NCBI RefSeq assembly: GCF_014218275.1
Contig: NZ_AP023213.1
Span: 4,274,954 to 4,338,953, forward strand
Length of the DNA: 64,000 nucleotides
Source: Citrifermentans bremense
Lineage (GTDB): Bacteria; Desulfobacterota; Desulfuromonadia; Geobacterales; Geobacteraceae
Reading direction: 5' to 3'
Part shown: positions 1-64,000 of the stretch, piece after piece
How positions within the stretch are numbered: the first letter of the stretch is position 1
How the letters are laid out: the number at the start of each line of letters is the position of its first letter
Position numbers and translations under genes: made by a program
Notes under the pieces: generated by a model
The model's input: the letters and a program-made list of their open reading frames with translations, nothing else
Told to the model about the DNA's origin: nothing
Databases searched by the model: none

Positions 1-148
1 CGCTACCCAGGGCCGAGACGATCATGGCGTAGCGCACGTCGGTCAGGTGCGCGAACTGCAAAAGCCGCGTGGTGAGGCTTTCCCCCGGGGTGATCTTGAT
101 GATGAAGCGTCTCCCGTTGGAGCACTCCTTGTACCAGAGACCTTCCAT
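1..148 (-). CDS. PCC/DUF296-domain protein (partial, C-terminus outside window)
   Basis: Reading leftward from the ATG at 146-148, the first 49 residues begin MEGLWYKECSNGRRF and continue through a segment resembling the start of the plant-and-prokaryote conserved (PCC, formerly DUF296) domain: a beta strand, the PGESL turn, and a helix leading to a VSALGS strand. The start lies 1 base after the citD stop, so translation is probably coupled to citD. In most citrate lyase operons citE would follow citD, but these residues do not look like CitE. PCC proteins form small trimers of mostly unknown function. The gene runs off the left edge, so length and the metal-site histidines cannot be checked. 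Confidence 0.7.
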   Translation of the reverse strand, partial: MEGLWYKECSNGRRFIIKITPGESLTTRLLQFAHLTDVRYAMIVSALGS

Positions 149-149
149 G

Positions 150-410
150 TCAACCCTCCGCCCGCATCAGGGCCGTTTCCAGACGGGCCTCGATGGCGTA
201 GTCCAGCGCCCCCCGGTCGGTGATGCGCACCTCACCCGCCTCGACCCCGTGCTTGGCAAGCACCTCGTCCACCTTGGCGCGGATCAGTTCCCCGAACTGC
301 TTCAACACGGTGGACTCGATGGTCACGGTGAGGCTCTCGGCCGGCTCCAGGAAAACCATCAGGTCGCTCGACTGCAGCGTTCCCGCCTGCACCTTCTTCA
401 TGATCTTCAT
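150..410 (-). CDS. citD: Citrate lyase acyl carrier protein (gamma subunit)
   Basis: 86 residues, the usual CitD length. CitD carries the phosphoribosyl-dephospho-CoA prosthetic group through which citrate lyase (CitDEF) cleaves citrate to acetate and oxaloacetate. The N-terminal MKIMKKVQAGTLQSSDLMV matches the family, including the Ser (residue 14 or 15) used for prosthetic group attachment, and the central IESTVLKQFG and C-terminal DRGALDYAIEARLETAL helices are typical. The start overlaps the citC stop by 4 bases (ATGA at 407-410), so the two are one transcription unit. No citE or citF is visible in the window; they may lie beyond the left edge. Confidence 0.9.
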   Translation of the reverse strand: MKIMKKVQAGTLQSSDLMVFLEPAESLTVTIESTVLKQFGELIRAKVDEVLAKHGVEAGEVRITDRGALDYAIEARLETALMRAEG

Positions 411-1408
411 TTGCTCCCCCCTTTGTCCCAGATCTTGATCCCCTCGCTGGAGAGGAGAAAGTCGAGCGTGCTCACCGGCACCAGTTCGGCGATCCCCTCC
501 AGTTCGCCCCGCATCAGCATCTCCCGCACCCTCGAGGCGCTGACGGCCGCTCCGACCGCGCTCCTTCTTTCCAGCTCCCGCACCGCGATCCCCAGGGGGG
601 GCAGAATCCTGTGCATGGCGCGGTTGTACTCCGCCGTGGTGCGGCTGAAGGGCTCGGAGCCGATGAAGCGGGTGGCGATGTGGAAAAAGGGCGCGATGCG
701 GGTGGCGAAAAGTAGCAGGTCGAGCTCCATCTGGATGGCCCCGGCCGGGTCGTCGCTTTTCAGGAAATAGGTGGGGAAGGTGACGCTGGAGACGGCGTAC
801 CAGGAGGTATCGAGGACGGTGACGTTCTTCAGATCGGCGGTCCCCTCCTGCACCATCCTGAGGCGCGCCGGGAAGGGGAACAGGGAGCGCTCCTCGCGCA
901 CCACGAAGAGGTAGAGGTGGTCGACGCTTGAGGCCGCCTCCTCCACCAGGTAGCGGTGCCCCATGGTGAAGGGGTTGCAGTTGGCGACCACGGCGCCGTT
1001 GTTGCCGGGGAAAACCTGCCTGCCGTACCGGGTCAGGTAGCGCCGCAGCCCGTCTCCGTACTCCAAAAGAGCGGTCTTTCCCGAGGCGACCAGGAGGTTG
1101 AAGTTGAGCGCCTCGAAGCTTGTGGCGAGCGCCGGAGAGGTGAAGACGAAGAAGGAATCGATCCCCTCCTGGTAACCACGCCCAACGAGCTCGGTCACCA
1201 CCTCGTCGAGCAGGGTCCCCCCCTGGTGCGCGGGCGCGACGACCAGCATCTTGAGCACCCGCCCTTCTCTGGCTCCGACCGCCACCAGCTGCCCGGACTC
1301 GAACACGCCGACCAGGTCGTCGTAGGGAAGCTCGAAGCGCAGGCCACTTTGGGCAACCAGCGCCTGCGCCTGCTTCAGATCATCGGTGGATAGTAGCGAA
1401 GTGACCAT
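407..1408 (-). CDS. citC: [Citrate (pro-3S)-lyase] ligase
   Basis: 333 residues. CitC activates citrate lyase by ATP-dependent acetylation of the CitD prosthetic group. An N-terminal GNAT-like region (about residues 5-115) is followed by a nucleotidyltransferase domain. That domain carries the HxGH-type ATP site NCNPFTMGHRYL (residues 143-154) and the late SASRVREML motif near residue 300. I chose the ATG at 1408 because family similarity starts there, although an upstream in-frame start would add 125 residues. The Shine-Dalgarno is weak. The gene heads a minus-strand citC-citD-PCC operon and diverges from the glycosyltransferase at 1614. Confidence 0.9.
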   Translation of the reverse strand: MVTSLLSTDDLKQAQALVAQSGLRFELPYDDLVGVFESGQLVAVGAREGRVLKMLVVAPAHQGGTLLDEVVTELVGRGYQEGIDSFFVFTSPALATSFEALNFNLLVASGKTALLEYGDGLRRYLTRYGRQVFPGNNGAVVANCNPFTMGHRYLVEEAASSVDHLYLFVVREERSLFPFPARLRMVQEGTADLKNVTVLDTSWYAVSSVTFPTYFLKSDDPAGAIQMELDLLLFATRIAPFFHIATRFIGSEPFSRTTAEYNRAMHRILPPLGIAVRELERRSAVGAAVSASRVREMLMRGELEGIAELVPVSTLDFLLSSEGIKIWDKGGSK

Positions 1409-1613
1409 GCGGGAAAGACTAGCACCATTCCACCGTAAACCAAACCGTGTATACCGCAAAAATTCCTTATCTTCCCGGGGGCCTGGGCGCCCTGTCCGCG
1501 GTTTCCGCCCCCACAGAGAAAAATCTAGGATTATCGGCAACGATTGTGCTATTTTGCCGAGTTGCCGATTTCCCCAGCCACACCCTGGTAAACGACACAG
1601 AATCGAGGACTTA

Positions 1614-2327
1614 ATGAGCACAATTTCCATCGTGATACCTGCACACAACGAGGCAGGCAACATAGGCGCCCTGGTGCAGGAAATCCTGGCCACCAGGCTC
1701 GAATGTGAGATCGTCGTCGTCGACGACGCCAGCACCGACGAAACCCACGCGACGCTGCTCGCGCTGAAAAAGACGGTCCCCACGCTGAAGATCGTCCAGC
1801 ACGACCGCTCCTACGGCCAGAGCGCCGCAGTGTCTACCGGGATCAGGCATGCCAGCGGAGAGTTGATCGCCACCATGGACGGCGACGGCCAGAACGACCC
1901 GGCCGACATCCCGAAGATGGTGCAGGCGCTCCTTCAAAGCGGTGACAAAAATCTCAAGATGGTCGCCGGGTTCCGCAAGAAACGCGACGACGCGGCATGG
2001 CGCATCATCTCTTCCAAGATCGCCAACGCCTACCGCCGCTTTTTCTTAAGGGATGAGACCCCCGACACCGGCTGCGGGCTGAAGGTGTTCTACCGCGCCG
2101 CGTTCTTGAACCTTCCCTTCTTCGACCACATGCACCGTTTCCTCCCCGCCCTGATCAAGATGCAGGGGGGCGAGGTGATCTCGGTGGAGGTGGGGCACCG
2201 CGCGAGAACCCACGGCGTCTCCAAGTACGGCACGCTGAACCGGCTCTGGGTCGGGATCGTCGACATCTTCGGAGTCTGCTGGCTGCGCATGAGGGCCAAG
2301 AACGTGAAGATCACGAGGTGCGACTGA
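1614..2327 (+). CDS. Family 2 glycosyltransferase (DPM1/GtrB-like)
   Basis: 237 residues of a GT-A fold enzyme that probably loads a sugar onto undecaprenyl phosphate at the inner membrane. Visible motifs are the nucleotide-binding strand VIPAHNEAGN near residue 8, the Asp pair at 37-38 (VVVDDAST), and the metal-binding MDGDGQND at 88-95. It lacks the C-terminal membrane helices of GtrB, so it would be peripheral. The ATG at 1614 is preceded by GAGGAC, and similarity begins there; longer in-frame starts read into the divergent promoter region. Its stop overlaps the next start (TGATG), giving a three-gene glycosylation operon resembling an arnC/arnE/arnT logic. The sugar is unknown. Confidence 0.85.
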   Translation: MSTISIVIPAHNEAGNIGALVQEILATRLECEIVVVDDASTDETHATLLALKKTVPTLKIVQHDRSYGQSAAVSTGIRHASGELIATMDGDGQNDPADIPKMVQALLQSGDKNLKMVAGFRKKRDDAAWRIISSKIANAYRRFFLRDETPDTGCGLKVFYRAAFLNLPFFDHMHRFLPALIKMQGGEVISVEVGHRARTHGVSKYGTLNRLWVGIVDIFGVCWLRMRAKNVKITRCD

Positions 2328-2614
2328 TGGTGCTCTCCGAGAAGATGTGGGTAGGGATAGGGCTTGCCGGGCAGTTCTTCTTCACCATGCGCTTTGTCGT
2401 GCAGTGGATCGCCACCGAAAGGAGCCGCAGGAGCGTCATCCCCGAATCCTTCTGGTATTTCAGCATCTTCGGGTCGCTGATCCTGCTGGTGTATTCGCTC
2501 TACCGCAAGGACCCGGTCTTCATCCTGGGACAGGCCTTCGGCACCACGGTCTATGTCCGCAACCTCTTCTTCATCCACAAGGAAAAGAAAGATGTCGCAA
2601 ACGCCTCAAGCTAA
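2327..2614 (+). CDS. Small LAB_N-family membrane protein (lipid-A-disaccharide synthase N-terminal domain)
   Basis: 95 residues with three hydrophobic segments and the WxATERSRRSVIPxSFW signature of the LAB_N family, found either at the N-terminus of some LpxB proteins or as a stand-alone membrane protein next to glycosyltransferases. The role is not established; position between a GtrB-like and an ArnT-like enzyme suggests handling or flipping of the lipid-linked sugar. The ATG at 2327 overlaps the preceding stop by one base. An upstream GTG at 2318 is possible but less likely. The C-terminus overlaps the next gene by 23 bases. Confidence 0.8.
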   Translation: MVLSEKMWVGIGLAGQFFFTMRFVVQWIATERSRRSVIPESFWYFSIFGSLILLVYSLYRKDPVFILGQAFGTTVYVRNLFFIHKEKKDVANASS

Positions 2615-4211
2615 AGGGCTCTGGCTCCCCTTCCTGATCCTCGCCGGGACCTGCCTCCTTTTCTCGCTGGTCCTCCCCTTCTTCCCGGTGGATGAAACCC
2701 GCTACCTCTCAGTGGCCTGGGAGATGAAGGTGCATGACTCCTTTATCGTCCCGATCCAGAACGCGCTCCCCTACTCGCACAAGCCCCCCCTGCTCTTCTG
2801 GCTCATCAACCTGGACTGGCTGCTCTTCGGGGTGAACGAGGGGACGCTCCGCTTCATCCCGCTTATCTTCAGCCTCTTCAACGTCTGCCTGGTGTACCGG
2901 ATCGCCCTGCAGCTCTGGGAGGACCGCAAGCTGGCGCTGAACGCGGCCGTCATCCTCGGCTCCACCTTCGCTTACCTCCTCTGGTCCTCGATCATCATGT
3001 TCGACGTGCTCCTCTCCTTCTGGGTGCTGATCGCCGTTTCGGCACTGATCCGCGCGGGCAAAGAGGGGCGGTTTGGCCCCTTCGCGCTGGCGGGGGTGGC
3101 TATTGGGGGCGGCATCCTCACCAAGGGGCCGGTGGTGCTGGTCTACATCCTGCCGGTGGCGCTCTTCGCCTTCTGGTGGCGCCCCCGCGGCGAGGTCACC
3201 CCAAGGTGGTACGCCTGGACTTTCCTCTCCCTGCTGATAGGGATCGCAGTGGTCCTCGTCTGGCTCATTCCGGCGGCTCTCACCGGGGGGGAAGTGTACC
3301 GCAAGGCGATCCTGTGGGGGCAGACGGTGAACCGGATGGCCAACTCCTTCGCCCATAAGAGGCCGCTTTGGTGGTACTTCCAGTGGGTACCGGTCCTTCT
3401 GGCCCCCTGGATCTTCTTCGCCCCCTTCTGGCGCGGTTGCCGCCGCCTGACGCTCGACGCGGGAACCAAGCTGGTGCTCACCTGGATCGCCGGCGGTTTC
3501 GTCGTCTTCTCGCTTTTGAGCGGGAAACAGGTGCACTACCTGATCCCCCTGATCCCCGCCTGCTCCCTGCTGATGGCGAAGGCGGTCAGTTGCTGCGAGG
3601 AGAGCGGCCGGCGCTTCCAGCTCCCGATAGCTGCCTTCTACCTGTTGGTCGGCGCGGCAATCATGACGCTCACCTTCCTGAAGCAGGGGCGCGCGCTGCA
3701 CAGCTTCGACCTGGGCGAGCTGAGAATCGCCGCAGGCGGTCTCCTGCTCCTGGGCGCGGCGCTCTCTTTCCCGAAGCCGCGCGACACCTCGGCCGCGCTG
3801 AAGCTCGTGGCGGCGTCCACGCTCCCCTTCGTCGCCCTGGTCGTGGTCGGCTGCCACACCTTCTCCGGTCGCTACGACATACACGCGGTCTCGGCTGCGG
3901 TGCTTAAGAAGCAGCAGGAGGGGTACCAGGTGCTGCACCAGGGAAAATACCACGGCCAGTACCATTTCATGGGACGGCTGCAGCAGCCGCTGTTGGAATT
4001 GGAGGGAAGCGACGAGATCCGCCGCTATGCCCAGACCCACGAGAAGGTGGCGCTGGTCACCTATCCGCGGGAGGACCAGGCGGTGCCGCCGGATGAGGCC
4101 TTTTTCCGGCAGCCGTTCAGGAGCAAGCAGGTGGTCCTTTGGAACAGCCGGGGGATCCTGCAGAACCTCGAAGGCGCCAAAGCCGCCGTTTCCACGGCCC
4201 AGGGGGAATAA
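2592..4211 (+). CDS. ArnT/PMT-family membrane glycosyltransferase
   Basis: 539 residues with about 11 membrane segments. The first periplasmic loop carries the Asp-Glu pair FPVDETRY (D34, E35) characteristic of the GT-C / PMT-39 / ArnT superfamily, which transfers sugars from polyprenyl phosphate to lipid A, proteins or other acceptors on the periplasmic face. A soluble C-terminal region of about 120 residues follows. I started it at 2592, preceded by AAGGAAAAG, rather than at an upstream in-frame start that reads through the LAB_N gene. The upstream genes plausibly supply its lipid-linked donor. Substrate and acceptor cannot be told from sequence. Confidence 0.85.
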   Translation: MSQTPQAKGLWLPFLILAGTCLLFSLVLPFFPVDETRYLSVAWEMKVHDSFIVPIQNALPYSHKPPLLFWLINLDWLLFGVNEGTLRFIPLIFSLFNVCLVYRIALQLWEDRKLALNAAVILGSTFAYLLWSSIIMFDVLLSFWVLIAVSALIRAGKEGRFGPFALAGVAIGGGILTKGPVVLVYILPVALFAFWWRPRGEVTPRWYAWTFLSLLIGIAVVLVWLIPAALTGGEVYRKAILWGQTVNRMANSFAHKRPLWWYFQWVPVLLAPWIFFAPFWRGCRRLTLDAGTKLVLTWIAGGFVVFSLLSGKQVHYLIPLIPACSLLMAKAVSCCEESGRRFQLPIAAFYLLVGAAIMTLTFLKQGRALHSFDLGELRIAAGGLLLLGAALSFPKPRDTSAALKLVAASTLPFVALVVVGCHTFSGRYDIHAVSAAVLKKQQEGYQVLHQGKYHGQYHFMGRLQQPLLELEGSDEIRRYAQTHEKVALVTYPREDQAVPPDEAFFRQPFRSKQVVLWNSRGILQNLEGAKAAVSTAQGE

Positions 4212-4216
4212 AAAAA

Positions 4217-4246
4217 AAGGCCCTCCAACATCAGCTGGAGGGCCTT
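4217..4246. terminator. Bidirectional terminator
   Basis: Stem of 11 bp (4217-4227 with 4236-4246) with an 8-base loop. A-rich on the left and T-rich on the right, it serves both the plus-strand glycosyltransferase and the convergent rhodanese gene. Confidence 0.85.
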
Positions 4247-4268
4247 TTCCACTAAATGGCGAGAGCGA

Positions 4269-4580
4269 TCACCGGTACCCTGCTTCCTTCCAGGCGTTTA
4301 CCCCGCCCTTGAGAGCCGACACGTTGCGGTATCCCTTCTCCTCGAACTCAGCTGCCCGACCGGCAGACGTATGTTCCTGCGGTCACTGGCAATAGAAGAT
4401 CAACTCCTTCTCCTTCGGTATCTCGGAGAGCCGTGAGTTGAACTCTCCCATGGTCATCGACTTCTCCAACCTGATCCCTCCGCACATCTCCTCGCTGTCG
4501 TAAGCGCAGACGAAGAGGGCCTCTCCTCCCTGCACCTTCCGGCGTGCTTCCTCAATCGAGATCCGTTTTGCCTCTGCCAT
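4269..4580 (-). CDS. Rhodanese-domain protein, putative selenoprotein (in-frame UGA = Sec66)
   Basis: A gene caller would stop this at residue 65 (FYCQ, TGA at 4383-4385). Reading through the TGA gives 37 more residues that complete a rhodanese fold: PQEHTSAGRAAEF, then the closing KGGVNAWKEAGYR, with a true TGA at 4269-4271. Total length is 103 residues, normal for a single rhodanese domain. The active-site loop would be YCQ-Sec-PQEHTSA. Related rhodaneses have a YCxCP loop, so Sec falls where homologues carry Cys. A hairpin with a GGTCG apical loop lies 16 bases after the UGA, as expected for a bacterial SECIS. The start has a perfect AAAAGGAGG. The alternative, a nonsense pseudogene, is less likely because the downstream half is intact. 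Confidence 0.8.
4352..4366 (-). promoter_or_regulatory. SECIS-like hairpin downstream of in-frame UGA
   Basis: On the minus strand a 5-bp perfect stem CTGCC/GGCAG encloses the loop GGTCG. The loop GGU begins 22 bases after the UGA codon; in E. coli fdhF the apical GGUC begins 19 bases after. One codon of difference keeps it within the usual spacing for SelB recognition. Confidence 0.65.
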
Positions 4581-4655
4581 GTGGTCCTCCTTTTAGCACG
4601 ATGAAACCAGACCGTAAAAGAGTAGCAGAGAAAGCCACTCCGTATAGGGGAGCGA

Positions 4656-6575
4656 TCAGCGCGAGATGTTCGCCCGCCTCTGGCGCGAGGACGACTTGGT
4701 GACCTCGAAACTGAATTCCCCCTTGAGCTCCGTTTTTCCCAGCATGCGCGCCAGGCTCGCCTTCACCGTGGCCTGGTCGTCGTCGAAGTCGCCGTGGTGG
4801 CGGGCCGTGGAATAGTCGAAGGGTGAATCCTTCAGGTCGTTCGGCGCCCGCACCCAGTCCGCGTTCTTGCCGGAGAAGAGATCCCGAAGCCTCGAGTCGC
4901 TTTCGATGGAGCGCTCCAGTCCCAAAAGCGGCACGCCGTCCCTGAAAAGCGGGATGTGCGGCTCGGCCTCGAAGGCGTTCGACACCAGGTAGAGGAGCGA
5001 CTTGTTGTAGATGCGCCCGCAGTTGTCGCACTGCTCCGCCTTGTCGTTCAGGGTGAAGAGGGCGAAGCGCGCTATCTGGCCGCTGTCGATGGAGGGGAGG
5101 TAGCTTTTTTTGAAGAGCTCCGTGGTACAGGCCGGCGCCCAGAGGGTGCAGCTCTTGATGGGTCTCCCCATTTTCGCGAGCCCCTCGACCACCGGCGCGT
5201 GGAAGATCGATCCGGCGCTGTGCCCAACGAGATGGATCTCCACGTCTGCTGGGAGCTTCCTGATCTGCTCGAGGACGATGCGGGCGCCTCCCTCCTCGCC
5301 GGTCCCCGCCGAAAGCGCGTTTTGCTTCATCTCGCTCCAAAGCGGCTTTCCCGCCAGCCGCGCCACCGGCTCCAGCGCGTCGTCCAGGCGGTCCAGCATG
5401 AAATCCTTGCTGTCGTCGATGAACCCTTCCGACCTGCGCTTTCCCATGGCGTCCTGCAGGATGTTGCAGATGGTGGTGGACATGTCGCTGTGCCAGATGA
5501 AAGCGAGGGGATAGATCTCGGCCTTCAGCAGCTGGGCGCGGTACTCGGCCACCCGCTGCACAGCAGAGGCCTCGTCCACCAGCCCGCCGTGGGCGTAGAG
5601 CAAGAGCCGTTTCCTGTTCCATCCGGCCGTTAGAGCAGGGAAGTCCCTGGTGAAGATCTCCTCCACGTCGTGCCAGCTGGTGCCGAAGCTTCCCCCCGGC
5701 CGCAGCACCCCGTTGTTGCCGATGCTCACGATGTGGCGGCGCAGCTCCGTGCTGGAGTAGGCGCCGGAATGGCTGACCGCGGCGGAGCTACCGATCGCGG
5801 TCGACTCGGGGGTATGGAGGTTCATCGGCACCCCGAGCCTGGCCACCCAGACGTCGTCGGCGTTGGCGAGCCAGTCGTCGTAGCCGATGCGGGCGAAGCC
5901 CCCCTTGCCCCAGTCGCGCCCCCAGGAGTTCTGTATCCAGAAGCCGTCCTCGTCGTACCCTACGATGGCGAAGGCGTGCCCCCCGATGATCGTGTCGGAC
6001 TTCTTGATCACCCCGTCGGAGCCGACGTTTTCCCAGCCGCTGTGGACGCTCGCCGTGGCGAAGAGGACCCCCACCTCAGCCAGGGCGCTGTGCATCGCCA
6101 CCAGGTCCTTGTGGTTGACCCGGAAGTAGGCCCCCAGCGAGCGCTTGGGAGCATCCTTGAGCGCCTCCTCGGTCAGCCGTCCCCCCTTCTCGCAAAGCCC
6201 GGTGGCGCAGACCCCGTGCTTGTGCCACCCCTTAATGGCGCCGCGCGCGCTCGACCCCTCGTAGTTCTCCCCGGGCCACTCGTCGTAGCGCCTGGCCAGC
6301 TGGTACAGCATCCAGGGGCTCACGCTGACCGTGTCGGGGATCACCCTGCGTTTGCGCAAGAGGTAGTTCACGTTCGTGGCCAGGCCGAAACCGGTGCAGG
6401 CCCCTTCGGTCCCCTGGTCCAGGATGGGGACCTCGTATCTGAGGTACTCTTCGAGCCCCATCCGCATCGGGACCTCCAACAGCGTCGGAACGAACATCCT
6501 GTCCCTGAAATCCAGCGTGTCCGGCCTGACGTACAACTTCCGTCCATCCTTCGTCACCAGTTTCGCTTTCCCCAT
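4656..6575 (-). CDS. Papain-like (C1) peptidase fused to an alpha/beta-hydrolase domain
   Basis: 639 residues and no signal peptide. Residues about 45-250 are a papain-fold domain with the full catalytic set: Gln54 (LDQG), Cys60 (EGACTGFG), His200 (GGHAFAIVGY) and Asn216 (IQNSWG). Residues about 320-600 form an alpha/beta-hydrolase/lipase-like domain, with the strand KRLLLYAHGG near 322 and the nucleophile elbow GHSAGS (Ser453). An intervening Ser/Gly-rich stretch (about 255-300) may be a linker. It is a single-gene unit with no partner besides the downstream rhodanese 75 bases away. No prodomain is seen. Substrate is unknown; protease plus esterase activity in one cytoplasmic chain is unusual. 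Confidence 0.8.
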   Translation of the reverse strand: MGKAKLVTKDGRKLYVRPDTLDFRDRMFVPTLLEVPMRMGLEEYLRYEVPILDQGTEGACTGFGLATNVNYLLRKRRVIPDTVSVSPWMLYQLARRYDEWPGENYEGSSARGAIKGWHKHGVCATGLCEKGGRLTEEALKDAPKRSLGAYFRVNHKDLVAMHSALAEVGVLFATASVHSGWENVGSDGVIKKSDTIIGGHAFAIVGYDEDGFWIQNSWGRDWGKGGFARIGYDDWLANADDVWVARLGVPMNLHTPESTAIGSSAAVSHSGAYSSTELRRHIVSIGNNGVLRPGGSFGTSWHDVEEIFTRDFPALTAGWNRKRLLLYAHGGLVDEASAVQRVAEYRAQLLKAEIYPLAFIWHSDMSTTICNILQDAMGKRRSEGFIDDSKDFMLDRLDDALEPVARLAGKPLWSEMKQNALSAGTGEEGGARIVLEQIRKLPADVEIHLVGHSAGSIFHAPVVEGLAKMGRPIKSCTLWAPACTTELFKKSYLPSIDSGQIARFALFTLNDKAEQCDNCGRIYNKSLLYLVSNAFEAEPHIPLFRDGVPLLGLERSIESDSRLRDLFSGKNADWVRAPNDLKDSPFDYSTARHHGDFDDDQATVKASLARMLGKTELKGEFSFEVTKSSSRQRRANISR

Positions 6576-6657
6576 GACGCCCTCCCTCGTTGTTTGACAC
6601 CCCCAGCCTCGGCCCTGGCCCTCCTCAAACTCAACGCTCCGGCTGCCGCCCTACCGT

Positions 6658-7260
6658 TCACGGTCCCGCGACCGACCTCTTCACCACCTTGATCTCGCCC
6701 GTACTCATGTCGTACACCCAGCCGTGGATTTTCAGATGCTTGTCAGTCATCGCCTTCCGCACGAATGGGTATTCCTGCAGATGCTCCAGTTGCAGCCTGA
6801 CGTTCTCCTCGACGATCAGGTTCATCCGCTGCTCATGCGGCATGTCGATGTGCAGCGCGTTGATCTTTTCGTCCACTCGTTCCTTTGCCTTGTAGGCGTT
6901 GTTCAGCCAGATGGGGATGTATTTGTCGTCGCCGTCCTCCTCCAGGAGCGCGTTGATCCCGCCGCAGCCGTAATGGCCGCAGATGACGATGTCAGGGATC
7001 TTCAGGTGGTTGATGGAGAATTCCAGTACCGCGCTCAGGTTCCAGTCGTTGTTGGCCACGATGTTGCCGACGTTGCGGTGCACGAACACCTCTCCCGCCC
7101 TGGTCTGGGTGATGGTGTTCACCGGCACGCGGGAATCGGAACATCCGATCCACAAGACGGTCGGCTTCTGATCCTTGGCGAGCACGGTGAAGAACTCCTT
7201 CTCCTTCTCGAAGGTCTCCTCCACGAATCGTTTGTTCCCCTCCAGTAATGTTGCGATCAT
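6658..7260 (-). CDS. Beta-class carbonic anhydrase
   Basis: 200 residues, normal for the family; interconverts CO2 and bicarbonate in the cytoplasm. Zinc ligands and catalytic dyad are all present: Cys40, Asp42 and Arg44 (GCSDSR), then His96 and Cys99 (GHYGCGG). The HRNVGN segment near residue 61 is also typical. The ATG at 7260 follows GGGGGGAT. It is monocistronic. In an acetate-oxidising organism it would balance the CO2 released by the TCA cycle. Confidence 0.95.
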   Translation of the reverse strand: MIATLLEGNKRFVEETFEKEKEFFTVLAKDQKPTVLWIGCSDSRVPVNTITQTRAGEVFVHRNVGNIVANNDWNLSAVLEFSINHLKIPDIVICGHYGCGGINALLEEDGDDKYIPIWLNNAYKAKERVDEKINALHIDMPHEQRMNLIVEENVRLQLEHLQEYPFVRKAMTDKHLKIHGWVYDMSTGEIKVVKRSVAGP

Positions 7261-7621
7261 GACATCCCCCCAGAGAACGTGAACTGCGCCACGCGACGCC
7301 GCAAAGCAAGGGCAAAGGCCCGCCAGGGGGGGCCTGCCACAGCCCCCCTCATGAGCTCTACGGGATGGTGCTATTAAGGTACTAGCTGATCGTGAAATGT
7401 CCAGCGCAGCAGCAAGCCAAAGCTGCTGATTTAGCGAAAGAATCTATTGCTCATCCGCAGTGCCGGCAGCAGAAGTCGCCCAGGCAGGTGAGAGGCCGGA
7501 TCCTGGGATTTCTTTCGCGGCATGAAAAATAGCGGCGTGATCGTTGAGGAAGAGGCCGACACTGCTAAGATAAGCTTCGGCTTTATGCAAAGAACGAGTC
7601 CCGACACAAAGGAGGGATACG
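7261..7621. other. Intergenic region between divergent genes
   Basis: 361 bases separating the carbonic anhydrase (minus) and a small hypothetical gene (plus). It should hold both promoters. I see no convincing -35/-10 pair, RNA or repeat; short open frames here look like chance. Confidence 0.5.
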
Positions 7622-7987
7622 ATGGAGCTTTCCCGAAACAGCGACCACCCGCTCAACTACGCAGTCGACCAGCGGTCGAGCCTAAACCCTCAGTTGCGGC
7701 AGTTGAACCTGAAGCTTGGCCTTGAAACGGCGCTGGAGGTCGTTTACGATCCTCCCGCGACGCTGCTTTTGGGTGGCACCGTCGCCTTGCTCCTCAAACG
7801 CAGGTTCGCGCTGGCCTCGCTTTGCGCCGCCGGTTTCCTGCTCCGGCATACGATGGCCAAGCGCCCCCAGGCGCCTAAATGGCGCCTGCTCAAAGACCGG
7901 GAAAGAAAAGAGATCGAGTTCGAGCGCAGCGTGCTTAAGGCCCAGCGTGGCGACTACGGCAACCTTGAGGTCATCGCCTTCAAGTAA
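7622..7987 (+). CDS. Hypothetical membrane-associated protein
   Basis: 121 residues, not recognised. A polar N-terminus (about 1-45) is followed by a hydrophobic stretch around residues 42-75 (ATLLLGGTVALLL and FALASLCAAGFLL) that could form one or two membrane helices, then a charged tail rich in Lys, Arg and Glu. The start is strongly supported by AAAGGAGGG 7 bases before the ATG. It is followed 81 bases later by the bacteriohemerythrin gene in the same direction, so the two may be co-transcribed. No function can be assigned. Confidence 0.65.
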   Translation: MELSRNSDHPLNYAVDQRSSLNPQLRQLNLKLGLETALEVVYDPPATLLLGGTVALLLKRRFALASLCAAGFLLRHTMAKRPQAPKWRLLKDRERKEIEFERSVLKAQRGDYGNLEVIAFK

Positions 7988-8068
7988 CCCGGCGAAATTT
8001 CGCTACAGTGTCGCCGTCACCGGCCGATACGGTCGGTAAGCAAACCAGGCCAAGGAAGGAGCGACGAC

Positions 8069-8464
8069 ATGTTACTGGAGTGGGACGGGGCACTTGAACT
8101 CGGTATCGGGGAGATCGACGAGCATCACCGCAAGCTGATCGACATTTTGAACCAGTGCTACCAGGCGCTGATGCTGAACAACCACACCCGCCAGCTTGAA
8201 GAGATCGTAACGGAGCTGAAGGATTACACGCAGTACCACTTCGGGGCCGAGGAAAAGATCATGAGCGACACCGGCTACCAGGCAGCGGAGGCGCACATGG
8301 AGGCGCACCGGCAGTTCGTCGCCTCCATCGCCGAATTCGACCGGAGGGCCAGTGCCGGGGAATCCTTCGTCGCCATCGAGGTGCTGACCTTCCTCAAGGA
8401 ATGGCTGGTAGCCCACATCCTGAGCACTGACCGGGCGTTGGCCGACTGCATCAAGGCCGGCTGA
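8069..8464 (+). CDS. Bacteriohemerythrin
   Basis: 131 residues, single domain. Di-iron ligands are present at their usual spacing: His20 (IDEHH), His57 and Glu61 (HFGAEE), His76 and His80 (HMEAH), His116 and Asp121 (HILSTD). The protein reversibly binds O2 and probably stores or delivers it, or protects anaerobic enzymes; related domains also sense O2 for chemotaxis. AAGGAG precedes the ATG. The gene ends just before a bidirectional terminator. Confidence 0.95.
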   Translation: MLLEWDGALELGIGEIDEHHRKLIDILNQCYQALMLNNHTRQLEEIVTELKDYTQYHFGAEEKIMSDTGYQAAEAHMEAHRQFVASIAEFDRRASAGESFVAIEVLTFLKEWLVAHILSTDRALADCIKAG

Positions 8465-8491
8465 CCCGGCCTGGGGTGAAGGCGCAAACAA

Positions 8492-8533
8492 AAAGGGACA
8501 GGCTACTTTTCAAATCAAGTAGCCTGTCCCTTT
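8492..8533. terminator. Bidirectional terminator
   Basis: A 17-bp stem (8492-8508 with 8517-8533) ending in AAA/TTT, placed between the convergent hemerythrin and PEBP genes. Confidence 0.9.
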
Positions 8534-8558
8534 CGTTTTCACTCCGGTTGGCATCAAC

Positions 8559-9020
8559 TCAGGAGGGACCGTCGCTTTCCGAATAGATGCCGGTGAGCGA
8601 GGTCTCGGCCAGGATGTGCTGGTTCATCGCCACGTCCAGCTGCCCCTTGCTGGCGGTCCCGGCAAGGTCTAGGACGGCGTCGAGGGCGTAGAGCCTGAAG
8701 ATGTAGCGATGGGTGCCGGAAGGGGGGCAGGGACCGCCGTACTGGTTGTGCCCCCAGCTGTTTTTGCCTATCACCGACTCGCGCGGCTCGGAATGCTCCA
8801 CCAGTTTCCCGATGTTGGGCCAGATGTTCCAGACCACCCAGTGCACCCACAACCCGTTGGGGGCGTCAGGGTCCTCCATGATCAGCGCCAGCGATTTGGT
8901 CCCGCGCGGGACGTTTTCGATGACCAGTTCCGGGTTGATGTTGTCGCCGTCGCAGGTGAACTTCGCGGGGATCTTCTTGTTGTCCTGGAACGCCGGGCTG
9001 CTCAATCTCATCTTTTCCAT
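8559..9020 (-). CDS. YbhB/YbcL-family (PEBP, Raf kinase inhibitor-like) protein
   Basis: 153 residues of the phosphatidylethanolamine-binding protein fold. Family motifs are FTCDGDNINPEL near residue 22, the ligand-pocket DPDAPNG followed by WVHWVVWNI, and GPCPPSGTHRYIF. The bacterial function is unclear; E. coli YbhB and YbcL are the reference members. The ATG at 9020 follows AAGGGGGGAG, and a start 9 codons upstream lacks similarity. There is no signal peptide, so the protein is cytoplasmic. Single-gene unit. Confidence 0.92.
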   Translation of the reverse strand: MEKMRLSSPAFQDNKKIPAKFTCDGDNINPELVIENVPRGTKSLALIMEDPDAPNGLWVHWVVWNIWPNIGKLVEHSEPRESVIGKNSWGHNQYGGPCPPSGTHRYIFRLYALDAVLDLAGTASKGQLDVAMNQHILAETSLTGIYSESDGPS

Positions 9021-9080
9021 GGTTCTCCCCCCTTTTTGGTTTTGCACTCCCCGCGCCGCGACAGCCGCGGCGCTAGCCGG

Positions 9081-10295
9081 TTAACGATCCGCCCTCTGAG
9101 GTTGGGGCAGCGCTGTTATCTTGATCTCTACGATGAGGTCGTCGACCTGGGCGAAAAGCTCGGTAGCCGAGCCCGTCGGCCTCATGAGCTCCAGGGACCA
9201 TTGCCCCTCGACGCTGTTTCTCCCCAATGGACTTGCACTGGCATGGGACACCATGCCGCAGAATTCCGAACAGCGCACCGAGCGCCGGTTTTCAACCCGT
9301 CCCAGAAGACACGGCGGGAGCCGGGACTGATCCACCTCCACCTTCTGCCCCCCCCGGACAAAAAGCGCCGCCTCCGGAAGTCTCAGCACCAGCGACCAGG
9401 GAACCGTTCCCGCCTCTCCGATCAGCGATGCGCTCACCCCCTTCAGGCGGCAGTTGTCGAGCCCCTGGAACAGCTCCGGCGGAACCTGCAGCTTCACCGC
9501 GAAGCTGTCCCTCGCGTGTCTGAGCTGCCCCCAGGCGTTGCGGTTCATCAGGGCGCGGACAGAGAACGCCCTGGTGAAGGCCTGCTCCCTGCGCTGGTAT
9601 TTTCCCAGCCATTCGAGCGTGTTGCGGGTCCAGATGGAAAAGCTGGTGATCGAGGCGCTCAGGGTATCGGCCCACGCGGTCAGCGGCGAAGGATCGCCGT
9701 CGTAGCCGTAGATCAGGCGGATGCCGTCCTCCGCAACGGCTATCCGGTTCACCGCCTCCTCGTAGTCGCGGCAGACCCGCTTCAGCACCAGGTCCCGCTG
9801 TTCGTCCAGGGCAAAGGGGCGCCCCGGCCCCGCCAGCTCCCTTTTCCTGCGCACCGACTCGGCCCGAAGCTCCAGGAAGGTGGTGATCTCGGCGGCGGCC
9901 GGCTCGCTCAGCGCCTCGGCCTCCCCCTTCTCCTGCTCTTCCCTCGCCTCGTGCTGCTCCCCGTGCTCTTCTTCCCCGTGGGGAGCCACCTCCCCGGAGG
10001 GAGGGTCCACGCCCCCCTCGGCCGCCTCCGGCTCCGGCGCAGCTTCCGGCTCCGGCTCCTCCGTCCGCTCCCGCTTCCGGTCCAGCTCGATCTCTTTCTC
10101 CAGGATGTCGATGTCGTTGCTGTACCCCTGCCAGGCGCGGTCCAGGGAAACGTATTCCTTGAGGTCGACCAGGCAACGGTCCAGGAGGGCCGCAGCCTCG
10201 CAAAGCAGGGGTTCGGCCTGCCACGGGCTGAAGTTGGCCGCGAGCATCACCGGGTCGGGGCGGTAGGCTGCCACGTTGCACGCCAGCTTGGTCAT
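9081..10295 (-). CDS. Protein resembling the TcA C-terminal (TcB-binding) region of Tc toxins
   Basis: 404 residues. About 25 residues of acidic Glu/Pro/Ala repeats (near 78-105) and a coiled, charged stretch split the N-terminal helical part from a C-terminal half. From residue about 215 on, the order of motifs recalls the end of TcA subunits: a helix with AFTRAFSVRALMN, then LRHARDSFAVKLQVPPELF, a CRLKGVSASL strand, and a closing GQWSLELMRP followed by DDLIVEIKITA. This is pattern recognition at low identity. If right, it is a stand-alone TcB-binding-like domain without the shell and channel parts. No TcB or TcC gene is nearby. It could equally be an unrelated beta-sandwich protein. Confidence 0.45.
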   Translation of the reverse strand: MTKLACNVAAYRPDPVMLAANFSPWQAEPLLCEAAALLDRCLVDLKEYVSLDRAWQGYSNDIDILEKEIELDRKRERTEEPEPEAAPEPEAAEGGVDPPSGEVAPHGEEEHGEQHEAREEQEKGEAEALSEPAAAEITTFLELRAESVRRKRELAGPGRPFALDEQRDLVLKRVCRDYEEAVNRIAVAEDGIRLIYGYDGDPSPLTAWADTLSASITSFSIWTRNTLEWLGKYQRREQAFTRAFSVRALMNRNAWGQLRHARDSFAVKLQVPPELFQGLDNCRLKGVSASLIGEAGTVPWSLVLRLPEAALFVRGGQKVEVDQSRLPPCLLGRVENRRSVRCSEFCGMVSHASASPLGRNSVEGQWSLELMRPTGSATELFAQVDDLIVEIKITALPQPQRADR

Positions 10296-10335
10296 GGGAT
10301 CACCTCCTGTTCACCGGCGAAAGCGGGAACGACAA

Positions 10336-10359
10336 GGGGGGCGGCCTGCGCCGCCCCCC
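10336..10359 (-). terminator. Hairpin after the Cys-rich protein gene
   Basis: Perfect 10-bp GC-only stem (10336-10345 with 10350-10359) and a 4-base loop, 7 bases after the stop codon of the gene at 10366. The T-tract is poor, so termination may be inefficient. Confidence 0.5.
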
Positions 10360-10365
10360 ACTTCT

Positions 10366-10791
10366 CTACAACAGGCTGGTCCTGCTCCCTTCGGAGAGGC
10401 GGGAGAGCATCTCCTGGCAGATCTTCTCGCAGTTGAGACAGGAAGCCCGGCAGATCCTGCAGTGCTGGTGCATCTCGGAGTGCTCCTCGCATTCCTGGGC
10501 GCAGGTCCGGCAGGCTATGGCGCAGCTGTCGAGCTGGGCCCGCAAAAGCAGCGGCGCCGGCTCGGTCTGGCGTGCAAGGACCCGAGCCGTCGCCTGGCAG
10601 ATGTCGGCGCAGTCGAGGTTCAACCTGATGCATCTGGTCAGCATCTGCACCTGCTCCTCGCCCAGGCAGGCATCCGCACAAGAGGTGCAGACGTCGGCGC
10701 ACTCGACCAGTGCGTTGACGCATTCGGTTACGACCGTGAGGTCCAGGGTGGACCTTCTGGGATGGGCGTTTAGCATATCCATTGTTTTCAT
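10366..10791 (-). CDS. Four-helix-bundle Cys-rich (DUF326 / Csp-like) protein
   Basis: 141 residues with 17 cysteines, most in CxxxC or CxxC spacing along predicted helices (for example CADVCTSCADAC and CRICRASCLNC). This matches DUF326 and the copper-storage Csp proteins, which bind many Cu(I) ions inside a four-helix bundle. There is no Tat or Sec signal, so it would be a cytosolic form. CAGGAG precedes the ATG at 10791; an ATG three codons later is also possible. No copper ATPase or regulator is adjacent. Binding of copper rather than another soft metal is inference. Confidence 0.85.
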   Translation of the reverse strand: MKTMDMLNAHPRRSTLDLTVVTECVNALVECADVCTSCADACLGEEQVQMLTRCIRLNLDCADICQATARVLARQTEPAPLLLRAQLDSCAIACRTCAQECEEHSEMHQHCRICRASCLNCEKICQEMLSRLSEGSRTSLL

Positions 10792-11054
10792 TGAGGTTCT
10801 CCTGTTTAAGGTTGGTCTGGCGCTGAGACAATTAGGCAATTCTAACCATGCAAGAGCAGAATTCAACGCACAAACGGGGAGAAGTTACCTTTTCCTGACG
10901 GAAAATATCGTCCCTGGCAGCCGCGCCCCGCGCGAGCCGTCGGCTTCTCCCCCCAAGAATGGGGCGCACGCTTTTTCCCCGAGCTCATTGTCAGGGTGCG
11001 ATTTCTTCATATAATGAGAGCTGGAAAAAAGACCGCAACTGTTCCGGAGGCGCC

Positions 11055-11936
11055 ATGGAAAGAAGACGATTCATCAAGCTGCTTGGCCTTTGCTCGATCT
11101 TTTTGCCCGGCTCGCTGCGGCAGCTCTTGGCGGCCCAGGGCCCGGTGGTGGCCGTCTCCCAGGGGAGCGACCACGCCGCAGCGGCCCGCAGGGCGATCGC
11201 CGCGCTTGGGGGCATGCAGCGCTTCGTCAAGGCCGGGCAGACCGTCGTGGTGAAGCCCAACATCGGCTGGGACCGGGCGCCGCAATACGCGGCCACCACG
11301 AACCCGGCCGTGGTGAAGGCCGTGGTCGAGGAATGCCTGAAGGCTGGGGCGAAAAAGGTGAAGGTGTTCGACCGCACCTGCAACGACGCCCGGCGCTGCT
11401 ATGCCAGCAGCGGCATCGAGTCGGCCCTCAAGGGAATGAAGAACGTCGAGGTGAAGCACCTGGAGGAAGAGCGCTTCAAGAAGGTGGCGTTGAACGGCAG
11501 GGTGCTCAAGGAGTGCGAGCTCTACGGCGAGGCGCTCTCCGCCGACGTCTACATCAACGTGCCGGTGGCGAAGCACCACGGCCTGAGCCGCCTCACCCTG
11601 GGGATGAAGAACGTGATGGGGATCATGGGGGGGAACCGCGGCTCGATACACAAGAACCTGGACCAGGCGCTGGCCGACGTGAACGGCTACTTCAGGCCCC
11701 AGCTCACCGTGATAGACGCCACGAGGATACTCACCGCCCACGGCCCGCAGGGGGGGAACCTGGCCGACGTGGAGGTCCTGAACCAGGTGCTGGCCTCCAC
11801 CGACATGGTCGCGGCCGACGCCTACGCCACGACGCTCTTCGGGCTGAAGCCCTCCGACATCGCCGTCACCAGGACCGCCTACCAGCGGGGGCTGGGGGAG
11901 ATGAACCTTGACCGGATCAGGGTAGTCAAGGCATGA
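11055..11936 (+). CDS. DUF362-domain protein with Tat signal
   Basis: 293 residues. The N-terminus ERRRFIKLLG plus a hydrophobic stretch to about residue 27 is a twin-arginine signal, so the protein is exported folded, presumably with a cofactor. The DUF362 core follows, with VVKPNIGWDRAP near residue 75, DRTCNDARRC with two Cys, and VPVAKHHGLSRLTLGMKNVMG. DUF362 proteins are frequently partnered with ferredoxin domains. Here the partner is the next gene, overlapping by 4 bases (ATGA). I chose the ATG at 11055 because it gives the Tat motif and has GGAGG upstream. Function is unknown; a periplasmic redox role is inference. Confidence 0.85.
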   Translation: MERRRFIKLLGLCSIFLPGSLRQLLAAQGPVVAVSQGSDHAAAARRAIAALGGMQRFVKAGQTVVVKPNIGWDRAPQYAATTNPAVVKAVVEECLKAGAKKVKVFDRTCNDARRCYASSGIESALKGMKNVEVKHLEEERFKKVALNGRVLKECELYGEALSADVYINVPVAKHHGLSRLTLGMKNVMGIMGGNRGSIHKNLDQALADVNGYFRPQLTVIDATRILTAHGPQGGNLADVEVLNQVLASTDMVAADAYATTLFGLKPSDIAVTRTAYQRGLGEMNLDRIRVVKA

Positions 11937-13519
11937 GGCTTCCGCGCCCCCCCCGCATCTCGCAGCTTTTCTTTCTCCTGCTCTTCCTGGTACTGTTCCT
12001 TTTGACCGAATACCGCGGCAGCGACCGGATCGTCGCCGCGGTGAACGGGTTCTTCCGGGCGGACCCTCTCACCGCCGTCAGCAGCATGCTGGCGGTAAAG
12101 GGTTACCTCCCGCTCCTCTTCCCCGGGCTCCTGATGCTGGCCCTCTCCCTTTTCCTCGGGCGCTTCTTCTGCGGCTGGATCTGTCCCTTGGGGACCGTCC
12201 TCGATCTCGCGACTGACAGGATCGGGAAGCTCGGCCCGATCAGGGTGCTTCAGGGGAGGGCCAAGTACTGGCTCCTGCTTCCTTTACTCTTCGCCTCCCT
12301 GTTCGGGTTGAACGTAGCCGGGATCCTCGACCCCATCGCCATCCTGTTGCGCGCCCTCACCTTCTTCTTTCACCCGCTTTTGGGCGAGACCGCACGCGGC
12401 GGCTGGAAATCGCTCTACGGCCTCCTCGGGGACCGCCGGGACCTGCTCGACCCGGGCTATCACCTGCTGCGCGACTACCTCCTCCCCTTCCGGGAGACGC
12501 TCTACCCACTGGCTTTTCTGTCCGCGCTCCTCTTCTTCCTGGTCCTATTCCTGGAGCGCTACGAAAAGCGCTGCTGGTGCCGCCGGCTCTGCCCCCTGGG
12601 GACCCTCCTCGGGCTCGTCTCCCGCTTCGGACCCTTGCGGCGGATCCCCGCGAAGCTCTGCCCCGACTGCCGGGCCTGTCGCGAACATTGCCCGACCTCC
12701 TTCGACCGCGAGCTGCTGCAGATGGACGAGTGCATCCTCTGCCTTCAGTGCGCGCTCAACTGCCCCTCGCAGCGGGTCCGCTTCGATTGGAGGGGGATGC
12801 GGCCTGAGACGGGGCCGGTGATGGAGCGACGGGTACTTCTGGGGGGGCTTTTCGGCGGCTTTGTCCTCGCCAGGACCTTCCGCTTCCGCGAGCCGGAAGC
12901 CCAGGCGAGGATGCTGCGTCCCCCCGGGGTGCGGGAGGAGGGGGAATTCCTGGAGAAATGCGTGCGCTGCGGGGAGTGCATGAAGGTCTGCCTGAGAAGC
13001 GCGCTCTACCCCGCTTTGCTGCAGGCCGGACCGGAGGCGCTCTACACCCCGGTCCTGGTGCCGCGACTGGGATACTGCGAGTACAACTGCACCCTCTGCG
13101 GCCAGGTCTGCCCTACCGGCGCCATTCCCGATCTCGCCGTCGAAGCGAAAAAGCGCGAGGTGATCGGCAAGGCGGTCTTCGACAAGAACCACTGCCTCCC
13201 CTTCGCCAAAAGGGTGGACTGCATCGTCTGCGAGGAGCACTGCCCCATCCCGCAAAAGGCGATCCGGTCGGAGCTTGTTGAGGTGACCGGCTTCCAGGGG
13301 GAGAAGCTGCAGGTGAAGCAGCCGTACCTGGTCACGGAGCTTTGCAACGGCTGCGGCATCTGCGAAAACGTCTGCCCCTTGGAGGGAAAGTCCGCCATCG
13401 AGGTCTTCGCGGTGAAGGACCGCACCCCTATCCCCCTCTCCGCCGACGCTCCGTCGGCACCACCCTCACGCCCCCCCGGCGGCGCCTCCCCCGATCCCTA
13501 TGCCGGGAGCAACGGCTGA
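11933..13519 (+). CDS. NapH/CcoG-like membrane polyferredoxin
   Basis: 528 residues. The N-terminal third has several membrane segments and the FFCGWICPLGT and CRRLCPLGT motifs of NapH/NosR/CcoG-type proteins. A long ferredoxin part follows with successive cluster motifs: CPDCRACREHCP, CILCLQCALNCP, CVRCGECMKVC, CTLCGQVCP, CIVCEEHCP and CNGCGICENVCP. That suggests about five [4Fe-4S] clusters. It probably passes electrons between the quinone pool and a partner, most likely the overlapping DUF362 protein. The final 35 residues are low-complexity Pro/Ser/Ala. The electron donor and acceptor are not evident. Confidence 0.88.
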   Translation: MRLPRPPRISQLFFLLLFLVLFLLTEYRGSDRIVAAVNGFFRADPLTAVSSMLAVKGYLPLLFPGLLMLALSLFLGRFFCGWICPLGTVLDLATDRIGKLGPIRVLQGRAKYWLLLPLLFASLFGLNVAGILDPIAILLRALTFFFHPLLGETARGGWKSLYGLLGDRRDLLDPGYHLLRDYLLPFRETLYPLAFLSALLFFLVLFLERYEKRCWCRRLCPLGTLLGLVSRFGPLRRIPAKLCPDCRACREHCPTSFDRELLQMDECILCLQCALNCPSQRVRFDWRGMRPETGPVMERRVLLGGLFGGFVLARTFRFREPEAQARMLRPPGVREEGEFLEKCVRCGECMKVCLRSALYPALLQAGPEALYTPVLVPRLGYCEYNCTLCGQVCPTGAIPDLAVEAKKREVIGKAVFDKNHCLPFAKRVDCIVCEEHCPIPQKAIRSELVEVTGFQGEKLQVKQPYLVTELCNGCGICENVCPLEGKSAIEVFAVKDRTPIPLSADAPSAPPSRPPGGASPDPYAGSNG

Positions 13520-13603
13520 TTCGTCGGGAGTCATCACCGTCCACAGAAGCGAACGGATGGCGCCAGCGCTTTTGGACTGGAGGCCGGTGAAAGCATAAAA
13601 AAA

Positions 13604-13634
13604 ACGGCGCCTTCTCCGGGGAGAAAAGCGCCGT
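13604..13634. terminator. Bidirectional terminator
   Basis: Stem ACGGCGC (13604-13610) with GCGCCGT (13628-13634), extended inward by a CTTCTCC/GGAGAAAAG helix. The eight A residues to its left give a T-tract for the minus-strand chemoreceptor, whose stop is at 13684. Confidence 0.8.
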
Positions 13635-13683
13635 CTGTACCTCACGGTGAACTGTGTGGGCGAGAAGCCGCGGCAGTTCGATC

Positions 13684-15291
13684 TCACAGCTTGAACTGCC
13701 GCACGAGCCTTTGCAGTTGCTCCGCGGACCCGTTCAGCTGGTGCGCCGCGGTCGCCGATTCGTGGGCTCCCGAAGCCGTCTCCCTGACCACCTGGGAGAT
13801 CTGCTGCATGCTGCTGGAAATCTCGCTGGTGGTGGCGGTCTGCTCCTCCGCGGCGGTGGCGATCTGGTTCACCTGCATGGCGACGTCGTGCACCTGCTCC
13901 AGTATTTCGCGCAGGGCGGCGCCGGACTTGGCCGCCTCCTCGGTTCCCGCCTCCACCTGCCCGACACCCTGCTCCATGGCTGCCACGGCCCCCTTGGTTT
14001 CCCTCTGGATGGCCTTGATCATCTCGTCGATCTCCCTGGTGGCCCGGGTGGTGCGCTCCGCGAGGGCGCGGACCTCGTCCGCCACCACCGCGAAGCCACG
14101 CCCCTGTTCACCGGCACGGGCCGCCTCGATGGCAGCGTTCAGCGCCAGGAGGTTGGTCTGGTCGGCGATGTCCTCTATGGTGACGATGATGGCGCCGATC
14201 TGGTCGCTGCGCGCTCCCAGGCTTTCAACGGTCCGGGCCGATTCCTGGACCTTGGCGGCGATCTCGCCCATGACCGCGACGGTTCTCTCCACGAGACTTG
14301 CGCCGCCGCCGGCCGATTCGGCGGCAAGCTTCGCCCCCTCGGACGCCCTCTGGCAGGTGAGAGCTATGTCCCCGGAGGTCGCCGACATCTCCTCCCCCGC
14401 GGTAGCCACGGTGGACGATTGCGCCGCGACCTCTTCCGCGCCGTTGGCGATCCGTTCCGCAGTCGAGCTCAGCTGTTCGGAAGCGGTCACCACCTGGCTT
14501 GAGGTGTCGGAAATCTGGCCGATCATGTCGTGCAGTCTCTCGATGATCCCGTTGAACTCCCGGCTCATGATCCCGAGTTCGTCCTTGCTGTCGAGTTCCA
14601 CCTGCCGGGTCAGATCCCCCTCGTGCACCGCGGTCATGACGACTTTCATGGCATCGATGGAACGCATGATGCTCTTAAGCAGCAGGATCCCCACTACCAT
14701 CAGCAGCAGCAGACCCGCGACTCCGACCACCACCGCCTCGATGATCGCCATCCTGCGGTCGGCATCGAACTCCGCGTCAGCCGCCTCCATCTCCTTTTGC
14801 ATCGAGGCGACCACCTTGTCGATCCCCGCCTCGACCCGCACGACCTTTTCATCGATTTGAGTATCCAGCGCTTGCAGCTCCGGCGTGATGCCGCCGGTCG
14901 TCTTTAGAAGAGGAAGCATCTTCCCCTCGAAAAGGTCCACCACATCTTTGAGAGCGGCCTTGGTCTCAGCCGTGATCTTCTTCTCCTCCGCCGTGTCGAT
15001 CGATGCCTCCAGGGCGCTGATGCCTTTGAAGACCTCCGCTTTTTTCTCACTCCAAAGCTTCGCCGTCTCGTCAAGATTCCTGTTTATCTCGGCATCGGCG
15101 ATGATCCGGTACAAAGCGAGCCCCCCCATGGAGGACTCCTTGGCCAGCACCGCGTCCCTGGAGCGTTTCGCCCCCTCATCCTGAAGGCGGCCGAGCGTTG
15201 CTATGTTGCTGTACTCGAAGGCGACGATGCCGATAATGGTAATAAGCAGAACAACGAGATTGAGTACGATCTTGGACCTGATGGTGGACAT
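13684..15291 (-). CDS. Methyl-accepting chemotaxis protein (membrane receptor)
   Basis: 535 residues with the classical receptor layout: TM1 about 9-29, a helical periplasmic sensor to about 185, TM2 about 188-209, a HAMP domain, then a long signalling coiled coil. The hairpin tip is canonical ([18 protein letters not shown], then [16 protein letters not shown]). The sensor resembles the four-helix-bundle type, and its ligand cannot be predicted. There is no C-terminal CheR-docking pentapeptide. It is monocistronic, with its own terminator at 13604-13634, and divergent from the alcohol dehydrogenase. Confidence 0.95.
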
Positions 15292-15606
15292 ACGTTCTCT
15301 CCTTTGTCACTTCTTCAATAAGTCAATGACAACAAACGGTATCGGTGCAGAACAGCACCGCTGCATAGGAAATAGCGAAGTGGAGCTTGCACAAAATCCT
15401 GACTGCCTATAAAATCAGGAGGCCGTCACACCCGTGCAATCTAAAGTCAAAAATAGTCCATAGAGACTGGAAAATTTTGATTAACCCACACCAACCTTCC
15501 CCTTTACTTGGCATCACCTCTGAAATACTGCTAAAGTAATACGTTGGTAGCAGGCAGTGGAGTTTTCACCTACAAAAAGTGAAGAAGCAGCAAGGGAGAC
15601 GGGAAC
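15292..15606. other. Intergenic region between divergent chemoreceptor and alcohol dehydrogenase
   Basis: 315 AT-richer bases. A short inverted repeat GGTGC/GCACC lies near 15344-15360. I looked for a sigma-28 element (a CCGATA is present on the minus strand) and a sigma-54 element (TGGCAT near 15510), but neither has correct spacing, so no promoter is called. Confidence 0.4.
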
Positions 15607-16767
15607 ATGGCGGAAGGTCTCGAACTGAGGAAATTTCTGGCCCCCGAGTTCATATTCGGCGCGGGAGCCCGGGAGCTGGCAGGGAGATACGCCAAGAACC
15701 TGGGCGGGCGCAAGGTCCTTGTGGTCTCGGACCCCGGGGTAGTCGAGGCGGGGTGGACCAAGGACGTGACCGACAGCCTTGAGGCCGCAGGGCTTGCCTA
15801 TGTCCTCTTCACCGACCTCACCCCCAACCCCAAGGTCGAGGAGGTCATGGCCGGGGTGGCGCTGTACCAGGCGGAGCACTGCGACCTGCTGGTGGCGGTG
15901 GGAGGGGGAAGCCCCATCGACTGCGCCAAGGGGATCGGCATAGTCAGCACCAACAAGAGGCACATCCTCGAGTTCGAAGGTGTCGACATGGTGAAATCCC
16001 CCATGCCGCCCTTGATCTGCATCCCCACCACCGGTGGAACCTCCGCCGACGTCTCCCAGTTCGCCATCATCAGCAACCCGATGGAGCGGGTCAAGATCGC
16101 CATCATCAGCAAGTCGGTGGTCCCGGACATAGCCCTCATCGACCCCCTCACCCTCACCACGATGGACCCCTACCTGACCGCCTGCACCGGCCTCGACGCC
16201 ATGACCCACGCCATCGAGGCCTTCGTTTCCACGGCCCGCTCCAACATGACCGACCTGCACGCCCTGGAGGCGCTGCGCCTGCTCTCGGCGAGCCTCATCC
16301 CCAGCATCCGCAACCCCGAGGACCTGAGCCTTCGCGGCGACGTGATGATGGGGAGCCTGCAGGCCGGGCTTGCCTTCTCCAACGCTATCCTGGGGGCGAC
16401 CCACGCCATGGCGCACAGCCTCGGTGGAGCGCTCGACCTGGCGCACGGGGAGTGCAACGCCATCCTTTTGGACCACGTCATCGAGTTCAACTTCGCCACG
16501 GCCGAGGAGCGGTTCGAGCGCATAGCTCAGGTCATGGGGCTCGACCTGCGGGGCCTCCCCGCCCAGGAGAAGAAGAAGGCCCTTTTGCGGCATGTCAGGG
16601 AGTTGAAGGCGCAAGCGGGGGTGGCCCGGACCCTGGCCCAGGTGGGGGTGGGACGCAGCGACGTCGCCCTCTTCAGCGAGCACGCGCTCAAAGACCCATG
16701 CATGGCGACCAACCCGCGCCGCCCCTCCAAGAGGGACATCGAGGTCCTCTATGAAGAATCCCTCTGA
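15607..16767 (+). CDS. Iron-containing (group III) alcohol dehydrogenase
   Basis: 386 residues, the usual length. It shows the NAD(P)-binding VAVGGGSPIDCAKG near residue 97, IPTTGGTSADVS, and the metal-binding region DAMTHAIEAF with later His residues in ATHAMAHSLGG and DLAHGECNAILL. It reduces or oxidises a short-chain aldehyde/alcohol with NAD(P)H; the substrate is not evident. The C-terminus overlaps the following sensor kinase by 17 bases, so the two are translated from one mRNA. The start follows AAGGGAGACGGGAAC. Confidence 0.92.
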   Translation: MAEGLELRKFLAPEFIFGAGARELAGRYAKNLGGRKVLVVSDPGVVEAGWTKDVTDSLEAAGLAYVLFTDLTPNPKVEEVMAGVALYQAEHCDLLVAVGGGSPIDCAKGIGIVSTNKRHILEFEGVDMVKSPMPPLICIPTTGGTSADVSQFAIISNPMERVKIAIISKSVVPDIALIDPLTLTTMDPYLTACTGLDAMTHAIEAFVSTARSNMTDLHALEALRLLSASLIPSIRNPEDLSLRGDVMMGSLQAGLAFSNAILGATHAMAHSLGGALDLAHGECNAILLDHVIEFNFATAEERFERIAQVMGLDLRGLPAQEKKKALLRHVRELKAQAGVARTLAQVGVGRSDVALFSEHALKDPCMATNPRRPSKRDIEVLYEESL

Positions 16768-18766
16768 CCCCGGGCCCGATCCCCAGGACGCCCTGGCGGC
16801 GCTGCAGCAAAAGCTCGCGGGGCTCGGGGAATCCTCGATGCGCAAGAGCTACTACCCCGAACTGCAGGAGCGCCTGGAGGAGCTGGAGCGTTTCAAGGCG
16901 TTCCTGGATCACAGCAACGACGCCATCTGCCTGGTAGAGGCCTCCACCGGACGCATCGTGGACCTGAACGACTCGGCCAGCCGCCAGACCGGCTGGAGCC
17001 GGGACGAGCTGCTGCAGCAGTCCCTCTTCGATCTCTCCAACCTGCAGCAAAACGCCGCAGCAGAAGCTCTGATCCTTTCCTCCGAGGAGATGGCAAGCGT
17101 CCGGATCCTCGCCGTCACCGAAGTTCACCGCAAAGACGGCGGGATTTTCCCCGCCGAGATCACCCTGAACCGGATGCAGTTCCGGGACCGCTCCTACGTG
17201 CTGGCGGTCGCCCGGGACATAACCCAGCGCAAGGCAATGGAGGAGGCGCTCAGGGAGAGCGAGGAATTCCTCAAGAACATCGTGGACCACATCCCCGCGG
17301 TGGTTTTCGCCAAGGAGGTGCAGGAACTTCGTTTCGTCACCATCAACAAGGCGTGCCAGGAGGTGTTCGGCTTGAGCCGCGCCGAGGTGCTGGGACGGAC
17401 CAACTACGACCTCTTCCCGAAGGAGCAGGCGGAGTTCTTCACCAAGGTGGACCGGGAGACCTTGGCCAAGGGGGAGCTGGTGGAGGTCCCGGAGGAGATC
17501 ATCAGCACCCCGAACGGCGACCGGATACTGCGGGTAAAGAAGATCCCGCTCTTCGACAACCAGGGGAAGGTCCGTTTCCTGCTGGGAATCGCCGAGGACA
17601 TCACGGAAAGGAAGCAGCTGGAGGAAAAGCTGCTGCAATCGCAGAAGATGGAGGCCATCGGGCAGCTGGCGGGGGGGGTGGCGCACGACTTCAACAACAT
17701 CCTGATGGTGATTCTGGGGTACGGGAGCATCCTCGTCAACGAGGAGACGCTGCCGGCGCGGCAAAAGGAGCAGGTGGAGCAGATCATGAACGCTGCGGAC
17801 AAGGCGGCGAAGCTCACCTCGGACCTCCTCGCCTTCAGCCGGAAGCAGGTGATCAAGCCCTCCACCATGGACTTGAACGACATCATCCTGCACGTGGAGA
17901 AGTTCCTCTCCCGCATCATCGGCGAGGACGTCCAGCTCAGGGCGCGGCTCACCCCGCGCGAGCTGCAGGTCGACGTCGACCGGGGGCAGATAGAGCAGGT
18001 GCTGATCAACCTCGCCACCAACGCACGGGACGCCATGCCCAAGGGGGGGCTGCTCACCATCGAGACCTCGGCGCAGAGAATCGACGAAGCCTTCGCCCAG
18101 GCCAACGGCATCGGCGTCCCCGGCCCTTATGCCGTCATCTCCATCTCCGACACCGGGGTAGGGATGGACGAGCAGACCCGCAGGAGGATCTTCGAACCGT
18201 TCTTCACCACCAAGGAGGTGGGGAAGGGAACGGGCCTCGGGATGTCCATCGTCTATGGCATCATCCAGCAGCATAGCGGCTTCGTCAACGTCTACAGCGA
18301 GCCAGGGCTGGGGACCACCTTCCGCATCTACCTACCCTTCAGCGAACAAAGCGCCGAGGCGGCCTTGGAGCCCGAGGTCGCAGTCGCCCCTCCGGGTGGA
18401 ACTGAGACCATACTCGTTGTTGAGGACGAGCCGGACCTGCGCCTGCTTTTGCAGAACATCCTCTCGGGGGCGGGGTACCGCGTGCTCCTGGCGGAAAACG
18501 GGCAGGTCGCCGCCGACCTCTACGCGGCCCGCGCGGGAGAGATAGCCCTGGTGCTGATGGACATGATCATGCCGGGGATGAGCGGCAAGGAAGCCTGCCA
18601 CGTCATCCGCGCGGTAGACCCGGCCGCGAAGGTGCTCTACACCAGCGGCTACACCATGGACATCATCAAGAGCCGGGATCTGTTGGATGAGGGGACGGAA
18701 CTCCTGATGAAACCGGTGCGCCCCGTGGAACTGCTGAAGAAGGTTCGGGAGATGCTGGACAGGTAA
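16751..18766 (+). CDS. Soluble PAS-PAS hybrid histidine kinase with receiver domain
   Basis: 671 residues without membrane segments. Order: a coiled N-terminus (1-50), PAS (about 50-165), PAS with PAC (about 172-288, ending [13 protein letters not shown]), HisKA with the phospho-acceptor His312 in GGVAHDFNN, HATPase with DTGVGMD and GKGTGLGMS, and a C-terminal receiver with phospho-Asp604 (VLMDMIMPG) and Lys in MKPVRP. It senses a cytoplasmic signal, possibly redox or a small aromatic. The start lies inside the 3' end of the alcohol dehydrogenase gene (GAGGTCCTCT before ATG), a tight coupling that suggests a shared stimulus. No output regulator is adjacent. Confidence 0.93.
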
Positions 18767-18800
18767 GTCAATTGACAATGGACAATTGACGATTGACAAC
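18765..18800. repeat. Short ATTGAC-type intergenic repeat
   Basis: CAATTGACAATGGACAATTG followed by ACGATTGACAA, made of near-repeats of a 7-8 base unit and weakly self-complementary (CAATTG occurs twice). It lies just after the histidine kinase stop. Compare the other low-complexity intergenic repeats at 53552-53632 and 63159-63207. Confidence 0.5.
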
Positions 18801-18897
18801 GGGTTTGCTTTTTGACAGGTCGCGGCGTTAAAAGGGTGCCCGGCGGCGGGGGCAGGTTAGTTCGGAAACCATGCGGTATTTCAGGAAAGCGGAAGGA

Positions 18898-19977
18898 TCA
18901 GCTCCGGCAGCGTAAAAGGAAGAGCTTCTCCGCGTAACTCTCCGCCATAGCCAATTCCTCCGGTGAGAGTGCTGCGGCGGGGACGGGTTTCTTGAAGCGG
19001 CGTAGAAAAGCGCAATCACGGCGAGTCAGCGGCTGGTTTGCCTCCCCCAGGCGCCCGGCTATCAGCAAGGGCGTCAGGTGCGGCCGCGACAGCACCCCCT
19101 CAAGACAACGGTTGAGCCGGAAGCTTCCCCCCTCCGAGCATCCCCCCCTGACATCCTTCCCCAGGTAGAGCACGAAGTTCCCCGGGCTCTCGCGCCGTTC
19201 CTCCATCTCCCTGATCCTGGCCGCCTCCTGTTCCGGGTCGGAGAGGGCGCCGCGGTGAGCGAACAGAAGCGGCTTGAGCCCACTCCCCCCCACGAGATCC
19301 AGGAAACGGTCGATCTTGAAGCTGGTAACCAGGGGGTGCAGCAGCGCATCCGCGAGCCCCGATCGCGACGACACCTCCTCCGACTGCTCGAAGAATTCCC
19401 GCAGGCGCGATCCTTTCCTGCTGCGGGCGACCATCTGCAACACATGTTCGGGGGAGCGCACCCGCAAAAGACGCAGCGCCCGCCGGATCGAGTCTTCCTC
19501 CCAGCGGGTATAGGTGCTGTAGACCATCACCCGCAGTATCCCCCCCTCTCCCAGCCTCTTTCCCAAGGCGACAAGTCCCGCCAGCGGGTCTTCCAGGTGG
19601 TGCAGCACCCCGTAGCAGTCGATGAACCCGAAAGGTCCGGGGGCAATGAGCGGGTCGAGAAGGTCCCCCGCGAGAAACTCAGGGCGCGTCATGCCGTGCA
19701 GCAGGCAGTGCAGCCGTGCACGGCGCAGGCTTTTATCCGAGAGGTCGAGGGCGGTGATGGCGCTGCCAGGGTTGGCGAGGGCAAAGGGATAGGGGGCGAA
19801 GCTGCCGCAGCCGGCAATGAGGATGCGGCGCAGGTGGTCCGGAGGTAGTTCGCCGTTGAACCGGGCCCAAAGGGCTTCCAGGTTGTTGGCGTATGTGTCG
19901 CAGCGGCGCACGGAGGCCAGGAGGGGGTAATCCGGGTAGGGGTACAGCTCGTAATGGCGGCGCACGCTGTCGGGCAT
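18898..19977 (-). CDS. SAM-dependent class I methyltransferase
   Basis: 359 residues. The N-terminal VRRHYELYPYPDYPL is typical of a methyltransferase subfamily. Motif I is ILIAGCGSFAPYPFALA near residue 53, the acidic strand ALDLSDKSL follows, and motif IV is DCYGVLHHLEDP. A C-terminal helical extension of about 140 residues is not recognised. I chose the ATG at 19977; a GTG three codons upstream is equally open. It follows the soluble chemoreceptor on the same strand, separated by the 9-bp tandem repeat. The acceptor is unknown; a protein or small-molecule substrate is possible. Confidence 0.8.
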   Translation of the reverse strand: MPDSVRRHYELYPYPDYPLLASVRRCDTYANNLEALWARFNGELPPDHLRRILIAGCGSFAPYPFALANPGSAITALDLSDKSLRRARLHCLLHGMTRPEFLAGDLLDPLIAPGPFGFIDCYGVLHHLEDPLAGLVALGKRLGEGGILRVMVYSTYTRWEEDSIRRALRLLRVRSPEHVLQMVARSRKGSRLREFFEQSEEVSSRSGLADALLHPLVTSFKIDRFLDLVGGSGLKPLLFAHRGALSDPEQEAARIREMEERRESPGNFVLYLGKDVRGGCSEGGSFRLNRCLEGVLSRPHLTPLLIAGRLGEANQPLTRRDCAFLRRFKKPVPAAALSPEELAMAESYAEKLFLLRCRS

Positions 19978-20022
19978 GGCGGGCACTCTAGCAAGATCCT
20001 TCGCTCAGGGCAAGGCGGAACC

Positions 20023-20103
20023 GACCTGTCTGACCTGTCTGACCTGTCTGACCTGTCTGACCTGTCTGACCTGTCTGACCTGTCTGACCTGTCTGACCTG
20101 TGC
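20023..20103. repeat. Tandem repeat of the 9-mer GACCTGTCT
   Basis: Eight exact copies of GACCTGTCT (20023-20094) plus a degenerate ninth (GACCTGTGC). It is intergenic, between the chemoreceptor stop (20122) and the methyltransferase start (19977). A shorter array of GACCTGTCC lies at 63615-63647. Confidence 0.95.
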
Positions 20104-20121
20104 GGCCTGTGTGGCCCCCGC

Positions 20122-21651
20122 TTAGAAGGTGAACCGGTTCACCATGGTGGAAAGCTTGGCGACCTGGGCCTCCAGCTCCTTCGCTGCCAGAAGCGAGTCG
20201 GCCGCGCCGGAGGCGTTCTTTTCGGTGACGCCGGTTATGTGGGCTGCCCGCGCGTTGATCTCCTCGATCCCCGCCGTCTGCCCTTCGATGCTTTGCAGGA
20301 TATCGTCGGCAAAGCGGGCTATCGCCTGCGCCGCCTCAACCGCGCCTTCCAGCTCGCGATCGATCTCGCGGGAGATTACCACCCCTTGCCGCGCCAGATC
20401 CTGCGAGGACCTGGTGAGAGCCCCGGTGCTCTTCGCCGCGTCGGCCGACCTGACGGCAAGGGCGTGGATCTCGTCTGTCATCGCCTTGAATTCGTTGCCC
20501 GCCCCCTCGACGTGGGCCGCTTCGACCGCAGCATTCACTCCCAAAAGGTTCGAGAACCTGGCGATCTGCAGCAGGCTCGCTACCAGCGCGCCGAATTCCT
20601 CCTGGTGCTCCTGGCCCAGCTTCTTCTCGAACTCCTTCATCGCATTGGCCGTCTGGGAGCACTGCCGGGAGAGCTTGCGGATCTCCTGGGCCACGACACC
20701 GAAGCCGCCCGCCGAGATCCTCATCCGGGCCGCCTTCTCGACGGTGCTCCCGGCGAGGACCCCGGTCTCCTGGGCAATCCCGTCAATTTCCCCGGCTATG
20801 GAGGCGGTGCTTTCGGCCGCGCCGCTGATCTCGTCCATGGAGGCAAGCATCCGCCCCATGGCCTCCTTGGCCAGGCGGATCGCGTCCGATGCCTTCTTGG
20901 CGTCGGCATTGGCTTCCTTGGAACGCTGCGCGCTCTTCGTGGCGCTCTGGGAGAGCTGCGCGAGACTCACCGAGGTCTCCCCCAGCTCCTTGCTCTGCTC
21001 GCTCGCCCCCTGGGCGAAGGAGGAGCTGACGCTGGAGATGCGTCGCTCCACGTCCGAGACCAGTCCTACCGCCTCGGAGACCTGGGCTATGGCGTCGTTC
21101 AGCGCACCCGCCGTTGAGTTCATCGCCTTTCGGATCGCGGCATGCTCTCCCCGGTATTTCCCGCTCATCCTGCTTTTAAGGTCGTAGCGCGCCAGTCGCT
21201 CCAGCACCTCCCCCGCCTCGTGAATAGGTGCGATGACCGCGTCCAGGGTCCCGTTGAACCCTGCGATCAGCTCCTTCCAGACTCCCTGGTAATCCCAGTC
21301 GTTGCCGCGGGTCCTGAGCTTCCCCTCCCCGATGCTATCGGTCAGGTGCACCGCCTCGGCGTGGATGCCGTAGAGGATGGCCAAAAGGGTGTTGATGTCC
21401 TGCTTGATCTGGTGGAACTCGCCCTGGTACTCGTCGATCACGAACGGGGGGAGCTTGCCGTGGACGATCTCCTGCAGCGCGCCGCCGGCGAGCCGCAAGG
21501 GGGCGACCAGTGCGTCGATCATGCCGTTGATGAGGCTGACCGTTTCCACGTCGTCGCCCTTGAGCCCCTTGAGATCCGCGCGCACGTCGAGCTTTCCCGC
21601 CATCATCGCCTCGGAGAGCTCCTTCACCACCTGGTTCACCGCCTTACTCAT
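20122..21651 (-). CDS. Soluble poly-HAMP chemoreceptor with two degenerate hairpin-tip segments
   Basis: 509 residues, no membrane segments and no sensor domain. Residues about 1-200 look like tandem HAMP-type repeats (for example LIAGFNGTLDAVIAPIHEAG and RYDLKSRMSGKYRGEH). The signalling region is odd. Residues 291-330 (GIAQETGVLAG to FGVVAQEIRKLSRQ) and again 362-402 (QIARFSNLLGVNAAVEAAH to FKAMTDEIHALAVR) each align with one canonical chemoreceptor hairpin tip, and each is degenerate. It is the last gene of the hydrogenase operon, its start overlapping the maturation protease stop by 8 bases. A CheW lies at the operon head, so this receptor probably reports on the hydrogenase or its redox partner. 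Confidence 0.85.
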   Translation of the reverse strand: MSKAVNQVVKELSEAMMAGKLDVRADLKGLKGDDVETVSLINGMIDALVAPLRLAGGALQEIVHGKLPPFVIDEYQGEFHQIKQDINTLLAILYGIHAEAVHLTDSIGEGKLRTRGNDWDYQGVWKELIAGFNGTLDAVIAPIHEAGEVLERLARYDLKSRMSGKYRGEHAAIRKAMNSTAGALNDAIAQVSEAVGLVSDVERRISSVSSSFAQGASEQSKELGETSVSLAQLSQSATKSAQRSKEANADAKKASDAIRLAKEAMGRMLASMDEISGAAESTASIAGEIDGIAQETGVLAGSTVEKAARMRISAGGFGVVAQEIRKLSRQCSQTANAMKEFEKKLGQEHQEEFGALVASLLQIARFSNLLGVNAAVEAAHVEGAGNEFKAMTDEIHALAVRSADAAKSTGALTRSSQDLARQGVVISREIDRELEGAVEAAQAIARFADDILQSIEGQTAGIEEINARAAHITGVTEKNASGAADSLLAAKELEAQVAKLSTMVNRFTF

Positions 21652-22114
21652 GAACGCCTCCCTGTACCAGCCTGCGCACCTCCGCCACCGCGTGGTCGAT
21701 GGCCCCTGCCACGGCGCCGGTCATGAACTCACGGGTCCGGTTGAAGCAGCGCCCCTCGATCCCCACGAGCGTCACCTGCTCCGGCATCTTCTCGGGAAAC
21801 AGCAACCTGCCGATCTCGATGATCTCCCTCAAACCGACCCCGTGCACCGAGATCTCCGGCCCCGCCTCGGGGAGCTCCTGCCACGGTATCACGTGCACCG
21901 CCCCCGGGACCTCCCCCAGTTGCACCGCGTCGACCACGATCAGGTGCGCCTCCCCCTGCAGCATGGCAAGAAGGTCGAAACCGCCCACACCCAGGTACTC
22001 CAGCCGGGCCGCCAGCGGCTCAAGCCTTCGGTATACCTCGTAGCCCGCGGCATCGTCCGCCACCAGCTCGTTCCCTATGCAGACCACTATTGCGCTGTCG
22101 TTTTGAAGACGCAT
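21644..22114 (-). CDS. Hydrogenase maturation endopeptidase (HyaD/HybD family)
   Basis: 156 residues. The motif CIGNELVADDAAGYEV near residue 12 carries the nickel-sensing acidic residue, and VVDAVQLG near 60 and the His in ISVHGVGL near 91 are further conserved. These enzymes remove the C-terminal peptide of the large subunit after nickel insertion. The large subunit here has a 23-residue extension after DPCLSCATH that would be its substrate. The start overlaps the preceding gene by 28 bases. Confidence 0.92.
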   Translation of the reverse strand: MRLQNDSAIVVCIGNELVADDAAGYEVYRRLEPLAARLEYLGVGGFDLLAMLQGEAHLIVVDAVQLGEVPGAVHVIPWQELPEAGPEISVHGVGLREIIEIGRLLFPEKMPEQVTLVGIEGRCFNRTREFMTGAVAGAIDHAVAEVRRLVQGGVHE

Positions 22115-22542
22115 CGTTCACCCACCGATTCAGGAACCGACTTGACCGGGCGGCAGAGGAGCCCGTTCGCGATCCCGTCGAGATAGTAATGGAACAGGCG
22201 GCAGAGGGACTCGCCGGGCTCCTGTTTCCTCAGCCGGCACATCTCCCTCAGGATGCACCTGTCGAAGAGCAGCCGATTTTCCTCCAGGGAAAACTCGAAC
22301 CCCGCCTGCATCTGCCGGGAAAGCGCCTCGATCACCTTTTCCAGGGTCGGCTCCGGTATTTCCAGCGGCAGCTTCTTCGCCGTGTCCCTCCCGGCGATCC
22401 TCCCCACCGGTGCAGTGTTCCCGCCCATGATGTTGTCGATGGTGCTGGCGAAGGCATCCAAGAGGAACGCCACCTCGTTGCGCGCCTTGTCGTAATCCTC
22501 GGCGGTCAGGTCGACGCTGTAGTTCTGGTCGCTCGTGTTCAT
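22087..22542 (-). CDS. V4R-like small protein, hydrogenase-operon associated (copy 2)
   Basis: 151 residues, not a standard hydrogenase accessory protein. The layout resembles V4R-type sensor folds: a helix with AFASTIDNIMGGNTA, a GRIAGRDTAKKLP segment, and a closing LFHYYLDGIANGLL, then an acidic-Cys end GERCVFKTT. The same order of motifs occurs in the protein at 25178-25672, so the two look like distant paralogues. The start overlaps the ferredoxin stop by 4 bases. V4R domains bind small hydrophobic ligands or cofactors and are structurally related to haem-NO-binding proteins. The ligand here is unknown, and the domain call is inference from pattern. Confidence 0.55.
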   Translation of the reverse strand: MNTSDQNYSVDLTAEDYDKARNEVAFLLDAFASTIDNIMGGNTAPVGRIAGRDTAKKLPLEIPEPTLEKVIEALSRQMQAGFEFSLEENRLLFDRCILREMCRLRKQEPGESLCRLFHYYLDGIANGLLCRPVKSVPESVGERCVFKTTAQ

Positions 22543-22793
22543 AGGAATTTCCCCATCTTCCTGCAGAACTCCTCGTCCCGGTAGAAGTTCTTGACCAGGT
22601 GGAAGTCGCGGTGGGTGATCGCGCCGGAAGGGCAGATGTAGGCGCAGGAAAGGCAGGCGATGCAGTCTTCGGCGTGGTCGACGCTGCAAAGCCTTTTCTC
22701 CTCATCCAGTTTGAACACCTTGGTGGGGCAGATGTCGATGCACAGCTCGCACCCCCGGCAGGACTGCTCGTGTACCATGATCTCAACTGGCAT
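22539..22793 (-). CDS. 2[4Fe-4S] ferredoxin
   Basis: 84 residues. Two cluster motifs, CRGCELCIDICP near residue 12 and CIACLSCAYICP near residue 44, followed by a 30-residue helical tail. It lies directly after the hydrogenase large subunit, separated by 3 bases. It is the only obvious electron-transfer protein of the operon, so it may be the hydrogenase electron partner. No flavin or NAD-binding subunit is encoded nearby. Confidence 0.92.
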   Translation of the reverse strand: MPVEIMVHEQSCRGCELCIDICPTKVFKLDEEKRLCSVDHAEDCIACLSCAYICPSGAITHRDFHLVKNFYRDEEFCRKMGKFL

Positions 22794-22796
22794 CTC

Positions 22797-24212
22797 TTAC
22801 CTCCGAAGGGTCTTGACCGTCTCGGCGCCCCGCCTGACCGCTATCTCCAGCGGCATCCGCCCGAGGGCGTGGGTGGCGCAGGAGAGGCAGGGGTCGTAGC
22901 AGCGGATGCTGAACTCGACGGCGTTCAGGAGCGCCCGGTCGTCGGGGCGGTCGATCACGTGGGACTGGGCGGACTGCTCGATGGAGCGGTTGATGAGGGA
23001 GTAGTTCTGCTGGGTCGCGACGATCAGGTTTGCCGCACGCACGATCCCCCGCTCGTCGATCTGGTAGTCGTGGATCAGCGTTCCCCGCGGCGCCTCGACG
23101 TGCCCCACTCCCCTCCCCCCCTGGAAGCGGACCGGGACCCGGGTCTCGCCGCCGATCGCCTTGTCGCGCAGGATCTCTCCCGCCCGCTCGACGGCCCATA
23201 CGATCTCGATCAGCTTGGCGTAGGTCTGGAACACGGTGGTGTGGCAGGGAGCCCCGCCGAGGCGGGCGAACTCGGCGAACTCGGCGTCGGCGAGCTCGGT
23301 CCCGAAGCGGCGCGCCGCGTTCATCCGGGCCATGGGCCCCACCCGGTAGTCGTGCAGCTCGCCGTCGAGTTCCACCTGCACCTTCTTCATGTAGGACCAC
23401 TCCACCACGGACTCGCGCAGGTACCGGTCGTAATCCTCGATGCCGAACTCGACACGGGTGGCGCCGGTATCGTCGATGACGCGGAGCTTCCCCGCGATCA
23501 GGGAGACCCCTTCATCCTGCACTGTTCCCATGCCGAAGCTGGGTACGATCCACTTCTCCCCCATCTCCGGGTGCGCCTCCAGCGCCCGCATCAGGAGCCC
23601 CTTCACCGCCGGAACCACCTGCGGCAGCACCCCTCGCGCCTCGTCCACCCACTCCTTGAGCGCCTTTAGCTTCTCCTGGTCGAGGGTAAAGGCGATGCCG
23701 CCGGCAACCGAGGTCACCGGGTGCGTCCCCCTCCCCCCCACCATCTCGTTGATCTTCTGGCCGATGCTCCGCAGGCGCAGCGCGAGTTTCGCGAGCTCCG
23801 GGTTCGCCTGCACGATACCCACGATGTTCCGGACCCCCGGGTCCGCGTCGAGCCCGAGTACCAGGTCCGGCCCCTGGAGCACGAAGATGGACAGCGAGTG
23901 CGAGTGGATGATGTGCCCAAGGTACATCAGCTCCCGCAAAAGGAGCGCTGCCGGGGGGGGCGTGACCCCTGCCGCGTGGTCCAGAGCGTTACAGGCGGCA
24001 ATGTGGTGCGCCGTGGGGCAGACCCCGCAGATGCGGGCAGTCACGTGCGGCATCCGGTCCGCCTCCATCCCGATCAGGATCTTCTCGAAGCCGCGCAGCT
24101 CGTTCACCACAAGCCCCGCGCTTTCCAGCGCCCCGGCCTCGTCCAGGTTGATGAACACCTTCGCGTGCCCCTCGATCCGGGTCACCGGGTCTATCTTCAA
24201 AGTTCGCTTCAT
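22797..24212 (-). CDS. [NiFe] hydrogenase large subunit (group 3-like)
   Basis: 471 residues. Nickel ligands are complete: Cys62 and Cys65 in RICGVCPTAH and Cys442 and Cys445 in DPCLSCATH. Maturation cleavage is expected after His448, removing 23 residues. The N-terminal IDPVTRIEGHAKVFI is typical. Length and lack of a Tat signal in the small subunit suggest a cytoplasmic MvhA/HoxH-like enzyme; the precise group needs a phylogeny. The start overlaps the small-subunit stop (ATGA), and an ATG two codons upstream is possible. The operon lacks HoxFU, MvhD and HdrA. Confidence 0.92.
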   Translation of the reverse strand: MKRTLKIDPVTRIEGHAKVFINLDEAGALESAGLVVNELRGFEKILIGMEADRMPHVTARICGVCPTAHHIAACNALDHAAGVTPPPAALLLRELMYLGHIIHSHSLSIFVLQGPDLVLGLDADPGVRNIVGIVQANPELAKLALRLRSIGQKINEMVGGRGTHPVTSVAGGIAFTLDQEKLKALKEWVDEARGVLPQVVPAVKGLLMRALEAHPEMGEKWIVPSFGMGTVQDEGVSLIAGKLRVIDDTGATRVEFGIEDYDRYLRESVVEWSYMKKVQVELDGELHDYRVGPMARMNAARRFGTELADAEFAEFARLGGAPCHTTVFQTYAKLIEIVWAVERAGEILRDKAIGGETRVPVRFQGGRGVGHVEAPRGTLIHDYQIDERGIVRAANLIVATQQNYSLINRSIEQSAQSHVIDRPDDRALLNAVEFSIRCYDPCLSCATHALGRMPLEIAVRRGAETVKTLRR

Positions 24213-25156
24213 CGGCATCCCCCGGCCTCGTAATCCGCCTGCTCGTCCTCGATCCAGCGCTTGATCTGAAAGGTGGGCTTGCAGCCGATCATCGAGGCGG
24301 CCATGGTGTAGGAGTAATGGGACTTGGAGGAGCGCTCGATCGAGCTGACGATCTCGTCCCGGTCTATCTTGGTGAGCCGCGACATGCGGTCGGCGATCTC
24401 GGTCCTGATGTCGCGGTTGGGTTCGGTGAGGATCTGCATGGTGGCCCCGGCGCAGCCGGTGCAGGGGACGCCGTTGGTGGGACAGGGGGCGAGGCAGCGG
24501 TCGATGGTAACCGACCCCATGCAGGTGTACCCCTGGCTCAGGAAGCAGCGCTCCGGGTCGGGGATCCCGTCGAAGCTCGACCTGATTTCGGAGACCTCGG
24601 TCTTCTCCATGCTCCGCTTGCACTTGGCGCAGACCGAGCGGCGGCTTACTTCCGGCTCCCTTCCCGCAACGAGGGCGGTCAGCGCCTCGAAGATGAAGGC
24701 CGGGTGCGGCGGGCAGCCGGGAAGGTAGAAGTCGACCGGGATCACGGTGTCCAGAGGCGAAACCACAGATTCGAGCGGCGAGACCTCGCGGTTTGGGGGG
24801 GGAGCGGGAATCGTGGTCTTGTTCTCCAGGTAGACCGCCGCCGCTATCTCCTCCGGGGTATGGATATTCCCCGCCCCCGCCGGGCCGCCAAAGACGGCGC
24901 AGGAGCCCCAGGCGATGACGATGTCGCAGGATTCGCGCATCTTGAGGGCTGCGTGCCGGTCGTGCTCGTTGCGTATGGCGCCCGACACCAGCCCGACAGT
25001 CGCGGGGGGGTACCCCTTGATGTCGGTCAGCACCGGGCAGCGCTGGATGCGCACCGCCTCCAGCACGTTCAGGATCTTCTCGTGCAGGTCGACAATGGCG
25101 ACGTGGCACCCGGAACAGTCGCTCAGCCACTCCGTGTTGACGGTAACTTCACCCAT
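24209..25156 (-). CDS. [NiFe] hydrogenase small subunit
   Basis: 315 residues, no Tat signal. Proximal-cluster cysteines are seen in WLSDCSGCH (near residue 13), WGSCAVFGG and LPGCPPHP. Further Cys-rich motifs (CAKCKRS, GYTCMGSV, CLAPCPTNG, CTGCAG) supply medial and distal clusters as in MvhG/HoxY-type subunits. Electrons from H2 would pass along these clusters to a partner, probably the operon ferredoxin. GGGAGGGTTTC precedes the ATG at 25156. A start 6 codons upstream is less likely. Confidence 0.9.
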   Translation of the reverse strand: MGEVTVNTEWLSDCSGCHVAIVDLHEKILNVLEAVRIQRCPVLTDIKGYPPATVGLVSGAIRNEHDRHAALKMRESCDIVIAWGSCAVFGGPAGAGNIHTPEEIAAAVYLENKTTIPAPPPNREVSPLESVVSPLDTVIPVDFYLPGCPPHPAFIFEALTALVAGREPEVSRRSVCAKCKRSMEKTEVSEIRSSFDGIPDPERCFLSQGYTCMGSVTIDRCLAPCPTNGVPCTGCAGATMQILTEPNRDIRTEIADRMSRLTKIDRDEIVSSIERSSKSHYSYTMAASMIGCKPTFQIKRWIEDEQADYEAGGCR

Positions 25157-25177
25157 GAAACCCTCCCGGCGCAAAGA

Positions 25178-25672
25178 CTATGGATTTCGTACCACGAGCT
25201 TCTTGTAACAGGCGTTCTCGCCGGCGTGCACGATCTCCAGGGACGACTCGCGCCCCATGATGTTCTGGAGCGCACCGGCGAAGAAGCCGTACATCATGTT
25301 GCAAAGCGATCCCTTCTGGACGTGCCCGAAGCGAAACAGCGACTGGCGGATCATGCAGTCCCGGAAGACCAGCATCACCTCCAGCCCCTCCTCCCCCTGC
25401 CGCACCATTTCCTTTTGATCGTGGGTCTTGAACGGCTCGAAGAGCCAGAGGTAGTCGTTTTGCTCCAGGACCCGCCTGGTCGCCGCCAGCGCCTCGTCTA
25501 TCTCCCCGGTCCTCGGGACCCCCTGCGAAAGCTTCTTCCCCAGGTTCACCCCGGCAAGGTACGAGATGTTGCCGGCCGATTCGCCTATGGCCTGTTCCGT
25601 TCCCGACGCTATGGCCCCGAGAAAGACCATCGCGTCCTGCAGGGCCAGCCTGTCGTTGCTTTTTGTCTCCAT
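25178..25672 (-). CDS. V4R-like small protein, hydrogenase-operon associated (copy 1)
   Basis: 164 residues. The C-terminal part, SLCNMMYGFFAGALQNIMGR followed by EIVHAGENACYKKLVVR, fits the V4R domain end (a GFxxGxLxxxxGR helix, then a strand with an acidic residue and a Cys before the final strand). The middle has RDCMIRQSLFRFGH with another Cys. It lies between cheW (10 bases away) and the hydrogenase small subunit (21 bases). A possible job is sensing a ligand and modulating the enzyme or the chemoreceptor. The domain assignment is by eye; no catalytic residues are seen. Confidence 0.6.
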   Translation of the reverse strand: METKSNDRLALQDAMVFLGAIASGTEQAIGESAGNISYLAGVNLGKKLSQGVPRTGEIDEALAATRRVLEQNDYLWLFEPFKTHDQKEMVRQGEEGLEVMLVFRDCMIRQSLFRFGHVQKGSLCNMMYGFFAGALQNIMGRESSLEIVHAGENACYKKLVVRNP

Positions 25673-25682
25673 GGAGTGCTCC

Positions 25683-26108
25683 TCAAGCTAAATGCTTCAG
25701 ATTCATGACCACGACGAGCCTTGGTCCCAGCGACAGGATCCCTTCCATCCAGGGCTCCGACCCAACCTCCAGCGGGGGGAGGATGTCCCCCCTTGCCACC
25801 CGGATCACGTCGGTCACCTCGTCGATGACAAAACCGGTAAGCACCCCGGCGAAATCCATCACCGCGATGCAGTTCGACTCTTCCACCGCACTGTCGGGGA
25901 GGCCGAACCTCTTCTTCAAGGACACTATGGGCACGATGCTCCCTCTGAGGTCGATCACCCCTTCCACGTGGCTCGGGGCGTTGGCCAACTTGGTGACGTC
26001 GGTCAAGTCCACGATCTCGCGGACGTCCATGACGTCGACGCCGTACTCCTCGCTCCCGAGGAGGAAGGTGACCATCTGGATATCGGCGGCTGACGAGGTA
26101 GTTTTCAA
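25683..26108 (-). CDS. cheW: CheW-type coupling protein
   Basis: 141 residues with the CheW fold signature: MVTFLLGSEEYGVDV, VREIVDL, then GVIDLRGSIVPIVSLKKRFG near residue 51. It links chemoreceptors to CheA. The reading starts at a TTG (26108) after AGGGGGA; the first 11 residues are not conserved in type, and a Met at residue 12 could also start. It is the first gene of the hydrogenase operon, with the soluble receptor as last gene, which ties both to hydrogenase expression. No CheA, CheY, CheR or CheB gene is in the window. Confidence 0.92.
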   Translation of the reverse strand: MKTTSSAADIQMVTFLLGSEEYGVDVMDVREIVDLTDVTKLANAPSHVEGVIDLRGSIVPIVSLKKRFGLPDSAVEESNCIAVMDFAGVLTGFVIDEVTDVIRVARGDILPPLEVGSEPWMEGILSLGPRLVVVMNLKHLA

Positions 26109-26518
26109 ACTATCCCCCTGTCTGTGCTGCGGGAAAAATTGGATGCTCTGTCTTTGGCTTCGGGTATCTCAAAGTCAGTTGAAGAGATGGCGGGGAGAAT
26201 GACTGCCGGGAGGCAAACTGAAACGGCGTTCGGCAAATGAGATATGGGGGACTTATCGGGAGCGATTTGCCTTACTTAAATTTTATTTTTTAACAGGAAC
26301 AGATAATTTGAGGCTTAAAATGCCCAATCCCGCCATTCCGTATACGGGATAATTCGAAGCAGAACCTTCGGTTTCTCCCGTACGGGTTCAGCAGTCGTAC
26401 ATTTGCTTCACGTAAGCCTGACTTGGCAAAAGCAAAATTAAAGAAAGGCCCAAAGGCTTTGCGCCTCTGGGCCTTCATTTTGTCACTGCGGCCGGTCTGC
26501 GAAACAGCGGTTAATTTG
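26109..26518. other. Upstream region of the hydrogenase-chemosensory operon
   Basis: 410 bases, AT-rich between about 26270 and 26310. It holds two perfect 10-base palindromes, CCGTATACGG (26338-26347) and CCCGTACGGG (26377-26386), about 230-280 bases before cheW, and the porin terminator at 26445-26475. I see no riboswitch core and no clear -35/-10 pair. Confidence 0.5.
26445..26475 (-). terminator. Terminator of the Tsx-like porin gene
   Basis: Stem AAGGCCCA/TGGGCCTT (26445-26452 with 26468-26475) extended inward by AAGGC/GCCT. On the minus strand it is followed by a T-rich tract. Confidence 0.8.
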
Positions 26519-27307
26519 TTACAGCACCCATTTCACCATGACCTGCGGCGCGTACTCGTTGATGCCGCTGAAACCGTACTTGTTGCGCCAGTAGATGAAC
26601 TCGGTCCCCACGAAGAGGTTGCCCGGCGAGCCCCAGAATTTGCCGGCGTCGAGCAAAAGGCGCGGTTGGGCGTCGATGTTGAAGGCGGAGTTCCCTTCGC
26701 TCCCGGCGATATCGATGAACCCTTCGCAGACGAAGTTCGCCTTGCCGATGTTGAACGGGACCTGCCATGCCGGGGTCACCTGGTAGGTGACACCTTCCTT
26801 GTCCATGCTGTTGCGCACGTACAGGTTCAAGTCCGCGAAGTTGAACTTGGGGAGGTTGAGGCTCAAGCCCATGCCGTAGAGGTAGTTGTGGAATCCCCCG
26901 CCCGACGGGTAGGTGCCCACCTCCAGGGTGCCGGCCAGGAGCACGTCCTTGATCAGCGGAGCGGAGAGGTCCAGCCCGGTGATCTTTCCGAGGCTGAGCC
27001 TCGGGGAGATCTCGCCGTACAGGGAGATGTCGTCTTCGGTGGGATTGGTGATGTCTACGAAGAGGAAGTTGTCGCCGTACTTCCAGGCGTCGGCATGTTC
27101 GATGGTGATGGTGGCCTGGTTGTTGTCCTTCTCTCCAGTCGGCGCGATCCTGAAGTTGTCGCCCCAAAGGTACTGGAGGTTCGTTTCCTGCCACAGCGCC
27201 GCTCCGGCGCTCGCCTTTTCGGGCGCGGCAAACGGCAGCAGCAGGGCTACTGCCAAGGTAACGGTTTTCAGGCTTCTGGACAGGGAACTGCGGATGGATC
27301 TTTTCAT
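26519..27307 (-). CDS. Tsx-like outer membrane channel
   Basis: 262 residues with a signal peptide (RSLKTVTLAVALLLPFAA, cleavage near residue 34 after KASA). The mature part is beta-rich with aromatic strand ends. It starts with LQYLWGDNFRIAP and contains HADAWKYGDNFLFVDITN, features of the Tsx nucleoside-channel family, and ends with hydrophobic VMVKWVL, a typical outer-membrane C-terminus. It forms a small outer-membrane pore; nucleoside specificity is only inferred. AAAGGAGAG precedes the ATG at 27307. Confidence 0.82.
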   Translation of the reverse strand: MKRSIRSSLSRSLKTVTLAVALLLPFAAPEKASAGAALWQETNLQYLWGDNFRIAPTGEKDNNQATITIEHADAWKYGDNFLFVDITNPTEDDISLYGEISPRLSLGKITGLDLSAPLIKDVLLAGTLEVGTYPSGGGFHNYLYGMGLSLNLPKFNFADLNLYVRNSMDKEGVTYQVTPAWQVPFNIGKANFVCEGFIDIAGSEGNSAFNIDAQPRLLLDAGKFWGSPGNLFVGTEFIYWRNKYGFSGINEYAPQVMVKWVL

Positions 27308-27535
27308 CAGGTGCTCTCTCCTTTGGATTCCATGCTTGCTCTGCTGCAAAAGGCGGCTGAAACTAGCACATTTTTCGGTTTGATTCACCTTTTTTTGGTC
27401 ACATTAAACAAAGGCAACACTCCTCCTGCACGGCCGTCGACAGGCACATCGGTATACAAACATGGCAAAAGGCTGCGGCTATGCTAGCATTCAAAGGTCT
27501 TTGACTGAATGAGACTTTAAAAGCAGGAGCTTTGA

Positions 27536-28435
27536 ATGCTGACAATGCAGGAAATAAAGAGCCACTACTACTTCACCGATACCGATGCGAAGCTTCTGGA
27601 AGAGTTGCTTCCCCTGGCCCGGCAGAACTGCGAGGCCATGGTTGAGGAATTCTACGGTTACCTTTTGAAGATTCCGGAGACCGCCGCATTCCTGCGGGAT
27701 CCCAAGGATCTCCAGAAACTGCGCCAGACCCACGCGCAGTGGTTCCTGTCGCTTTTCTGCGGCAGGTACGACAACGGCTACATGATCACGCTGCAGGGGA
27801 TCGGACAGGCGCATGTGCGGATCAAGGTGAGCGCGCATTACGTTAATGCGGCGATGAACGTGGTGCGCAGGTTTCTCATCGAGCTGCTCCAGGCGAACTT
27901 CCCGGAGATCGAGGCCCGACGCAAGTACCGCATCGCGGTGGAGAAGATCCTCGACATAAACCTCGACATCATGAGCACCTCGTATCAGGAGGAGGAACTG
28001 CGCAAGGTGTTCGTCTCGCACCGGCTGGAATCGAAGTTGATCCACGCCGCCGAACGCTTCACCTACGGCCTCAACCTCATTCTGGTCGTGGCGCTGATCA
28101 TCGTGTCATTGTCGGTAGTGGGCTTGTTTTTCTGGGACCTGGTGCACGTATTCAGCGGGAGCATGGAGAAGGGGATCCTGTCGGCGCTGGGTTCTTTGCT
28201 CATCCTCTGGATGATGATCGAGTTGATGGATAACGAGATCAAGACGCTCAAAGGAGGCAAGTTCAACATCCTCATCTTCATCGGGGTGATCATCGTGGCA
28301 CTGATCCGCGAGATCCTGATCTCGACGCTGCGCCACGACGCCCTGGAAACGCAGGCGTTCCTGGCCGGGACCCTGCTCATCCTGGGTATAGTCTACTTCC
28401 TTGTGGCCAAAAGCCAGAACGGCAACATCCACTAG
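27536..28435 (+). CDS. Protoglobin-type globin sensor fused to a PsiE-like membrane domain
   Basis: 299 residues. Residues about 8-155 are a protoglobin / globin-coupled-sensor domain; the likely proximal haem ligand is His93 in GIGQAHVRIKV, with Tyr11/Tyr12 or Trp69 as possible distal residues. Residues about 172-292 form four hydrophobic helices with the charged DNEIKTLKGGKFN loop typical of PsiE (phosphate-starvation-inducible E). The natural reading is a membrane protein whose cytoplasmic haem domain senses O2, NO or CO. PsiE function is unknown. It is monocistronic with a strong terminator. AGCAGGAG precedes the ATG. Confidence 0.82.
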   Translation: MLTMQEIKSHYYFTDTDAKLLEELLPLARQNCEAMVEEFYGYLLKIPETAAFLRDPKDLQKLRQTHAQWFLSLFCGRYDNGYMITLQGIGQAHVRIKVSAHYVNAAMNVVRRFLIELLQANFPEIEARRKYRIAVEKILDINLDIMSTSYQEEELRKVFVSHRLESKLIHAAERFTYGLNLILVVALIIVSLSVVGLFFWDLVHVFSGSMEKGILSALGSLLILWMMIELMDNEIKTLKGGKFNILIFIGVIIVALIREILISTLRHDALETQAFLAGTLLILGIVYFLVAKSQNGNIH

Positions 28436-28472
28436 GGTCGCACCCTCAAGATCCCTGGAACCGCAAAAGGAA

Positions 28473-28498
28473 AGGGCACCTAAGCCGGTGCCCTTTTC
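28473..28498. terminator. Bidirectional terminator
   Basis: 10-bp stem (28473-28482 with 28489-28498) ending AAA/TTT between convergent genes. Confidence 0.85.
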
Positions 28499-28526
28499 TT
28501 TGCGCGTTTTCAATTCCTTTCCAGCT

Positions 28527-28895
28527 TTACCCCACATCCTGCTTTTTCCGGGGCTCGCCGCCGTTTTTCGCATCCACCGCCGCCCCTGTCACTGCCTGAA
28601 CCAGCTTTTTGCAGGTGGAGACGAGCTTCGACAACTTGCCATCCTCGCCGTAGATCTTGTCGTAGAAGATGTTCTCCATGACATGCATCCTGGCTATAGG
28701 CGTCTTTGCCTTTCTGAGCTGCATATCGATGGTCCATTGCAACTGCTGGAGCCTCAGGCTCTGTTCGGGGGTCCTCGCTGTGCAGGCTGTTTTGATGGCC
28801 TCTGCTGCGAGCTGATCGAACAGAGCAGGATTTTCCTGGTACAGCCTGCGCATTTCAGCTGGAGTGTAAAGACTCAGGAGAGATTTAGTACTCAT
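28527..28895 (-). CDS. DUF3135-like hypothetical protein
   Basis: 122 residues, mostly helical and cytoplasmic. The middle (ENPALFDQLAAEAI, then LQQLQWTIDMQLRKAKTP) resembles DUF3135 proteins, which have a similar FxxL helix followed by LQFRIDxxRxxAxxP. Function unknown. GGAGGATGCC precedes the ATG. Single-gene unit, convergent with the globin gene. Confidence 0.6.
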   Translation of the reverse strand: MSTKSLLSLYTPAEMRRLYQENPALFDQLAAEAIKTACTARTPEQSLRLQQLQWTIDMQLRKAKTPIARMHVMENIFYDKIYGEDGKLSKLVSTCKKLVQAVTGAAVDAKNGGEPRKKQDVG

Positions 28896-29208
28896 GGCAT
28901 CCTCCGTCGTACCCCTCGACTCTGTATCGGGTATCAGGGTAACACGTACAGAAGCATTTATTTCCTCTAACTCTGCCTCAATAAAGAAATTAATGCCAGC
29001 ATTTTCGCATACTCCTACCAGGCTGCGCAGCTTATTGATAAATCGCCGGTTCAGCCCGGTCTTCGCGCTTGGACGCCTGGCAATTAAAATAACCTATTGC
29101 GCAGAAGGCGACTTCGGTTTATATTCCCGCACCGCCTACGGGAATTTTGGCACAGGGTGCGTCGCAGGATTGCCAGGCGGCGGCCAATTCATCACAGGAG
29201 GGGAAAAG
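28896..29208. other. Intergenic region between divergent small genes
   Basis: 313 bases. An open frame continuous with the downstream gene crosses it but shows no protein-like composition. TGGCAC near 29150 lacks a correctly spaced GC, so no sigma-54 promoter is called. Nothing else is recognised. Confidence 0.4.
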
Positions 29209-29427
29209 ATGCCTGATTGCGAACTTCTTTCCGGTTGCATCTTCTTCAACGACCGGATGGCGAACATGCCTTCTACCAGCAACGTCTTCAAAATGATGTA
29301 CTGCAACGACAATTTCGAAGGGTGCGCGCGCTATACCGTCCGCAAGGAGGCCGGCAAGGAAAACGTGCCGGAAGACCTCTTCCCGAACCAGATGGACAGG
29401 GCCAAGCAGATCCTCAACAAAGGTTGA
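29209..29427 (+). CDS. Small four-cysteine protein
   Basis: 72 residues. Cysteines 4, 10, 32 and 39 sit in CELLSGC and YCNDNFEGCARY, followed by a conserved-looking VPEDLFPNQMDRA tail. The spacing suggests binding of one metal or Fe-S cluster. I recall similar short proteins in deltaproteobacteria but cannot name a family. The start has GGAGGGG. A terminator follows at 29460. Confidence 0.65.
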   Translation: MPDCELLSGCIFFNDRMANMPSTSNVFKMMYCNDNFEGCARYTVRKEAGKENVPEDLFPNQMDRAKQILNKG

Positions 29428-29459
29428 CGTCCGCTTTGGGGAAGTAGTATTGGAAGTCG

Positions 29460-29488
29460 AAGGCCGCGGTAGACCCGGGGCCTTTTTT
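29460..29488 (+). terminator. Terminator
   Basis: AAGGCC/GGCCTT stem with an inner CGG/CCG and a run of T, directly after the small Cys protein. Confidence 0.75.
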
Positions 29489-29537
29489 CATGGGGCAGCC
29501 GCAGGGTTATGAAGCGGCCAGTTGGAAAGGTAAGAAG

Positions 29538-30458
29538 ATGGTTTCAAAAGAACACGACCACATGAAGCGGAGAGCGGCGCGGTTCTCGGTGCTCTCCAAC
29601 ACCTTGCTGGTGGCCGCGAAACTCGTGGTCGGCCTCGTCTCCGGTTCCGTTTCTGTGCTTTCCGAGGCGATTCACTCCGGCATCGACCTCGTCGCCGCCG
29701 TCATCGCTTGGTACTCGGTGCGGGAGTCGGCGAAGCCCGCCGACGACGATCATCATTTCGGCCACGGCAAAATCGAGAACGTCGCCGGCACCATCGAGGC
29801 TCTCCTGATCTTCGGCGCCGCCTTCTACATCATCTACGAGGCGGTCCACAAGCTGAAGACGGGGGTGGTCGTCGTCGAGAACCTGGGGCTCGGCGCCTCG
29901 GTAATGGCCGTCTCGGCCGTCGCCAACTACCTGGTGTCCCGGCACCTGCTTAACGTCGCCGCGGCCACCGACTCGGTAGCGCTCGAAGCCGACGCCATGC
30001 ACCTGCGTACCGACGTCTACACCTCGGCCGGCGTCCTTGGAGGTCTTGTCCTCATCAAGCTGACCGGGATAGCCCTCCTCGACCCGATAGTCGCCATCGT
30101 GGTCGCCCTCATGATCATCAAGGCAGCCTGGGACCTCACGAAGAGCGCCTTTTTCCATATCCTGGACGTGAAACTGCCCGAGGACGAGGAAGCCGTGATC
30201 CACGATGCGCTGGAGAACCACCGCCAGCAGTTCATCGAGTACCACAAGCTGCGCACGCGCAAGTCGGGTCACCTCCGGCATATCGACATGCATCTGGTGG
30301 TCCCCAGACAGATGACGGTCGAAAGCGGCCATGCGCTAAGTCACGAGATCTCCGCGGATATCGAGAAGAACCTCGCGTACAGTCACGTCCTGGTCCACAT
30401 AGAGCCCTGCCCAGGGGGCTGCGACAGATGCGCCATCGAGTGCCCCAAAGTGAGCTAG
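29538..30458 (+). CDS. Cation diffusion facilitator (CDF) transporter
   Basis: 306 residues with six membrane helices and a cytoplasmic C-terminal domain. The transport site uses two His/Asp pairs in membrane helices: IHSGIDLVA (TM2) and ADAMHLRTDVYTS (TM5). A His-rich DDDHHFGHGK loop follows TM2. It exports a divalent metal such as Zn, Fe, Co or Mn in exchange for protons. The C-terminus ends with GGCDRCAIECP, an unusual three-Cys tail that could bind metal. I started at the ATG 29538 after GGTAAGAAG; the upstream 29490 start falls beside the preceding terminator. Confidence 0.92.
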   Translation: MVSKEHDHMKRRAARFSVLSNTLLVAAKLVVGLVSGSVSVLSEAIHSGIDLVAAVIAWYSVRESAKPADDDHHFGHGKIENVAGTIEALLIFGAAFYIIYEAVHKLKTGVVVVENLGLGASVMAVSAVANYLVSRHLLNVAAATDSVALEADAMHLRTDVYTSAGVLGGLVLIKLTGIALLDPIVAIVVALMIIKAAWDLTKSAFFHILDVKLPEDEEAVIHDALENHRQQFIEYHKLRTRKSGHLRHIDMHLVVPRQMTVESGHALSHEISADIEKNLAYSHVLVHIEPCPGGCDRCAIECPKVS

Positions 30459-30542
30459 CAAGCTGACGGATGTGACGGGGAGAGAAACGGGAGGGGGGCG
30501 CGAGGCAGGAGACAGTTGTTGCGACACTTCCAAGGGGCGGGG

Positions 30543-31142
30543 TCATCTGCCTGGGACGCCGACCCCGCAAGTGAAGATCTCGAGGTACTGACGCACCAGC
30601 AGTTCGTCCTTTTCCGGAGTATGGTTGATCAGGTTCTTGGTCGCCAGGCTGCTCAGGAAGAAATAATTGACCATCCCCGCCAGCGCCAGGGCCGCGTTGG
30701 TCGGGTCGACATCCTCCCTGAACTTCTTCTGCCGGATCCCCTCCTCGATCACCCCGGCCATGGTCACGATCACCTCATCTATAACCGGCATTACCAAAGG
30801 CTCGAAAAAAGGCGTGGGGTTGGTCAACTCGCTCGTATAAAAGCGCAGCAGGTACGGGTTGTTCCTGTGACGCCGAAAGGTCCAAAGCAGATAGCTCTCC
30901 ACCATCGCCACCGGGTCCGTCACGCGCTCCCTGATCTCGTGGATCTCCTTGAAGCAGTCGAACTGCTGCCGCAACACCTCCTGGTAGAGCCCTTCCTTGC
31001 TGCCGAAATGGTAGGAAATCATCGAGATGCTGGTCCCCGCCGCCAGCGACAGTTCCCGGATACTCACGCCGTGCAGCCCCTTCTCCGAGAACAGCCGTGT
31101 TCCCACCTCCATAAGCTTCTTGTGGCACTCAGTTTTTTCCAT
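30543..31142 (-). CDS. TetR-family regulator
   Basis: 199 residues. The N-terminal helix-turn-helix is GVSIRELSLAAGTSISMISY, followed by HFGSKEGLYQEVL, canonical for TetR. The C-terminal ligand domain resembles fatty-acid/CoA-type regulators (large helical pocket), but the ligand is not predictable. It is divergent from the CoA-transferase gene, and the shared 163-base gap holds a 16-base inverted repeat right after the CoA-transferase -10 box. It is therefore probably the repressor of that gene and of itself. The start at 31142 has GGAG. Confidence 0.92.
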   Translation of the reverse strand: MEKTECHKKLMEVGTRLFSEKGLHGVSIRELSLAAGTSISMISYHFGSKEGLYQEVLRQQFDCFKEIHEIRERVTDPVAMVESYLLWTFRRHRNNPYLLRFYTSELTNPTPFFEPLVMPVIDEVIVTMAGVIEEGIRQKKFREDVDPTNAALALAGMVNYFFLSSLATKNLINHTPEKDELLVRQYLEIFTCGVGVPGR

Positions 31143-31210
31143 GACGACTCCGGCAGATAGGGTATTGGGGCGTAGAGAGTAGCAAAATCGCGAGGGAAAT
31201 ACCAATTTTA

Positions 31211-31239
31211 TTGCAAACAAAACGGCGTGCTGTTATGTT
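31211..31239 (+). promoter_or_regulatory. Sigma-70-type promoter of the CoA-transferase gene
   Basis: TTGCAA (31211-31216), a 17-base spacer, and TATGTT (31234-31239), 67 bases upstream of the start codon. Confidence 0.6.
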
Positions 31240-31243
31240 GTAT

Positions 31244-31259
31244 TCGAACGAACGTTCGA
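31244..31259. promoter_or_regulatory. Probable TetR operator
   Basis: TCGAACG-AA-CGTTCGA, perfect 7-base arms with a 2-base spacer, starting 4 bases after the -10 box and so covering the transcription start. Repressor binding would block the promoter. Confidence 0.7.
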
Positions 31260-31305
31260 CACTAAACGCGCTGGAAACACGCGAAATAGCTAATCAGGAG
31301 GGAAG

Positions 31306-32868
31306 ATGTCCGAATTGCACAGCAGAATCAGGAAGTCCAGCCTTCACGCCAGGATCAAGCCGGTGGATGATGTTATCCCCATGTTCAAGAACGGGATGAA
31401 CGTAGGTTGGTCCGGGTTCACCCCAGCAGGGTACCCGAAGATGGTCCCCATTGCGCTCGCGGACCACGTGGAAAAGAACCAGCTGCAGGGAAAATTGAGG
31501 TTCAACCTTTTCATCGGCGCCTCCGTCGGTGTCGAGACCGAGGACCGCTGGGCCTCCCTGGACATGATCGACCGCCGCTGGCCCTACCAGACCGGGAAGA
31601 ACATCCAGGCCGGCATCAACGAGGGGCGCATCCGCATGGGTGACAAGCACCTCTCCATGTTCGCCCAGGACCTGGGCTATGGCTTCTACACCAAGGACAA
31701 CGGCGGCCGGCTCGACATCGCGATCATAGAGTGCTCTGCGATAACCGAAAACGGCGACCTGGTGCTCACCGCCTCCTGCGGCGCCGTTCCTGAGATCGTG
31801 CAGATCGCCGACAAGATCATCATCGAGATCAACACCTCGATCCCGAGCTTTGAGGGTCTGCACGACATCGTCGAGCCGATCGCTCCCCCTAACCGCCTCC
31901 CCTACCTGATCTGCCGCGTCGACGACCGTGCCGGCTCCCCCTACGTCCGTGTTGACAACGACAAGATCGTCGCCATCGTCGAGTCCAACCGCCCCGACAA
32001 CGGCCGCGCCTTCAGCGAGCAGGACGACACCTCCGAAGCCATCGCCAACAACATCATCGAGTTCTTCTCCAACGAGGTGAAGCTGGGAAGGCTGCCGAAA
32101 AACCTGCTGCCGCTGCAGTCCGGCGTAGGCTCCATCGCCAACGCCGTCATCGGGGGTCTGGCCAACGGCCCGTTCTCCGGCCTCAAGGTCTGGACCGAGG
32201 TGCTGCAGGACACCATGCTCGACTTCTTCGACTCCGGCAAGCTCGACTTCGCCTCCACCGTCTCGCTCTCCTTCTCGGTCGACGGCTTCAAGCGCTTCTA
32301 CGACAACTGGGACAAGTACAGCGACAAGGTGATGATGCGTCCGCTCTCCATCGCCAACCACCCCGAGCCGATCCGCCGCCTGGGCTGCATCGCGATGAAC
32401 ACCCCGGTGGAGTTCGACATCTACGCTCACGCTAACTCCACGCTGGTCGGCGGGACCCGCATGATCAACGGCATCGGCGGTTCCGGCGACTTCCTCAGGA
32501 ACGCGTACCTCTCCATCATGCACACCCCGTCGGCGCGTCCGACCAAGACCGACCCGACCGGCATCACCTGCGTCGTGCCGCACGTGCCGCACGTCGACCA
32601 CACCGAGCACGACCTGGACGTGCTGGTCACCGAGCAGGGTCTCGCCGACCTGCGCGGCCTCGACCCGAAAAGCCGCGCCAAGCTCATCATCGAGAAGTGC
32701 GCACACCCCGACTACAAGCCGCTTTTGCAGGATTACTTCGAGCGCGCGGCCAAGGACTGCCTGGGGAGAAAGGCCGGCCACGAGCCGCAGCTTCTCGACC
32801 GCGTCTTCAAGATGCAGGTGAACCTGGCCCAGAAAGGGACCATGAAGATCGACAGCTGGGACATCTAG
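31306..32868 (+). CDS. Acetyl-CoA hydrolase / succinyl-CoA:acetate CoA-transferase (Ach1 type)
   Basis: 520 residues. The enzyme transfers CoA between succinyl-CoA and acetate, activating acetate while replacing succinyl-CoA synthetase in the TCA cycle, as established for Geobacter. Features are the N-terminal [12 protein letters not shown], the catalytic Glu in VWTEVLQD, and the CoA-binding [12 protein letters not shown] plus the [10 protein letters not shown] segment. Strong codon bias suggests high expression. It is controlled by the divergent TetR gene through the operator at 31244-31259. A terminator follows at 32893. Confidence 0.93.
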
Positions 32869-32892
32869 GTTCAAGTCATCAGTCGACAAATG

Positions 32893-32931
32893 ACGGCAGG
32901 GGGGTCTTAGACCTCCCTGTCGTTTTTTTTT
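32893..32931 (+). terminator. Terminator of the CoA-transferase gene
   Basis: 14-bp stem (32893-32906 with 32910-32923, two G-T pairs) followed by a run of T. Confidence 0.9.
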
Positions 32932-33008
32932 GCACCGAGGATCGGCAAAATGTTTGACGAGCGTGGTGCAAAAGGGTTAAATCACACGATTTAGAAGGAG
33001 GATCCGTA

Positions 33009-33416
33009 ATGGCAAGCAAGATCGATCCGGCGACCCTGGAATCCGGCAGCGCCATCTCGATGCTGAAGACGCTGAACATCCAGCTGAAGGAGATCGGGGT
33101 GAGCCACGCCTTGATGGAGGTGACGGTCTCCGATATCCATAAGAACTACCTTGGCGGCGCGCACGGCGGGCTGATCGCTACGCTCATCGACACGGTTTCC
33201 TTTTTCCCGAAGCCGCTGCTTCCCTCCGGCAAGCCATGCACGACCACCAACTTAAGCGTCAACTATCTTCGGCCCGCCGCTGTGGGCGATCAACTGACCG
33301 CCCGCGCTGAACTATTGCACCTGGGACGCAGGATGGCGAGCGTCGCAGTGACGGTAAAGAACCAGCATGGAAAGCTGGTAGCCCACGGCACGACGACGCT
33401 CATGATCGAGCCTTAG
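33009..33416 (+). CDS. PaaI-type hotdog thioesterase
   Basis: 135 residues of the hotdog fold. The signature NYLGGAHGGLIATLIDT (near residue 44) holds the catalytic HGG..D segment, and NLSVNYLRPAAVGD follows. It hydrolyses an acyl-CoA thioester, probably aromatic or short-chain. GAAGGAGGATCC precedes the ATG. It is a separate unit after the CoA-transferase terminator; a metabolic link between the two is only suggested by position. Confidence 0.92.
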   Translation: MASKIDPATLESGSAISMLKTLNIQLKEIGVSHALMEVTVSDIHKNYLGGAHGGLIATLIDTVSFFPKPLLPSGKPCTTTNLSVNYLRPAAVGDQLTARAELLHLGRRMASVAVTVKNQHGKLVAHGTTTLMIEP

Positions 33417-33756
33417 CTCTCTCGATGCCACTGGAGCACCACCGGTTCCCCTTCCCTGGAACTTGTGCGAACGGCGCCTCAAGCAATGTCATAGCCCCGT
33501 CTGGAGAGCTGGATCAGCAGCGGCCTTTCAGGCTATAAGCGTTGCCATCTTTTTGTACAGTGTGCCGCGAGCTTTGTTCCTGGCACCGGTTGCCTTTTTC
33601 GACACGCGAGCAGCAGTTGCAGCCCCCGACCGAAGTATCTTATTTCCGCATCTCTTAAGTTGAACAGTACAGAGAAAGCTTAAGCTGTAATCAACGAATA
33701 CGTACTAGCTAAAATTTTTGCTATCATCTTTCGATTTCAGTGGTAGACTTCCCAAG
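33417..33756. other. Intergenic region
   Basis: 340 bases before the DUF3108 gene. AT-rich from about 33650 on, presumably the promoter. No terminator, repeat or RNA recognised. Confidence 0.4.
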
Positions 33757-34467
33757 ATGAAACTTCATGCCCTTTTAATACAATCCATCCTTTTCGTCCT
33801 CATTTGGTGTTCATCGGCAGCCGCCATTGGACCTGAGAGGCTCGTCTACGACGTCAGCTGGTCCGGTCTTAATGCCGGGTCGGCCGTCCTCGAGGTGGCA
33901 GCGCAGGGGGACGACTTCCACATCCTCAACACCATCACCTCGAACTCCTTCGTCTCGGTCTTCTTTCGCATCGACGACAGGTCCGAATCCGTTGTCACCC
34001 GTACCGTAAAACCGAAATCGTTCCGGGAGAAGATAAGCGAGGGAAGGTTCCGCGCCCACAGGGAGGCGACCTTCAACTTCACCAGCCTCAAGGCAGAGAG
34101 CAAGGATTTGCTCAGCAACACGGTCAAGCGCGCCGACATCACTGCAAGGACCTACGACAACCTCTCCAGCATCTATTTCCTGCGCTCCCACCAACTGGCG
34201 CCGGGACAAACCATCTCCTTTGACATCTATGACACGAAGCAGCTATGGAAAGCCGAGGCAAAGGTCGTACACCGCGAGGAGATAACCACCCCGCGAGGGA
34301 AGATCAAGACCATCGTGGTAACGTCGCAACTGACCCGGGACGGTGTCCATGCCAAGGTCGGCAACCCTACCTTCTGGTTCACCGACGACAGCCAGCACAT
34401 CCCCGTGCGCATCAAGACCCAGTTGAAGGTCGGCGAAATCACCCTGACCCTGGCGCGCGAGAAGTAG
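33757..34467 (+). CDS. DUF3108 exported protein
   Basis: 236 residues with a signal peptide (LHALLIQSILFVLIWCSSAAA, cleavage near residue 23). The mature beta-rich part has the family features ERLVYDVSWSGLNAGSA and a late TFWFTDDSQHIPVRIKTQLKVG. It is periplasmic or outer-membrane associated; function unknown. The Cys in the signal does not fit a lipobox well. The start follows a weak AAG-rich site. A bidirectional terminator follows. Confidence 0.85.
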   Translation: MKLHALLIQSILFVLIWCSSAAAIGPERLVYDVSWSGLNAGSAVLEVAAQGDDFHILNTITSNSFVSVFFRIDDRSESVVTRTVKPKSFREKISEGRFRAHREATFNFTSLKAESKDLLSNTVKRADITARTYDNLSSIYFLRSHQLAPGQTISFDIYDTKQLWKAEAKVVHREEITTPRGKIKTIVVTSQLTRDGVHAKVGNPTFWFTDDSQHIPVRIKTQLKVGEITLTLAREK

Positions 34468-34508
34468 CGCCGTCCCCACTTGCCTTTTGCAGCTGGAGTG
34501 AACACAAA

Positions 34509-34544
34509 AAGGGGAGCCCTGACTATTCAGTCGAGGCTCCCCTT
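34509..34544. terminator. Bidirectional terminator
   Basis: 10-bp stem AAGGGGAGCC/GGCTCCCCTT (34509-34518 with 34535-34544) with an inner TGACT/AGTC helix, between convergent genes. Confidence 0.85.
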
Positions 34545-34570
34545 CTCTTTCAATCTATAGATCTATCTTC

Positions 34571-34879
34571 CTAGTTGCGTCTGCCGTGCTTGTCGTAATG
34601 CGACATTGTAGCATTGAGCAGGCTGCAGAGCTTGCAGACATCCCCTCCTGACCTGGGGAAGAGTTCGAAGTAGGTGGGCGCCTTTGGCTTTTGCAGGAGG
34701 TGAACGCAGGAAGCCAGCATCAAAAGAGCTACGGCAATGGCGTGGTATCCCAGGAGGGCGCTGTCATTGCTGTAGGCTTCTAGGAAGGAGCCGTACCAAG
34801 TGGGCATGCTGAAAGTAGTGTCTAACGTGCCAAGTGTTTCCATGATCCAAGAGCCGATCCTGCTTGCCAGTACATGCAT
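34571..34879 (-). CDS. Hypothetical small membrane protein
   Basis: 102 residues, not recognised. One clear membrane helix (LLGYHAIAVALLMLASCVHLL, near residues 42-62) and a C-terminal tail with DVCKLCSLLN, a CxxC pair. CAGGAG sits 7 bases before the ATG at 34879. It is divergent from the NO reductase gene, so a role beside it is possible but unproven. Confidence 0.55.
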   Translation of the reverse strand: MHVLASRIGSWIMETLGTLDTTFSMPTWYGSFLEAYSNDSALLGYHAIAVALLMLASCVHLLQKPKAPTYFELFPRSGGDVCKLCSLLNATMSHYDKHGRRN

Positions 34880-35264
34880 AGCGTTTCTCCTGAGCATCTT
34901 GAAGCTATCGGTTTTTCAACGTATCTGACTCCCTTACTGCGTACACTGGTTCATCGATGCGGACGTCCTGCCGCCGGGCCTGCCTGCCTTACTAACGCGT
35001 CTTTTTTCCCATCGGTTTATCACACTAGGCATATATCGGCGTAGTTGCCAGAAACTAAAGAGTTTTTTCTTCGGCCATGCATTTTTATTCATTCCCGCTC
35101 ATTTTCTATGCTTCTGGCAGCACCTCCAGCCATGGTCTTTTTTCCCAACGGTAGCACCGATTAAGCTCGGGGAATTCCTTGCATCACCGACGGGGCGACC
35201 TAGAATATCCCGATAGGGCATTAGGGAATGCGCACACAGAAGGATCTCAGATGAGGAGGCAGCT
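34880..35264. other. Intergenic region upstream of the NO reductase gene
   Basis: 385 bases between divergent genes. I looked for FNR/DNR-type TTGAT-N4-ATCAA boxes and a NorR/sigma-54 layout and found none. No other structure recognised. Confidence 0.45.
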
Positions 35265-37556
35265 ATGCATGAACGCGAACAGAACATGGTCCTTGGAAGA
35301 GGATGGCTGCTCGCAGCAGTCGTCACCTTTGTCTTCGGGTTTGCCGTCTTGGGCTACCTCGCCTTCCGCAACAACACCGAAGGCCCGCCTATTCCCCGTG
35401 AAGTGCGCTCTTCAGAGGGCCAGGTTCTCTTCACCGGAGACGACATCAAAGAAGGACAGCACCTGTTCCAGAGGTACGGGCTGATGCAGTACGGCACCCT
35501 CTTCGGGCACGGCGCCTACCTCGGGCCCGACTTCACCGCGCAATACCTGCGCATCAGCGGGGAAAAAGCGAGGCTCTCCTACACCGAGCAGAAACTCTCC
35601 CCGGCAGAGGCAAGTGAAAGGGTGCGCTCCGAGGCGAAACAAAACAGCTACGACCCGGAACAGAGCGTGATCACCTACACGCCAACCCAGGCGGCGGCTT
35701 ACCGGGAGATGATCTCCTACTACCGCGACTGGTTCGGGCCATCCTCGACGCAGCAAGGGTTGCGGCGCCCCTACCTGAAGGACCCCGAAGAGGTCCGCAA
35801 GCTCACCTCCTATTTTTCCTGGGCCGCCTGGGTCTGCGCCGCGACGCGTCCGGGCACCAACCACTCCTATACCAACAACTGGCCCCCCGACAGCCTCGCC
35901 GGAAATCAGCCCACCCCTGGCGTCCTGATGTGGAGCGTGATCAGCCTGGTAGCCCTTCTTTGCGGGACCGGCCTGATCCTCTTCGTGTTCGGCCGCTTCG
36001 AGTGGCTCGGGTGGCATGCCTCAGACACGGAACTGGCCGCCACGCACCCCGTCCCGGAAGAAGTGCCCCTGACCCCTTCGCAGCGTACGGTCAGCTGGTA
36101 CTTCCTCGTGGTGGCCCTGCTGTTTTTGCTCCAGGGACTCCTTGGCGGCGTCAACGCCCACTACCACGTCGAGCGGGCCGGCTTTTACGGGCTCTCGCTT
36201 GCCGAATGGCTCCCCTACAACCTCTCCAGGATGTGGCATGTGCAGCTGGCGCTATTTTTCGTCGCCTCCAGCTTCCTCGCCATGGGGATCTTCCTCACCC
36301 CCATGATCGCCGGGAAAGAGCCGCGGCACCAGGACAAGCTCTCCCTGGTCCTGCTGGGCGCGCTGGTGGTGGTAGTTTTCGGTTCCTTGTCGGGTGAAGC
36401 AGTGAGCCTGCAAGGTCTTCTGGGCACCAGCAGCCCCTGGTTCTGGATTGGGTCCCAGGGATGGGAATACCTCGACCTCGGTCGCCTTTGGCAGATCCTG
36501 CTGACCGCGGGGATGCTCATCTGGTTGCTGATACTCGTCCGCGGCATGCTGGACAGGCTGAAGGGGGAGCACCCCGGCAACATGCCGTGGCTTTTCATCT
36601 ACAGCGCCATCTCCATACCCCTTTTCTACGCCGCCGGGATGTTCTACGGCAAGGGAACCCCCTTCAACCAGATCGAGTTCTGGAGATTCTGGGTGGTTCA
36701 TCTCTGGGTGGAGGATTTCCTGGAGCTCTTCACCACCATCATGGTGGCCTATGTCTTCATGCTCCTCGGTGTGGTCAGGGCGCGGGTGGCAACGACCATC
36801 GTCTACCTCGACATCATCCTCTACTCTATAGGGGGCGTGATCGGCACCATGCACCACCTCTATTTCAGCGGCACGCCCGAAGTCCACATGGCGCTCGGCG
36901 CCTTCTTCTCGGCCATGGAAGTGATCCCCCTGCTGCTCCTCACCTACGAGGCCTGGAAGTTCATGCGGCTGGGAGCTCCCGCGGGGGGCTCCATGCTGAG
37001 CACCACGGCGGAGATGTTCCCGCACAAGTGGGCGGTGATGTTCCTCATCGCCGTGGGATTCTGGAATTTCCTCGGGGCGGGCGTCTTCGGTTTCCTGATC
37101 AACCTCCCCATCGTCAGCTACTACGAGATCGGCACGCAGTGGACCGCCAACCACGGTCACGCCGCCATGATGGGCGTCTACGGGATGCTTTCGCTCGGCT
37201 TCTTCATGTTCGTGGCCCGCTACTTCCTCCCTCTGGACAAGGCCAGCAACACGGCCATGGGGATCGCCTTCTGGTGCACCAACCTGGGGCTTGCCCTGAT
37301 GCTCTTCATAAACCTCTTCCCGGTCGGGATGCTGCAGATCAACCAGATCCTCGCCACCTCGTACTGGGAGGGGCGCGAGCCGGCCTTCTTCATGCTCCCG
37401 ATGGTGCGGATCTTCGAATGGCTGCGGCTGCCCGGCGACGCGCTCTTCATCATCGGCATCCTGCCGGTCGTCTACCTCGCCGTACGCATGTTCCTGAACC
37501 GCAACCGAGGAGTTGCAGCCCCTGCGGCAGCCAAGCAGGGTAAAACAGCACCATGA
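35265..37556 (+). CDS. norZ: Quinol-dependent nitric oxide reductase (qNor)
   Basis: 763 residues: an N-terminal segment with one membrane helix and a cytochrome-c-like periplasmic domain lacking a CxxCH haem site, then about 12 membrane helices of the haem-copper oxidase fold. It reduces 2 NO to N2O using quinol. The FeB region reads VVHLWVEDFLELF, with Asp where many homologues have Gly but with both Glu kept. HHLYFSGTP and FSAMEVIPLL are typical qNor motifs, and the haem ligand region NHGHAAMMGVYG is present. It probably serves NO detoxification, since no nitrite or nitrous oxide reductase is near. Confidence 0.92.
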   Translation: MHEREQNMVLGRGWLLAAVVTFVFGFAVLGYLAFRNNTEGPPIPREVRSSEGQVLFTGDDIKEGQHLFQRYGLMQYGTLFGHGAYLGPDFTAQYLRISGEKARLSYTEQKLSPAEASERVRSEAKQNSYDPEQSVITYTPTQAAAYREMISYYRDWFGPSSTQQGLRRPYLKDPEEVRKLTSYFSWAAWVCAATRPGTNHSYTNNWPPDSLAGNQPTPGVLMWSVISLVALLCGTGLILFVFGRFEWLGWHASDTELAATHPVPEEVPLTPSQRTVSWYFLVVALLFLLQGLLGGVNAHYHVERAGFYGLSLAEWLPYNLSRMWHVQLALFFVASSFLAMGIFLTPMIAGKEPRHQDKLSLVLLGALVVVVFGSLSGEAVSLQGLLGTSSPWFWIGSQGWEYLDLGRLWQILLTAGMLIWLLILVRGMLDRLKGEHPGNMPWLFIYSAISIPLFYAAGMFYGKGTPFNQIEFWRFWVVHLWVEDFLELFTTIMVAYVFMLLGVVRARVATTIVYLDIILYSIGGVIGTMHHLYFSGTPEVHMALGAFFSAMEVIPLLLLTYEAWKFMRLGAPAGGSMLSTTAEMFPHKWAVMFLIAVGFWNFLGAGVFGFLINLPIVSYYEIGTQWTANHGHAAMMGVYGMLSLGFFMFVARYFLPLDKASNTAMGIAFWCTNLGLALMLFINLFPVGMLQINQILATSYWEGREPAFFMLPMVRIFEWLRLPGDALFIIGILPVVYLAVRMFLNRNRGVAAPAAAKQGKTAP

Positions 37557-37620
37557 TCGAGCTGCTGCGACAGCAGCCCCCCGCAGCTATGTAGCGTAAT
37601 TGAAGCTAGGTTCCATCGTG

Positions 37621-37656
37621 AAAAAAGGCCGCCTCTGATCAGAGGCGGCCTTTTTT
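37621..37656. terminator. Bidirectional terminator
   Basis: Perfect 36-base palindrome (two 18-base arms, A6 on one end and T6 on the other) between convergent norZ and spmB. Confidence 0.95.
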
Positions 37657-37689
37657 GGCTATAACACAGGGGCTCCCGAAAGCCTGCAG

Positions 37690-38220
37690 CTACAAAAGCC
37701 ACCTCACCACGGCGACAGCCACGACGATGCCGATAAAGTCTGCGGTCAGGCAGACCGGAACCAGGTACCTGGTCTTCTTGATGCCGACCGTGCCTAGGTA
37801 GACCGCCAGAACGTAAAAGGTCGTTTCTGCGCTCCCCATGATGACCGCCGTCATCTTTGTTGCCACGGACTCGGGACCGGTCGTCTTTACTATGTCGGTG
37901 AAAAGCGCCGTCGAGGCGCTTCCCGACAGGGGCTTGATGATGGCCATGGAAACGACTTCGATGGGGATCCCGGCGAAGGAGAAGAGCTGGTAGAAGCCGT
38001 TTCTCAAGGCGTCGAAGGCGCCCGAGGCCTGGAATCCCTTGATCACGATGAAGATGGTCAGAAGGTACGGGAAGATGCTCAGGATGATCCCCGGCCCTTC
38101 CTTCGCCCCGGCGACGAACGAATCGTAGACGCGAACCTTCTTGAAGGTGCCGTACCAGATGGTGAACAGGATGAACAACGGGATGATGAGCAGCGAGAGG
38201 TAATTGATGCCTTCGATCAT
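37690..38220 (-). CDS. spmB: Spore maturation protein B family membrane protein
   Basis: 176 residues, about four membrane helices, with the nucleoside-recognition (Gate) domain features GPGIILSIFPYLLTIFIVIK and KPLSGSASTALFTDIV. In Bacillus, SpmA/SpmB help spore-core dehydration; in non-sporulating Geobacterales the role is unknown and may concern transport of a small metabolite across the envelope. The start overlaps the spmA stop by 4 bases. Confidence 0.9.
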   Translation of the reverse strand: MIEGINYLSLLIIPLFILFTIWYGTFKKVRVYDSFVAGAKEGPGIILSIFPYLLTIFIVIKGFQASGAFDALRNGFYQLFSFAGIPIEVVSMAIIKPLSGSASTALFTDIVKTTGPESVATKMTAVIMGSAETTFYVLAVYLGTVGIKKTRYLVPVCLTADFIGIVVAVAVVRWLL

Positions 38221-38792
38221 TTGAGCACCTTCCTGAATCCGAACAGTATCAGTAGCGCCGTCACCGCGGATATCACCGTGGCGATAAGCACAGGGAGCAC
38301 CACCCCCGCGGGGTTGGCTGCGTTGTAACTGGCGAGAATCCCGATGACCGAGAAGGGGATCAACTGGATGCTGGCTGTGTTGAGGACGATGAAGATCATC
38401 ATCTCGAAGGTTATCTCCCCCTTGTGCTCGTTCAGGGTGTCGAGCTCCTGCATCGCCTTGATCCCCAGCGGCGTCGCGGCGTTGCCGAGGCCGAAGAGGT
38501 TCGCCAGCACGTTCAAGGTGATGGCGCTGATGGAGGGGTGGTCGCCAGGAATATTCCGGAAAAGACGCGAGATGACCGGCTTGAACAGGTGTGCGATGCG
38601 GTAGATGAGTCCCGAATCCTCAAGGATCCTGGTGATCCCCATCCACACCGACACGATCCCCAGGAGAAACAGCGAAACCTCGACGGCTGACTTGGCGCCT
38701 TCGAAGATCGATTTAGTGAACGCCTCCAGGTTCCCGGTGCATATGGCAAAGACGATGCTGACTGAAAAGAGGATCAACCAGACCGCGTTCAT
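38217..38792 (-). CDS. spmA: Spore maturation protein A family membrane protein
   Basis: 191 residues with about five membrane helices. It carries the Gate-domain segment LLGIVSVWMGITRILEDSGL and a conserved LANLFGLGNAATPLGIKAM. It pairs with SpmB. The ATG at 38792 overlaps the ldcA stop by 4 bases, so ldcA-spmA-spmB is one translationally coupled operon, hinting at a cell-wall related task. Confidence 0.9.
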   Translation of the reverse strand: MNAVWLILFSVSIVFAICTGNLEAFTKSIFEGAKSAVEVSLFLLGIVSVWMGITRILEDSGLIYRIAHLFKPVISRLFRNIPGDHPSISAITLNVLANLFGLGNAATPLGIKAMQELDTLNEHKGEITFEMMIFIVLNTASIQLIPFSVIGILASYNAANPAGVVLPVLIATVISAVTALLILFGFRKVLK

Positions 38793-39655
38793 GGACGCAC
38801 CCCCGGAAGCTCCAGCTTCCTTATCACCAGTTGCTTCTTCCGCGTGTCGAGCTCCACCTCCGCTCCCACCGGCATGGTTATCTTGTCGGGGACATGGCCG
38901 ATGTGGGGGCAATGGACCACGGGAATGCCAAGTTCCATCTGCGAGGCCAGGATCTGGAAAACCTCCCTGCTCTTCAGGCCGCCGAAATCCCCGAGGATGA
39001 TCCCCTTCACCCCTTTGAGCTTCCCGGCCAGTATCCACTGGGTCAGGGCGCGGTCCACCTTGTGCAGCTTTTCGTCGACCTCCTCCAGAAAGAGGATAGA
39101 GTTCTCCGTCTCCATCTCCCAGTCAGTGTCAATCAGCGCTGTAAGCGTCACCAGGTTCCCCCCTTTGAGGATGCCGGCGGCGCTGCCGTGACGGTACACC
39201 TTCACCGGCGCCCCGTGGAACAGGTTCTTCTCCGGATAGCCCCTCACCGCGTTCATGAAGGATCCGACGGTGAACGCGGTCGGGGCGTTCAGGCTGACCA
39301 GCATGGGCGCATGAAGCGTCACCATTCCCGTCCGTTCATGAATGGGGTTCAGAAGGGCCGTCAGGTCGCTGAAGCCGGCGATGATCTTCGGGTGCTTCCT
39401 GAGGTGATCAAAATCGATGAACGGCAGGGATTTCATGGCGCTGTAACCGCCGCGCAGGGCGAGGATCATGTCGGTGCCCGTGTCGGCGCAGGCGTGGTGT
39501 ATCTGGTCAGCCTTTTCTTGGGGCGAGGGGAGCATGGTCGGGAAGTGCGGGTTCAGGACGTTGAAGCCAAGCTTCGACAACTGCCTGACCCCGGCGGTGA
39601 ATTCACGCTTTTTCTTGATCAGGTAGCTGGGCGAAATGATATAGACATTGTTCAC
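38789..39655 (-). CDS. ldcA: LD-carboxypeptidase (muramoyltetrapeptide carboxypeptidase)
   Basis: 288 residues of peptidase family S66, which removes the terminal D-Ala from murein tetrapeptides during cell-wall recycling. The nucleophile is Ser96 in IIAGFSDLTAL. The Glu (LFLEEVDEKLHK) and His (CPHIGH) of the triad are present, and LRGGYSAM precedes as usual. Translation begins at a GTG (39655) with GAGAGG upstream. No signal peptide, so it acts in the cytoplasm. First gene of the ldcA-spmA-spmB operon. Confidence 0.92.
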   Translation of the reverse strand: MNNVYIISPSYLIKKKREFTAGVRQLSKLGFNVLNPHFPTMLPSPQEKADQIHHACADTGTDMILALRGGYSAMKSLPFIDFDHLRKHPKIIAGFSDLTALLNPIHERTGMVTLHAPMLVSLNAPTAFTVGSFMNAVRGYPEKNLFHGAPVKVYRHGSAAGILKGGNLVTLTALIDTDWEMETENSILFLEEVDEKLHKVDRALTQWILAGKLKGVKGIILGDFGGLKSREVFQILASQMELGIPVVHCPHIGHVPDKITMPVGAEVELDTRKKQLVIRKLELPGVRP

Positions 39656-40068
39656 TCAATACCTCTCCATCTGTAAATACCGTTGTCAGCCATGCCATCC
39701 CATTGGGAAGCATACCGAGCCGACAACACGCGGTATTGTTACATTCTCGCCCACTCCACCGCAAGTCAAAAACCCGACCTCCCGCCGCAAACTTCACCTC
39801 CGGCATAAATACACCCCCGCCTCACCAACGTTTTTCCCTGTATCTGGGCCTGCCGGCGTTGTCAGAGCCGGGACCCTTGCTCTGCTGCGTACTCTTAAAT
39901 CTGCACACAAATAACAGTTAAGATATTTACATTGGGGAAAATTACTATATCGTATATGTCGTGGCTCGGCCGCCTGGCGCGGCCTGACATGAGGGTGAGA
40001 AGAGCGTGCTGGATCTGTCACGGGCGGAGTCTTCGCCTTAACCTTAACGCAAGAAAGGAGAACAGGAC
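39656..40068. other. Intergenic region upstream of citrate synthase
   Basis: 413 bases between divergent ldcA and gltA. AT-rich at 39895-39960, including TTTACATTGGGG and the partly symmetric CTATATCGTATATG near 39943-39956, presumably the gltA promoter and operator zone. A GC-rich partial hairpin (GGCCGCCTGGCGCGGCC) follows near 39968. Confidence 0.45.
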
Positions 40069-41433
40069 ATGACACAGCTGAAAGACAGGCTAAAGGAAAA
40101 GATCGAGGCACACCGCCCCCGCATCGCCCGGCTGACTAAAGAGTTTGGCTCAGTCATAATCGACAAGGTAGACATAGCGCAATGCATTGGCGGTGCCCGT
40201 GATATCAGATGCCTTGTTACAGACATCTCGTATCTTGATCCGCAGGAAGGGATCCGTTTCAGAGGCAAGACCATCCCTGAGACTTTCGAGGCCCTCCCCA
40301 AGGCAGCCGGCTCCGAATACCCCACGGTGGAATCGTTCTGGTATTTCCTCCTCACAGGGGAGGTCCCGACCCCCGAGCAGGTGCAGGACGTTGAGACCGA
40401 GTTCAAGACGCGCCAGCAGGTTCCGGAGTATGTGTTCCAGGCTCTGCGCGCGCTCCCGCTGGACAGCCACCCCATGGTGATGCTCTCCTCCGGCATCCTT
40501 GCCATGCAAAGAGACTCCAAGTTCGCGGCCGTCTACAGCAGCGGCAAGTTCAACAAGATGACAGCCTGGGAGCATGTCTACGAGGACGCAAGCGACATAG
40601 TGGCCCGCATCCCTGTCCTGGCTGCCTTCATTTACAATCTCAAGTACCGGGGCGACAAGCAGATCCCCATCGATCCGAAACTTGACCTGGGTGCAAATTT
40701 CGCCCACATGATCGGCCAAAGCGAGCAGTACAAGGACGTGGCGCGCATGTACTTCATCCTCCACTCCGACCACGAATCTGGCAACGTCTCGGCACACACC
40801 ACCCACCTGGTCCACTCTGCCCTTTCCGACCCCTATTACGCCTATGCCGCTGGCCTCAACGGGCTTGCGGGACCACTTCATGGCCTGGCCAACCAGGAGG
40901 TGCTGGGATGGATCCTGGAATTCCAGAAGAAGCTAAACGGTGCGGAACCTACCAAGGAGAACGTGACTGCAGCCTTGTGGGAAACGCTCAATGCCGGGCA
41001 GGTGGTGCCGGGCTACGGACACGCAGTCCTCAGAAAGACTGACCCGCGCTACATGGCCCAGCGCGAGTTCTGTTTGAAAACAGAAGGTCTCAAGGATGAC
41101 AAGCTCTTCAAGCTAGTCTCAATGATCTTCGAGACCGCCCCTGGCGTTTTAACCGAACATGGCAAGACGAAGAACCCGTGGCCCAACGTTGACGCGCAAT
41201 CCGGCGTCATCCAGTGGTACTACGGCCTGAAGGAATGGGATTTCTACACCGTGCTCTTCGGGGTCGGGCGTGCTTTGGGGTGCATGGCGAACGTAACCTG
41301 GGACCGCGGCCTTGGCTATGCCATCGAGAGACCCAAATCGGTCACCACTGAGATGCTGGAGACCTGGGCCGCCGCCGGAGGACGGGACACCAACACGACT
41401 GCCGCCCCCCACCCGCCAACGCCTAAAGCGTAA
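40069..41433 (+). CDS. gltA: Citrate synthase (eukaryote-like type)
   Basis: 454 residues, longer than the E. coli enzyme and of the mitochondrial-like type known from Geobacter. It condenses acetyl-CoA and oxaloacetate into citrate. Catalytic residues are visible: His in LHSDHESGN, His in VPGYGHAVLRKTDPR, and Asp in WPNVDAQSG. The C-terminal 20 residues are Thr/Pro-rich and unconserved. AAGAAAGGAGAAC precedes the start. It works with the CoA-transferase at 31306 in acetate oxidation. Confidence 0.95.
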   Translation: MTQLKDRLKEKIEAHRPRIARLTKEFGSVIIDKVDIAQCIGGARDIRCLVTDISYLDPQEGIRFRGKTIPETFEALPKAAGSEYPTVESFWYFLLTGEVPTPEQVQDVETEFKTRQQVPEYVFQALRALPLDSHPMVMLSSGILAMQRDSKFAAVYSSGKFNKMTAWEHVYEDASDIVARIPVLAAFIYNLKYRGDKQIPIDPKLDLGANFAHMIGQSEQYKDVARMYFILHSDHESGNVSAHTTHLVHSALSDPYYAYAAGLNGLAGPLHGLANQEVLGWILEFQKKLNGAEPTKENVTAALWETLNAGQVVPGYGHAVLRKTDPRYMAQREFCLKTEGLKDDKLFKLVSMIFETAPGVLTEHGKTKNPWPNVDAQSGVIQWYYGLKEWDFYTVLFGVGRALGCMANVTWDRGLGYAIERPKSVTTEMLETWAAAGGRDTNTTAAPHPPTPKA

Positions 41434-41452
41434 AGTAGCCTGGCAACTAAAG

Positions 41453-41506
41453 AGGGGCCGCCTGTGGCGCTGGAAGTTTCTCCCCCTAGCGCCGAGGCTG
41501 GCCCCT
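41453..41506 (+). terminator. Possible hairpin terminator of gltA
   Basis: Two nested stems, AGGGGCC/GGCCCCT and GGCGCT/AGCGCC, 19 bases after the gltA stop. There is no T-tract, so the call is weak. Confidence 0.35.
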
Positions 41507-41571
41507 GTTGTAATCACTTCCTATTCGGGCTCTCCTTTTCATCCGCGATGCAGGACGGGGCAGGTCATTAG

Positions 41572-42216
41572 ATGGATACAGTCAAGCGTCAGCAATCGGT
41601 AGGAGAAGAAATCGCCAACAGCCTCAGCCATGCTGTGGGGTTGATCGCAGCCATTGCCGCGACTCCGCCGCTGCTATCCAGGGCGTTCAGCCTTGGACAG
41701 AAGGGATATGCCGTCGGTACGGCGATATATGCCGCAACCATGGTGCTGCTCTATCTTGCCTCCTCTATCTACCACGCCATGCCGCAGGGGAAACTGAAGG
41801 AGTTGTTCAAGACCATAGAGCACTCCGCCATATATCTCCTGATAGCCGGTACCTACACGCCGTTTTCCCTCGGTGCGCTGCGCGGCCCCTGGGGATGGAC
41901 CCTCCTGTCGCTGGTCTGGACCTTCGCCCTGGTTGGAGTGGTGTGGAAGTTCTGCCAAAAGATGCCGCGGCCGGTAGCGTCCACCATCCTCTACCTGGCT
42001 ATGGGGTGGCTCATCATCGTGGCGGCGAAACCGTTGCTAAGCCGCGTGCCGCTGGCCGGCCTTCTGTGGATAGCCGCCGGCGGCGCTGCGTACACGCTGG
42101 GCGTCGTTTTCTTCGCCTACGATTCCCGCCTGCGTTTCGGCCACTTCATCTGGCACCTGTTCGTCATGGCGGGGACCGCCTGCCACTTCTGCGCCATAGC
42201 CTGGTACGCCTTGTGA
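41572..42216 (+). CDS. Hemolysin III / PAQR family membrane protein
   Basis: 214 residues with seven membrane helices. Family residues: Glu-Ile-Ala-Asn-Ser-Leu-Ser-His in the first helix, YLASSIYHAM, IEHSAIYLLIAGTYTPF, and the closing GHFIWHLFVMAGTACHF. The His and Asp/Ser set forms the predicted zinc-hydrolase site. Physiological role in bacteria is unclear; haemolytic activity should not be assumed. It follows gltA by 138 bases. Confidence 0.92.
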   Translation: MDTVKRQQSVGEEIANSLSHAVGLIAAIAATPPLLSRAFSLGQKGYAVGTAIYAATMVLLYLASSIYHAMPQGKLKELFKTIEHSAIYLLIAGTYTPFSLGALRGPWGWTLLSLVWTFALVGVVWKFCQKMPRPVASTILYLAMGWLIIVAAKPLLSRVPLAGLLWIAAGGAAYTLGVVFFAYDSRLRFGHFIWHLFVMAGTACHFCAIAWYAL

Positions 42217-42237
42217 CCTCCGCGTTGGCCATACCGG

Positions 42238-42531
42238 CTATCCCTTCCCCCATAAAGCCGCGTCCATGAACTGTCGCCGCAGGCGCTCTTCAGGGTTCTG
42301 TTCGTAGAACTCCTCCTCGCTGAAGGAGAAACGGTATTCCGCTAGGTATTCCTGCAGCACCTTGTTTGCTGCATTTACCCTCCGGATCATGTCGGGATCA
42401 CCACCTGAGCCACCGGCATCGGGGTGATGCCGTTTTACCAGTTCCCTATGCCGGGCCTTGATTTCCGTGAGGCTCGCCCGTTCACCGAGCCCTAATACCC
42501 TCAACGCTTCCTGCAGGTCGGCGTAGGTCAT
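42238..42531 (-). CDS. J-domain protein (small DnaJ-like co-chaperone)
   Basis: 97 residues. The J domain fills residues about 4-65, with the essential HPD motif in VKRHHPDAGG and the helix-II basic residues before it. There is no Gly/Phe, zinc-finger or C-terminal substrate domain, so it would only stimulate a DnaK ATPase. I chose the ATG at 42531 (AGGA 5 bases before); a GTG one codon upstream is possible. Confidence 0.88.
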   Translation of the reverse strand: MTYADLQEALRVLGLGERASLTEIKARHRELVKRHHPDAGGSGGDPDMIRRVNAANKVLQEYLAEYRFSFSEEEFYEQNPEERLRRQFMDAALWGKG

Positions 42532-42609
42532 CACATTCCTCGACTCGCGCTCAACTTGTCCTCAACTCCCCTCAACGTAGAAGTATCGCAAGGTAAGAGG
42601 GACATAGCT

Positions 42610-42990
42610 TTACTCAAGCGTCTTCACATCCACGACGTAGTACTCTGATTCTCCGAAACAGTTAGTGGGAATACCCTTATGTTGCTCGTAGGTAAGAGAT
42701 ACCTTTTTGCCGAGCGTCGCATTGATTTTTGCAACCACCGCATCGTCCCGCACGGAGAACGGGAACCTTTCCGGAATCGAGCCAGGGACCGGCAACATCT
42801 GCAGTTCACCTTCCCACGTCTTGCAGACCCACCCTTTTTCGGAAAATTTCTGGACGTACCCGACCCTGTCCCCCTTAGAGAAGCTGAAGTGTAGCGCCGC
42901 ATAAACATACGCCACGAAAAGAAGAAGGACTGCGAGTATCAGTCCCGCAACTACCTTAATGGCTTTACTTCCGATTTCAGCAGCAGTCAC
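42610..42990 (-). CDS. Single-pass membrane protein of unknown function
   Basis: 126 residues: an N-terminal membrane helix (VVAGLILAVLLLFVAYVYA) and a periplasmic part with FSKGDRVGYVQKFSEKGWVC, VCKTWEGELQM and CFGESEYYVV. Similar sequences in other proteobacteria are sometimes labelled 6-phosphogluconate dehydrogenase, but there is no Rossmann fold here. Translation starts at a GTG (42990) after GAGGG. Function unknown. Confidence 0.75.
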   Translation of the reverse strand: MTAAEIGSKAIKVVAGLILAVLLLFVAYVYAALHFSFSKGDRVGYVQKFSEKGWVCKTWEGELQMLPVPGSIPERFPFSVRDDAVVAKINATLGKKVSLTYEQHKGIPTNCFGESEYYVVDVKTLE

Positions 42991-43326
42991 TTTTCCCTCT
43001 ACCTTTTCAGACTGATGAATTTTACATCTGATAGAGGATCACCCCTATCCCCTGCAAGTAACAATGTTACCAGATGAGAAAGATTCATTTAGGGTTATTG
43101 GGAAAATAGGTGCTCTGAGTGAAAAATTTCCAGTCAAAGGAAAACCATACCTTCAGCGTGCGGTTTTATGTTTGCCGGCCACCATCTTCTGCTTGCTGCA
43201 AAAAACCTTCATCCTGCATAGCCTGGTGCGGTATTCAGAATAGGGAGGGGTGCCGTTGAGAGGGGAAACGCAAAGAGGGCACCCGCTGCCGGGTGCCCTC
43301 TTTGAATTTGCTTCTTGTCGACTGTC
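42991..43326. other. Intergenic region with the nuo terminator
   Basis: 336 bases; the terminator of the nuo operon sits at 43272-43303. The rest is AT-rich and presumably includes the promoter of the gene at 42990. Nothing else recognised. Confidence 0.5.
43272..43303 (-). terminator. Terminator of the nuo operon
   Basis: Perfect 14-bp stem (43272-43285 with 43290-43303) and a 4-base loop, 24 bases after the nuoN stop, with T residues on the minus strand. Confidence 0.9.
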
Positions 43327-44781
43327 TTAGAACAGCACTGCCTTCTGTGCCAGTTCGAGGACGGTGCCCGGAACAACGCCGAGAGCCAGGGTCGCGCCGA
43401 CTGCCACGAGGAGGCAGAGGGCGACAGCCGGGGTGGCGCCAGCCCAGTCGAACTCTTCGGTCGGATCCTTCATGTACATGAACACCAGCACGCGCAGGTA
43501 GTAGTATAGGGAGGCTGCGGAGTTCAGCACGCCGATGATGGCCAGCCAGATGTAGCCGGACTTGATGGCGGCGGAGAAGAGGTAGAACTTCCCGATGAAG
43601 CCCGCGGTCGGCGGCATGCCGGCCAGGGAGAGCAGGAAGATGGAGAGGATGGCGGCCAGAAGCGGTTTCTTGTGGCCGAAACCAGCCATATCCTGCACGT
43701 TGCCGTTGCTCTCGCCTTTCTTGCCGATCAGAACGATGACGGCGAAGGCGCCGATGTTCATGAACGCATAGGAGAGCATGTAGAAGAGTATGCCTGCAGC
43801 GCCCTCAGCGTTGGTGGCGGTGAAACCGACCAGAGCGTACCCTGCGTGTGCGATGGAGGAGTAAGCCAGCATCCTTTTCACGTTGTCCTGGGACAGCGCG
43901 ATGATGTTACCCACGGTCATGGTGAGGACGGCGAGGATCCAGAGAAGCTGGCCCCACTCTGCTTTCAGCATCGGGAAGGCGAAGATCATCACCCTGATGA
44001 AGGCGGCAAAGCCGGCAGCTTTCGGGCCCGCGGACATGAACGCGGTGACCGGGGTCGGAGCGCCCTGGTAGACGTCCGGGGTCCACATGTGGAACGGTGC
44101 GGCGGCGACCTTGAAGCTGAAGCCAGTGGCGATCAGCAGCATGCCGACCACGAAGAGCGGGTTGGTTGCCACACTCGGGTTCCCCATGACATAGGCGGAG
44201 ATGGCCTGGATCTTGGTGCTCCCGGTAGCGCCGTAGGTGAGCGCCATGCCGTAGAGCAGGAAGCCGGTGGAGAAGGCACCCAAAAGGAAGTACTTGAGAC
44301 CGGCCTCGTTAGACTTCACGCTGGAGCGGTTGAAGCCGGCCAGCACATACAGGCAGATGGAGAGGAGCTCGAGACCGAGGAAGATCACCATCATGTCGGT
44401 CCCGGCCGCCATCAGCATCATACCGACGGTCGCGAAAAGGATCAGGGGATAGAGCTCGCCCTGGTTGCACTCTTCCTGGGCCATGTACCTGTCCGAGATC
44501 AGGACGGCAAGACCGGCGGAGATCAGGAAGATGATCTTGAAGAAGGTGGCGAAGTTGTCCTGCACCACAGAGCCGTTGAACGCTGATACCGACGGCCCCC
44601 ACCCGTTGACCACGCTTGCCGCGGTAACTGCGAGGCCGATGATGCTCAAGTAACCAAGGTAGGCCTTGTTGTTGCCCGGCACGAAGACGTTGACGAGCAG
44701 CAGTACCATGGCGATGCATGAGAGTAGGATCTCAGGCATGACCACTGCCAGGTTTATGGCCGGCATAGCAATTGTTTCCAT
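43327..44781 (-). CDS. nuoN: NADH-quinone oxidoreductase subunit N
   Basis: 484 residues, 14 membrane helices, one of the three antiporter-like proton-pumping subunits of complex I. The conserved pumping residues lie in LGLELLSICLYVLAGF (Glu), NEAGLKYFLLGAFSTG (Lys) and the KVAAAPFHMWTPDVYQGAP region. Last gene of the nuo operon; CGGAGG precedes the ATG. Confidence 0.97.
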   Translation of the reverse strand: METIAMPAINLAVVMPEILLSCIAMVLLLVNVFVPGNNKAYLGYLSIIGLAVTAASVVNGWGPSVSAFNGSVVQDNFATFFKIIFLISAGLAVLISDRYMAQEECNQGELYPLILFATVGMMLMAAGTDMMVIFLGLELLSICLYVLAGFNRSSVKSNEAGLKYFLLGAFSTGFLLYGMALTYGATGSTKIQAISAYVMGNPSVATNPLFVVGMLLIATGFSFKVAAAPFHMWTPDVYQGAPTPVTAFMSAGPKAAGFAAFIRVMIFAFPMLKAEWGQLLWILAVLTMTVGNIIALSQDNVKRMLAYSSIAHAGYALVGFTATNAEGAAGILFYMLSYAFMNIGAFAVIVLIGKKGESNGNVQDMAGFGHKKPLLAAILSIFLLSLAGMPPTAGFIGKFYLFSAAIKSGYIWLAIIGVLNSAASLYYYLRVLVFMYMKDPTEEFDWAGATPAVALCLLVAVGATLALGVVPGTVLELAQKAVLF

Positions 44782-44813
44782 CTATAATCCTCCGTCAGCT
44801 AGTTCTAAGCGGT

Positions 44814-46421
44814 CTATTTTACTTCTTGGGTTGCGGGGAGAGCCGGATGCCCTTCGGGAAGGCCCGGAACTGCTACGTGCCCTGCCGGAAGCTGCGGCGC
44901 GGCCGGTGCTGCTACTTGTGCCACCTGCTTCTGCACCTTGGTCTGAGCGATCAACCTGTCGATCGACGGAGCCATGGAGTCGATGATCGGGCGCGGGTAG
45001 ACGCCCAGGAAGAAGATGAGGAAAAGAAGCGGCAGCATGATCGCTACTTCCCTTGCGTTCAGGTCCTTCAGGGTCTGGTTTTTCGGGTTCTTCAGCTCGC
45101 CGAACATGACCCTCTGGAACATCCAGAGCATGTAGACGGCGGAGAGGATGACGCCGGAGGTGGCGATGACCGCGTACCAGCGGAGTTCGCTCTCGAAGGA
45201 GCCCAGGAGCACCAGGAACTCGCCGACGAAGCCGTTGGTCCCCGGCAGGCCGATGGAGGAGAAGGTGACGATCATGAACATGGTGGCGAAAACCGGCATC
45301 TGCTTGGCGAGGCCGCCGAAGTCGGAGATCTGACGAGTGTGACGGCGCTCGTAGATGAATCCGACGATAAGGAACAATGCGCCGGTGGAAACGCCGTGGT
45401 TGAGCATCTGCAGCATGCCGCCGGTGACCCCCTGGGTGTTGAGGGCGTAGAGGCCGAGCATAACGAAGCCAAGGTGCGCTACGGAAGAGTAGGCGACCAG
45501 TTTCTTGACGTCCTGCTGCACCATGGCGACCAGCGAGGCGTAGATGATGCCGATCACGGACAGGGTTGCGATGAGCGGGGTGAACTGCGCGCTTGCTTCC
45601 GGGAAGAGCGGCATGGCGAAGCGAACGTAACCGTAGGTACCGCACTTCAGCATGACGGCTGCCAGGATAACGGAGCCAGCGGTCGGAGCCTCGGTATGTG
45701 CGTCAGGCAACCAGGTGTGCAGCGGGAACATCGGGACCTTGATGGCAAAGGCCAGTGCGAAGGCCAGGAACATCCACATCTGGGTGGTCGGGTCGAGGTT
45801 CAGTTCCCAGAAGCGCAGGATGCTGAAGTCGCCGCCGCCAGCCTTGAAGTAGAGGGAGATCAATGCGACCAGCATGAGGAGCGAGCCGACCGCGGTGTAG
45901 ATGAAGAACTTGACTGCAGCGTAGATCCTGTTCTTGCCGCCCCAGATACCGATCATGAAGTACATCGGGATCAGCATCACTTCCCAGTAGATGTAGAAGA
46001 GGAAGAGGTCGATCGAGATAAAGGTACCGACCATGCCGACTTCGAGCAGCAAGAGGCAGATCATGTATTCCTTCACCTTCTCTTCAACCGCCGTGTAGGT
46101 GGAGAGGATGGCGATCGGCATGATGAAGGTGGTGAGGATGACGAGCCAGAGGCTGATGCCGTCGATGCCCAGGTGATAGCTCATCTGGAAGGGGCCGGCC
46201 GCGATCCAGGGCACGTTCTCGATGAACTGGAAGCCGCCGATGTCGGTCCCCGGTGCGTTGTACCCCGTGATCAGAGGCAGCGAGAGGACGAACGTCACCA
46301 CCGTCACCGCCATGGCAACGGAACGGAGCACGCCGTGGCTGTTTTTGTTCACAAAGAGGAGGAGAATCGCCCCGATCAGCGGTGTGAAGGTTATTATGCT
46401 CAGTAACGGTAGCTGGTTCAT
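44814..46421 (-). CDS. nuoM: NADH-quinone oxidoreductase subunit M
   Basis: 535 residues with 14 membrane helices, a proton-pumping subunit of complex I. Seen: the Glu in YWEVMLIPMYFMIGIWGG, the Lys-bearing AVKFFIYTAVGSLLML, and the PLHTWLPDAHTEAPTAGS motif. The C-terminal 60 residues are an Ala/Pro/Gln-rich tail not found in E. coli NuoM. AAAGGAG precedes the start; 32 bases separate it from nuoN. Confidence 0.97.
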   Translation of the reverse strand: MNQLPLLSIITFTPLIGAILLLFVNKNSHGVLRSVAMAVTVVTFVLSLPLITGYNAPGTDIGGFQFIENVPWIAAGPFQMSYHLGIDGISLWLVILTTFIMPIAILSTYTAVEEKVKEYMICLLLLEVGMVGTFISIDLFLFYIYWEVMLIPMYFMIGIWGGKNRIYAAVKFFIYTAVGSLLMLVALISLYFKAGGGDFSILRFWELNLDPTTQMWMFLAFALAFAIKVPMFPLHTWLPDAHTEAPTAGSVILAAVMLKCGTYGYVRFAMPLFPEASAQFTPLIATLSVIGIIYASLVAMVQQDVKKLVAYSSVAHLGFVMLGLYALNTQGVTGGMLQMLNHGVSTGALFLIVGFIYERRHTRQISDFGGLAKQMPVFATMFMIVTFSSIGLPGTNGFVGEFLVLLGSFESELRWYAVIATSGVILSAVYMLWMFQRVMFGELKNPKNQTLKDLNAREVAIMLPLLFLIFFLGVYPRPIIDSMAPSIDRLIAQTKVQKQVAQVAAPAAPQLPAGHVAVPGLPEGHPALPATQEVK

Positions 46422-46470
46422 TTACTCTGCTCCTTTTACTTACAGGTCAAAATTATCTTAAATCTGAATC

Positions 46471-48474
<2,004 letters not shown>

Positions 48475-48515
48475 CCCTGACTCCTTTATATCTGTAGTTC
48501 TTGAATTTCTTCAGC

Positions 48516-48578
48516 GGAGCGGCTGGAGAGCCGCGATCAAATCAATCAGCAACCAATCGCGGCGCAAAACGCCGCTCC
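48516..48578. repeat. Inverted pair of REP-like hairpins (REPIN-like) between nuoK and nuoL
   Basis: Unit A (48516-48537) reads GGAGCGGCT-GGAG-AGCCGC-GAT. Unit B, on the opposite strand (48553-48578), reads GGAGCGGCG-TTTTG-CGCCGC-GATTGG. Both share GGAGCGGC, a hairpin and GCCGCGAT, facing each other across 15 bases. That is the layout of REP elements mobilised by RAYT transposases. Confidence 0.6.
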
Positions 48579-48601
48579 TGCAACGCTTCGGAGCTTTCGC
48601 C

Positions 48602-48904
48602 CTAGAGCTTCATCAGGTTGATGTCTTCGACGTCGATGGACTCGCGGTTCTTGAAGAAGGCGATCATCAGGGCGAGGCCTACGGCTGCCTCGGCGGCGGC
48701 GACGGTCATGACGAAGAAGACGAAGACCTGGCCGTCGATGTTCCCCAGGTGCCTGGAGAAGGCGATGAAGGTGAGGTTCACCGCGTTCAGCATCATCTCG
48801 ATGCACATGAAGATGACGATGGCGTTTCTCCTCGTCAGGACGCCGATGGTCCCGATGGAGAAGAGAATGGCCGAGAGTATCAGGTAGTTTTCGATCGCTA
48901 GCAT
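48602..48904 (-). CDS. nuoK: NADH-quinone oxidoreductase subunit K
   Basis: 100 residues, three membrane helices. The conserved Glu residues of the membrane proton path are in [13 protein letters not shown] and [17 protein letters not shown] precedes the start; 21 bases after nuoJ. Confidence 0.97.
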
Positions 48905-48925
48905 GTCAGTACCCCTTCTGTAGCG

Positions 48926-49429
48926 TTAAATTTTCTTTTTGGCCAGGATCACTGCGCCGACGATCGCGGCCAGGAGCAGCACCGAGGTGATCTCGAACGG
49001 GAGCAGGAAGTCGGTGAAGAGCGCCTTGCCTATCAGCTCGACGTGGCCGACGCTGATGATCTGCGCCTTGTCCATGGTGCCGGTCGCGCCGGTCATGGAA
49101 CCCTTCGAGAGGAACCAGACGGTCTGGAACAGCGCGAAGAGACCCAGCACGCTACCCGCGAACACCGCGTGGCTGCCGCGCTTGCCGCTCTCCGCCCTTA
49201 CGTTAAGGAGCATGATGACGAAGATGATCAGAACCATGATGGCCCCGGCGTACACGATCACCTGGGTGGCCGCCATGAAGGGGGCATCCAGCATGACGTA
49301 GAAGGTCGCCAGGCAGAAGAAGGTCATCACCAGCGAAAGTGCGCTGTTGATCGGGTTTTTGCAGGTGACCACCAGGATGCTGGAAATAACGGCCACCGCA
49401 GCCACGACGAGAAAGAAGATCGATTCCAT
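48926..49429 (-). CDS. nuoJ: NADH-quinone oxidoreductase subunit J
   Basis: 167 residues with five membrane helices. Helix 3 holds the typical QVIVYAGAIMVLIIFVIMLL with the conserved Tyr and pi-bulge region. AAAGGAG precedes the ATG; 10 bases follow nuoI. Confidence 0.96.
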   Translation of the reverse strand: MESIFFLVVAAVAVISSILVVTCKNPINSALSLVMTFFCLATFYVMLDAPFMAATQVIVYAGAIMVLIIFVIMLLNVRAESGKRGSHAVFAGSVLGLFALFQTVWFLSKGSMTGATGTMDKAQIISVGHVELIGKALFTDFLLPFEITSVLLLAAIVGAVILAKKKI

Positions 49430-49439
49430 TGCTGCTCCT

Positions 49440-49838
49440 TTATTTCTTTTCTAAGAGTCTCTCTTTGGTAAAGGTGAAGTCGGCGCGCGTGTAGTTGGCG
49501 AGCTCGAACTGTTCCGTCATACGGATGGCGTCCACCGGGCACGCCTCCACACAGTAGCCGCAGAAGATGCAGCGCAGCATATCGATCTCGTATTTGGCCG
49601 CATACTTGTCGTGATTCTGGTCCTCGCCCGCTTCGACCGTGATGCACTTGGCCGGGCAGACAGTGGGGCAGAGGTAGCAGGCAACGCACTTCGCCTTGTC
49701 GTGGGATACGTTCAGCGCATGCAGCCCGCGGAAAGTGTTGGCGATCTGCGGCCGCTCGGTCGGGTACTGCAGGGTGACCGGCTTTTTGAACATATGTGAT
49801 AAAGTAATCTGAAGACCTTTAATGAGCGGCATTATCAT
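49440..49838 (-). CDS. nuoI: NADH-quinone oxidoreductase subunit I
   Basis: 132 residues, with two [4Fe-4S] clusters (N6a and N6b) ligated by CVACYLCPTVCP near residue 51 and CIFCGYCVEACP near residue 90. It relays electrons from NuoG to NuoB. I start it at the ATG 49838 (GAGGTG upstream); the second Met two codons later is also possible. It is shorter than E. coli NuoI (180) at both ends. Confidence 0.95.
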   Translation of the reverse strand: MIMPLIKGLQITLSHMFKKPVTLQYPTERPQIANTFRGLHALNVSHDKAKCVACYLCPTVCPAKCITVEAGEDQNHDKYAAKYEIDMLRCIFCGYCVEACPVDAIRMTEQFELANYTRADFTFTKERLLEKK

Positions 49839-49876
49839 TTGCAGCACCTCGCCTTGTAGTGTGTTTCTAGAAGAGA

Positions 49877-50926
49877 CTACTTGTTGAAGACCATGACCCA
49901 GACGCCGGTTGCGACCACGTTGAGCAGGGTCAGCGGCAGGAACACCTTCCAGCCCAGACGCATGAGCTGGTCGTAACGGTAACGCGGGTAGGTCGCCCTG
50001 ATCCACATGCAGCAGAAGATCAGGAAGTACACCTTGGCCACGAACCAGAACCAGCCGGGGAGGAACGCGGGGCCGTGCCAGCCGCCCAGGAACAGGGTGG
50101 TGGTGACCGCGCAGACGGTGATCATGTTGGCGTACTCAGCCATGAAGAACATGGCGTATTTCATGGAGGAGTACTCGGTGATGAAGCCGGACACGAGCTC
50201 CGTCTCCGCCTCGGGAAGGTCGAACGGGGTCCTGTTGATCTCAGCCAGCGAGCAGATGAAGAAGATCACGAAGGCGAGCGGCTGCTTGAAGACGTACCAG
50301 GCGCCGTTGGCCTGGTCGGCAACGATCTTGTGCAGCGACAGCGACTCGGAAAGCATGAAGACGGCGATGATCGCGAGACCTGCAGCGAGCTCGTAGGAGA
50401 TCATCTGCGCCGCGGAACGAAGGCCGCCCAGGAGCGAGTACTTGGAGTTGGAGGCCCAACCCGCGAGCACCACGCCGTAGACCCCGAGGCTCGCCATGGC
50501 CAGGATGTAGAGGACGCCGACGTTGATGTCGAAGACCTGCTGGCCGGCCTGGTCGTAGAAGGCCGCGATCTGCAGCGGGACCGTGTAGCCGGCGATGGTC
50601 ACCGGGGCGCCAAAGGGGATGACGGCGAAGGATATGAACGCCGGGATCAAGGCGACCAAGGGAGCGATCAGGAAGGCGAACTTGCTTGCCTGAGTCGGGA
50701 CGATCTCCTCCTTGAAGAACAGCTTGACGCCGTCCGCGATCGGCTGCAGCAGGCCGTGCCAGCCGGTCCTCATGGGACCCAGGCGCACCTGCATATGCCC
50801 GATTATCTTGCGCTCCGCGTAGGTGGCGTAGGCCACGGTCAGGAGCACGAAGACAAAGGCTACGAGCACTTTGGCAACCATGGCTATGTAGTACGCGACC
50901 GGCAGTCCTAAGATTAGCGTATCCAT
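49877..50926 (-). CDS. nuoH: NADH-quinone oxidoreductase subunit H
   Basis: 349 residues, eight membrane helices. NuoH forms much of the quinone tunnel and the E-channel: [38 protein letters not shown] and [19 protein letters not shown] are all family hallmarks. AGAGGGG precedes the start. Confidence 0.97.
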
Positions 50927-51021
50927 CTGATAGTCTTCCCCTCTGTTATGAATTTTGAGCTGTTAGCCGATGTATCTAAAGGGTCTCAGTTTCCGCTCCC
51001 CTTTGCTCATGGGGGGTGGAA

Positions 51022-51042
51022 TCCCCCTCGAAGAGAGGGGGA
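51022..51042. repeat. Hairpin in the nuoG-nuoH gap
   Basis: Perfect 8-bp stem TCCCCCTC/GAGGGGGA with a 5-base loop in the 137-base gap. It is a small intergenic hairpin that could adjust relative expression or mRNA stability of nuoG and nuoH. Confidence 0.55.
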
Positions 51043-51063
51043 ACTAAGTTGTTGGCTGTGTGG

Positions 51064-53529
51064 TTACTTCTTGGCTACCGTGACGTAGGTGACCGCGGCA
51101 CCGTCGGTGATGCTGTTGACGCTCCCCTCGCCGAAGTGGTAGGGGGCGAAAACGGTACCCTGCGGTACGCGCTTTCCTACTTTCGCCGCCACCTGGACGC
51201 TGCCGGTTGCCGAGGTCACGGTGACCATGTCGCCTTCGGCGATCTTCAGGCTCGCCGCGTCGGCCATCGAGAGTTCGGCGTAAGCGGTAGGGCAGACGTA
51301 CATCGGGCCCTCGCCGAAGCGGGACATGGTGCCGGAGTGGTACAGCGCGCTGCCGGTCAAAAGGGCAAGCTTGCCGGCTACCGGAGCAACAGCTTTGGCA
51401 ACGGCCGGGACCAGCTTGGCGGAGACCGTCACCGGAAGCACCACGCCCTCGTCGCCGAGCTTGCCCTGGGTCAGACCCTGGTAAGCGGGGACGGTGGAGG
51501 CGATCTCGGTGAAGATTTCTGCCTGGTTGTTGTAGCGCGCACCGCCGATGGCAGCGGAGAGGGTGTTGAGGATCTCGAAGTCGCTCTTGGCAAGCCCTAC
51601 CGCCGGTACCGCTTTCCTCACCATCTGGACCCTGCGGCCCAGCGAGGTGAAGGTACCGCTCTTCTCGGCGAAGGAGCAGGCCGGAAGCACCACGTCAGCC
51701 AGCTGCGCGGTCTCGGTCAGGAAGAGGTCGGCGACTACCATGAACTCGACGTTCTCGAGGGCCTTCTCGACCTTCTGGCGGTTCGGGTAGGAAACCACCG
51801 GGTTCTCGCCGGCAACGAAGAGGGTCTTGATGTTGCCGTTGCCGCAACCCTCGATGATGGCGGAAGCGGAAAGGCCGGTCGATTTCGGGTAGATGCCGAG
51901 GTCGGCAGCACCCTGGCTGTTGTTCTTCTCGCCCATGATCAGGAGGCCGCACCCTTCCTTGCCGATCTTGCCGGTGAGGATGGCGAGGTTCGCCGCCGCG
52001 TTGGCGAGAGCCGCGTCGTGGCCCGGGTAGCCGAGGCCGATCGGGAGGATGATCAGCGCCTTCTCGGCGGCTGCGTAATCCTTGGCGAGGGCCGCAATCT
52101 CCTCTGCGGTGACGCCTGCCTTCTCCGCGGTCGCGTCGGCGACGGCGGCCTTCAGCTCGGCCAGGCCCGCAACGCCTTCAGCTGCGAGGCCCTGGTCGAT
52201 GATCGACTTGCAGAGGGCGTTGAAGAGAGCCACTTCGCTGCCGGGGGTGTGGACCGTGGTCTTGGCGCCCGGGAGGCGGGTGAGCTTCCCTTTCTTGTCG
52301 GAAACGATGCGCAGGTCGATACCCTTGCGCTTGACACCCAGGTTCATCTCGAAACCGATTACCGGGTGGGTCTCGTAGGCGTCGCTCTTGACCACGAGGA
52401 GCAGGTTCGACTTCTGGATGTCGGCGATCTCGGAGGGAGATGCGGCGACGCCGAAGCTGGCCTTGGCGCCCTTGGTGAGGGCCGCATGGGCGTAGCCTGC
52501 GGAGTGATCGATGTTGTCGGTGCCGATGGTGCCGCGGAAGAGCTTCTCAAAGAGGAAGAGCTCCTCGTTGGTGAGTCTCGGGGTCGCCAGTGCCGCTACC
52601 GAAGCGGGGTCGCTCTTGCCGGCGGAAAGGCGGGAGGTGACCACTTCGAGCGCCTCTTCCCAGCTTGCTTCCTGGAGCTTGCCGTTTTTCTTCACCAGCG
52701 GGGTAGTCAGGCGCTTGGCGGAGTTGACGAACTGGTAGCCGAAGCGGCCGCGGGTGCAGAGCTGGCCGTTGTGGAAGCCCTGGTTCTCGTCGTAGACGGT
52801 GGTGAGGACCTTGCCATCCTTGGTCCCGAGCGTCAGCTGGCAACCGGTGCCGCAGTAGGAGCAGACGGACTTGGTCTTCTGCAGCGCCCACCAGCGCGCC
52901 TTGAACTTGAAGGGGCGGGAGTTGAGCGCGCCCACCGGGCAGACCGAGACGCAGGAGCCGCAGAACTCGCAGTTGAGCGGTCCGTCGAACTCGGTACCCA
53001 TCTTCGCCTCGATGCCGCGGTTGATGAAGGTGTAGGCACCGTAGGAAACGATCTCGTCGCAGATCCTCGCGCACTTGCCGCAGTGGATGCAGCGGTTCAT
53101 GTCGCGCTCGATGAGCGGGTTGTCGTAGTCGATCTCGTGGTTGAACTTCTCGTCCACGAAGCGGTTGGTGTTCACCTTGTACTCGAAGGTGAGGTTCTGC
53201 AGGTCGCAGTCGCCTGCGGCGTCACAGACCGGGCAGTCGATCGGGTGCTTGAGGAGCAAGAGCTCGAGCACGAGCTTCCTGGCCTTCACGATCTCGTCGG
53301 TCGTGGTCTGGACGATCATACCCTCGGTGACCGGGGTGGTGCAGGCGGGGATGAGACGTCCCTTCATCTGCTCGACCTCGACCAGGCACATGCGGCAGCC
53401 GCCGAACGGGTGCAGCTTCTTGTCATGGCAAAGGATCGGTATCTTGATGCCACACGCCTTGGCGGCGTCGTAAATGGTGGCGTCCTTTTCTACCGCAACC
53501 TGTGTTCCGTTTATCGTAAGATTTACCAT
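51064..53529 (-). CDS. nuoG: NADH-quinone oxidoreductase subunit G
   Basis: 821 residues. N-terminal [2Fe-2S] domain (CGIKIPILCHDKKLHPFGGC), His/Cys cluster (HPIDCPVCDAAGDC), two [4Fe-4S] clusters (HCGKCARIC and CEFCGSCVSVCPVG), then a molybdopterin-oxidoreductase-like part beginning with the extra cluster VCSYCGTGC. No molybdenum cofactor is expected in complex I. It carries electrons from NuoF to NuoI. AGAGGT precedes the ATG. Confidence 0.96.
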   Translation of the reverse strand: MVNLTINGTQVAVEKDATIYDAAKACGIKIPILCHDKKLHPFGGCRMCLVEVEQMKGRLIPACTTPVTEGMIVQTTTDEIVKARKLVLELLLLKHPIDCPVCDAAGDCDLQNLTFEYKVNTNRFVDEKFNHEIDYDNPLIERDMNRCIHCGKCARICDEIVSYGAYTFINRGIEAKMGTEFDGPLNCEFCGSCVSVCPVGALNSRPFKFKARWWALQKTKSVCSYCGTGCQLTLGTKDGKVLTTVYDENQGFHNGQLCTRGRFGYQFVNSAKRLTTPLVKKNGKLQEASWEEALEVVTSRLSAGKSDPASVAALATPRLTNEELFLFEKLFRGTIGTDNIDHSAGYAHAALTKGAKASFGVAASPSEIADIQKSNLLLVVKSDAYETHPVIGFEMNLGVKRKGIDLRIVSDKKGKLTRLPGAKTTVHTPGSEVALFNALCKSIIDQGLAAEGVAGLAELKAAVADATAEKAGVTAEEIAALAKDYAAAEKALIILPIGLGYPGHDAALANAAANLAILTGKIGKEGCGLLIMGEKNNSQGAADLGIYPKSTGLSASAIIEGCGNGNIKTLFVAGENPVVSYPNRQKVEKALENVEFMVVADLFLTETAQLADVVLPACSFAEKSGTFTSLGRRVQMVRKAVPAVGLAKSDFEILNTLSAAIGGARYNNQAEIFTEIASTVPAYQGLTQGKLGDEGVVLPVTVSAKLVPAVAKAVAPVAGKLALLTGSALYHSGTMSRFGEGPMYVCPTAYAELSMADAASLKIAEGDMVTVTSATGSVQVAAKVGKRVPQGTVFAPYHFGEGSVNSITDGAAVTYVTVAKK

Positions 53530-53551
53530 CTCGACCTCTGTCTCCGTGAAA

Positions 53552-53632
53552 TCGGTTCAACGTTCAATGTTCAACGCTAGATTCGGCTCGTTCCGGGTTC
53601 GACCTCGAAGTCGAACCCGGAACGTTGAACCG
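53552..53632. repeat. Long inverted repeat in the nuoF-nuoG gap
   Basis: Outer arms CGGTTCAACG (53552-53561) and CGTTGAACCG (53623-53632) enclose a perfect 13-bp inner stem (53591-53603 with 53610-53622). The left side also contains tandem GTTCAA-type units. It almost fills the 105-base gap inside the operon. Confidence 0.75.
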
Positions 53633-53634
53633 TT

Positions 53635-55416
53635 TTATTCAATGGCCATGAAGCGGCAGGCGTCGTAGCAGGACTTGCACTTGGTGCAGTTCTCCTTGAC
53701 CAGTTCAGCCACCTGTCCCTTCTCCCACTTGATGGCGTTGGACGGGCAGGCCCTGAGGCAGGCGCCGCACTTAACGCATTTCTCGGGAACCACCTGCCAG
53801 AGCAGAAGCTCCTTGCAGGAGTTGGAGGGGCAGCGCTTGTCGATGATGTGTGCCTCGTACTCGTTCCTGAAGTACTTGACGGTGGAGAGGATAGGGTTCG
53901 GAGCCGTCTGCCCCAGACCGCAGAGCGACGCCTTCTTGATGGTCGCCCCCATCTCCAGCAGGGTATCGATGTCGGCCATCTCGCCGCGGCCCTCGGTGAT
54001 CCGCTCCAGGATGTCGAGCATCGCCTTCAGGCCGATACGGCAGGGTACGCACTTGCCGCAGGACTCCATCTTGGTGAAGGACAGGAAGAAGCGGGCCACG
54101 TCGACCATGCAGGTGGTCTCATCCATGACGACCAGACCGCCGGAGCCCATCATGGCGCCCGCCTTGATCAGCGAGTCGTAGTCGACCGGGGTGTCGAGCA
54201 CCTCGGCCGGGATGCAGCCGCCGGAGGGGCCGCCCGCCTGGACCGCCTTGAACTTGCGGTTGTTGGCGATGCCGCCGCAGACCTTGTAGATAACGTCCCT
54301 GACCGACATGCCGGCCGGAACCTCGACGAGGCCTGTGTGCTTCACCTTGCCGGTGACCGCGAAGATCTTGGTCCCCTTGGTGGTGTCGGTGCCGAGCGAA
54401 GCGTACCAGTCGGAGCCCTTGTTGATGATGTGGCGCACGTTGGCGAAGGTCTCGACGTTGTTGATGTTGGTCGGGAAGCCCCAGAGGCCCTTGACCGCCG
54501 GGAACGGCGGACGGGGGCGCGGCATGCCGCGCTCGCCCTCGATGGAGGCCATGAGAGCCGTTTCCTCGCCGCAGACGAATGCGCCGGCGCCCTTCTTGAT
54601 CCTCATGTCAAAGTCGAAGCCCCACCCCTGGATGTTCTTGCCCAGGTACCCCTTCTCGTAGCAGGTGTCGAGCGCCTTCTGGAGACGGTCGATGGCCAGC
54701 GGATACTCGGCACGGACGTAGACGTAGCCGGCGTCGCAGCCGATGGCGTAGGCGGCGATCATCATCCCCTCGATGATGCAGTACGGGTCACCTTCGAGGA
54801 TGGAGCGGTCCATGAACGCACCCGGGTCACCCTCGTCTGCGTTGCAGATCAGGTACTTGTGGTTCCCCGGAGAAGCGGCGCAGAAGGACCACTTCATGCC
54901 GGTGGGGAAACCACCGCCCCCGCGGCCACGAAGACCGGACTTCTTGACCTCGTCGATGACTTCGGCGGGCTTCATTTCCTTGACGCACTTTTCGATTGCC
55001 TTGAAGCCGTCTTCCTCGATGTAGGCGGAAAGAAGCTCGGGGTCGATCTGGCCGCAGCCGGTCATGACCACGCGCATCTGCTGGTCGACGAAGGTGTTGT
55101 AGTACTCCTTCGCCTTTTTCTTCTCGATGATTTCGTTGTTGACTATGTGCTGATCGAGAATGGCCTCGACGTCCGCGGGCACGACGAAGTCGTAAGTGAC
55201 CCTGCCCAGTTCCGGAGTGATGACGTCGACGAGGACGTCGTTGGCGCAGAGGCCGCGGCACCCAGTCTTAACGATGTCGCAACGCTTCCCTACCTGGGCC
55301 ACGATACCCTTTTCAGCGATCAGCCTGGTGAACTCGGCCTCGACCTGCTTGGCGCCGGCAGAAATACCGCCGGTACCCTGACAGATTAATATTTTTACTG
55401 CTGCGTTATCACTCAT
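53635..55416 (-). CDS. nuoF: NADH-quinone oxidoreductase subunit F, long HndC/HydB-like form
   Basis: 593 residues against about 445 in E. coli. Three parts: an N-terminal thioredoxin-like ferredoxin domain (1-110), the FMN/NADH-binding core with GLRGRGGGGFPTG and the [4Fe-4S] motif ESCGKCVPCRIG, and a C-terminal 2[4Fe-4S] ferredoxin (CVKCGACLRACP, CTKCKSCYDAC). This layout is that of HndC/HydB flavin subunits of bifurcating hydrogenases. In the first domain the usual second Cys is Gly17 (CQGTGG), leaving Cys12, Cys46, Cys53 and Cys57. It oxidises NADH for complex I. The start at 55416 has AGGGGA; a start 7 codons earlier lacks support. Confidence 0.94.
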   Translation of the reverse strand: MSDNAAVKILICQGTGGISAGAKQVEAEFTRLIAEKGIVAQVGKRCDIVKTGCRGLCANDVLVDVITPELGRVTYDFVVPADVEAILDQHIVNNEIIEKKKAKEYYNTFVDQQMRVVMTGCGQIDPELLSAYIEEDGFKAIEKCVKEMKPAEVIDEVKKSGLRGRGGGGFPTGMKWSFCAASPGNHKYLICNADEGDPGAFMDRSILEGDPYCIIEGMMIAAYAIGCDAGYVYVRAEYPLAIDRLQKALDTCYEKGYLGKNIQGWGFDFDMRIKKGAGAFVCGEETALMASIEGERGMPRPRPPFPAVKGLWGFPTNINNVETFANVRHIINKGSDWYASLGTDTTKGTKIFAVTGKVKHTGLVEVPAGMSVRDVIYKVCGGIANNRKFKAVQAGGPSGGCIPAEVLDTPVDYDSLIKAGAMMGSGGLVVMDETTCMVDVARFFLSFTKMESCGKCVPCRIGLKAMLDILERITEGRGEMADIDTLLEMGATIKKASLCGLGQTAPNPILSTVKYFRNEYEAHIIDKRCPSNSCKELLLWQVVPEKCVKCGACLRACPSNAIKWEKGQVAELVKENCTKCKSCYDACRFMAIE

Positions 55417-55450
55417 GACAAAAGGTCCCCTGCTCAAAAATTGACGTCGG

Positions 55451-55957
55451 CTACTTCATCGGCCTTTGGTTGTAGGTTTCCACGATCTCGTCCACCTTCT
55501 GCACCGTCATCTTGCCGTAGGTGTCATCATTAACCATCGCCAGGGGAGCCATGCCGCAGGCCCCAAGGCAAGCAACCTTTTCAAAGGTGTAGCGGAGGTC
55601 CGGCGTGGTCTCGGCGTGCCCGATTCCCAGGCGGCCGAAGAAAGTCTCCACGATACGCTCCGCCCCCTGCACGTGGCAGGCGGTACCGACGCAGACCCTG
55701 ATGATGTAGCGGCCGCGGGGCTTCAGGTGGAACTGCGCGTAGAAGGTCAGCACGCCGTAAATCTGGCTCGGGTAGACGTTCAGCCTCTCAGCCACCAGGT
55801 CGATGGTCGGCTTGGGGACGTACCCGTAGGAATCCTGAATCCCCTGGAGCACCGGCATAAGGTTGCCCGGCAGAGTCAGGTATTTGTCAATGATATGATT
55901 GGCCTCGGCCAGATCGATTTCTTCGGCCGGAATTTCTTCGGCTGGAGCGTTAGACAT
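55451..55957 (-). CDS. nuoE: NADH-quinone oxidoreductase subunit E
   Basis: 168 residues, thioredoxin-fold [2Fe-2S] protein. The four ligands are in VCVGTACHVQGA (two Cys) and VACLGACGMAP (two Cys). It pairs with NuoF at the NADH site. AAAGGAG before the ATG; 34 bases to nuoF. Confidence 0.97.
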   Translation of the reverse strand: MSNAPAEEIPAEEIDLAEANHIIDKYLTLPGNLMPVLQGIQDSYGYVPKPTIDLVAERLNVYPSQIYGVLTFYAQFHLKPRGRYIIRVCVGTACHVQGAERIVETFFGRLGIGHAETTPDLRYTFEKVACLGACGMAPLAMVNDDTYGKMTVQKVDEIVETYNQRPMK

Positions 55958-55987
55958 TTACCCCATCTCCTTTAGTTATCGTTTGAA

Positions 55988-57157
55988 TTACCGGTCTATT
56001 TCGCCAAGAACGATGTCGAGCGTTCCGATTACTGCCACGAGGTCCGCGATCATCGAGCCTTTGGCCATCTTCTCGATGGCACCCAGGTTGACAAATGAGG
56101 GGGGACGCACCCTCATGCGGTACGGTTTCGAGCTGCCGTCGGAAACCATGTAGTAGCCGAGCTCCCCTTTCGGGTTCTCGACACCCTGGTAAACCTCCCC
56201 TTCGGGAACGGGGAAGCCTTCGGAAGCGATCTTGAAGTGGTGGATCAGCCCCTCGATGGAGTTGTAGACGCTCTCCTTCGGCGGGTAGCAGACCTGCGGC
56301 GCATCGGCCAGGATCGGTCCCGGCTTCAGGCGCTTCATGGCCTGGTCGATGATCTTCACCGACTCGCGCATCTCCACGAGGCGGACCTTGTAGCGGTCGA
56401 AGGTGTCGCAGTTCTCGCCGACCGGCACCTTGAAGTCGTACTTCTCGTAGCCGGAGTAGGGGAGGTCGCGCCTGAGGTCGAAATCGACGCCGGAGCCCCT
56501 GAGGGCCGGGCCGGAGATGCCGAAGTCGATGGCGTCGTCTGCGGAGATGACCCCGTTGCCGATGGTCCTCTGCAGCCAGATGGTGTTCTTGGTGAGGAGA
56601 CCTTCGTAGGTGTCGAAGTGGCCCGGGAAGGTGTCCAGGATCTCCTGGACCGCGGCCTCGAAACCGGCCGGGAGGTCACGGGAGAGCCCGCCCACGCGGA
56701 AGTAGTTCGAGGTCATCCTGGCACCGGAGACCATCTCGTACAGCTCCATGATCTTCTCGCGTTCGCGGAAGGCGTAGATGAAGACGGTCATGGCGCCGAT
56801 GTCGAGGGCGTGGCAGGCGATCCAGACCAGGTGGCTCTTCAGACGGGTCAGCTCCGCCATGATGACTCGGATGGTCTCGGCCCGCTCGGGAACCTCGATG
56901 CCGAGGAGCTTCTCAACGGCCAGCACGTAGCCCAGGTTGTTGTGCATGGGCGCCAGGTAGTCCATGCGGTCCGTAAGCGGCAGCGCCTGGTGGTAGGTGC
57001 GGTGCTCGGAGAGCTTCTCGATGCCCCGGTGCAGGTAACCGATGTGAGGAGTAATCTTCTGTATCACCTCGCCGTCCAGCTCTACTACGAGCCTCAAAAC
57101 GCCGTGGGTACTGGGGTGCTGGGGCCCCATGTTCAGTGTCATTATTTCGCTAGCCAT
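55988..57157 (-). CDS. nuoD: NADH-quinone oxidoreductase subunit D
   Basis: 389 residues, 49-kDa subunit homologous to hydrogenase large subunits without the nickel cysteines. The quinone-site His is in NMGPQHPSTHGVLRL near the start, and the Tyr in YHQALPLTDRMDYLAPM. It forms the quinone pocket with NuoB and NuoH. Confidence 0.97.
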   Translation of the reverse strand: MASEIMTLNMGPQHPSTHGVLRLVVELDGEVIQKITPHIGYLHRGIEKLSEHRTYHQALPLTDRMDYLAPMHNNLGYVLAVEKLLGIEVPERAETIRVIMAELTRLKSHLVWIACHALDIGAMTVFIYAFREREKIMELYEMVSGARMTSNYFRVGGLSRDLPAGFEAAVQEILDTFPGHFDTYEGLLTKNTIWLQRTIGNGVISADDAIDFGISGPALRGSGVDFDLRRDLPYSGYEKYDFKVPVGENCDTFDRYKVRLVEMRESVKIIDQAMKRLKPGPILADAPQVCYPPKESVYNSIEGLIHHFKIASEGFPVPEGEVYQGVENPKGELGYYMVSDGSSKPYRMRVRPPSFVNLGAIEKMAKGSMIADLVAVIGTLDIVLGEIDR

Positions 57158-57202
57158 TGATCGCCTCTATTTTTTGGAGATGGAAATCGTCCTGGTTTTT
57201 GA

Positions 57203-57688
57203 CTAAGACAGCCGACCCTTGTACGGTTCGCGGTCCGGTCCCTGCAGCGGGTAGTCCTTCCTGAGCGGGTGCCCAACCCAGTCGTCGGTCATCAGGATGC
57301 GCACCAGGTTCGGGTGGTTCTTGAAGTCGATGCCGAACAGGTCGTAGGCCTCGCGCTCCAGCCAGTTGGCTGAATTCCAGAGCGAGGTGGCGGAGTCGAT
57401 GGAGCAGTCCGCCTCGGTCACCGGCGCCTTCACCCTGATGCGGTCCTTGTTCGGGATCGACATGAGGTGGTAGACCACCATGAAACGCGGATCCTGGCCC
57501 AGGTAGTCGACGGCGGTGACGTCGGTCAGGAAGTTGTAGCGAAGGTCGTCCCTGAGGCACTTGAGCACCTCGAGGATGTTCTCTTTCTTCACGGTGACCG
57601 TCACCTCGCCCCGATATTCCTTGCAGTCGAGGAGGGCATTTGCGAAACGCTCTTTCAGTTTCACTACAGCGCGATTATTTTCTGCCAT
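57203..57688 (-). CDS. nuoC: NADH-quinone oxidoreductase subunit C
   Basis: 161 residues, the 30-kDa subunit, with the signature ERREAYDLFGIDFKNHPNL variant (here LEREAYDLFG) and DDWVGHPLRKDYPL. NuoC and NuoD are separate genes here, unlike the E. coli fusion. Confidence 0.96.
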   Translation of the reverse strand: MAENNRAVVKLKERFANALLDCKEYRGEVTVTVKKENILEVLKCLRDDLRYNFLTDVTAVDYLGQDPRFMVVYHLMSIPNKDRIRVKAPVTEADCSIDSATSLWNSANWLEREAYDLFGIDFKNHPNLVRILMTDDWVGHPLRKDYPLQGPDREPYKGRLS

Positions 57689-57721
57689 GTCAGCCTTACC
57701 TTTCCCTTTGGTCGTTGTAGA

Positions 57722-58234
57722 TTAAGCAGCCGGTTCGAGTCTTTCGCCCAAGCCGATGGAAGAGCCGAAAGAGTTGCGCTCGTTGGCAATCTTATCCTGG
57801 AGCTTCATAAGGCCGTAGAGGAGTGCCTCCGGACGCGGCGGGCAGCCCGGGATGTAGACGTCGACCGGAAGCGCCTCGTCGATACCCTGCACGACGGAGT
57901 AGGTGTCGAAGACGCCGCCGGAGCAGGCGCAGGCGCCCATGGCGACCACCCACTTCGGTTCGGGCATCTGCTCATAGACAGTCTTGATGACCGGAAGCAT
58001 CTTCTTGGTCACCGTGCCGGCGATGATGATGCAGTCAGCCTGGCGGGGTGAGGCGCGGAAGATGATACCGAAACGGTCCAGGTCATGCTTGGCCGCACCG
58101 GTCGCCATCATCTCGATCGCGCAGCAGGCAAGACCAAAGGTCATCGGCCAGATGGAGGACTTCCTGGCCCAGTTGACCAGGCTGTCGAGGGAAGTCGTGA
58201 TGATGTTTTCGCCAAGCGGCTGATCTACTCCCAT
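57722..58234 (-). CDS. nuoB: NADH-quinone oxidoreductase subunit B
   Basis: 170 residues, carrying cluster N2, the last before quinone. Ligands: the adjacent pair in [10 protein letters not shown], the Cys of MGACACSGG and of [11 protein letters not shown]. The ATG at 58234 lies within the last codons of nuoA (10-base overlap); longer in-frame starts overlap nuoA entirely and were rejected. Confidence 0.97.
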
Positions 58235-58581
58235 TCCAGTGCTCCTTTTTTCCAAACGTATACGTATCCTACGAAGAGGATGACTATGAAGACTCCCATC
58301 TCGATGAGGCCGAACATGCCGAGCCTCTTGAAGAGGACTGCCCAGGGGTACAGGAAGACCGCCTCGATGTCGAACAGGATGAAGAGCATCGCAATCAGGT
58401 AGAACTTGATCGAGAAACGCTCCCTTGCGCTGCCGACAGGCTCGCAACCGCACTCGTAAGGCGCAAGCTTCACAGTGGACGGCTTCTTCTGGCCGATGAG
58501 GCTGGAGAAGACCACCGAGCCCAGGCCGAACAACACCGCTATGACAACCAGCACCAAGATTGGCAGATAAGCACCAAGCAT
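58225..58581 (-). CDS. nuoA: NADH-quinone oxidoreductase subunit A
   Basis: 118 residues, three membrane helices, with the loop [19 protein letters not shown] and the [12 protein letters not shown] helix. First gene of the operon; GGGAGG before the ATG. Confidence 0.97.
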
Positions 58582-58636
58582 CCCTATCCTCCCGTACTCC
58601 TAAGGTTTGTTTTTTGTTGCATGCACGCGGAAAAGC

Positions 58637-58664
58637 CGTATACTGCACACTCCTTGAGCGTCAA
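58637..58664 (-). promoter_or_regulatory. Probable sigma-70 promoter of the nuo operon
   Basis: On the minus strand TTGACG (58664-58659), a 16-base spacer and TATACG (58642-58637), 56 bases before nuoA. The -10 box overlaps a GTATAC palindrome. Confidence 0.5.
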
Positions 58665-58892
58665 ACCCCAAACTTTTCGTAACTTGCGAAAGGATGCGGC
58701 GTCAAAAAGGTATACTGTATACAACATCGGGTCAGAAAATTATTTCATTTCACCCACTTTGTCAAGCACAAATTATCTTGAAATCTTTGCCTCATTCCGC
58801 AGAAACCGTATACTTTCCCGCGCACATGACTCATTAGCAGAGACCCCCTTCCGCGCTAATCGGAAGCCTCCCTCCCAAAACTTTTTAATTTC

Positions 58893-58922
58893 TTGACAGA
58901 TAAGCCGCACGCGTGCTACCAA
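58893..58922 (+). promoter_or_regulatory. Probable hemL promoter
   Basis: A perfect TTGACA (58893-58898) followed at 18 bases by TACCAA with an upstream TG, 46 bases before the start. The -10 box is weak. Confidence 0.45.
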
Positions 58923-58968
58923 ACAGCCCATTATTTGTCAATTAACAGCGAGTTAGGAGAATCAGCCC

Positions 58969-60252
58969 ATGCAAAACAGCCGCTCGACCAAACTCTTCCA
59001 GCAGGCGCTTCAGTCCATCCCCGGCGGCGTCAACAGCCCGGTACGCGCCTTCAGGTCCGTTGGCTCCGATCCGCTCTTCATCAAGAAGGCCCAAGGCCCC
59101 CGCATCTACGATGAAGACGGCAACGCCTTCATCGACTACGTCGGCTCCTGGGGTCCGATGATCCTCGGGCACTGCCACCCGCAGGTGGTCGCCGCGATCA
59201 AGGCCGCGGTCGACAACGGCGCCAGCTTCGGCGCACCGACCGAACTGGAGATCACCCTGGCCGAAATGGTGATCGACGCGGTTCCCTCCATCGAGATGGT
59301 GCGCATGGTGAGCTCCGGCACCGAGGCGACCATGAGCGCCATCAGGCTCGCCCGCGGCTACACCGGCCGCGACAACATCCTCAAGTTCTCCGGCTGCTAC
59401 CACGGCCACTCCGACTCGCTTCTAGTCAAAGCGGGATCCGGCGCCGCCACTTTCGGCGTGCCCGACTCCCCCGGCGTCCCCGCCGACCTCGCCAAGCACA
59501 CCCTGACCGCGACCTACAACGACCTCGATTCGGTCCGGGCGCTGGTGGCTGCGAACAAGGGGAGCATCGCCTGCATCATCGTCGAGCCGGTGGCGGGCAA
59601 CATGGGGACGGTCCCCCCCAAGGAAGGGTTCCTGGAAGGGCTCAGGAGCATCTGCAGCGAGGAAGGGATCGTGCTGATCTTCGACGAGGTGATGTCCGGC
59701 TTCAGGGTCGCCTACGGCGGGGTTCAGGAACTCTACGGGGTGACCCCCGACATGACCACCCTGGGCAAGATCATCGGCGGCGGGCTTCCGGTCGGGGCTT
59801 TCGGCGGGAAAAAAGAGATCATGTCGCTTCTTTCACCGGCAGGCGGAGTGTATCAGGCCGGGACCCTTTCCGGCAACCCCCTGGCCATGACCGCCGGCAT
59901 CGAGACCCTGAAGCTCCTCAAGCAGCCCGGCTTCTACCAGAAGCTGGAAGAAAAGAGCGCTTTCGTTGCGGAGGGGATCGCCAAGGCCGCCAAGGACGCC
60001 GGCTTCCCGATCTACTCCACCCGCGTGGGTTCCATGTTTTGCGCTTTCTTCTCGAAGGACCCCGTCTACGACTGGGACAGCGCCGCCAAGTGCGACACCA
60101 AGGCCTTCGCCAACTACTTCAAGGCGATGCTCAACGAAGGTATCTACCTGGCGCCGTCGCAGTTCGAGACCGCTTTCGTCGGCGCCTCCCACAGCACAGA
60201 AGACCTGGAGCTGACCATCGCTGCCGCGGCCAAGTGCTTCAAGGCGCTGTAG
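58969..60252 (+). CDS. hemL: Glutamate-1-semialdehyde 2,1-aminomutase
   Basis: 427 residues, PLP-dependent class III aminotransferase fold; makes 5-aminolevulinate, the first committed haem precursor in the C5 pathway. PLP lysine in [16 protein letters not shown]; other hallmarks are [22 protein letters not shown] and [16 protein letters not shown]. Supplies haem for the many cytochromes expected of this lineage. TTAGGAG precedes the ATG. Confidence 0.97.
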
Positions 60253-60358
60253 CGGGCGGCGGCATTAACCCTTGTTCAGGGGAAGATGGATCGCGATCTC
60301 CCCTGCTTGCGCTAATGCGCCCCTTGCAGTCGGAGGTCATTTATATTTATTAATTAAG

Positions 60359-60388
60359 AAGGGCGCCCAGCTATGCTGTGGCGCCCTT
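60359..60388. terminator. Bidirectional terminator
   Basis: AAGGGCGCC/GGCGCCCTT stem extended by AGC/GCT with one bulged T, between convergent hemL and the MshEN gene. Confidence 0.8.
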
Positions 60389-60421
60389 TCTTGTTTCCTT
60401 CCTTTTGGCTCTTCCGGGAGC

Positions 60422-61459
60422 TTATACCGTCATGATGCGTTTCCTGAGCGACAGCATCTCGAAGCTCAACCCGGCCATCACCGCGACCCGCTGCAGCTCG
60501 AACGCCCCGCCGCCGAGCCTTCCCCCTTGGTCATTTACGCAGACAACCCCCAGCACCTGCCCCCCCAGCACCACGGGGACCAGCAGTGCAGCACCCGGGA
60601 CCTCCCCGCCCATCGCCCTCAGCAGCAATCCATCACCTTGGTTCGTCCCCAGCTCCCCTAGAAAGAGCCGCTTTTCCTCCACTACCCGTTTCAGCTCCCT
60701 TGTCTCGGTGACGGCAGCGGCAAAAAACGGGAAGCCCTTGAGGTGCGCACCACGGTCCACCGCCTGGACCCCGTGGGCCGCCCCCCCTTTCAGGCGCAGA
60801 AAGGCTCCCCGGTCAAATTCCCCCGCCAGGTAGGCCAGCAGCCCCTGCACCACGTCGGACTCGCCGGCCGCTTGCGCCAGCCGCTCAGACAGGTCCTTCA
60901 AGCTGACACGCTCCCAAGCATGGTCGACCTTCCCTCCATCCCAGGCGGGACCGCCGCTCCCCCGCTCCGCAAGGGTGGCGGCGAAGCGGCTCCTGGCACC
61001 CCCTTCGACCGGGATGTAACGCATGGGGCGCTTCACCCCGAAGATCCGCTCCAGTGCTATGCTGAGCCTGAGTTCGGAACAGACCTTGGGCAGGACGACC
61101 ATCCCGGTCATGAAGGCGATATCTTCCAGGGCCTTGAAATCGTATGGGTTCGTCATCGCCACGGTTAGGCGCTTGCCGTCCAGAGCGAGGGGGAGCACGC
61201 GGTACCGTTGCACCAGTTCCAGCGGGAACATCTTCAAGAGCGATTCCGGAATGGAACCGAGCTCGGCAGGGTGGACGCAGGGGACCCCCAACTGCTCGCT
61301 CAAGACGCGGGCCAACTCTTCCTCTTCGACAAGCCCCATTTCCACGAGGTTGGTACCGAGCCTCCCTCCGTATATGGATTGCGCGTGGAGAACCTGTTCC
61401 AACTGCTCTTCAGTCAAGGTCCCAACCTTTAGCAGTATCTCGCCAAGCCGAGCGGACAT
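60422..61459 (-). CDS. Stand-alone MshEN (GspE N-terminal) protein with a GAF-like C-terminus
   Basis: 345 residues. Residues 4-60 contain two copies of the c-di-GMP-binding MshEN motif: RLGEILLKVGTLTEEQLEQV and RLGTNLVEMGLVEEEELARV. The rest of a GspE N-terminal domain runs to about 150 (YRVLPLALDGKRLTVAMTNP). The C-terminal part (about 200-345) looks GAF-like, with AALLVPVVLGGQVLGVVCVN. There is no ATPase domain, so it is not a pilus or secretion motor but probably a c-di-GMP receptor. GGAGGTG precedes the ATG at 61459; longer in-frame starts lack support. Confidence 0.8.
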   Translation of the reverse strand: MSARLGEILLKVGTLTEEQLEQVLHAQSIYGGRLGTNLVEMGLVEEEELARVLSEQLGVPCVHPAELGSIPESLLKMFPLELVQRYRVLPLALDGKRLTVAMTNPYDFKALEDIAFMTGMVVLPKVCSELRLSIALERIFGVKRPMRYIPVEGGARSRFAATLAERGSGGPAWDGGKVDHAWERVSLKDLSERLAQAAGESDVVQGLLAYLAGEFDRGAFLRLKGGAAHGVQAVDRGAHLKGFPFFAAAVTETRELKRVVEEKRLFLGELGTNQGDGLLLRAMGGEVPGAALLVPVVLGGQVLGVVCVNDQGGRLGGGAFELQRVAVMAGLSFEMLSLRKRIMTV

Positions 61460-61775
61460 GTGGCACCTCCTGGCAGGAGCAGACGGTTTAACTGAAATGA
61501 TGACAGGGCAGCGGGTGCGCCATATTAAATAATTTTCACATTCTACCCAGCCGAGCGGCAGGCGCAACCGCTGCAACTCCACCCGACTGTGCCTTTGCCG
61601 CCGCTTCGGCTGCCGGCAGACAACGATACTGCGGCAGTAATCGGATGAGGCAAAGGTTTCGAAGCGTCCACCTGCAAAGCTGGTAAAATGAGCGGCAGCG
61701 CGCCGGGCACCGATGAAAAAAGGCGTGACACCGCGATAAATCATTATTTTAATTGATTGGATAAACAGGAATTTA

Positions 61776-61805
61776 TTGACATCGCCACCGCTACCGTGCT
61801 ATTTA
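61776..61805 (+). promoter_or_regulatory. Sigma-70 promoter of the atp operon
   Basis: TTGACA (61776-61781), an 18-base spacer, TATTTA (61800-61805). Confidence 0.65.
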
Positions 61806-61820
61806 GCCTTGGTTTTCCTA

Positions 61821-61839
61821 CCCGTAGTATGTATACGGG
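61821..61839. promoter_or_regulatory. Candidate operator of the atp operon
   Basis: CCCGTAGTATGTATACGGG: arms CCCGTA and TACGGG around 7 bases, placed about 15 bases after the -10 box, so just past the transcription start. A bound repressor would block transcription. Confidence 0.5.
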
Positions 61840-61855
61840 AAAGAGAGCGACCCAC

Positions 61856-62098
61856 ATGGATGAGGACAAGAAGGACCTGCTGAGAACGCTCGGGATGGTC
61901 TCCACGATGGGAATTTCCTTCGCGGTTGCCATCGTCATCGGCGTATTCGCCGGGCTGAAGCTGGACGAATGGTTCGGGACCAAGCCCTGGTTTTTCTACA
62001 TTTTCCTTTTCTTCGGCATTGCGGCAGGTTTCCGCAACATCTTCATACTAGCGGGAAAAGAACTGCGCGATGACCGGGACGAGACTAAACGAAAGTAA
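61856..62098 (+). CDS. atpZ: AtpZ/AtpI-type small ATP synthase accessory protein
   Basis: 80 residues with two membrane helices (TMGISFAVAIVIGVFAGLKL and FYIFLFFGIAAGF) joined by the DEWFGTKPW loop, typical of the AtpZ / AtpQ family at the head of atp operons. Thought to aid c-ring assembly or ion (Mg2+) uptake. The ATG at 61856 was chosen because a start 33 codons upstream lies before the promoter. Confidence 0.88.
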   Translation: MDEDKKDLLRTLGMVSTMGISFAVAIVIGVFAGLKLDEWFGTKPWFFYIFLFFGIAAGFRNIFILAGKELRDDRDETKRK

Positions 62099-62456
62099 TC
62101 TCTTCGCCTGGCTGGTCGGGGGAAGCCTCCTGGTGAGCGCCGTTGCAGGCGCCATCTGCGCGCTCCTTGTCTCCGGCAAGTTCGGCGGCTCCCTTTTCAT
62201 CGGGGGGTGTCTTGCCACCGCCAACTTTCTCTGGATGAGAAGGGGGGTGGAAGCGGCGTTGCAGCTGCAACCGAGGAACGCCTCGCGCTTTGCCGTGCTG
62301 CGCTACCTGCTGAGACTAGCCGTTATGGCGGTCGTACTCTATCTGCTGATCGTCCGGCTCGGGCTCGACATCTTCGGCCTTTTGCTAGGGCTGTCGGTCC
62401 TGGTCCTGAACATAACGGTATTTTCAATATATTTGTCCACCCGTAAAGGAGGCTAG
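62070..62456 (+). CDS. atpI: ATP synthase subunit I
   Basis: 128 residues with four membrane helices, including [20 protein letters not shown] and a FLWMRR segment; matches the subunit I (AtpI) family that helps assemble the c-ring. Overlaps atpZ by 29 bases. Confidence 0.85.
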
Positions 62457-62461
62457 CAGCA

Positions 62462-63151
62462 ATGGTTCATCCGTATCTATTCCTTAATTTCTTCCGCGAA
62501 CTGCTTCACCCCCTCGGTTTCTCCGAGGCTGGGGCTGACGCAGTCGTTTATACCTGGCTGATCATGATCGGCCTGGTTGTCCTTTCCATCGCTGCCACCA
62601 AAAGGCTGCAGGCCGTTCCTTCCGGTCTCCAGAACTTCATGGAGGTCATCGTGGGCGGCATCGAGAACATGCTGGTGGAGACCATGGGCGAGCACGGCAA
62701 GCCGTTCTTCCCGCTGGTCGCGACCCTGGCGCTCTTCATCCTGGTGTCGAACCTGATCGGTCTGGTCCCGGGCTTCTTCCCGCCAACCGCCAACATCAAC
62801 ACCACCGCAGCCTGCGCGGTCGTCGTGTTCGTCACCACCCACATCGTCGGTGTCAAACACCACGGCGCCGGCTACATCAAGCACTTCCTGGGCCCCATCG
62901 CGTGGCTCGCCCCGATGATGTTCTTCATCGAGGTGATCGGCCACCTGAGCCGCGTGATCTCCCTGACGCTGCGTCTCTTCGGTAACATGAACGGCCACGA
63001 GCTGGTCCTGATCATCTTCTTCGGCCTGGCTCCGTTCCTGGTACCGCTGCCGATGATGCTCATGGGCGTCTTGGTCTCCTTCATCCAGGCCTTCGTGTTC
63101 ATGCTGCTGGCGATGATCTACATCCAGGGCTCGCTGGAGCACGCACACTAG
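62462..63151 (+). CDS. atpB: ATP synthase Fo subunit a
   Basis: 229 residues, about six membrane helices. The essential Arg is in [15 protein letters not shown], and [14 protein letters not shown] and [13 protein letters not shown] follow the family pattern. It forms the ion half-channels against the c-ring. AAAGGAGG precedes the ATG. Confidence 0.96.
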
Positions 63152-63158
63152 AAAAACA

Positions 63159-63207
63159 GATTAAGACTAAGATTGAGGTTAAGAAAAGCCTCTCCTTAGT
63201 CTTAATC
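63159..63207. repeat. Inverted repeat between atpB and atpE
   Basis: Perfect 13-bp arms GATTAAGACTAAG (63159-63171) and CTTAGTCTTAATC (63195-63207), each made of hexamer-like units. It starts 8 bases after atpB and could raise c-subunit output by RNA processing or stabilisation. Confidence 0.75.
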
Positions 63208-63273
63208 TTTATCTTAATTTCGCTTTTTAATTCCTATACTATTTAGGAAAAATACGCAGCAAAGGAGAAACAA

Positions 63274-63549
63274 ATGGAATTCTTTACTATGTGTGTACTC
63301 GCAGCAGGCATCGGCATGGCTCTCGGCACCCTCGGCACCGGCATCGGTCAGGGTCTCGCAGTTAAGAGCGCAGTTGAAGGCACCTCCCGTAACCCCGGCG
63401 CTTCCGGCAAGATCCTCACCACCATGATGATCGGTCTGGCGATGATCGAGTCCCTCGCCATCTACGCCCTGGTTGTCTGCCTCATCATCCTCTTCGCTAA
63501 CCCCTACAAGGACATCGCCCTCGAACTGGCGAAATCCGTAGCGAAGTAA
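63274..63549 (+). CDS. atpE: ATP synthase Fo subunit c
   Basis: 91 residues, two-helix hairpin. The ion-binding carboxylate is Glu59 in MIESLAIYALV; the loop is SRNPGASGK. Gln26 (GIGQG), Ser60 and Tyr64 sit where the Na+ ligands Gln32, Ser66 and Tyr70 of Ilyobacter lie, but Leu61 replaces Thr67. AAAGGAG precedes the ATG. Followed by a strong terminator, so the F1 and b subunits are encoded elsewhere. Confidence 0.97.
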   Translation: MEFFTMCVLAAGIGMALGTLGTGIGQGLAVKSAVEGTSRNPGASGKILTTMMIGLAMIESLAIYALVVCLIILFANPYKDIALELAKSVAK

Positions 63550-63568
63550 TTTCTTCTCTGAAGAAGCA

Positions 63569-63598
63569 AAAAGGGCGTGCCGAAAGGCGCGCCCTTTT
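63569..63598 (+). terminator. Terminator of the atp operon
   Basis: 13-bp stem (one G-T pair) capped by a GAAA tetraloop and followed by T residues, 20 bases after the atpE stop. Confidence 0.93.
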
Positions 63599-63614
63599 TT
63601 TGTTACCCCAGCCT

Positions 63615-63647
63615 GACCTGTCCGACCTGTCCGACCTGTCCGACCTG
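63615..63647. repeat. Tandem repeat of the 9-mer GACCTGTCC
   Basis: Three exact copies (63615-63641) plus a partial fourth. Same unit, one base changed, as the array at 20023-20103. Intergenic. Confidence 0.85.
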
Positions 63648-63709
63648 CTTCACCTTCGCGCGGCCCCTGCGCCTTGACTTTTTCCGACCCGTGTGGAATA
63701 TTCCCACCC

Positions 63710-64000
63710 ATGAAAATACTTGCCGACATGCACACCCACACCCTTGCATCAGGGCACGCCTACTCCACCATAAACGAACTTGCCCATGCCGCTGCTCAGG
63801 CAGGGTTGCAGGGGCTGGCGATCACCGACCACGGTCCCGGGCTACCTGGCGGCCCGCACCGTTTCCACTTCAACGCCCTGCGCTTCGTGCCGCAGAGAAT
63901 CGGAGGGGTCCGCATCTTCCGGGGTGTCGAGGCCAACATCATGGACCCGCAGGGGACCCTCGACCTGGATCAGACCCTTCTGGAAGAACTGGATTTCGTC
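63710..64000 (+). CDS. PHP-domain phosphoesterase (YcdX-like; partial)
   Basis: 97 residues before the right edge. Begins with the first PHP metal motif DMHTHTLASGHAYS, then LAITDHGPGLPGGPHRFHF and RGVEANIMD, all metal-ligand segments typical of YcdX-type PHP hydrolases. Probable zinc-dependent phosphatase; substrate unknown. The C-terminus lies outside the window. Confidence 0.88.
   Translation, partial: MKILADMHTHTLASGHAYSTINELAHAAAQAGLQGLAITDHGPGLPGGPHRFHFNALRFVPQRIGGVRIFRGVEANIMDPQGTLDLDQTLLEELDFV

What the first reader, a model, noticed from the sequence alone, without database searches (positions are those of the whole stretch)
20122..26108. Operon joining a cytoplasmic [NiFe] hydrogenase to a private chemosensory pair and two V4R-like proteins
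Eight genes on one strand, mostly overlapping or within 25 bases, encode CheW, a V4R-like protein, both hydrogenase subunits, a ferredoxin, a second V4R-like protein, a maturation protease and a soluble chemoreceptor. There is no diaphorase, HdrA or MvhD. Co-transcription of CheW and a receptor with an enzyme suggests that H2 turnover or the redox state of the hydrogenase is read directly by a signalling array: a hydrogen-sensing (energy-taxis) module or a regulatory hydrogenase of an unusual kind. The architecture is seen; the coupling is inference.
Basis: partly seen in the sequence, partly recalled or inferred. Interest (0 to 1): 0.82.

Follow-up and report, generated by a model that had tools for sequence, protein, structure and literature searches.

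The report
Hydrogenase operon with its own chemoreceptor
A Geobacter-like bacterium carries a hydrogen-splitting enzyme in one operon with two small sensor-fold proteins and a soluble chemotaxis-type receptor, an arrangement kept in many relatives that may report hydrogen or redox state to the cell's signalling system.

Summary
The eight-gene operon is real (cheW, V4R1, small, large, ferredoxin, V4R2, protease, MCP; 20122-26108, minus strand), and its order is kept in 6 of 19 genomes of the genus and in many MAGs. V4R1 is below Pfam's V4R cut-off, but its AlphaFold model matches TRAPP Bet3, the MopR sensor domain and the V4R protein MJ1460; V4R2 is its paralogue. The hydrogenase is an Mvh/Vhu relative with intact Ni-Fe ligand motifs but no MvhD or HdrA. 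The receptor has no transmembrane helix and no recognised ligand domain, only HAMP repeats, and two tandem signalling tips in 26 of 26 homologues tested. A six-gene core (V4R1-S-L-Fd-V4R2-protease) is constant while its signalling neighbours change: none (Desulfobulbales type), MCP, MCP+CheW, or kinase/receiver/roadblock genes with ferredoxin and V4R2 fused. This favours a hydrogenase-V4R core reporting H2 or redox state to exchangeable outputs. That coupling is inference, and since the core also occurs without adjacent signalling genes it may be an enzyme first. Geobacter sulfurreducens 'Mvh' (GSU2416-2423, with MvhV) is very probably the same operon (locus-tag argument), so the cluster is known; the V4R pair, tandem-tip receptor and partner swapping were not seen in the paper listings and passages examined.

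The parts
25683..26108 (-). cheW (141 aa, TTG start)
   Evidence: Pfam CheW 3.9e-33; found upstream of V4R1 in one 17-row clade
25178..25672 (-). V4R1 (164 aa), V4R/Bet3-fold protein
24209..25156 (-). [NiFe] hydrogenase small subunit, VhuG/MvhG-like (from the Met codon at 25156; the listed ORF starts with TTG at 25174)
   Evidence: Pfam Oxidored_q6 9.8e-29, NCBIfam VhuG 3.3e-73
22797..24218 (-). [NiFe] hydrogenase large subunit, VhuA/MvhA-like, with both Ni-Fe ligand motifs and C-terminal extension
   Evidence: NCBIfam VhuA 1.1e-100; MvhA 5odc_F 365 bits; motifs seen and counted over relatives
22539..22793 (-). 2x[4Fe-4S] ferredoxin (84 aa)
   Evidence: Pfam Fer4_7 6.8e-11
22087..22542 (-). 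V4R2 (151 aa, ATG at 22542), paralogue of V4R1; 4-bp overlap with the ferredoxin gene
   Evidence: hhalign to the V4R1 profile 96.9%, E 1.5e-10; C96, C102, C114, H118, C144 in 20 of 20; fused to ferredoxin in L121/L122
21644..22114 (-). hydrogenase maturation protease
   Evidence: HycI 4.2e-13; TIGR00072 1.9e-28
20122..21651 (-). soluble chemoreceptor (509 aa): HAMP repeats plus signalling domain with two tandem hairpin tips
   Evidence: HAMP_2 1.9e-31, MCPsignal 1.1e-19; no TM helix; two tips in 26 of 26 homologues
20638..20778 (-). receptor tip 1 (about residues 292-338)
   Evidence: HMM of one canonical tip, i-E 1.7e-6, aligned 280-347
20425..20565 (-). receptor tip 2 (about residues 363-409)
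   Evidence: HMM of one canonical tip, i-E 5.8e-10, aligned 350-424
26444..26476 (-). terminator-like hairpin of the upstream gene; if it works, the operon's promoter lies between about 26109 and 26443
   Evidence: 14-pair stem plus T-rich tail (4 terminator-like sites found in the region against 3.7 in shuffles, the other three have 5-pair stems)

Best explanation
A cytoplasmic Mvh/Vhu-type [NiFe] hydrogenase with its ferredoxin and two V4R/Bet3-fold proteins forms a complex whose redox or H2-turnover state is passed to a soluble, sensor-less receptor. Shown: operon, predicted fold of V4R1, intact Ni-Fe ligand motifs, receptor without membrane anchor or recognised sensory domain, conserved tandem tips, fixed linkage within one clade, different signalling neighbours in other lineages. 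Inferred: electrons from H2 pass through the small subunit to the ferredoxin and on to a metal or cofactor site on V4R2 (and perhaps V4R1); the changed state of the V4R proteins is relayed to the receptor's N-terminal HAMP region; and the receptor with its own CheW modulates one of the cell's CheA kinases (8 CheA-type dimerisation domains over cut-off in this genome). Output may be energy taxis or a che pathway unrelated to motility.
For: Eight-gene order kept in the CheW clade, and seven-gene order (no CheW) in loci labelled Ignavibacteriae and Syntrophobacterales and in further genomes of the same order. MCP-bearing loci form one clade (98/92) with the CheW-bearing ones nested inside (100/99) (CheW clade 98/99 in a re-run with fewer rows). 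MCP divergence tracks large-subunit divergence (r 0.97 over 20 loci; shared ancestry alone could give this). In 4 of 4 receptors scanned only HAMP_2 and MCPsignal pass their cut-offs, and the window receptor has no TM helix, so its input should come from a partner or an unrecognised domain. Two diverged loci carry the same core, Fd fused to V4R2, beside histidine kinase, receiver-DUF4388 and roadblock domains (L121, L122); L094 has a GGDEF gene overlapping the MCP gene. V4R1 has the fold of the ligand sensors MopR/DmpR/PoxR and of H-NOX, as well as of TRAPP. Field proteome: Gbem_3884, called a NiFe hydrogenase subunit of G. bemidjiensis (PMC3589452, section 14 read), falls by locus-tag counting in or next to this operon.
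Confidence: 0.5

Rival explanations
1. An enzyme first: a ferredoxin-linked cytoplasmic hydrogenase (H2 production or uptake) in which V4R1/V4R2 are electron-transfer adaptors or assembly factors; MCP and CheW were recruited only in one clade, to steer cells by this enzyme's activity.
For: Core present without MCP/CheW in Desulfobulbales-type loci; ligand motifs and C-terminal extension in 37 of 37; own protease; PMC7894505 section 8 says Mvh, with Hya and Hox, has been suggested to act in H2 production rather than consumption.
Against: Does not explain the kinase/receiver/roadblock neighbours in L121/L122 or a receptor without a sensor in every MCP-clade locus.
Confidence: 0.3
2. V4R2 is a small-molecule reductase (or carries the substrate) fed by hydrogenase and ferredoxin; the receptor senses the product or cofactor, not H2.
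For: Fd-V4R2 fusion in two loci; invariant Cys/His set; 13 of 20 V4R2 homologues weakly hit the ATC_hydrolase family (best 1.6e-6).
Against: No substrate-pathway gene was noticed as constant around the core in the loci viewed (by eye, not counted, and part of the output was cut).
Confidence: 0.12
3. Ordinary neighbours: MCP and CheW are co-transcribed with the hydrogenase with no mechanistic tie.
For: The genome is rich in MCPs (33 matches to the receptor profile, not all separate proteins), so an MCP near any gene is not rare.
Against: The receptor is present in 28 of 28 testable loci of its clade and has no recognised sensor; the one other own-genome match that spans tip 1 has a single tip.
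Confidence: 0.08

Closest known systems
Geobacter sulfurreducens Mvh cluster GSU2416-2423 (includes MvhV, 'methyl-accepting chemotaxis sensory transducer')
   Same: Eight genes with an MCP among them; the large and small subunits are GSU2418/2419, the third and fourth of eight as here if the cluster is read from GSU2416 (passages and sections of PMC8691401, PMC7894505, PMC4667449). Very probably the same operon.
   Different: Its sequence was not recognised in the collections searched, so homology is argued from locus tags only. The passages seen name no V4R proteins, tandem tips or sensing role; Coppi 2005, cited for it, was not read.
[NiFe] group 3c methyl-viologen-reducing hydrogenase (MvhADG) with HdrA
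   Same: Large and small subunits are nearest to VhuA/VhuG and MvhA.
   Different: No MvhD or HdrA near the window operon or in the relatives' loci searched, while both are present in 9 of 9 Mvh-HdrA-type loci of the family used as control; separate clade, 100/100.
[FeFe] group C2 hydrogenases, proposed to sense H2 via MCPs
   Same: Hydrogenase tied to methyl-accepting proteins (PMC9431212 passage).
   Different: [NiFe] not [FeFe]; V4R proteins; soluble tandem-tip receptor.
V4R/Bet3 (TRAPP) superfamily: MopR, DmpR, PoxR sensor domains, MJ1460, Bet3
   Same: Predicted fold of V4R1.
   Different: 8-15% identity in the rows shown; below Pfam V4R cut-off.
Regulatory hydrogenases (RH, group 2b: HoxBC/HupUV)
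   Same: Proposed role as H2 sensor.
   Different: Has C-terminal extension and protease gene; Mvh/Vhu-type subunits. RH features are recalled.

Membership tests
[NiFe] group 3c (Mvh-HdrABC) | VhuA/MvhA- and VhuG/MvhG-type subunits | tested here: met
   NCBIfam VhuA 1.1e-100 and VhuG 3.3e-73 are the best hits, though below the model cut-offs; MvhA 5odc_F 365 bits
[NiFe] group 3c (Mvh-HdrABC) | MvhD and HdrA partners | tested here: not met
   No MvhD and no HdrA beyond its ferredoxin part in window 15001-32000; both found in 9 of 9 control loci L046-L053, L057
Regulatory hydrogenase (group 2b) | large subunit without C-terminal extension, no protease needed (recalled) | tested here: not met
   23-28 residues after the L2 His in 37 of 37 relatives, the same in the window protein (by eye); protease gene in the operon
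[FeFe] group C sensory hydrogenase | [FeFe] H-cluster protein | tested here: not met
   Large subunit is NiFeSe_Hases
V4R/Bet3 superfamily | shared fold over the whole domain | tested here: met
V4R/Bet3 superfamily | Pfam V4R gathering score | tested here: not met
   12.6 bits against 31 for the window protein
Methyl-accepting receptor | MCPsignal domain over cut-off | tested here: met
   71.4 bits against 34.6
Methyl-accepting receptor | one signalling hairpin | tested here: not met
   two tip matches in 26 of 26
H2-sensing chemosensory module | H2-dependent receptor or CheA output | not testable with these tools
   needs an assay
G. sulfurreducens Mvh (GSU2416-2423) | sequence homology of all eight genes | not tested
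   G. sulfurreducens was not recognised among the genomes searched; locus-tag argument only

The most novel reading that the evidence does not exclude
A modular [NiFe] sensor hydrogenase in which two V4R/TRAPP-fold proteins, one of them part of the ferredoxin in some lineages, convert the redox state of the hydrogenase into a protein-protein signal read by exchangeable outputs: a soluble receptor with two signalling tips, or a kinase/receiver/roadblock set. It would be a group-3-type [NiFe] counterpart of the MCP-linked [FeFe] hydrogenases and a bacterial use of the V4R fold as a redox relay.
Probability: 0.38. Interest if true: 0.85.

Novelty: new variant of a known kind. Interest (0 to 1): 0.63.

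Why it matters
The papers seen give the Mvh hydrogenase of Geobacter no demonstrated role. If it is a sensor, metal-reducing and syntrophic bacteria would have a direct cytoplasmic read-out of H2 or ferredoxin state linked to behaviour, testable in cultured Geobacter. It would also give the V4R/TRAPP fold a job in redox signalling, and the tandem-tip receptor would be an unusual chemoreceptor geometry.

Tried and rejected
Pfam and NCBIfam naming of V4R1/V4R2 gave nothing at E 0.1. Solved-structure sequence searches gave two weak hits (E 0.17, taken as chance) for V4R1 and none for V4R2. A sigma-54 promoter pattern (recalled) was absent in 18 of 18 regions of up to 300 bp upstream of cheW, and no sigma-70-like site was found in 19900-26600 (0 found, 0.9 expected). 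A second tandem-tip receptor at C1:4410886 in the own genome was suspected from a long profile match and rejected: one tip only. Classical regulatory hydrogenase and Mvh-Hdr membership were rejected as listed. Literature: ten searches; in the listings and passages seen no paper describes V4R proteins with a [NiFe] hydrogenase and an MCP (one search listed 20 of 35 papers). Coppi 2005 was not looked up by id; Greening 2016 is not held. The Geobacter chemotaxis survey PMC2577667 and the review PMC8396549 hold no occurrence of 'hydrogenase'. Which CheA the pair uses is unknown; MCPs with similar HAMP repeats stand near a CheA at C1 about 1434-1445 kb, a lead only.

Rows dropped or limited: the second tree left out L006, L021, L023, L027 (divergent or outgroup) and L120 (near copy of L119). 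In the first tree L006 has a branch of 8.3 and disturbs the Desulfobulbales-type group. L102 and L112 (contig ends) are in no tree. L081 is counted in the CheW clade although its contig ends in the ferredoxin gene. Flanks are short after the protease in L095 (about 0.9 kb) and before V4R1 in L096, L109 and L113. L040-L043 and L124-L126 are the same places as L089, L076, L077, L080 and L083, L079, L093 (contig lengths) and are not counted twice in trees or tip counts; L115/L116 and L119/L120 are near copies and are counted. The tip HMM was built from a single canonical tip (the regex found one). 'Hox' and 'none' are labels of mine; 'MvhHdr' was first given by eye and then checked.
Full report
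Observation. The eight ORFs exist as described, with gaps of 10, 21, -10, 3, -4, -28 and -8 bp, behind a 14-pair terminator-like hairpin at 26476-26444 on the same strand. Domain scans give CheW, Mvh/Vhu-type small and large subunits, a dicluster ferredoxin, a HycI-type protease, and a receptor with HAMP_2 and MCPsignal domains. HdrA and MvhD from a relative (named by NCBIfam) find no counterpart in window 15001-32000 apart from the operon's ferredoxin, which matches the ferredoxin part of HdrA. The genome is one 4,458,493-bp contig that also holds other [NiFe] hydrogenases, among them a cluster with HdrA and MvhD near 650 kb (L057).

Hydrogenase. All 37 full-length large subunits from the genome-contig loci keep R[IV]CGxCxxxH and DPCxxCxxH and 23-28 further residues; the window protein shows the same (by eye). 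The nearest solved relatives are MvhA (5odc, 365 bits) and 7t2r_D (361.5 bits). So it looks catalytically competent and processed.

Receptor. The window protein has no membrane helix; in 4 of 4 homologues scanned only HAMP_2 and MCPsignal pass their cut-offs. An HMM of one canonical tip finds two tips in 18 of 18 homologues of alignment A9 and in 8 of 8 further ones, some near copies; in L094 Pfam's best MCPsignal stretch is tip 1. In tip 1 the second limb looks better conserved, in tip 2 the first (by eye). The meaning is unknown.

Distribution. V4R1 is found in 6 of 48 family genomes, all 6 in the window's own genus (6 of its 19), in 32 of 277 class genomes and in 6 of 395 phylum genomes drawn evenly. 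A genome-contig scan gave 39 loci, found through two peptide patterns and so not a census. Of these, 38 continue into the small subunit (the contig of L112 ends in V4R1) and 36 show V4R2 and the protease; L081 and L102 end earlier. The ferredoxin-V4R2 overlap is 4 bp in 35 of these 36; the other (L114) is probably a start-codon choice of my script. The control queries found MvhD in none of the core-bearing loci searched and HdrA only as a ferredoxin-sized match, against both in 9 of 9 Mvh-HdrA loci.

Changing partners. The large-subunit tree (60 rows) puts the MCP-bearing loci in one clade (29 rows, 98/92), with the CheW-bearing loci nested in it (17 rows, 100/99): consistent with one gain of each. 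In the second tree (55 rows) the core-bearing hydrogenases are one side of a 100/100 branch from the Mvh-HdrA types, with L121/L122 as their own branch (100/100). Those two have long branches, so their place is unsure. Within the MCP clade 28 of 28 loci with sequence past the protease carry the MCP. Desulfobulbales-type loci (17 tree rows) show neither MCP nor CheW by tblastn in the flanks held, and 8 of 8 of their genomes searched whole have no receptor match at 1e-25. L121 and L122 have ferredoxin fused to V4R2 and neighbours with histidine kinase, receiver-DUF4388 and roadblock domains; in L122 these run into V4R1 on the same strand, in L121 they are divergent. L094 has a GGDEF protein overlapping the MCP gene.

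Expression. G014 has exactly the 4,615,150 bp reported for G. bemidjiensis (PMC2996986, passage). Just beyond the operon lie a CoA-transferase and a citrate synthase that fit ato-4 (Gbem_3897) and Gbem_3905, and between them a 763-aa protein that fits norZ (Gbem_3901) by position only (NCBIfam gave nothing at 1e-20). Counting ORFs back places the operon near Gbem_3882-3889, give or take two or three. Gbem_3884, called a NiFe hydrogenase subunit, was detected in a Rifle aquifer proteome (PMC3589452, section 14 read). It is therefore probably this hydrogenase; the exact subunit is not settled. For G. sulfurreducens, MvhV of the GSU2416-2423 Mvh cluster is in the list of detected proteins of two proteome papers (PMC7894505 section 8; PMC8691401 section 17), and the latter reports the clusters other than Hyb, Mvh among them, as more abundant in a syntrophic coculture.

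Mechanism. The best reading is a hydrogenase-ferredoxin-V4R complex that reports H2 or redox state to a receptor without its own sensor. The chain hydrogenase to ferredoxin to V4R2 to HAMP region to CheA is inference; only anatomy, predicted fold, motifs and linkage are shown. The main rival is an enzyme-first view in which signalling was added in one clade; the Desulfobulbales-type loci are the strongest evidence for it. The two are not exclusive, since energy taxis could read a working enzyme.

Novelty. The cluster as such is named in Geobacter literature as Mvh. Hydrogenases tied to MCPs are known as an idea from [FeFe] group C2 (PMC9431212 passage). In the listings and passages of ten searches (under Tried and rejected) I did not find the V4R pair, the tandem-tip receptor or the exchange of signalling partners around a fixed core.

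Noticed in passing
20023-20101: Perfect 9-bp tandem repeat (GACCTGTCT, 8.8 copies) between the MCP stop and the next gene.
   Followed up: partly
46471-58648: Complex I (nuo) genes; the 389-aa NuoD-type protein at 55988-57157 gives a weak NiFe-hydrogenase match.
   Followed up: partly
27536-28435: Protoglobin domain fused to a PsiE-family domain (299 aa), close upstream of the operon on the other strand.
   Followed up: no
13684-15291: A membrane MCP with HAMP and MCPsignal domains lies about 5 kb downstream of the operon.
   Followed up: partly
L134 (own genome C1:1430000-1448000): MCPs whose HAMP repeats resemble the operon receptor's N-terminus stand near a CheA; possible array partner.
   Followed up: partly
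L047:3929-10468: In another genome of the genus an MCP-like protein stands directly upstream of a hydrogenase with HdrA and MvhD, a second hydrogenase-MCP neighbourhood.
   Followed up: no
L121:4841-11989 and L122:4969-10966: Ferredoxin-V4R2 fusion and kinase/receiver-DUF4388/roadblock neighbours of a diverged core; the L121 genome (G226) also has the MCP version.
   Followed up: yes
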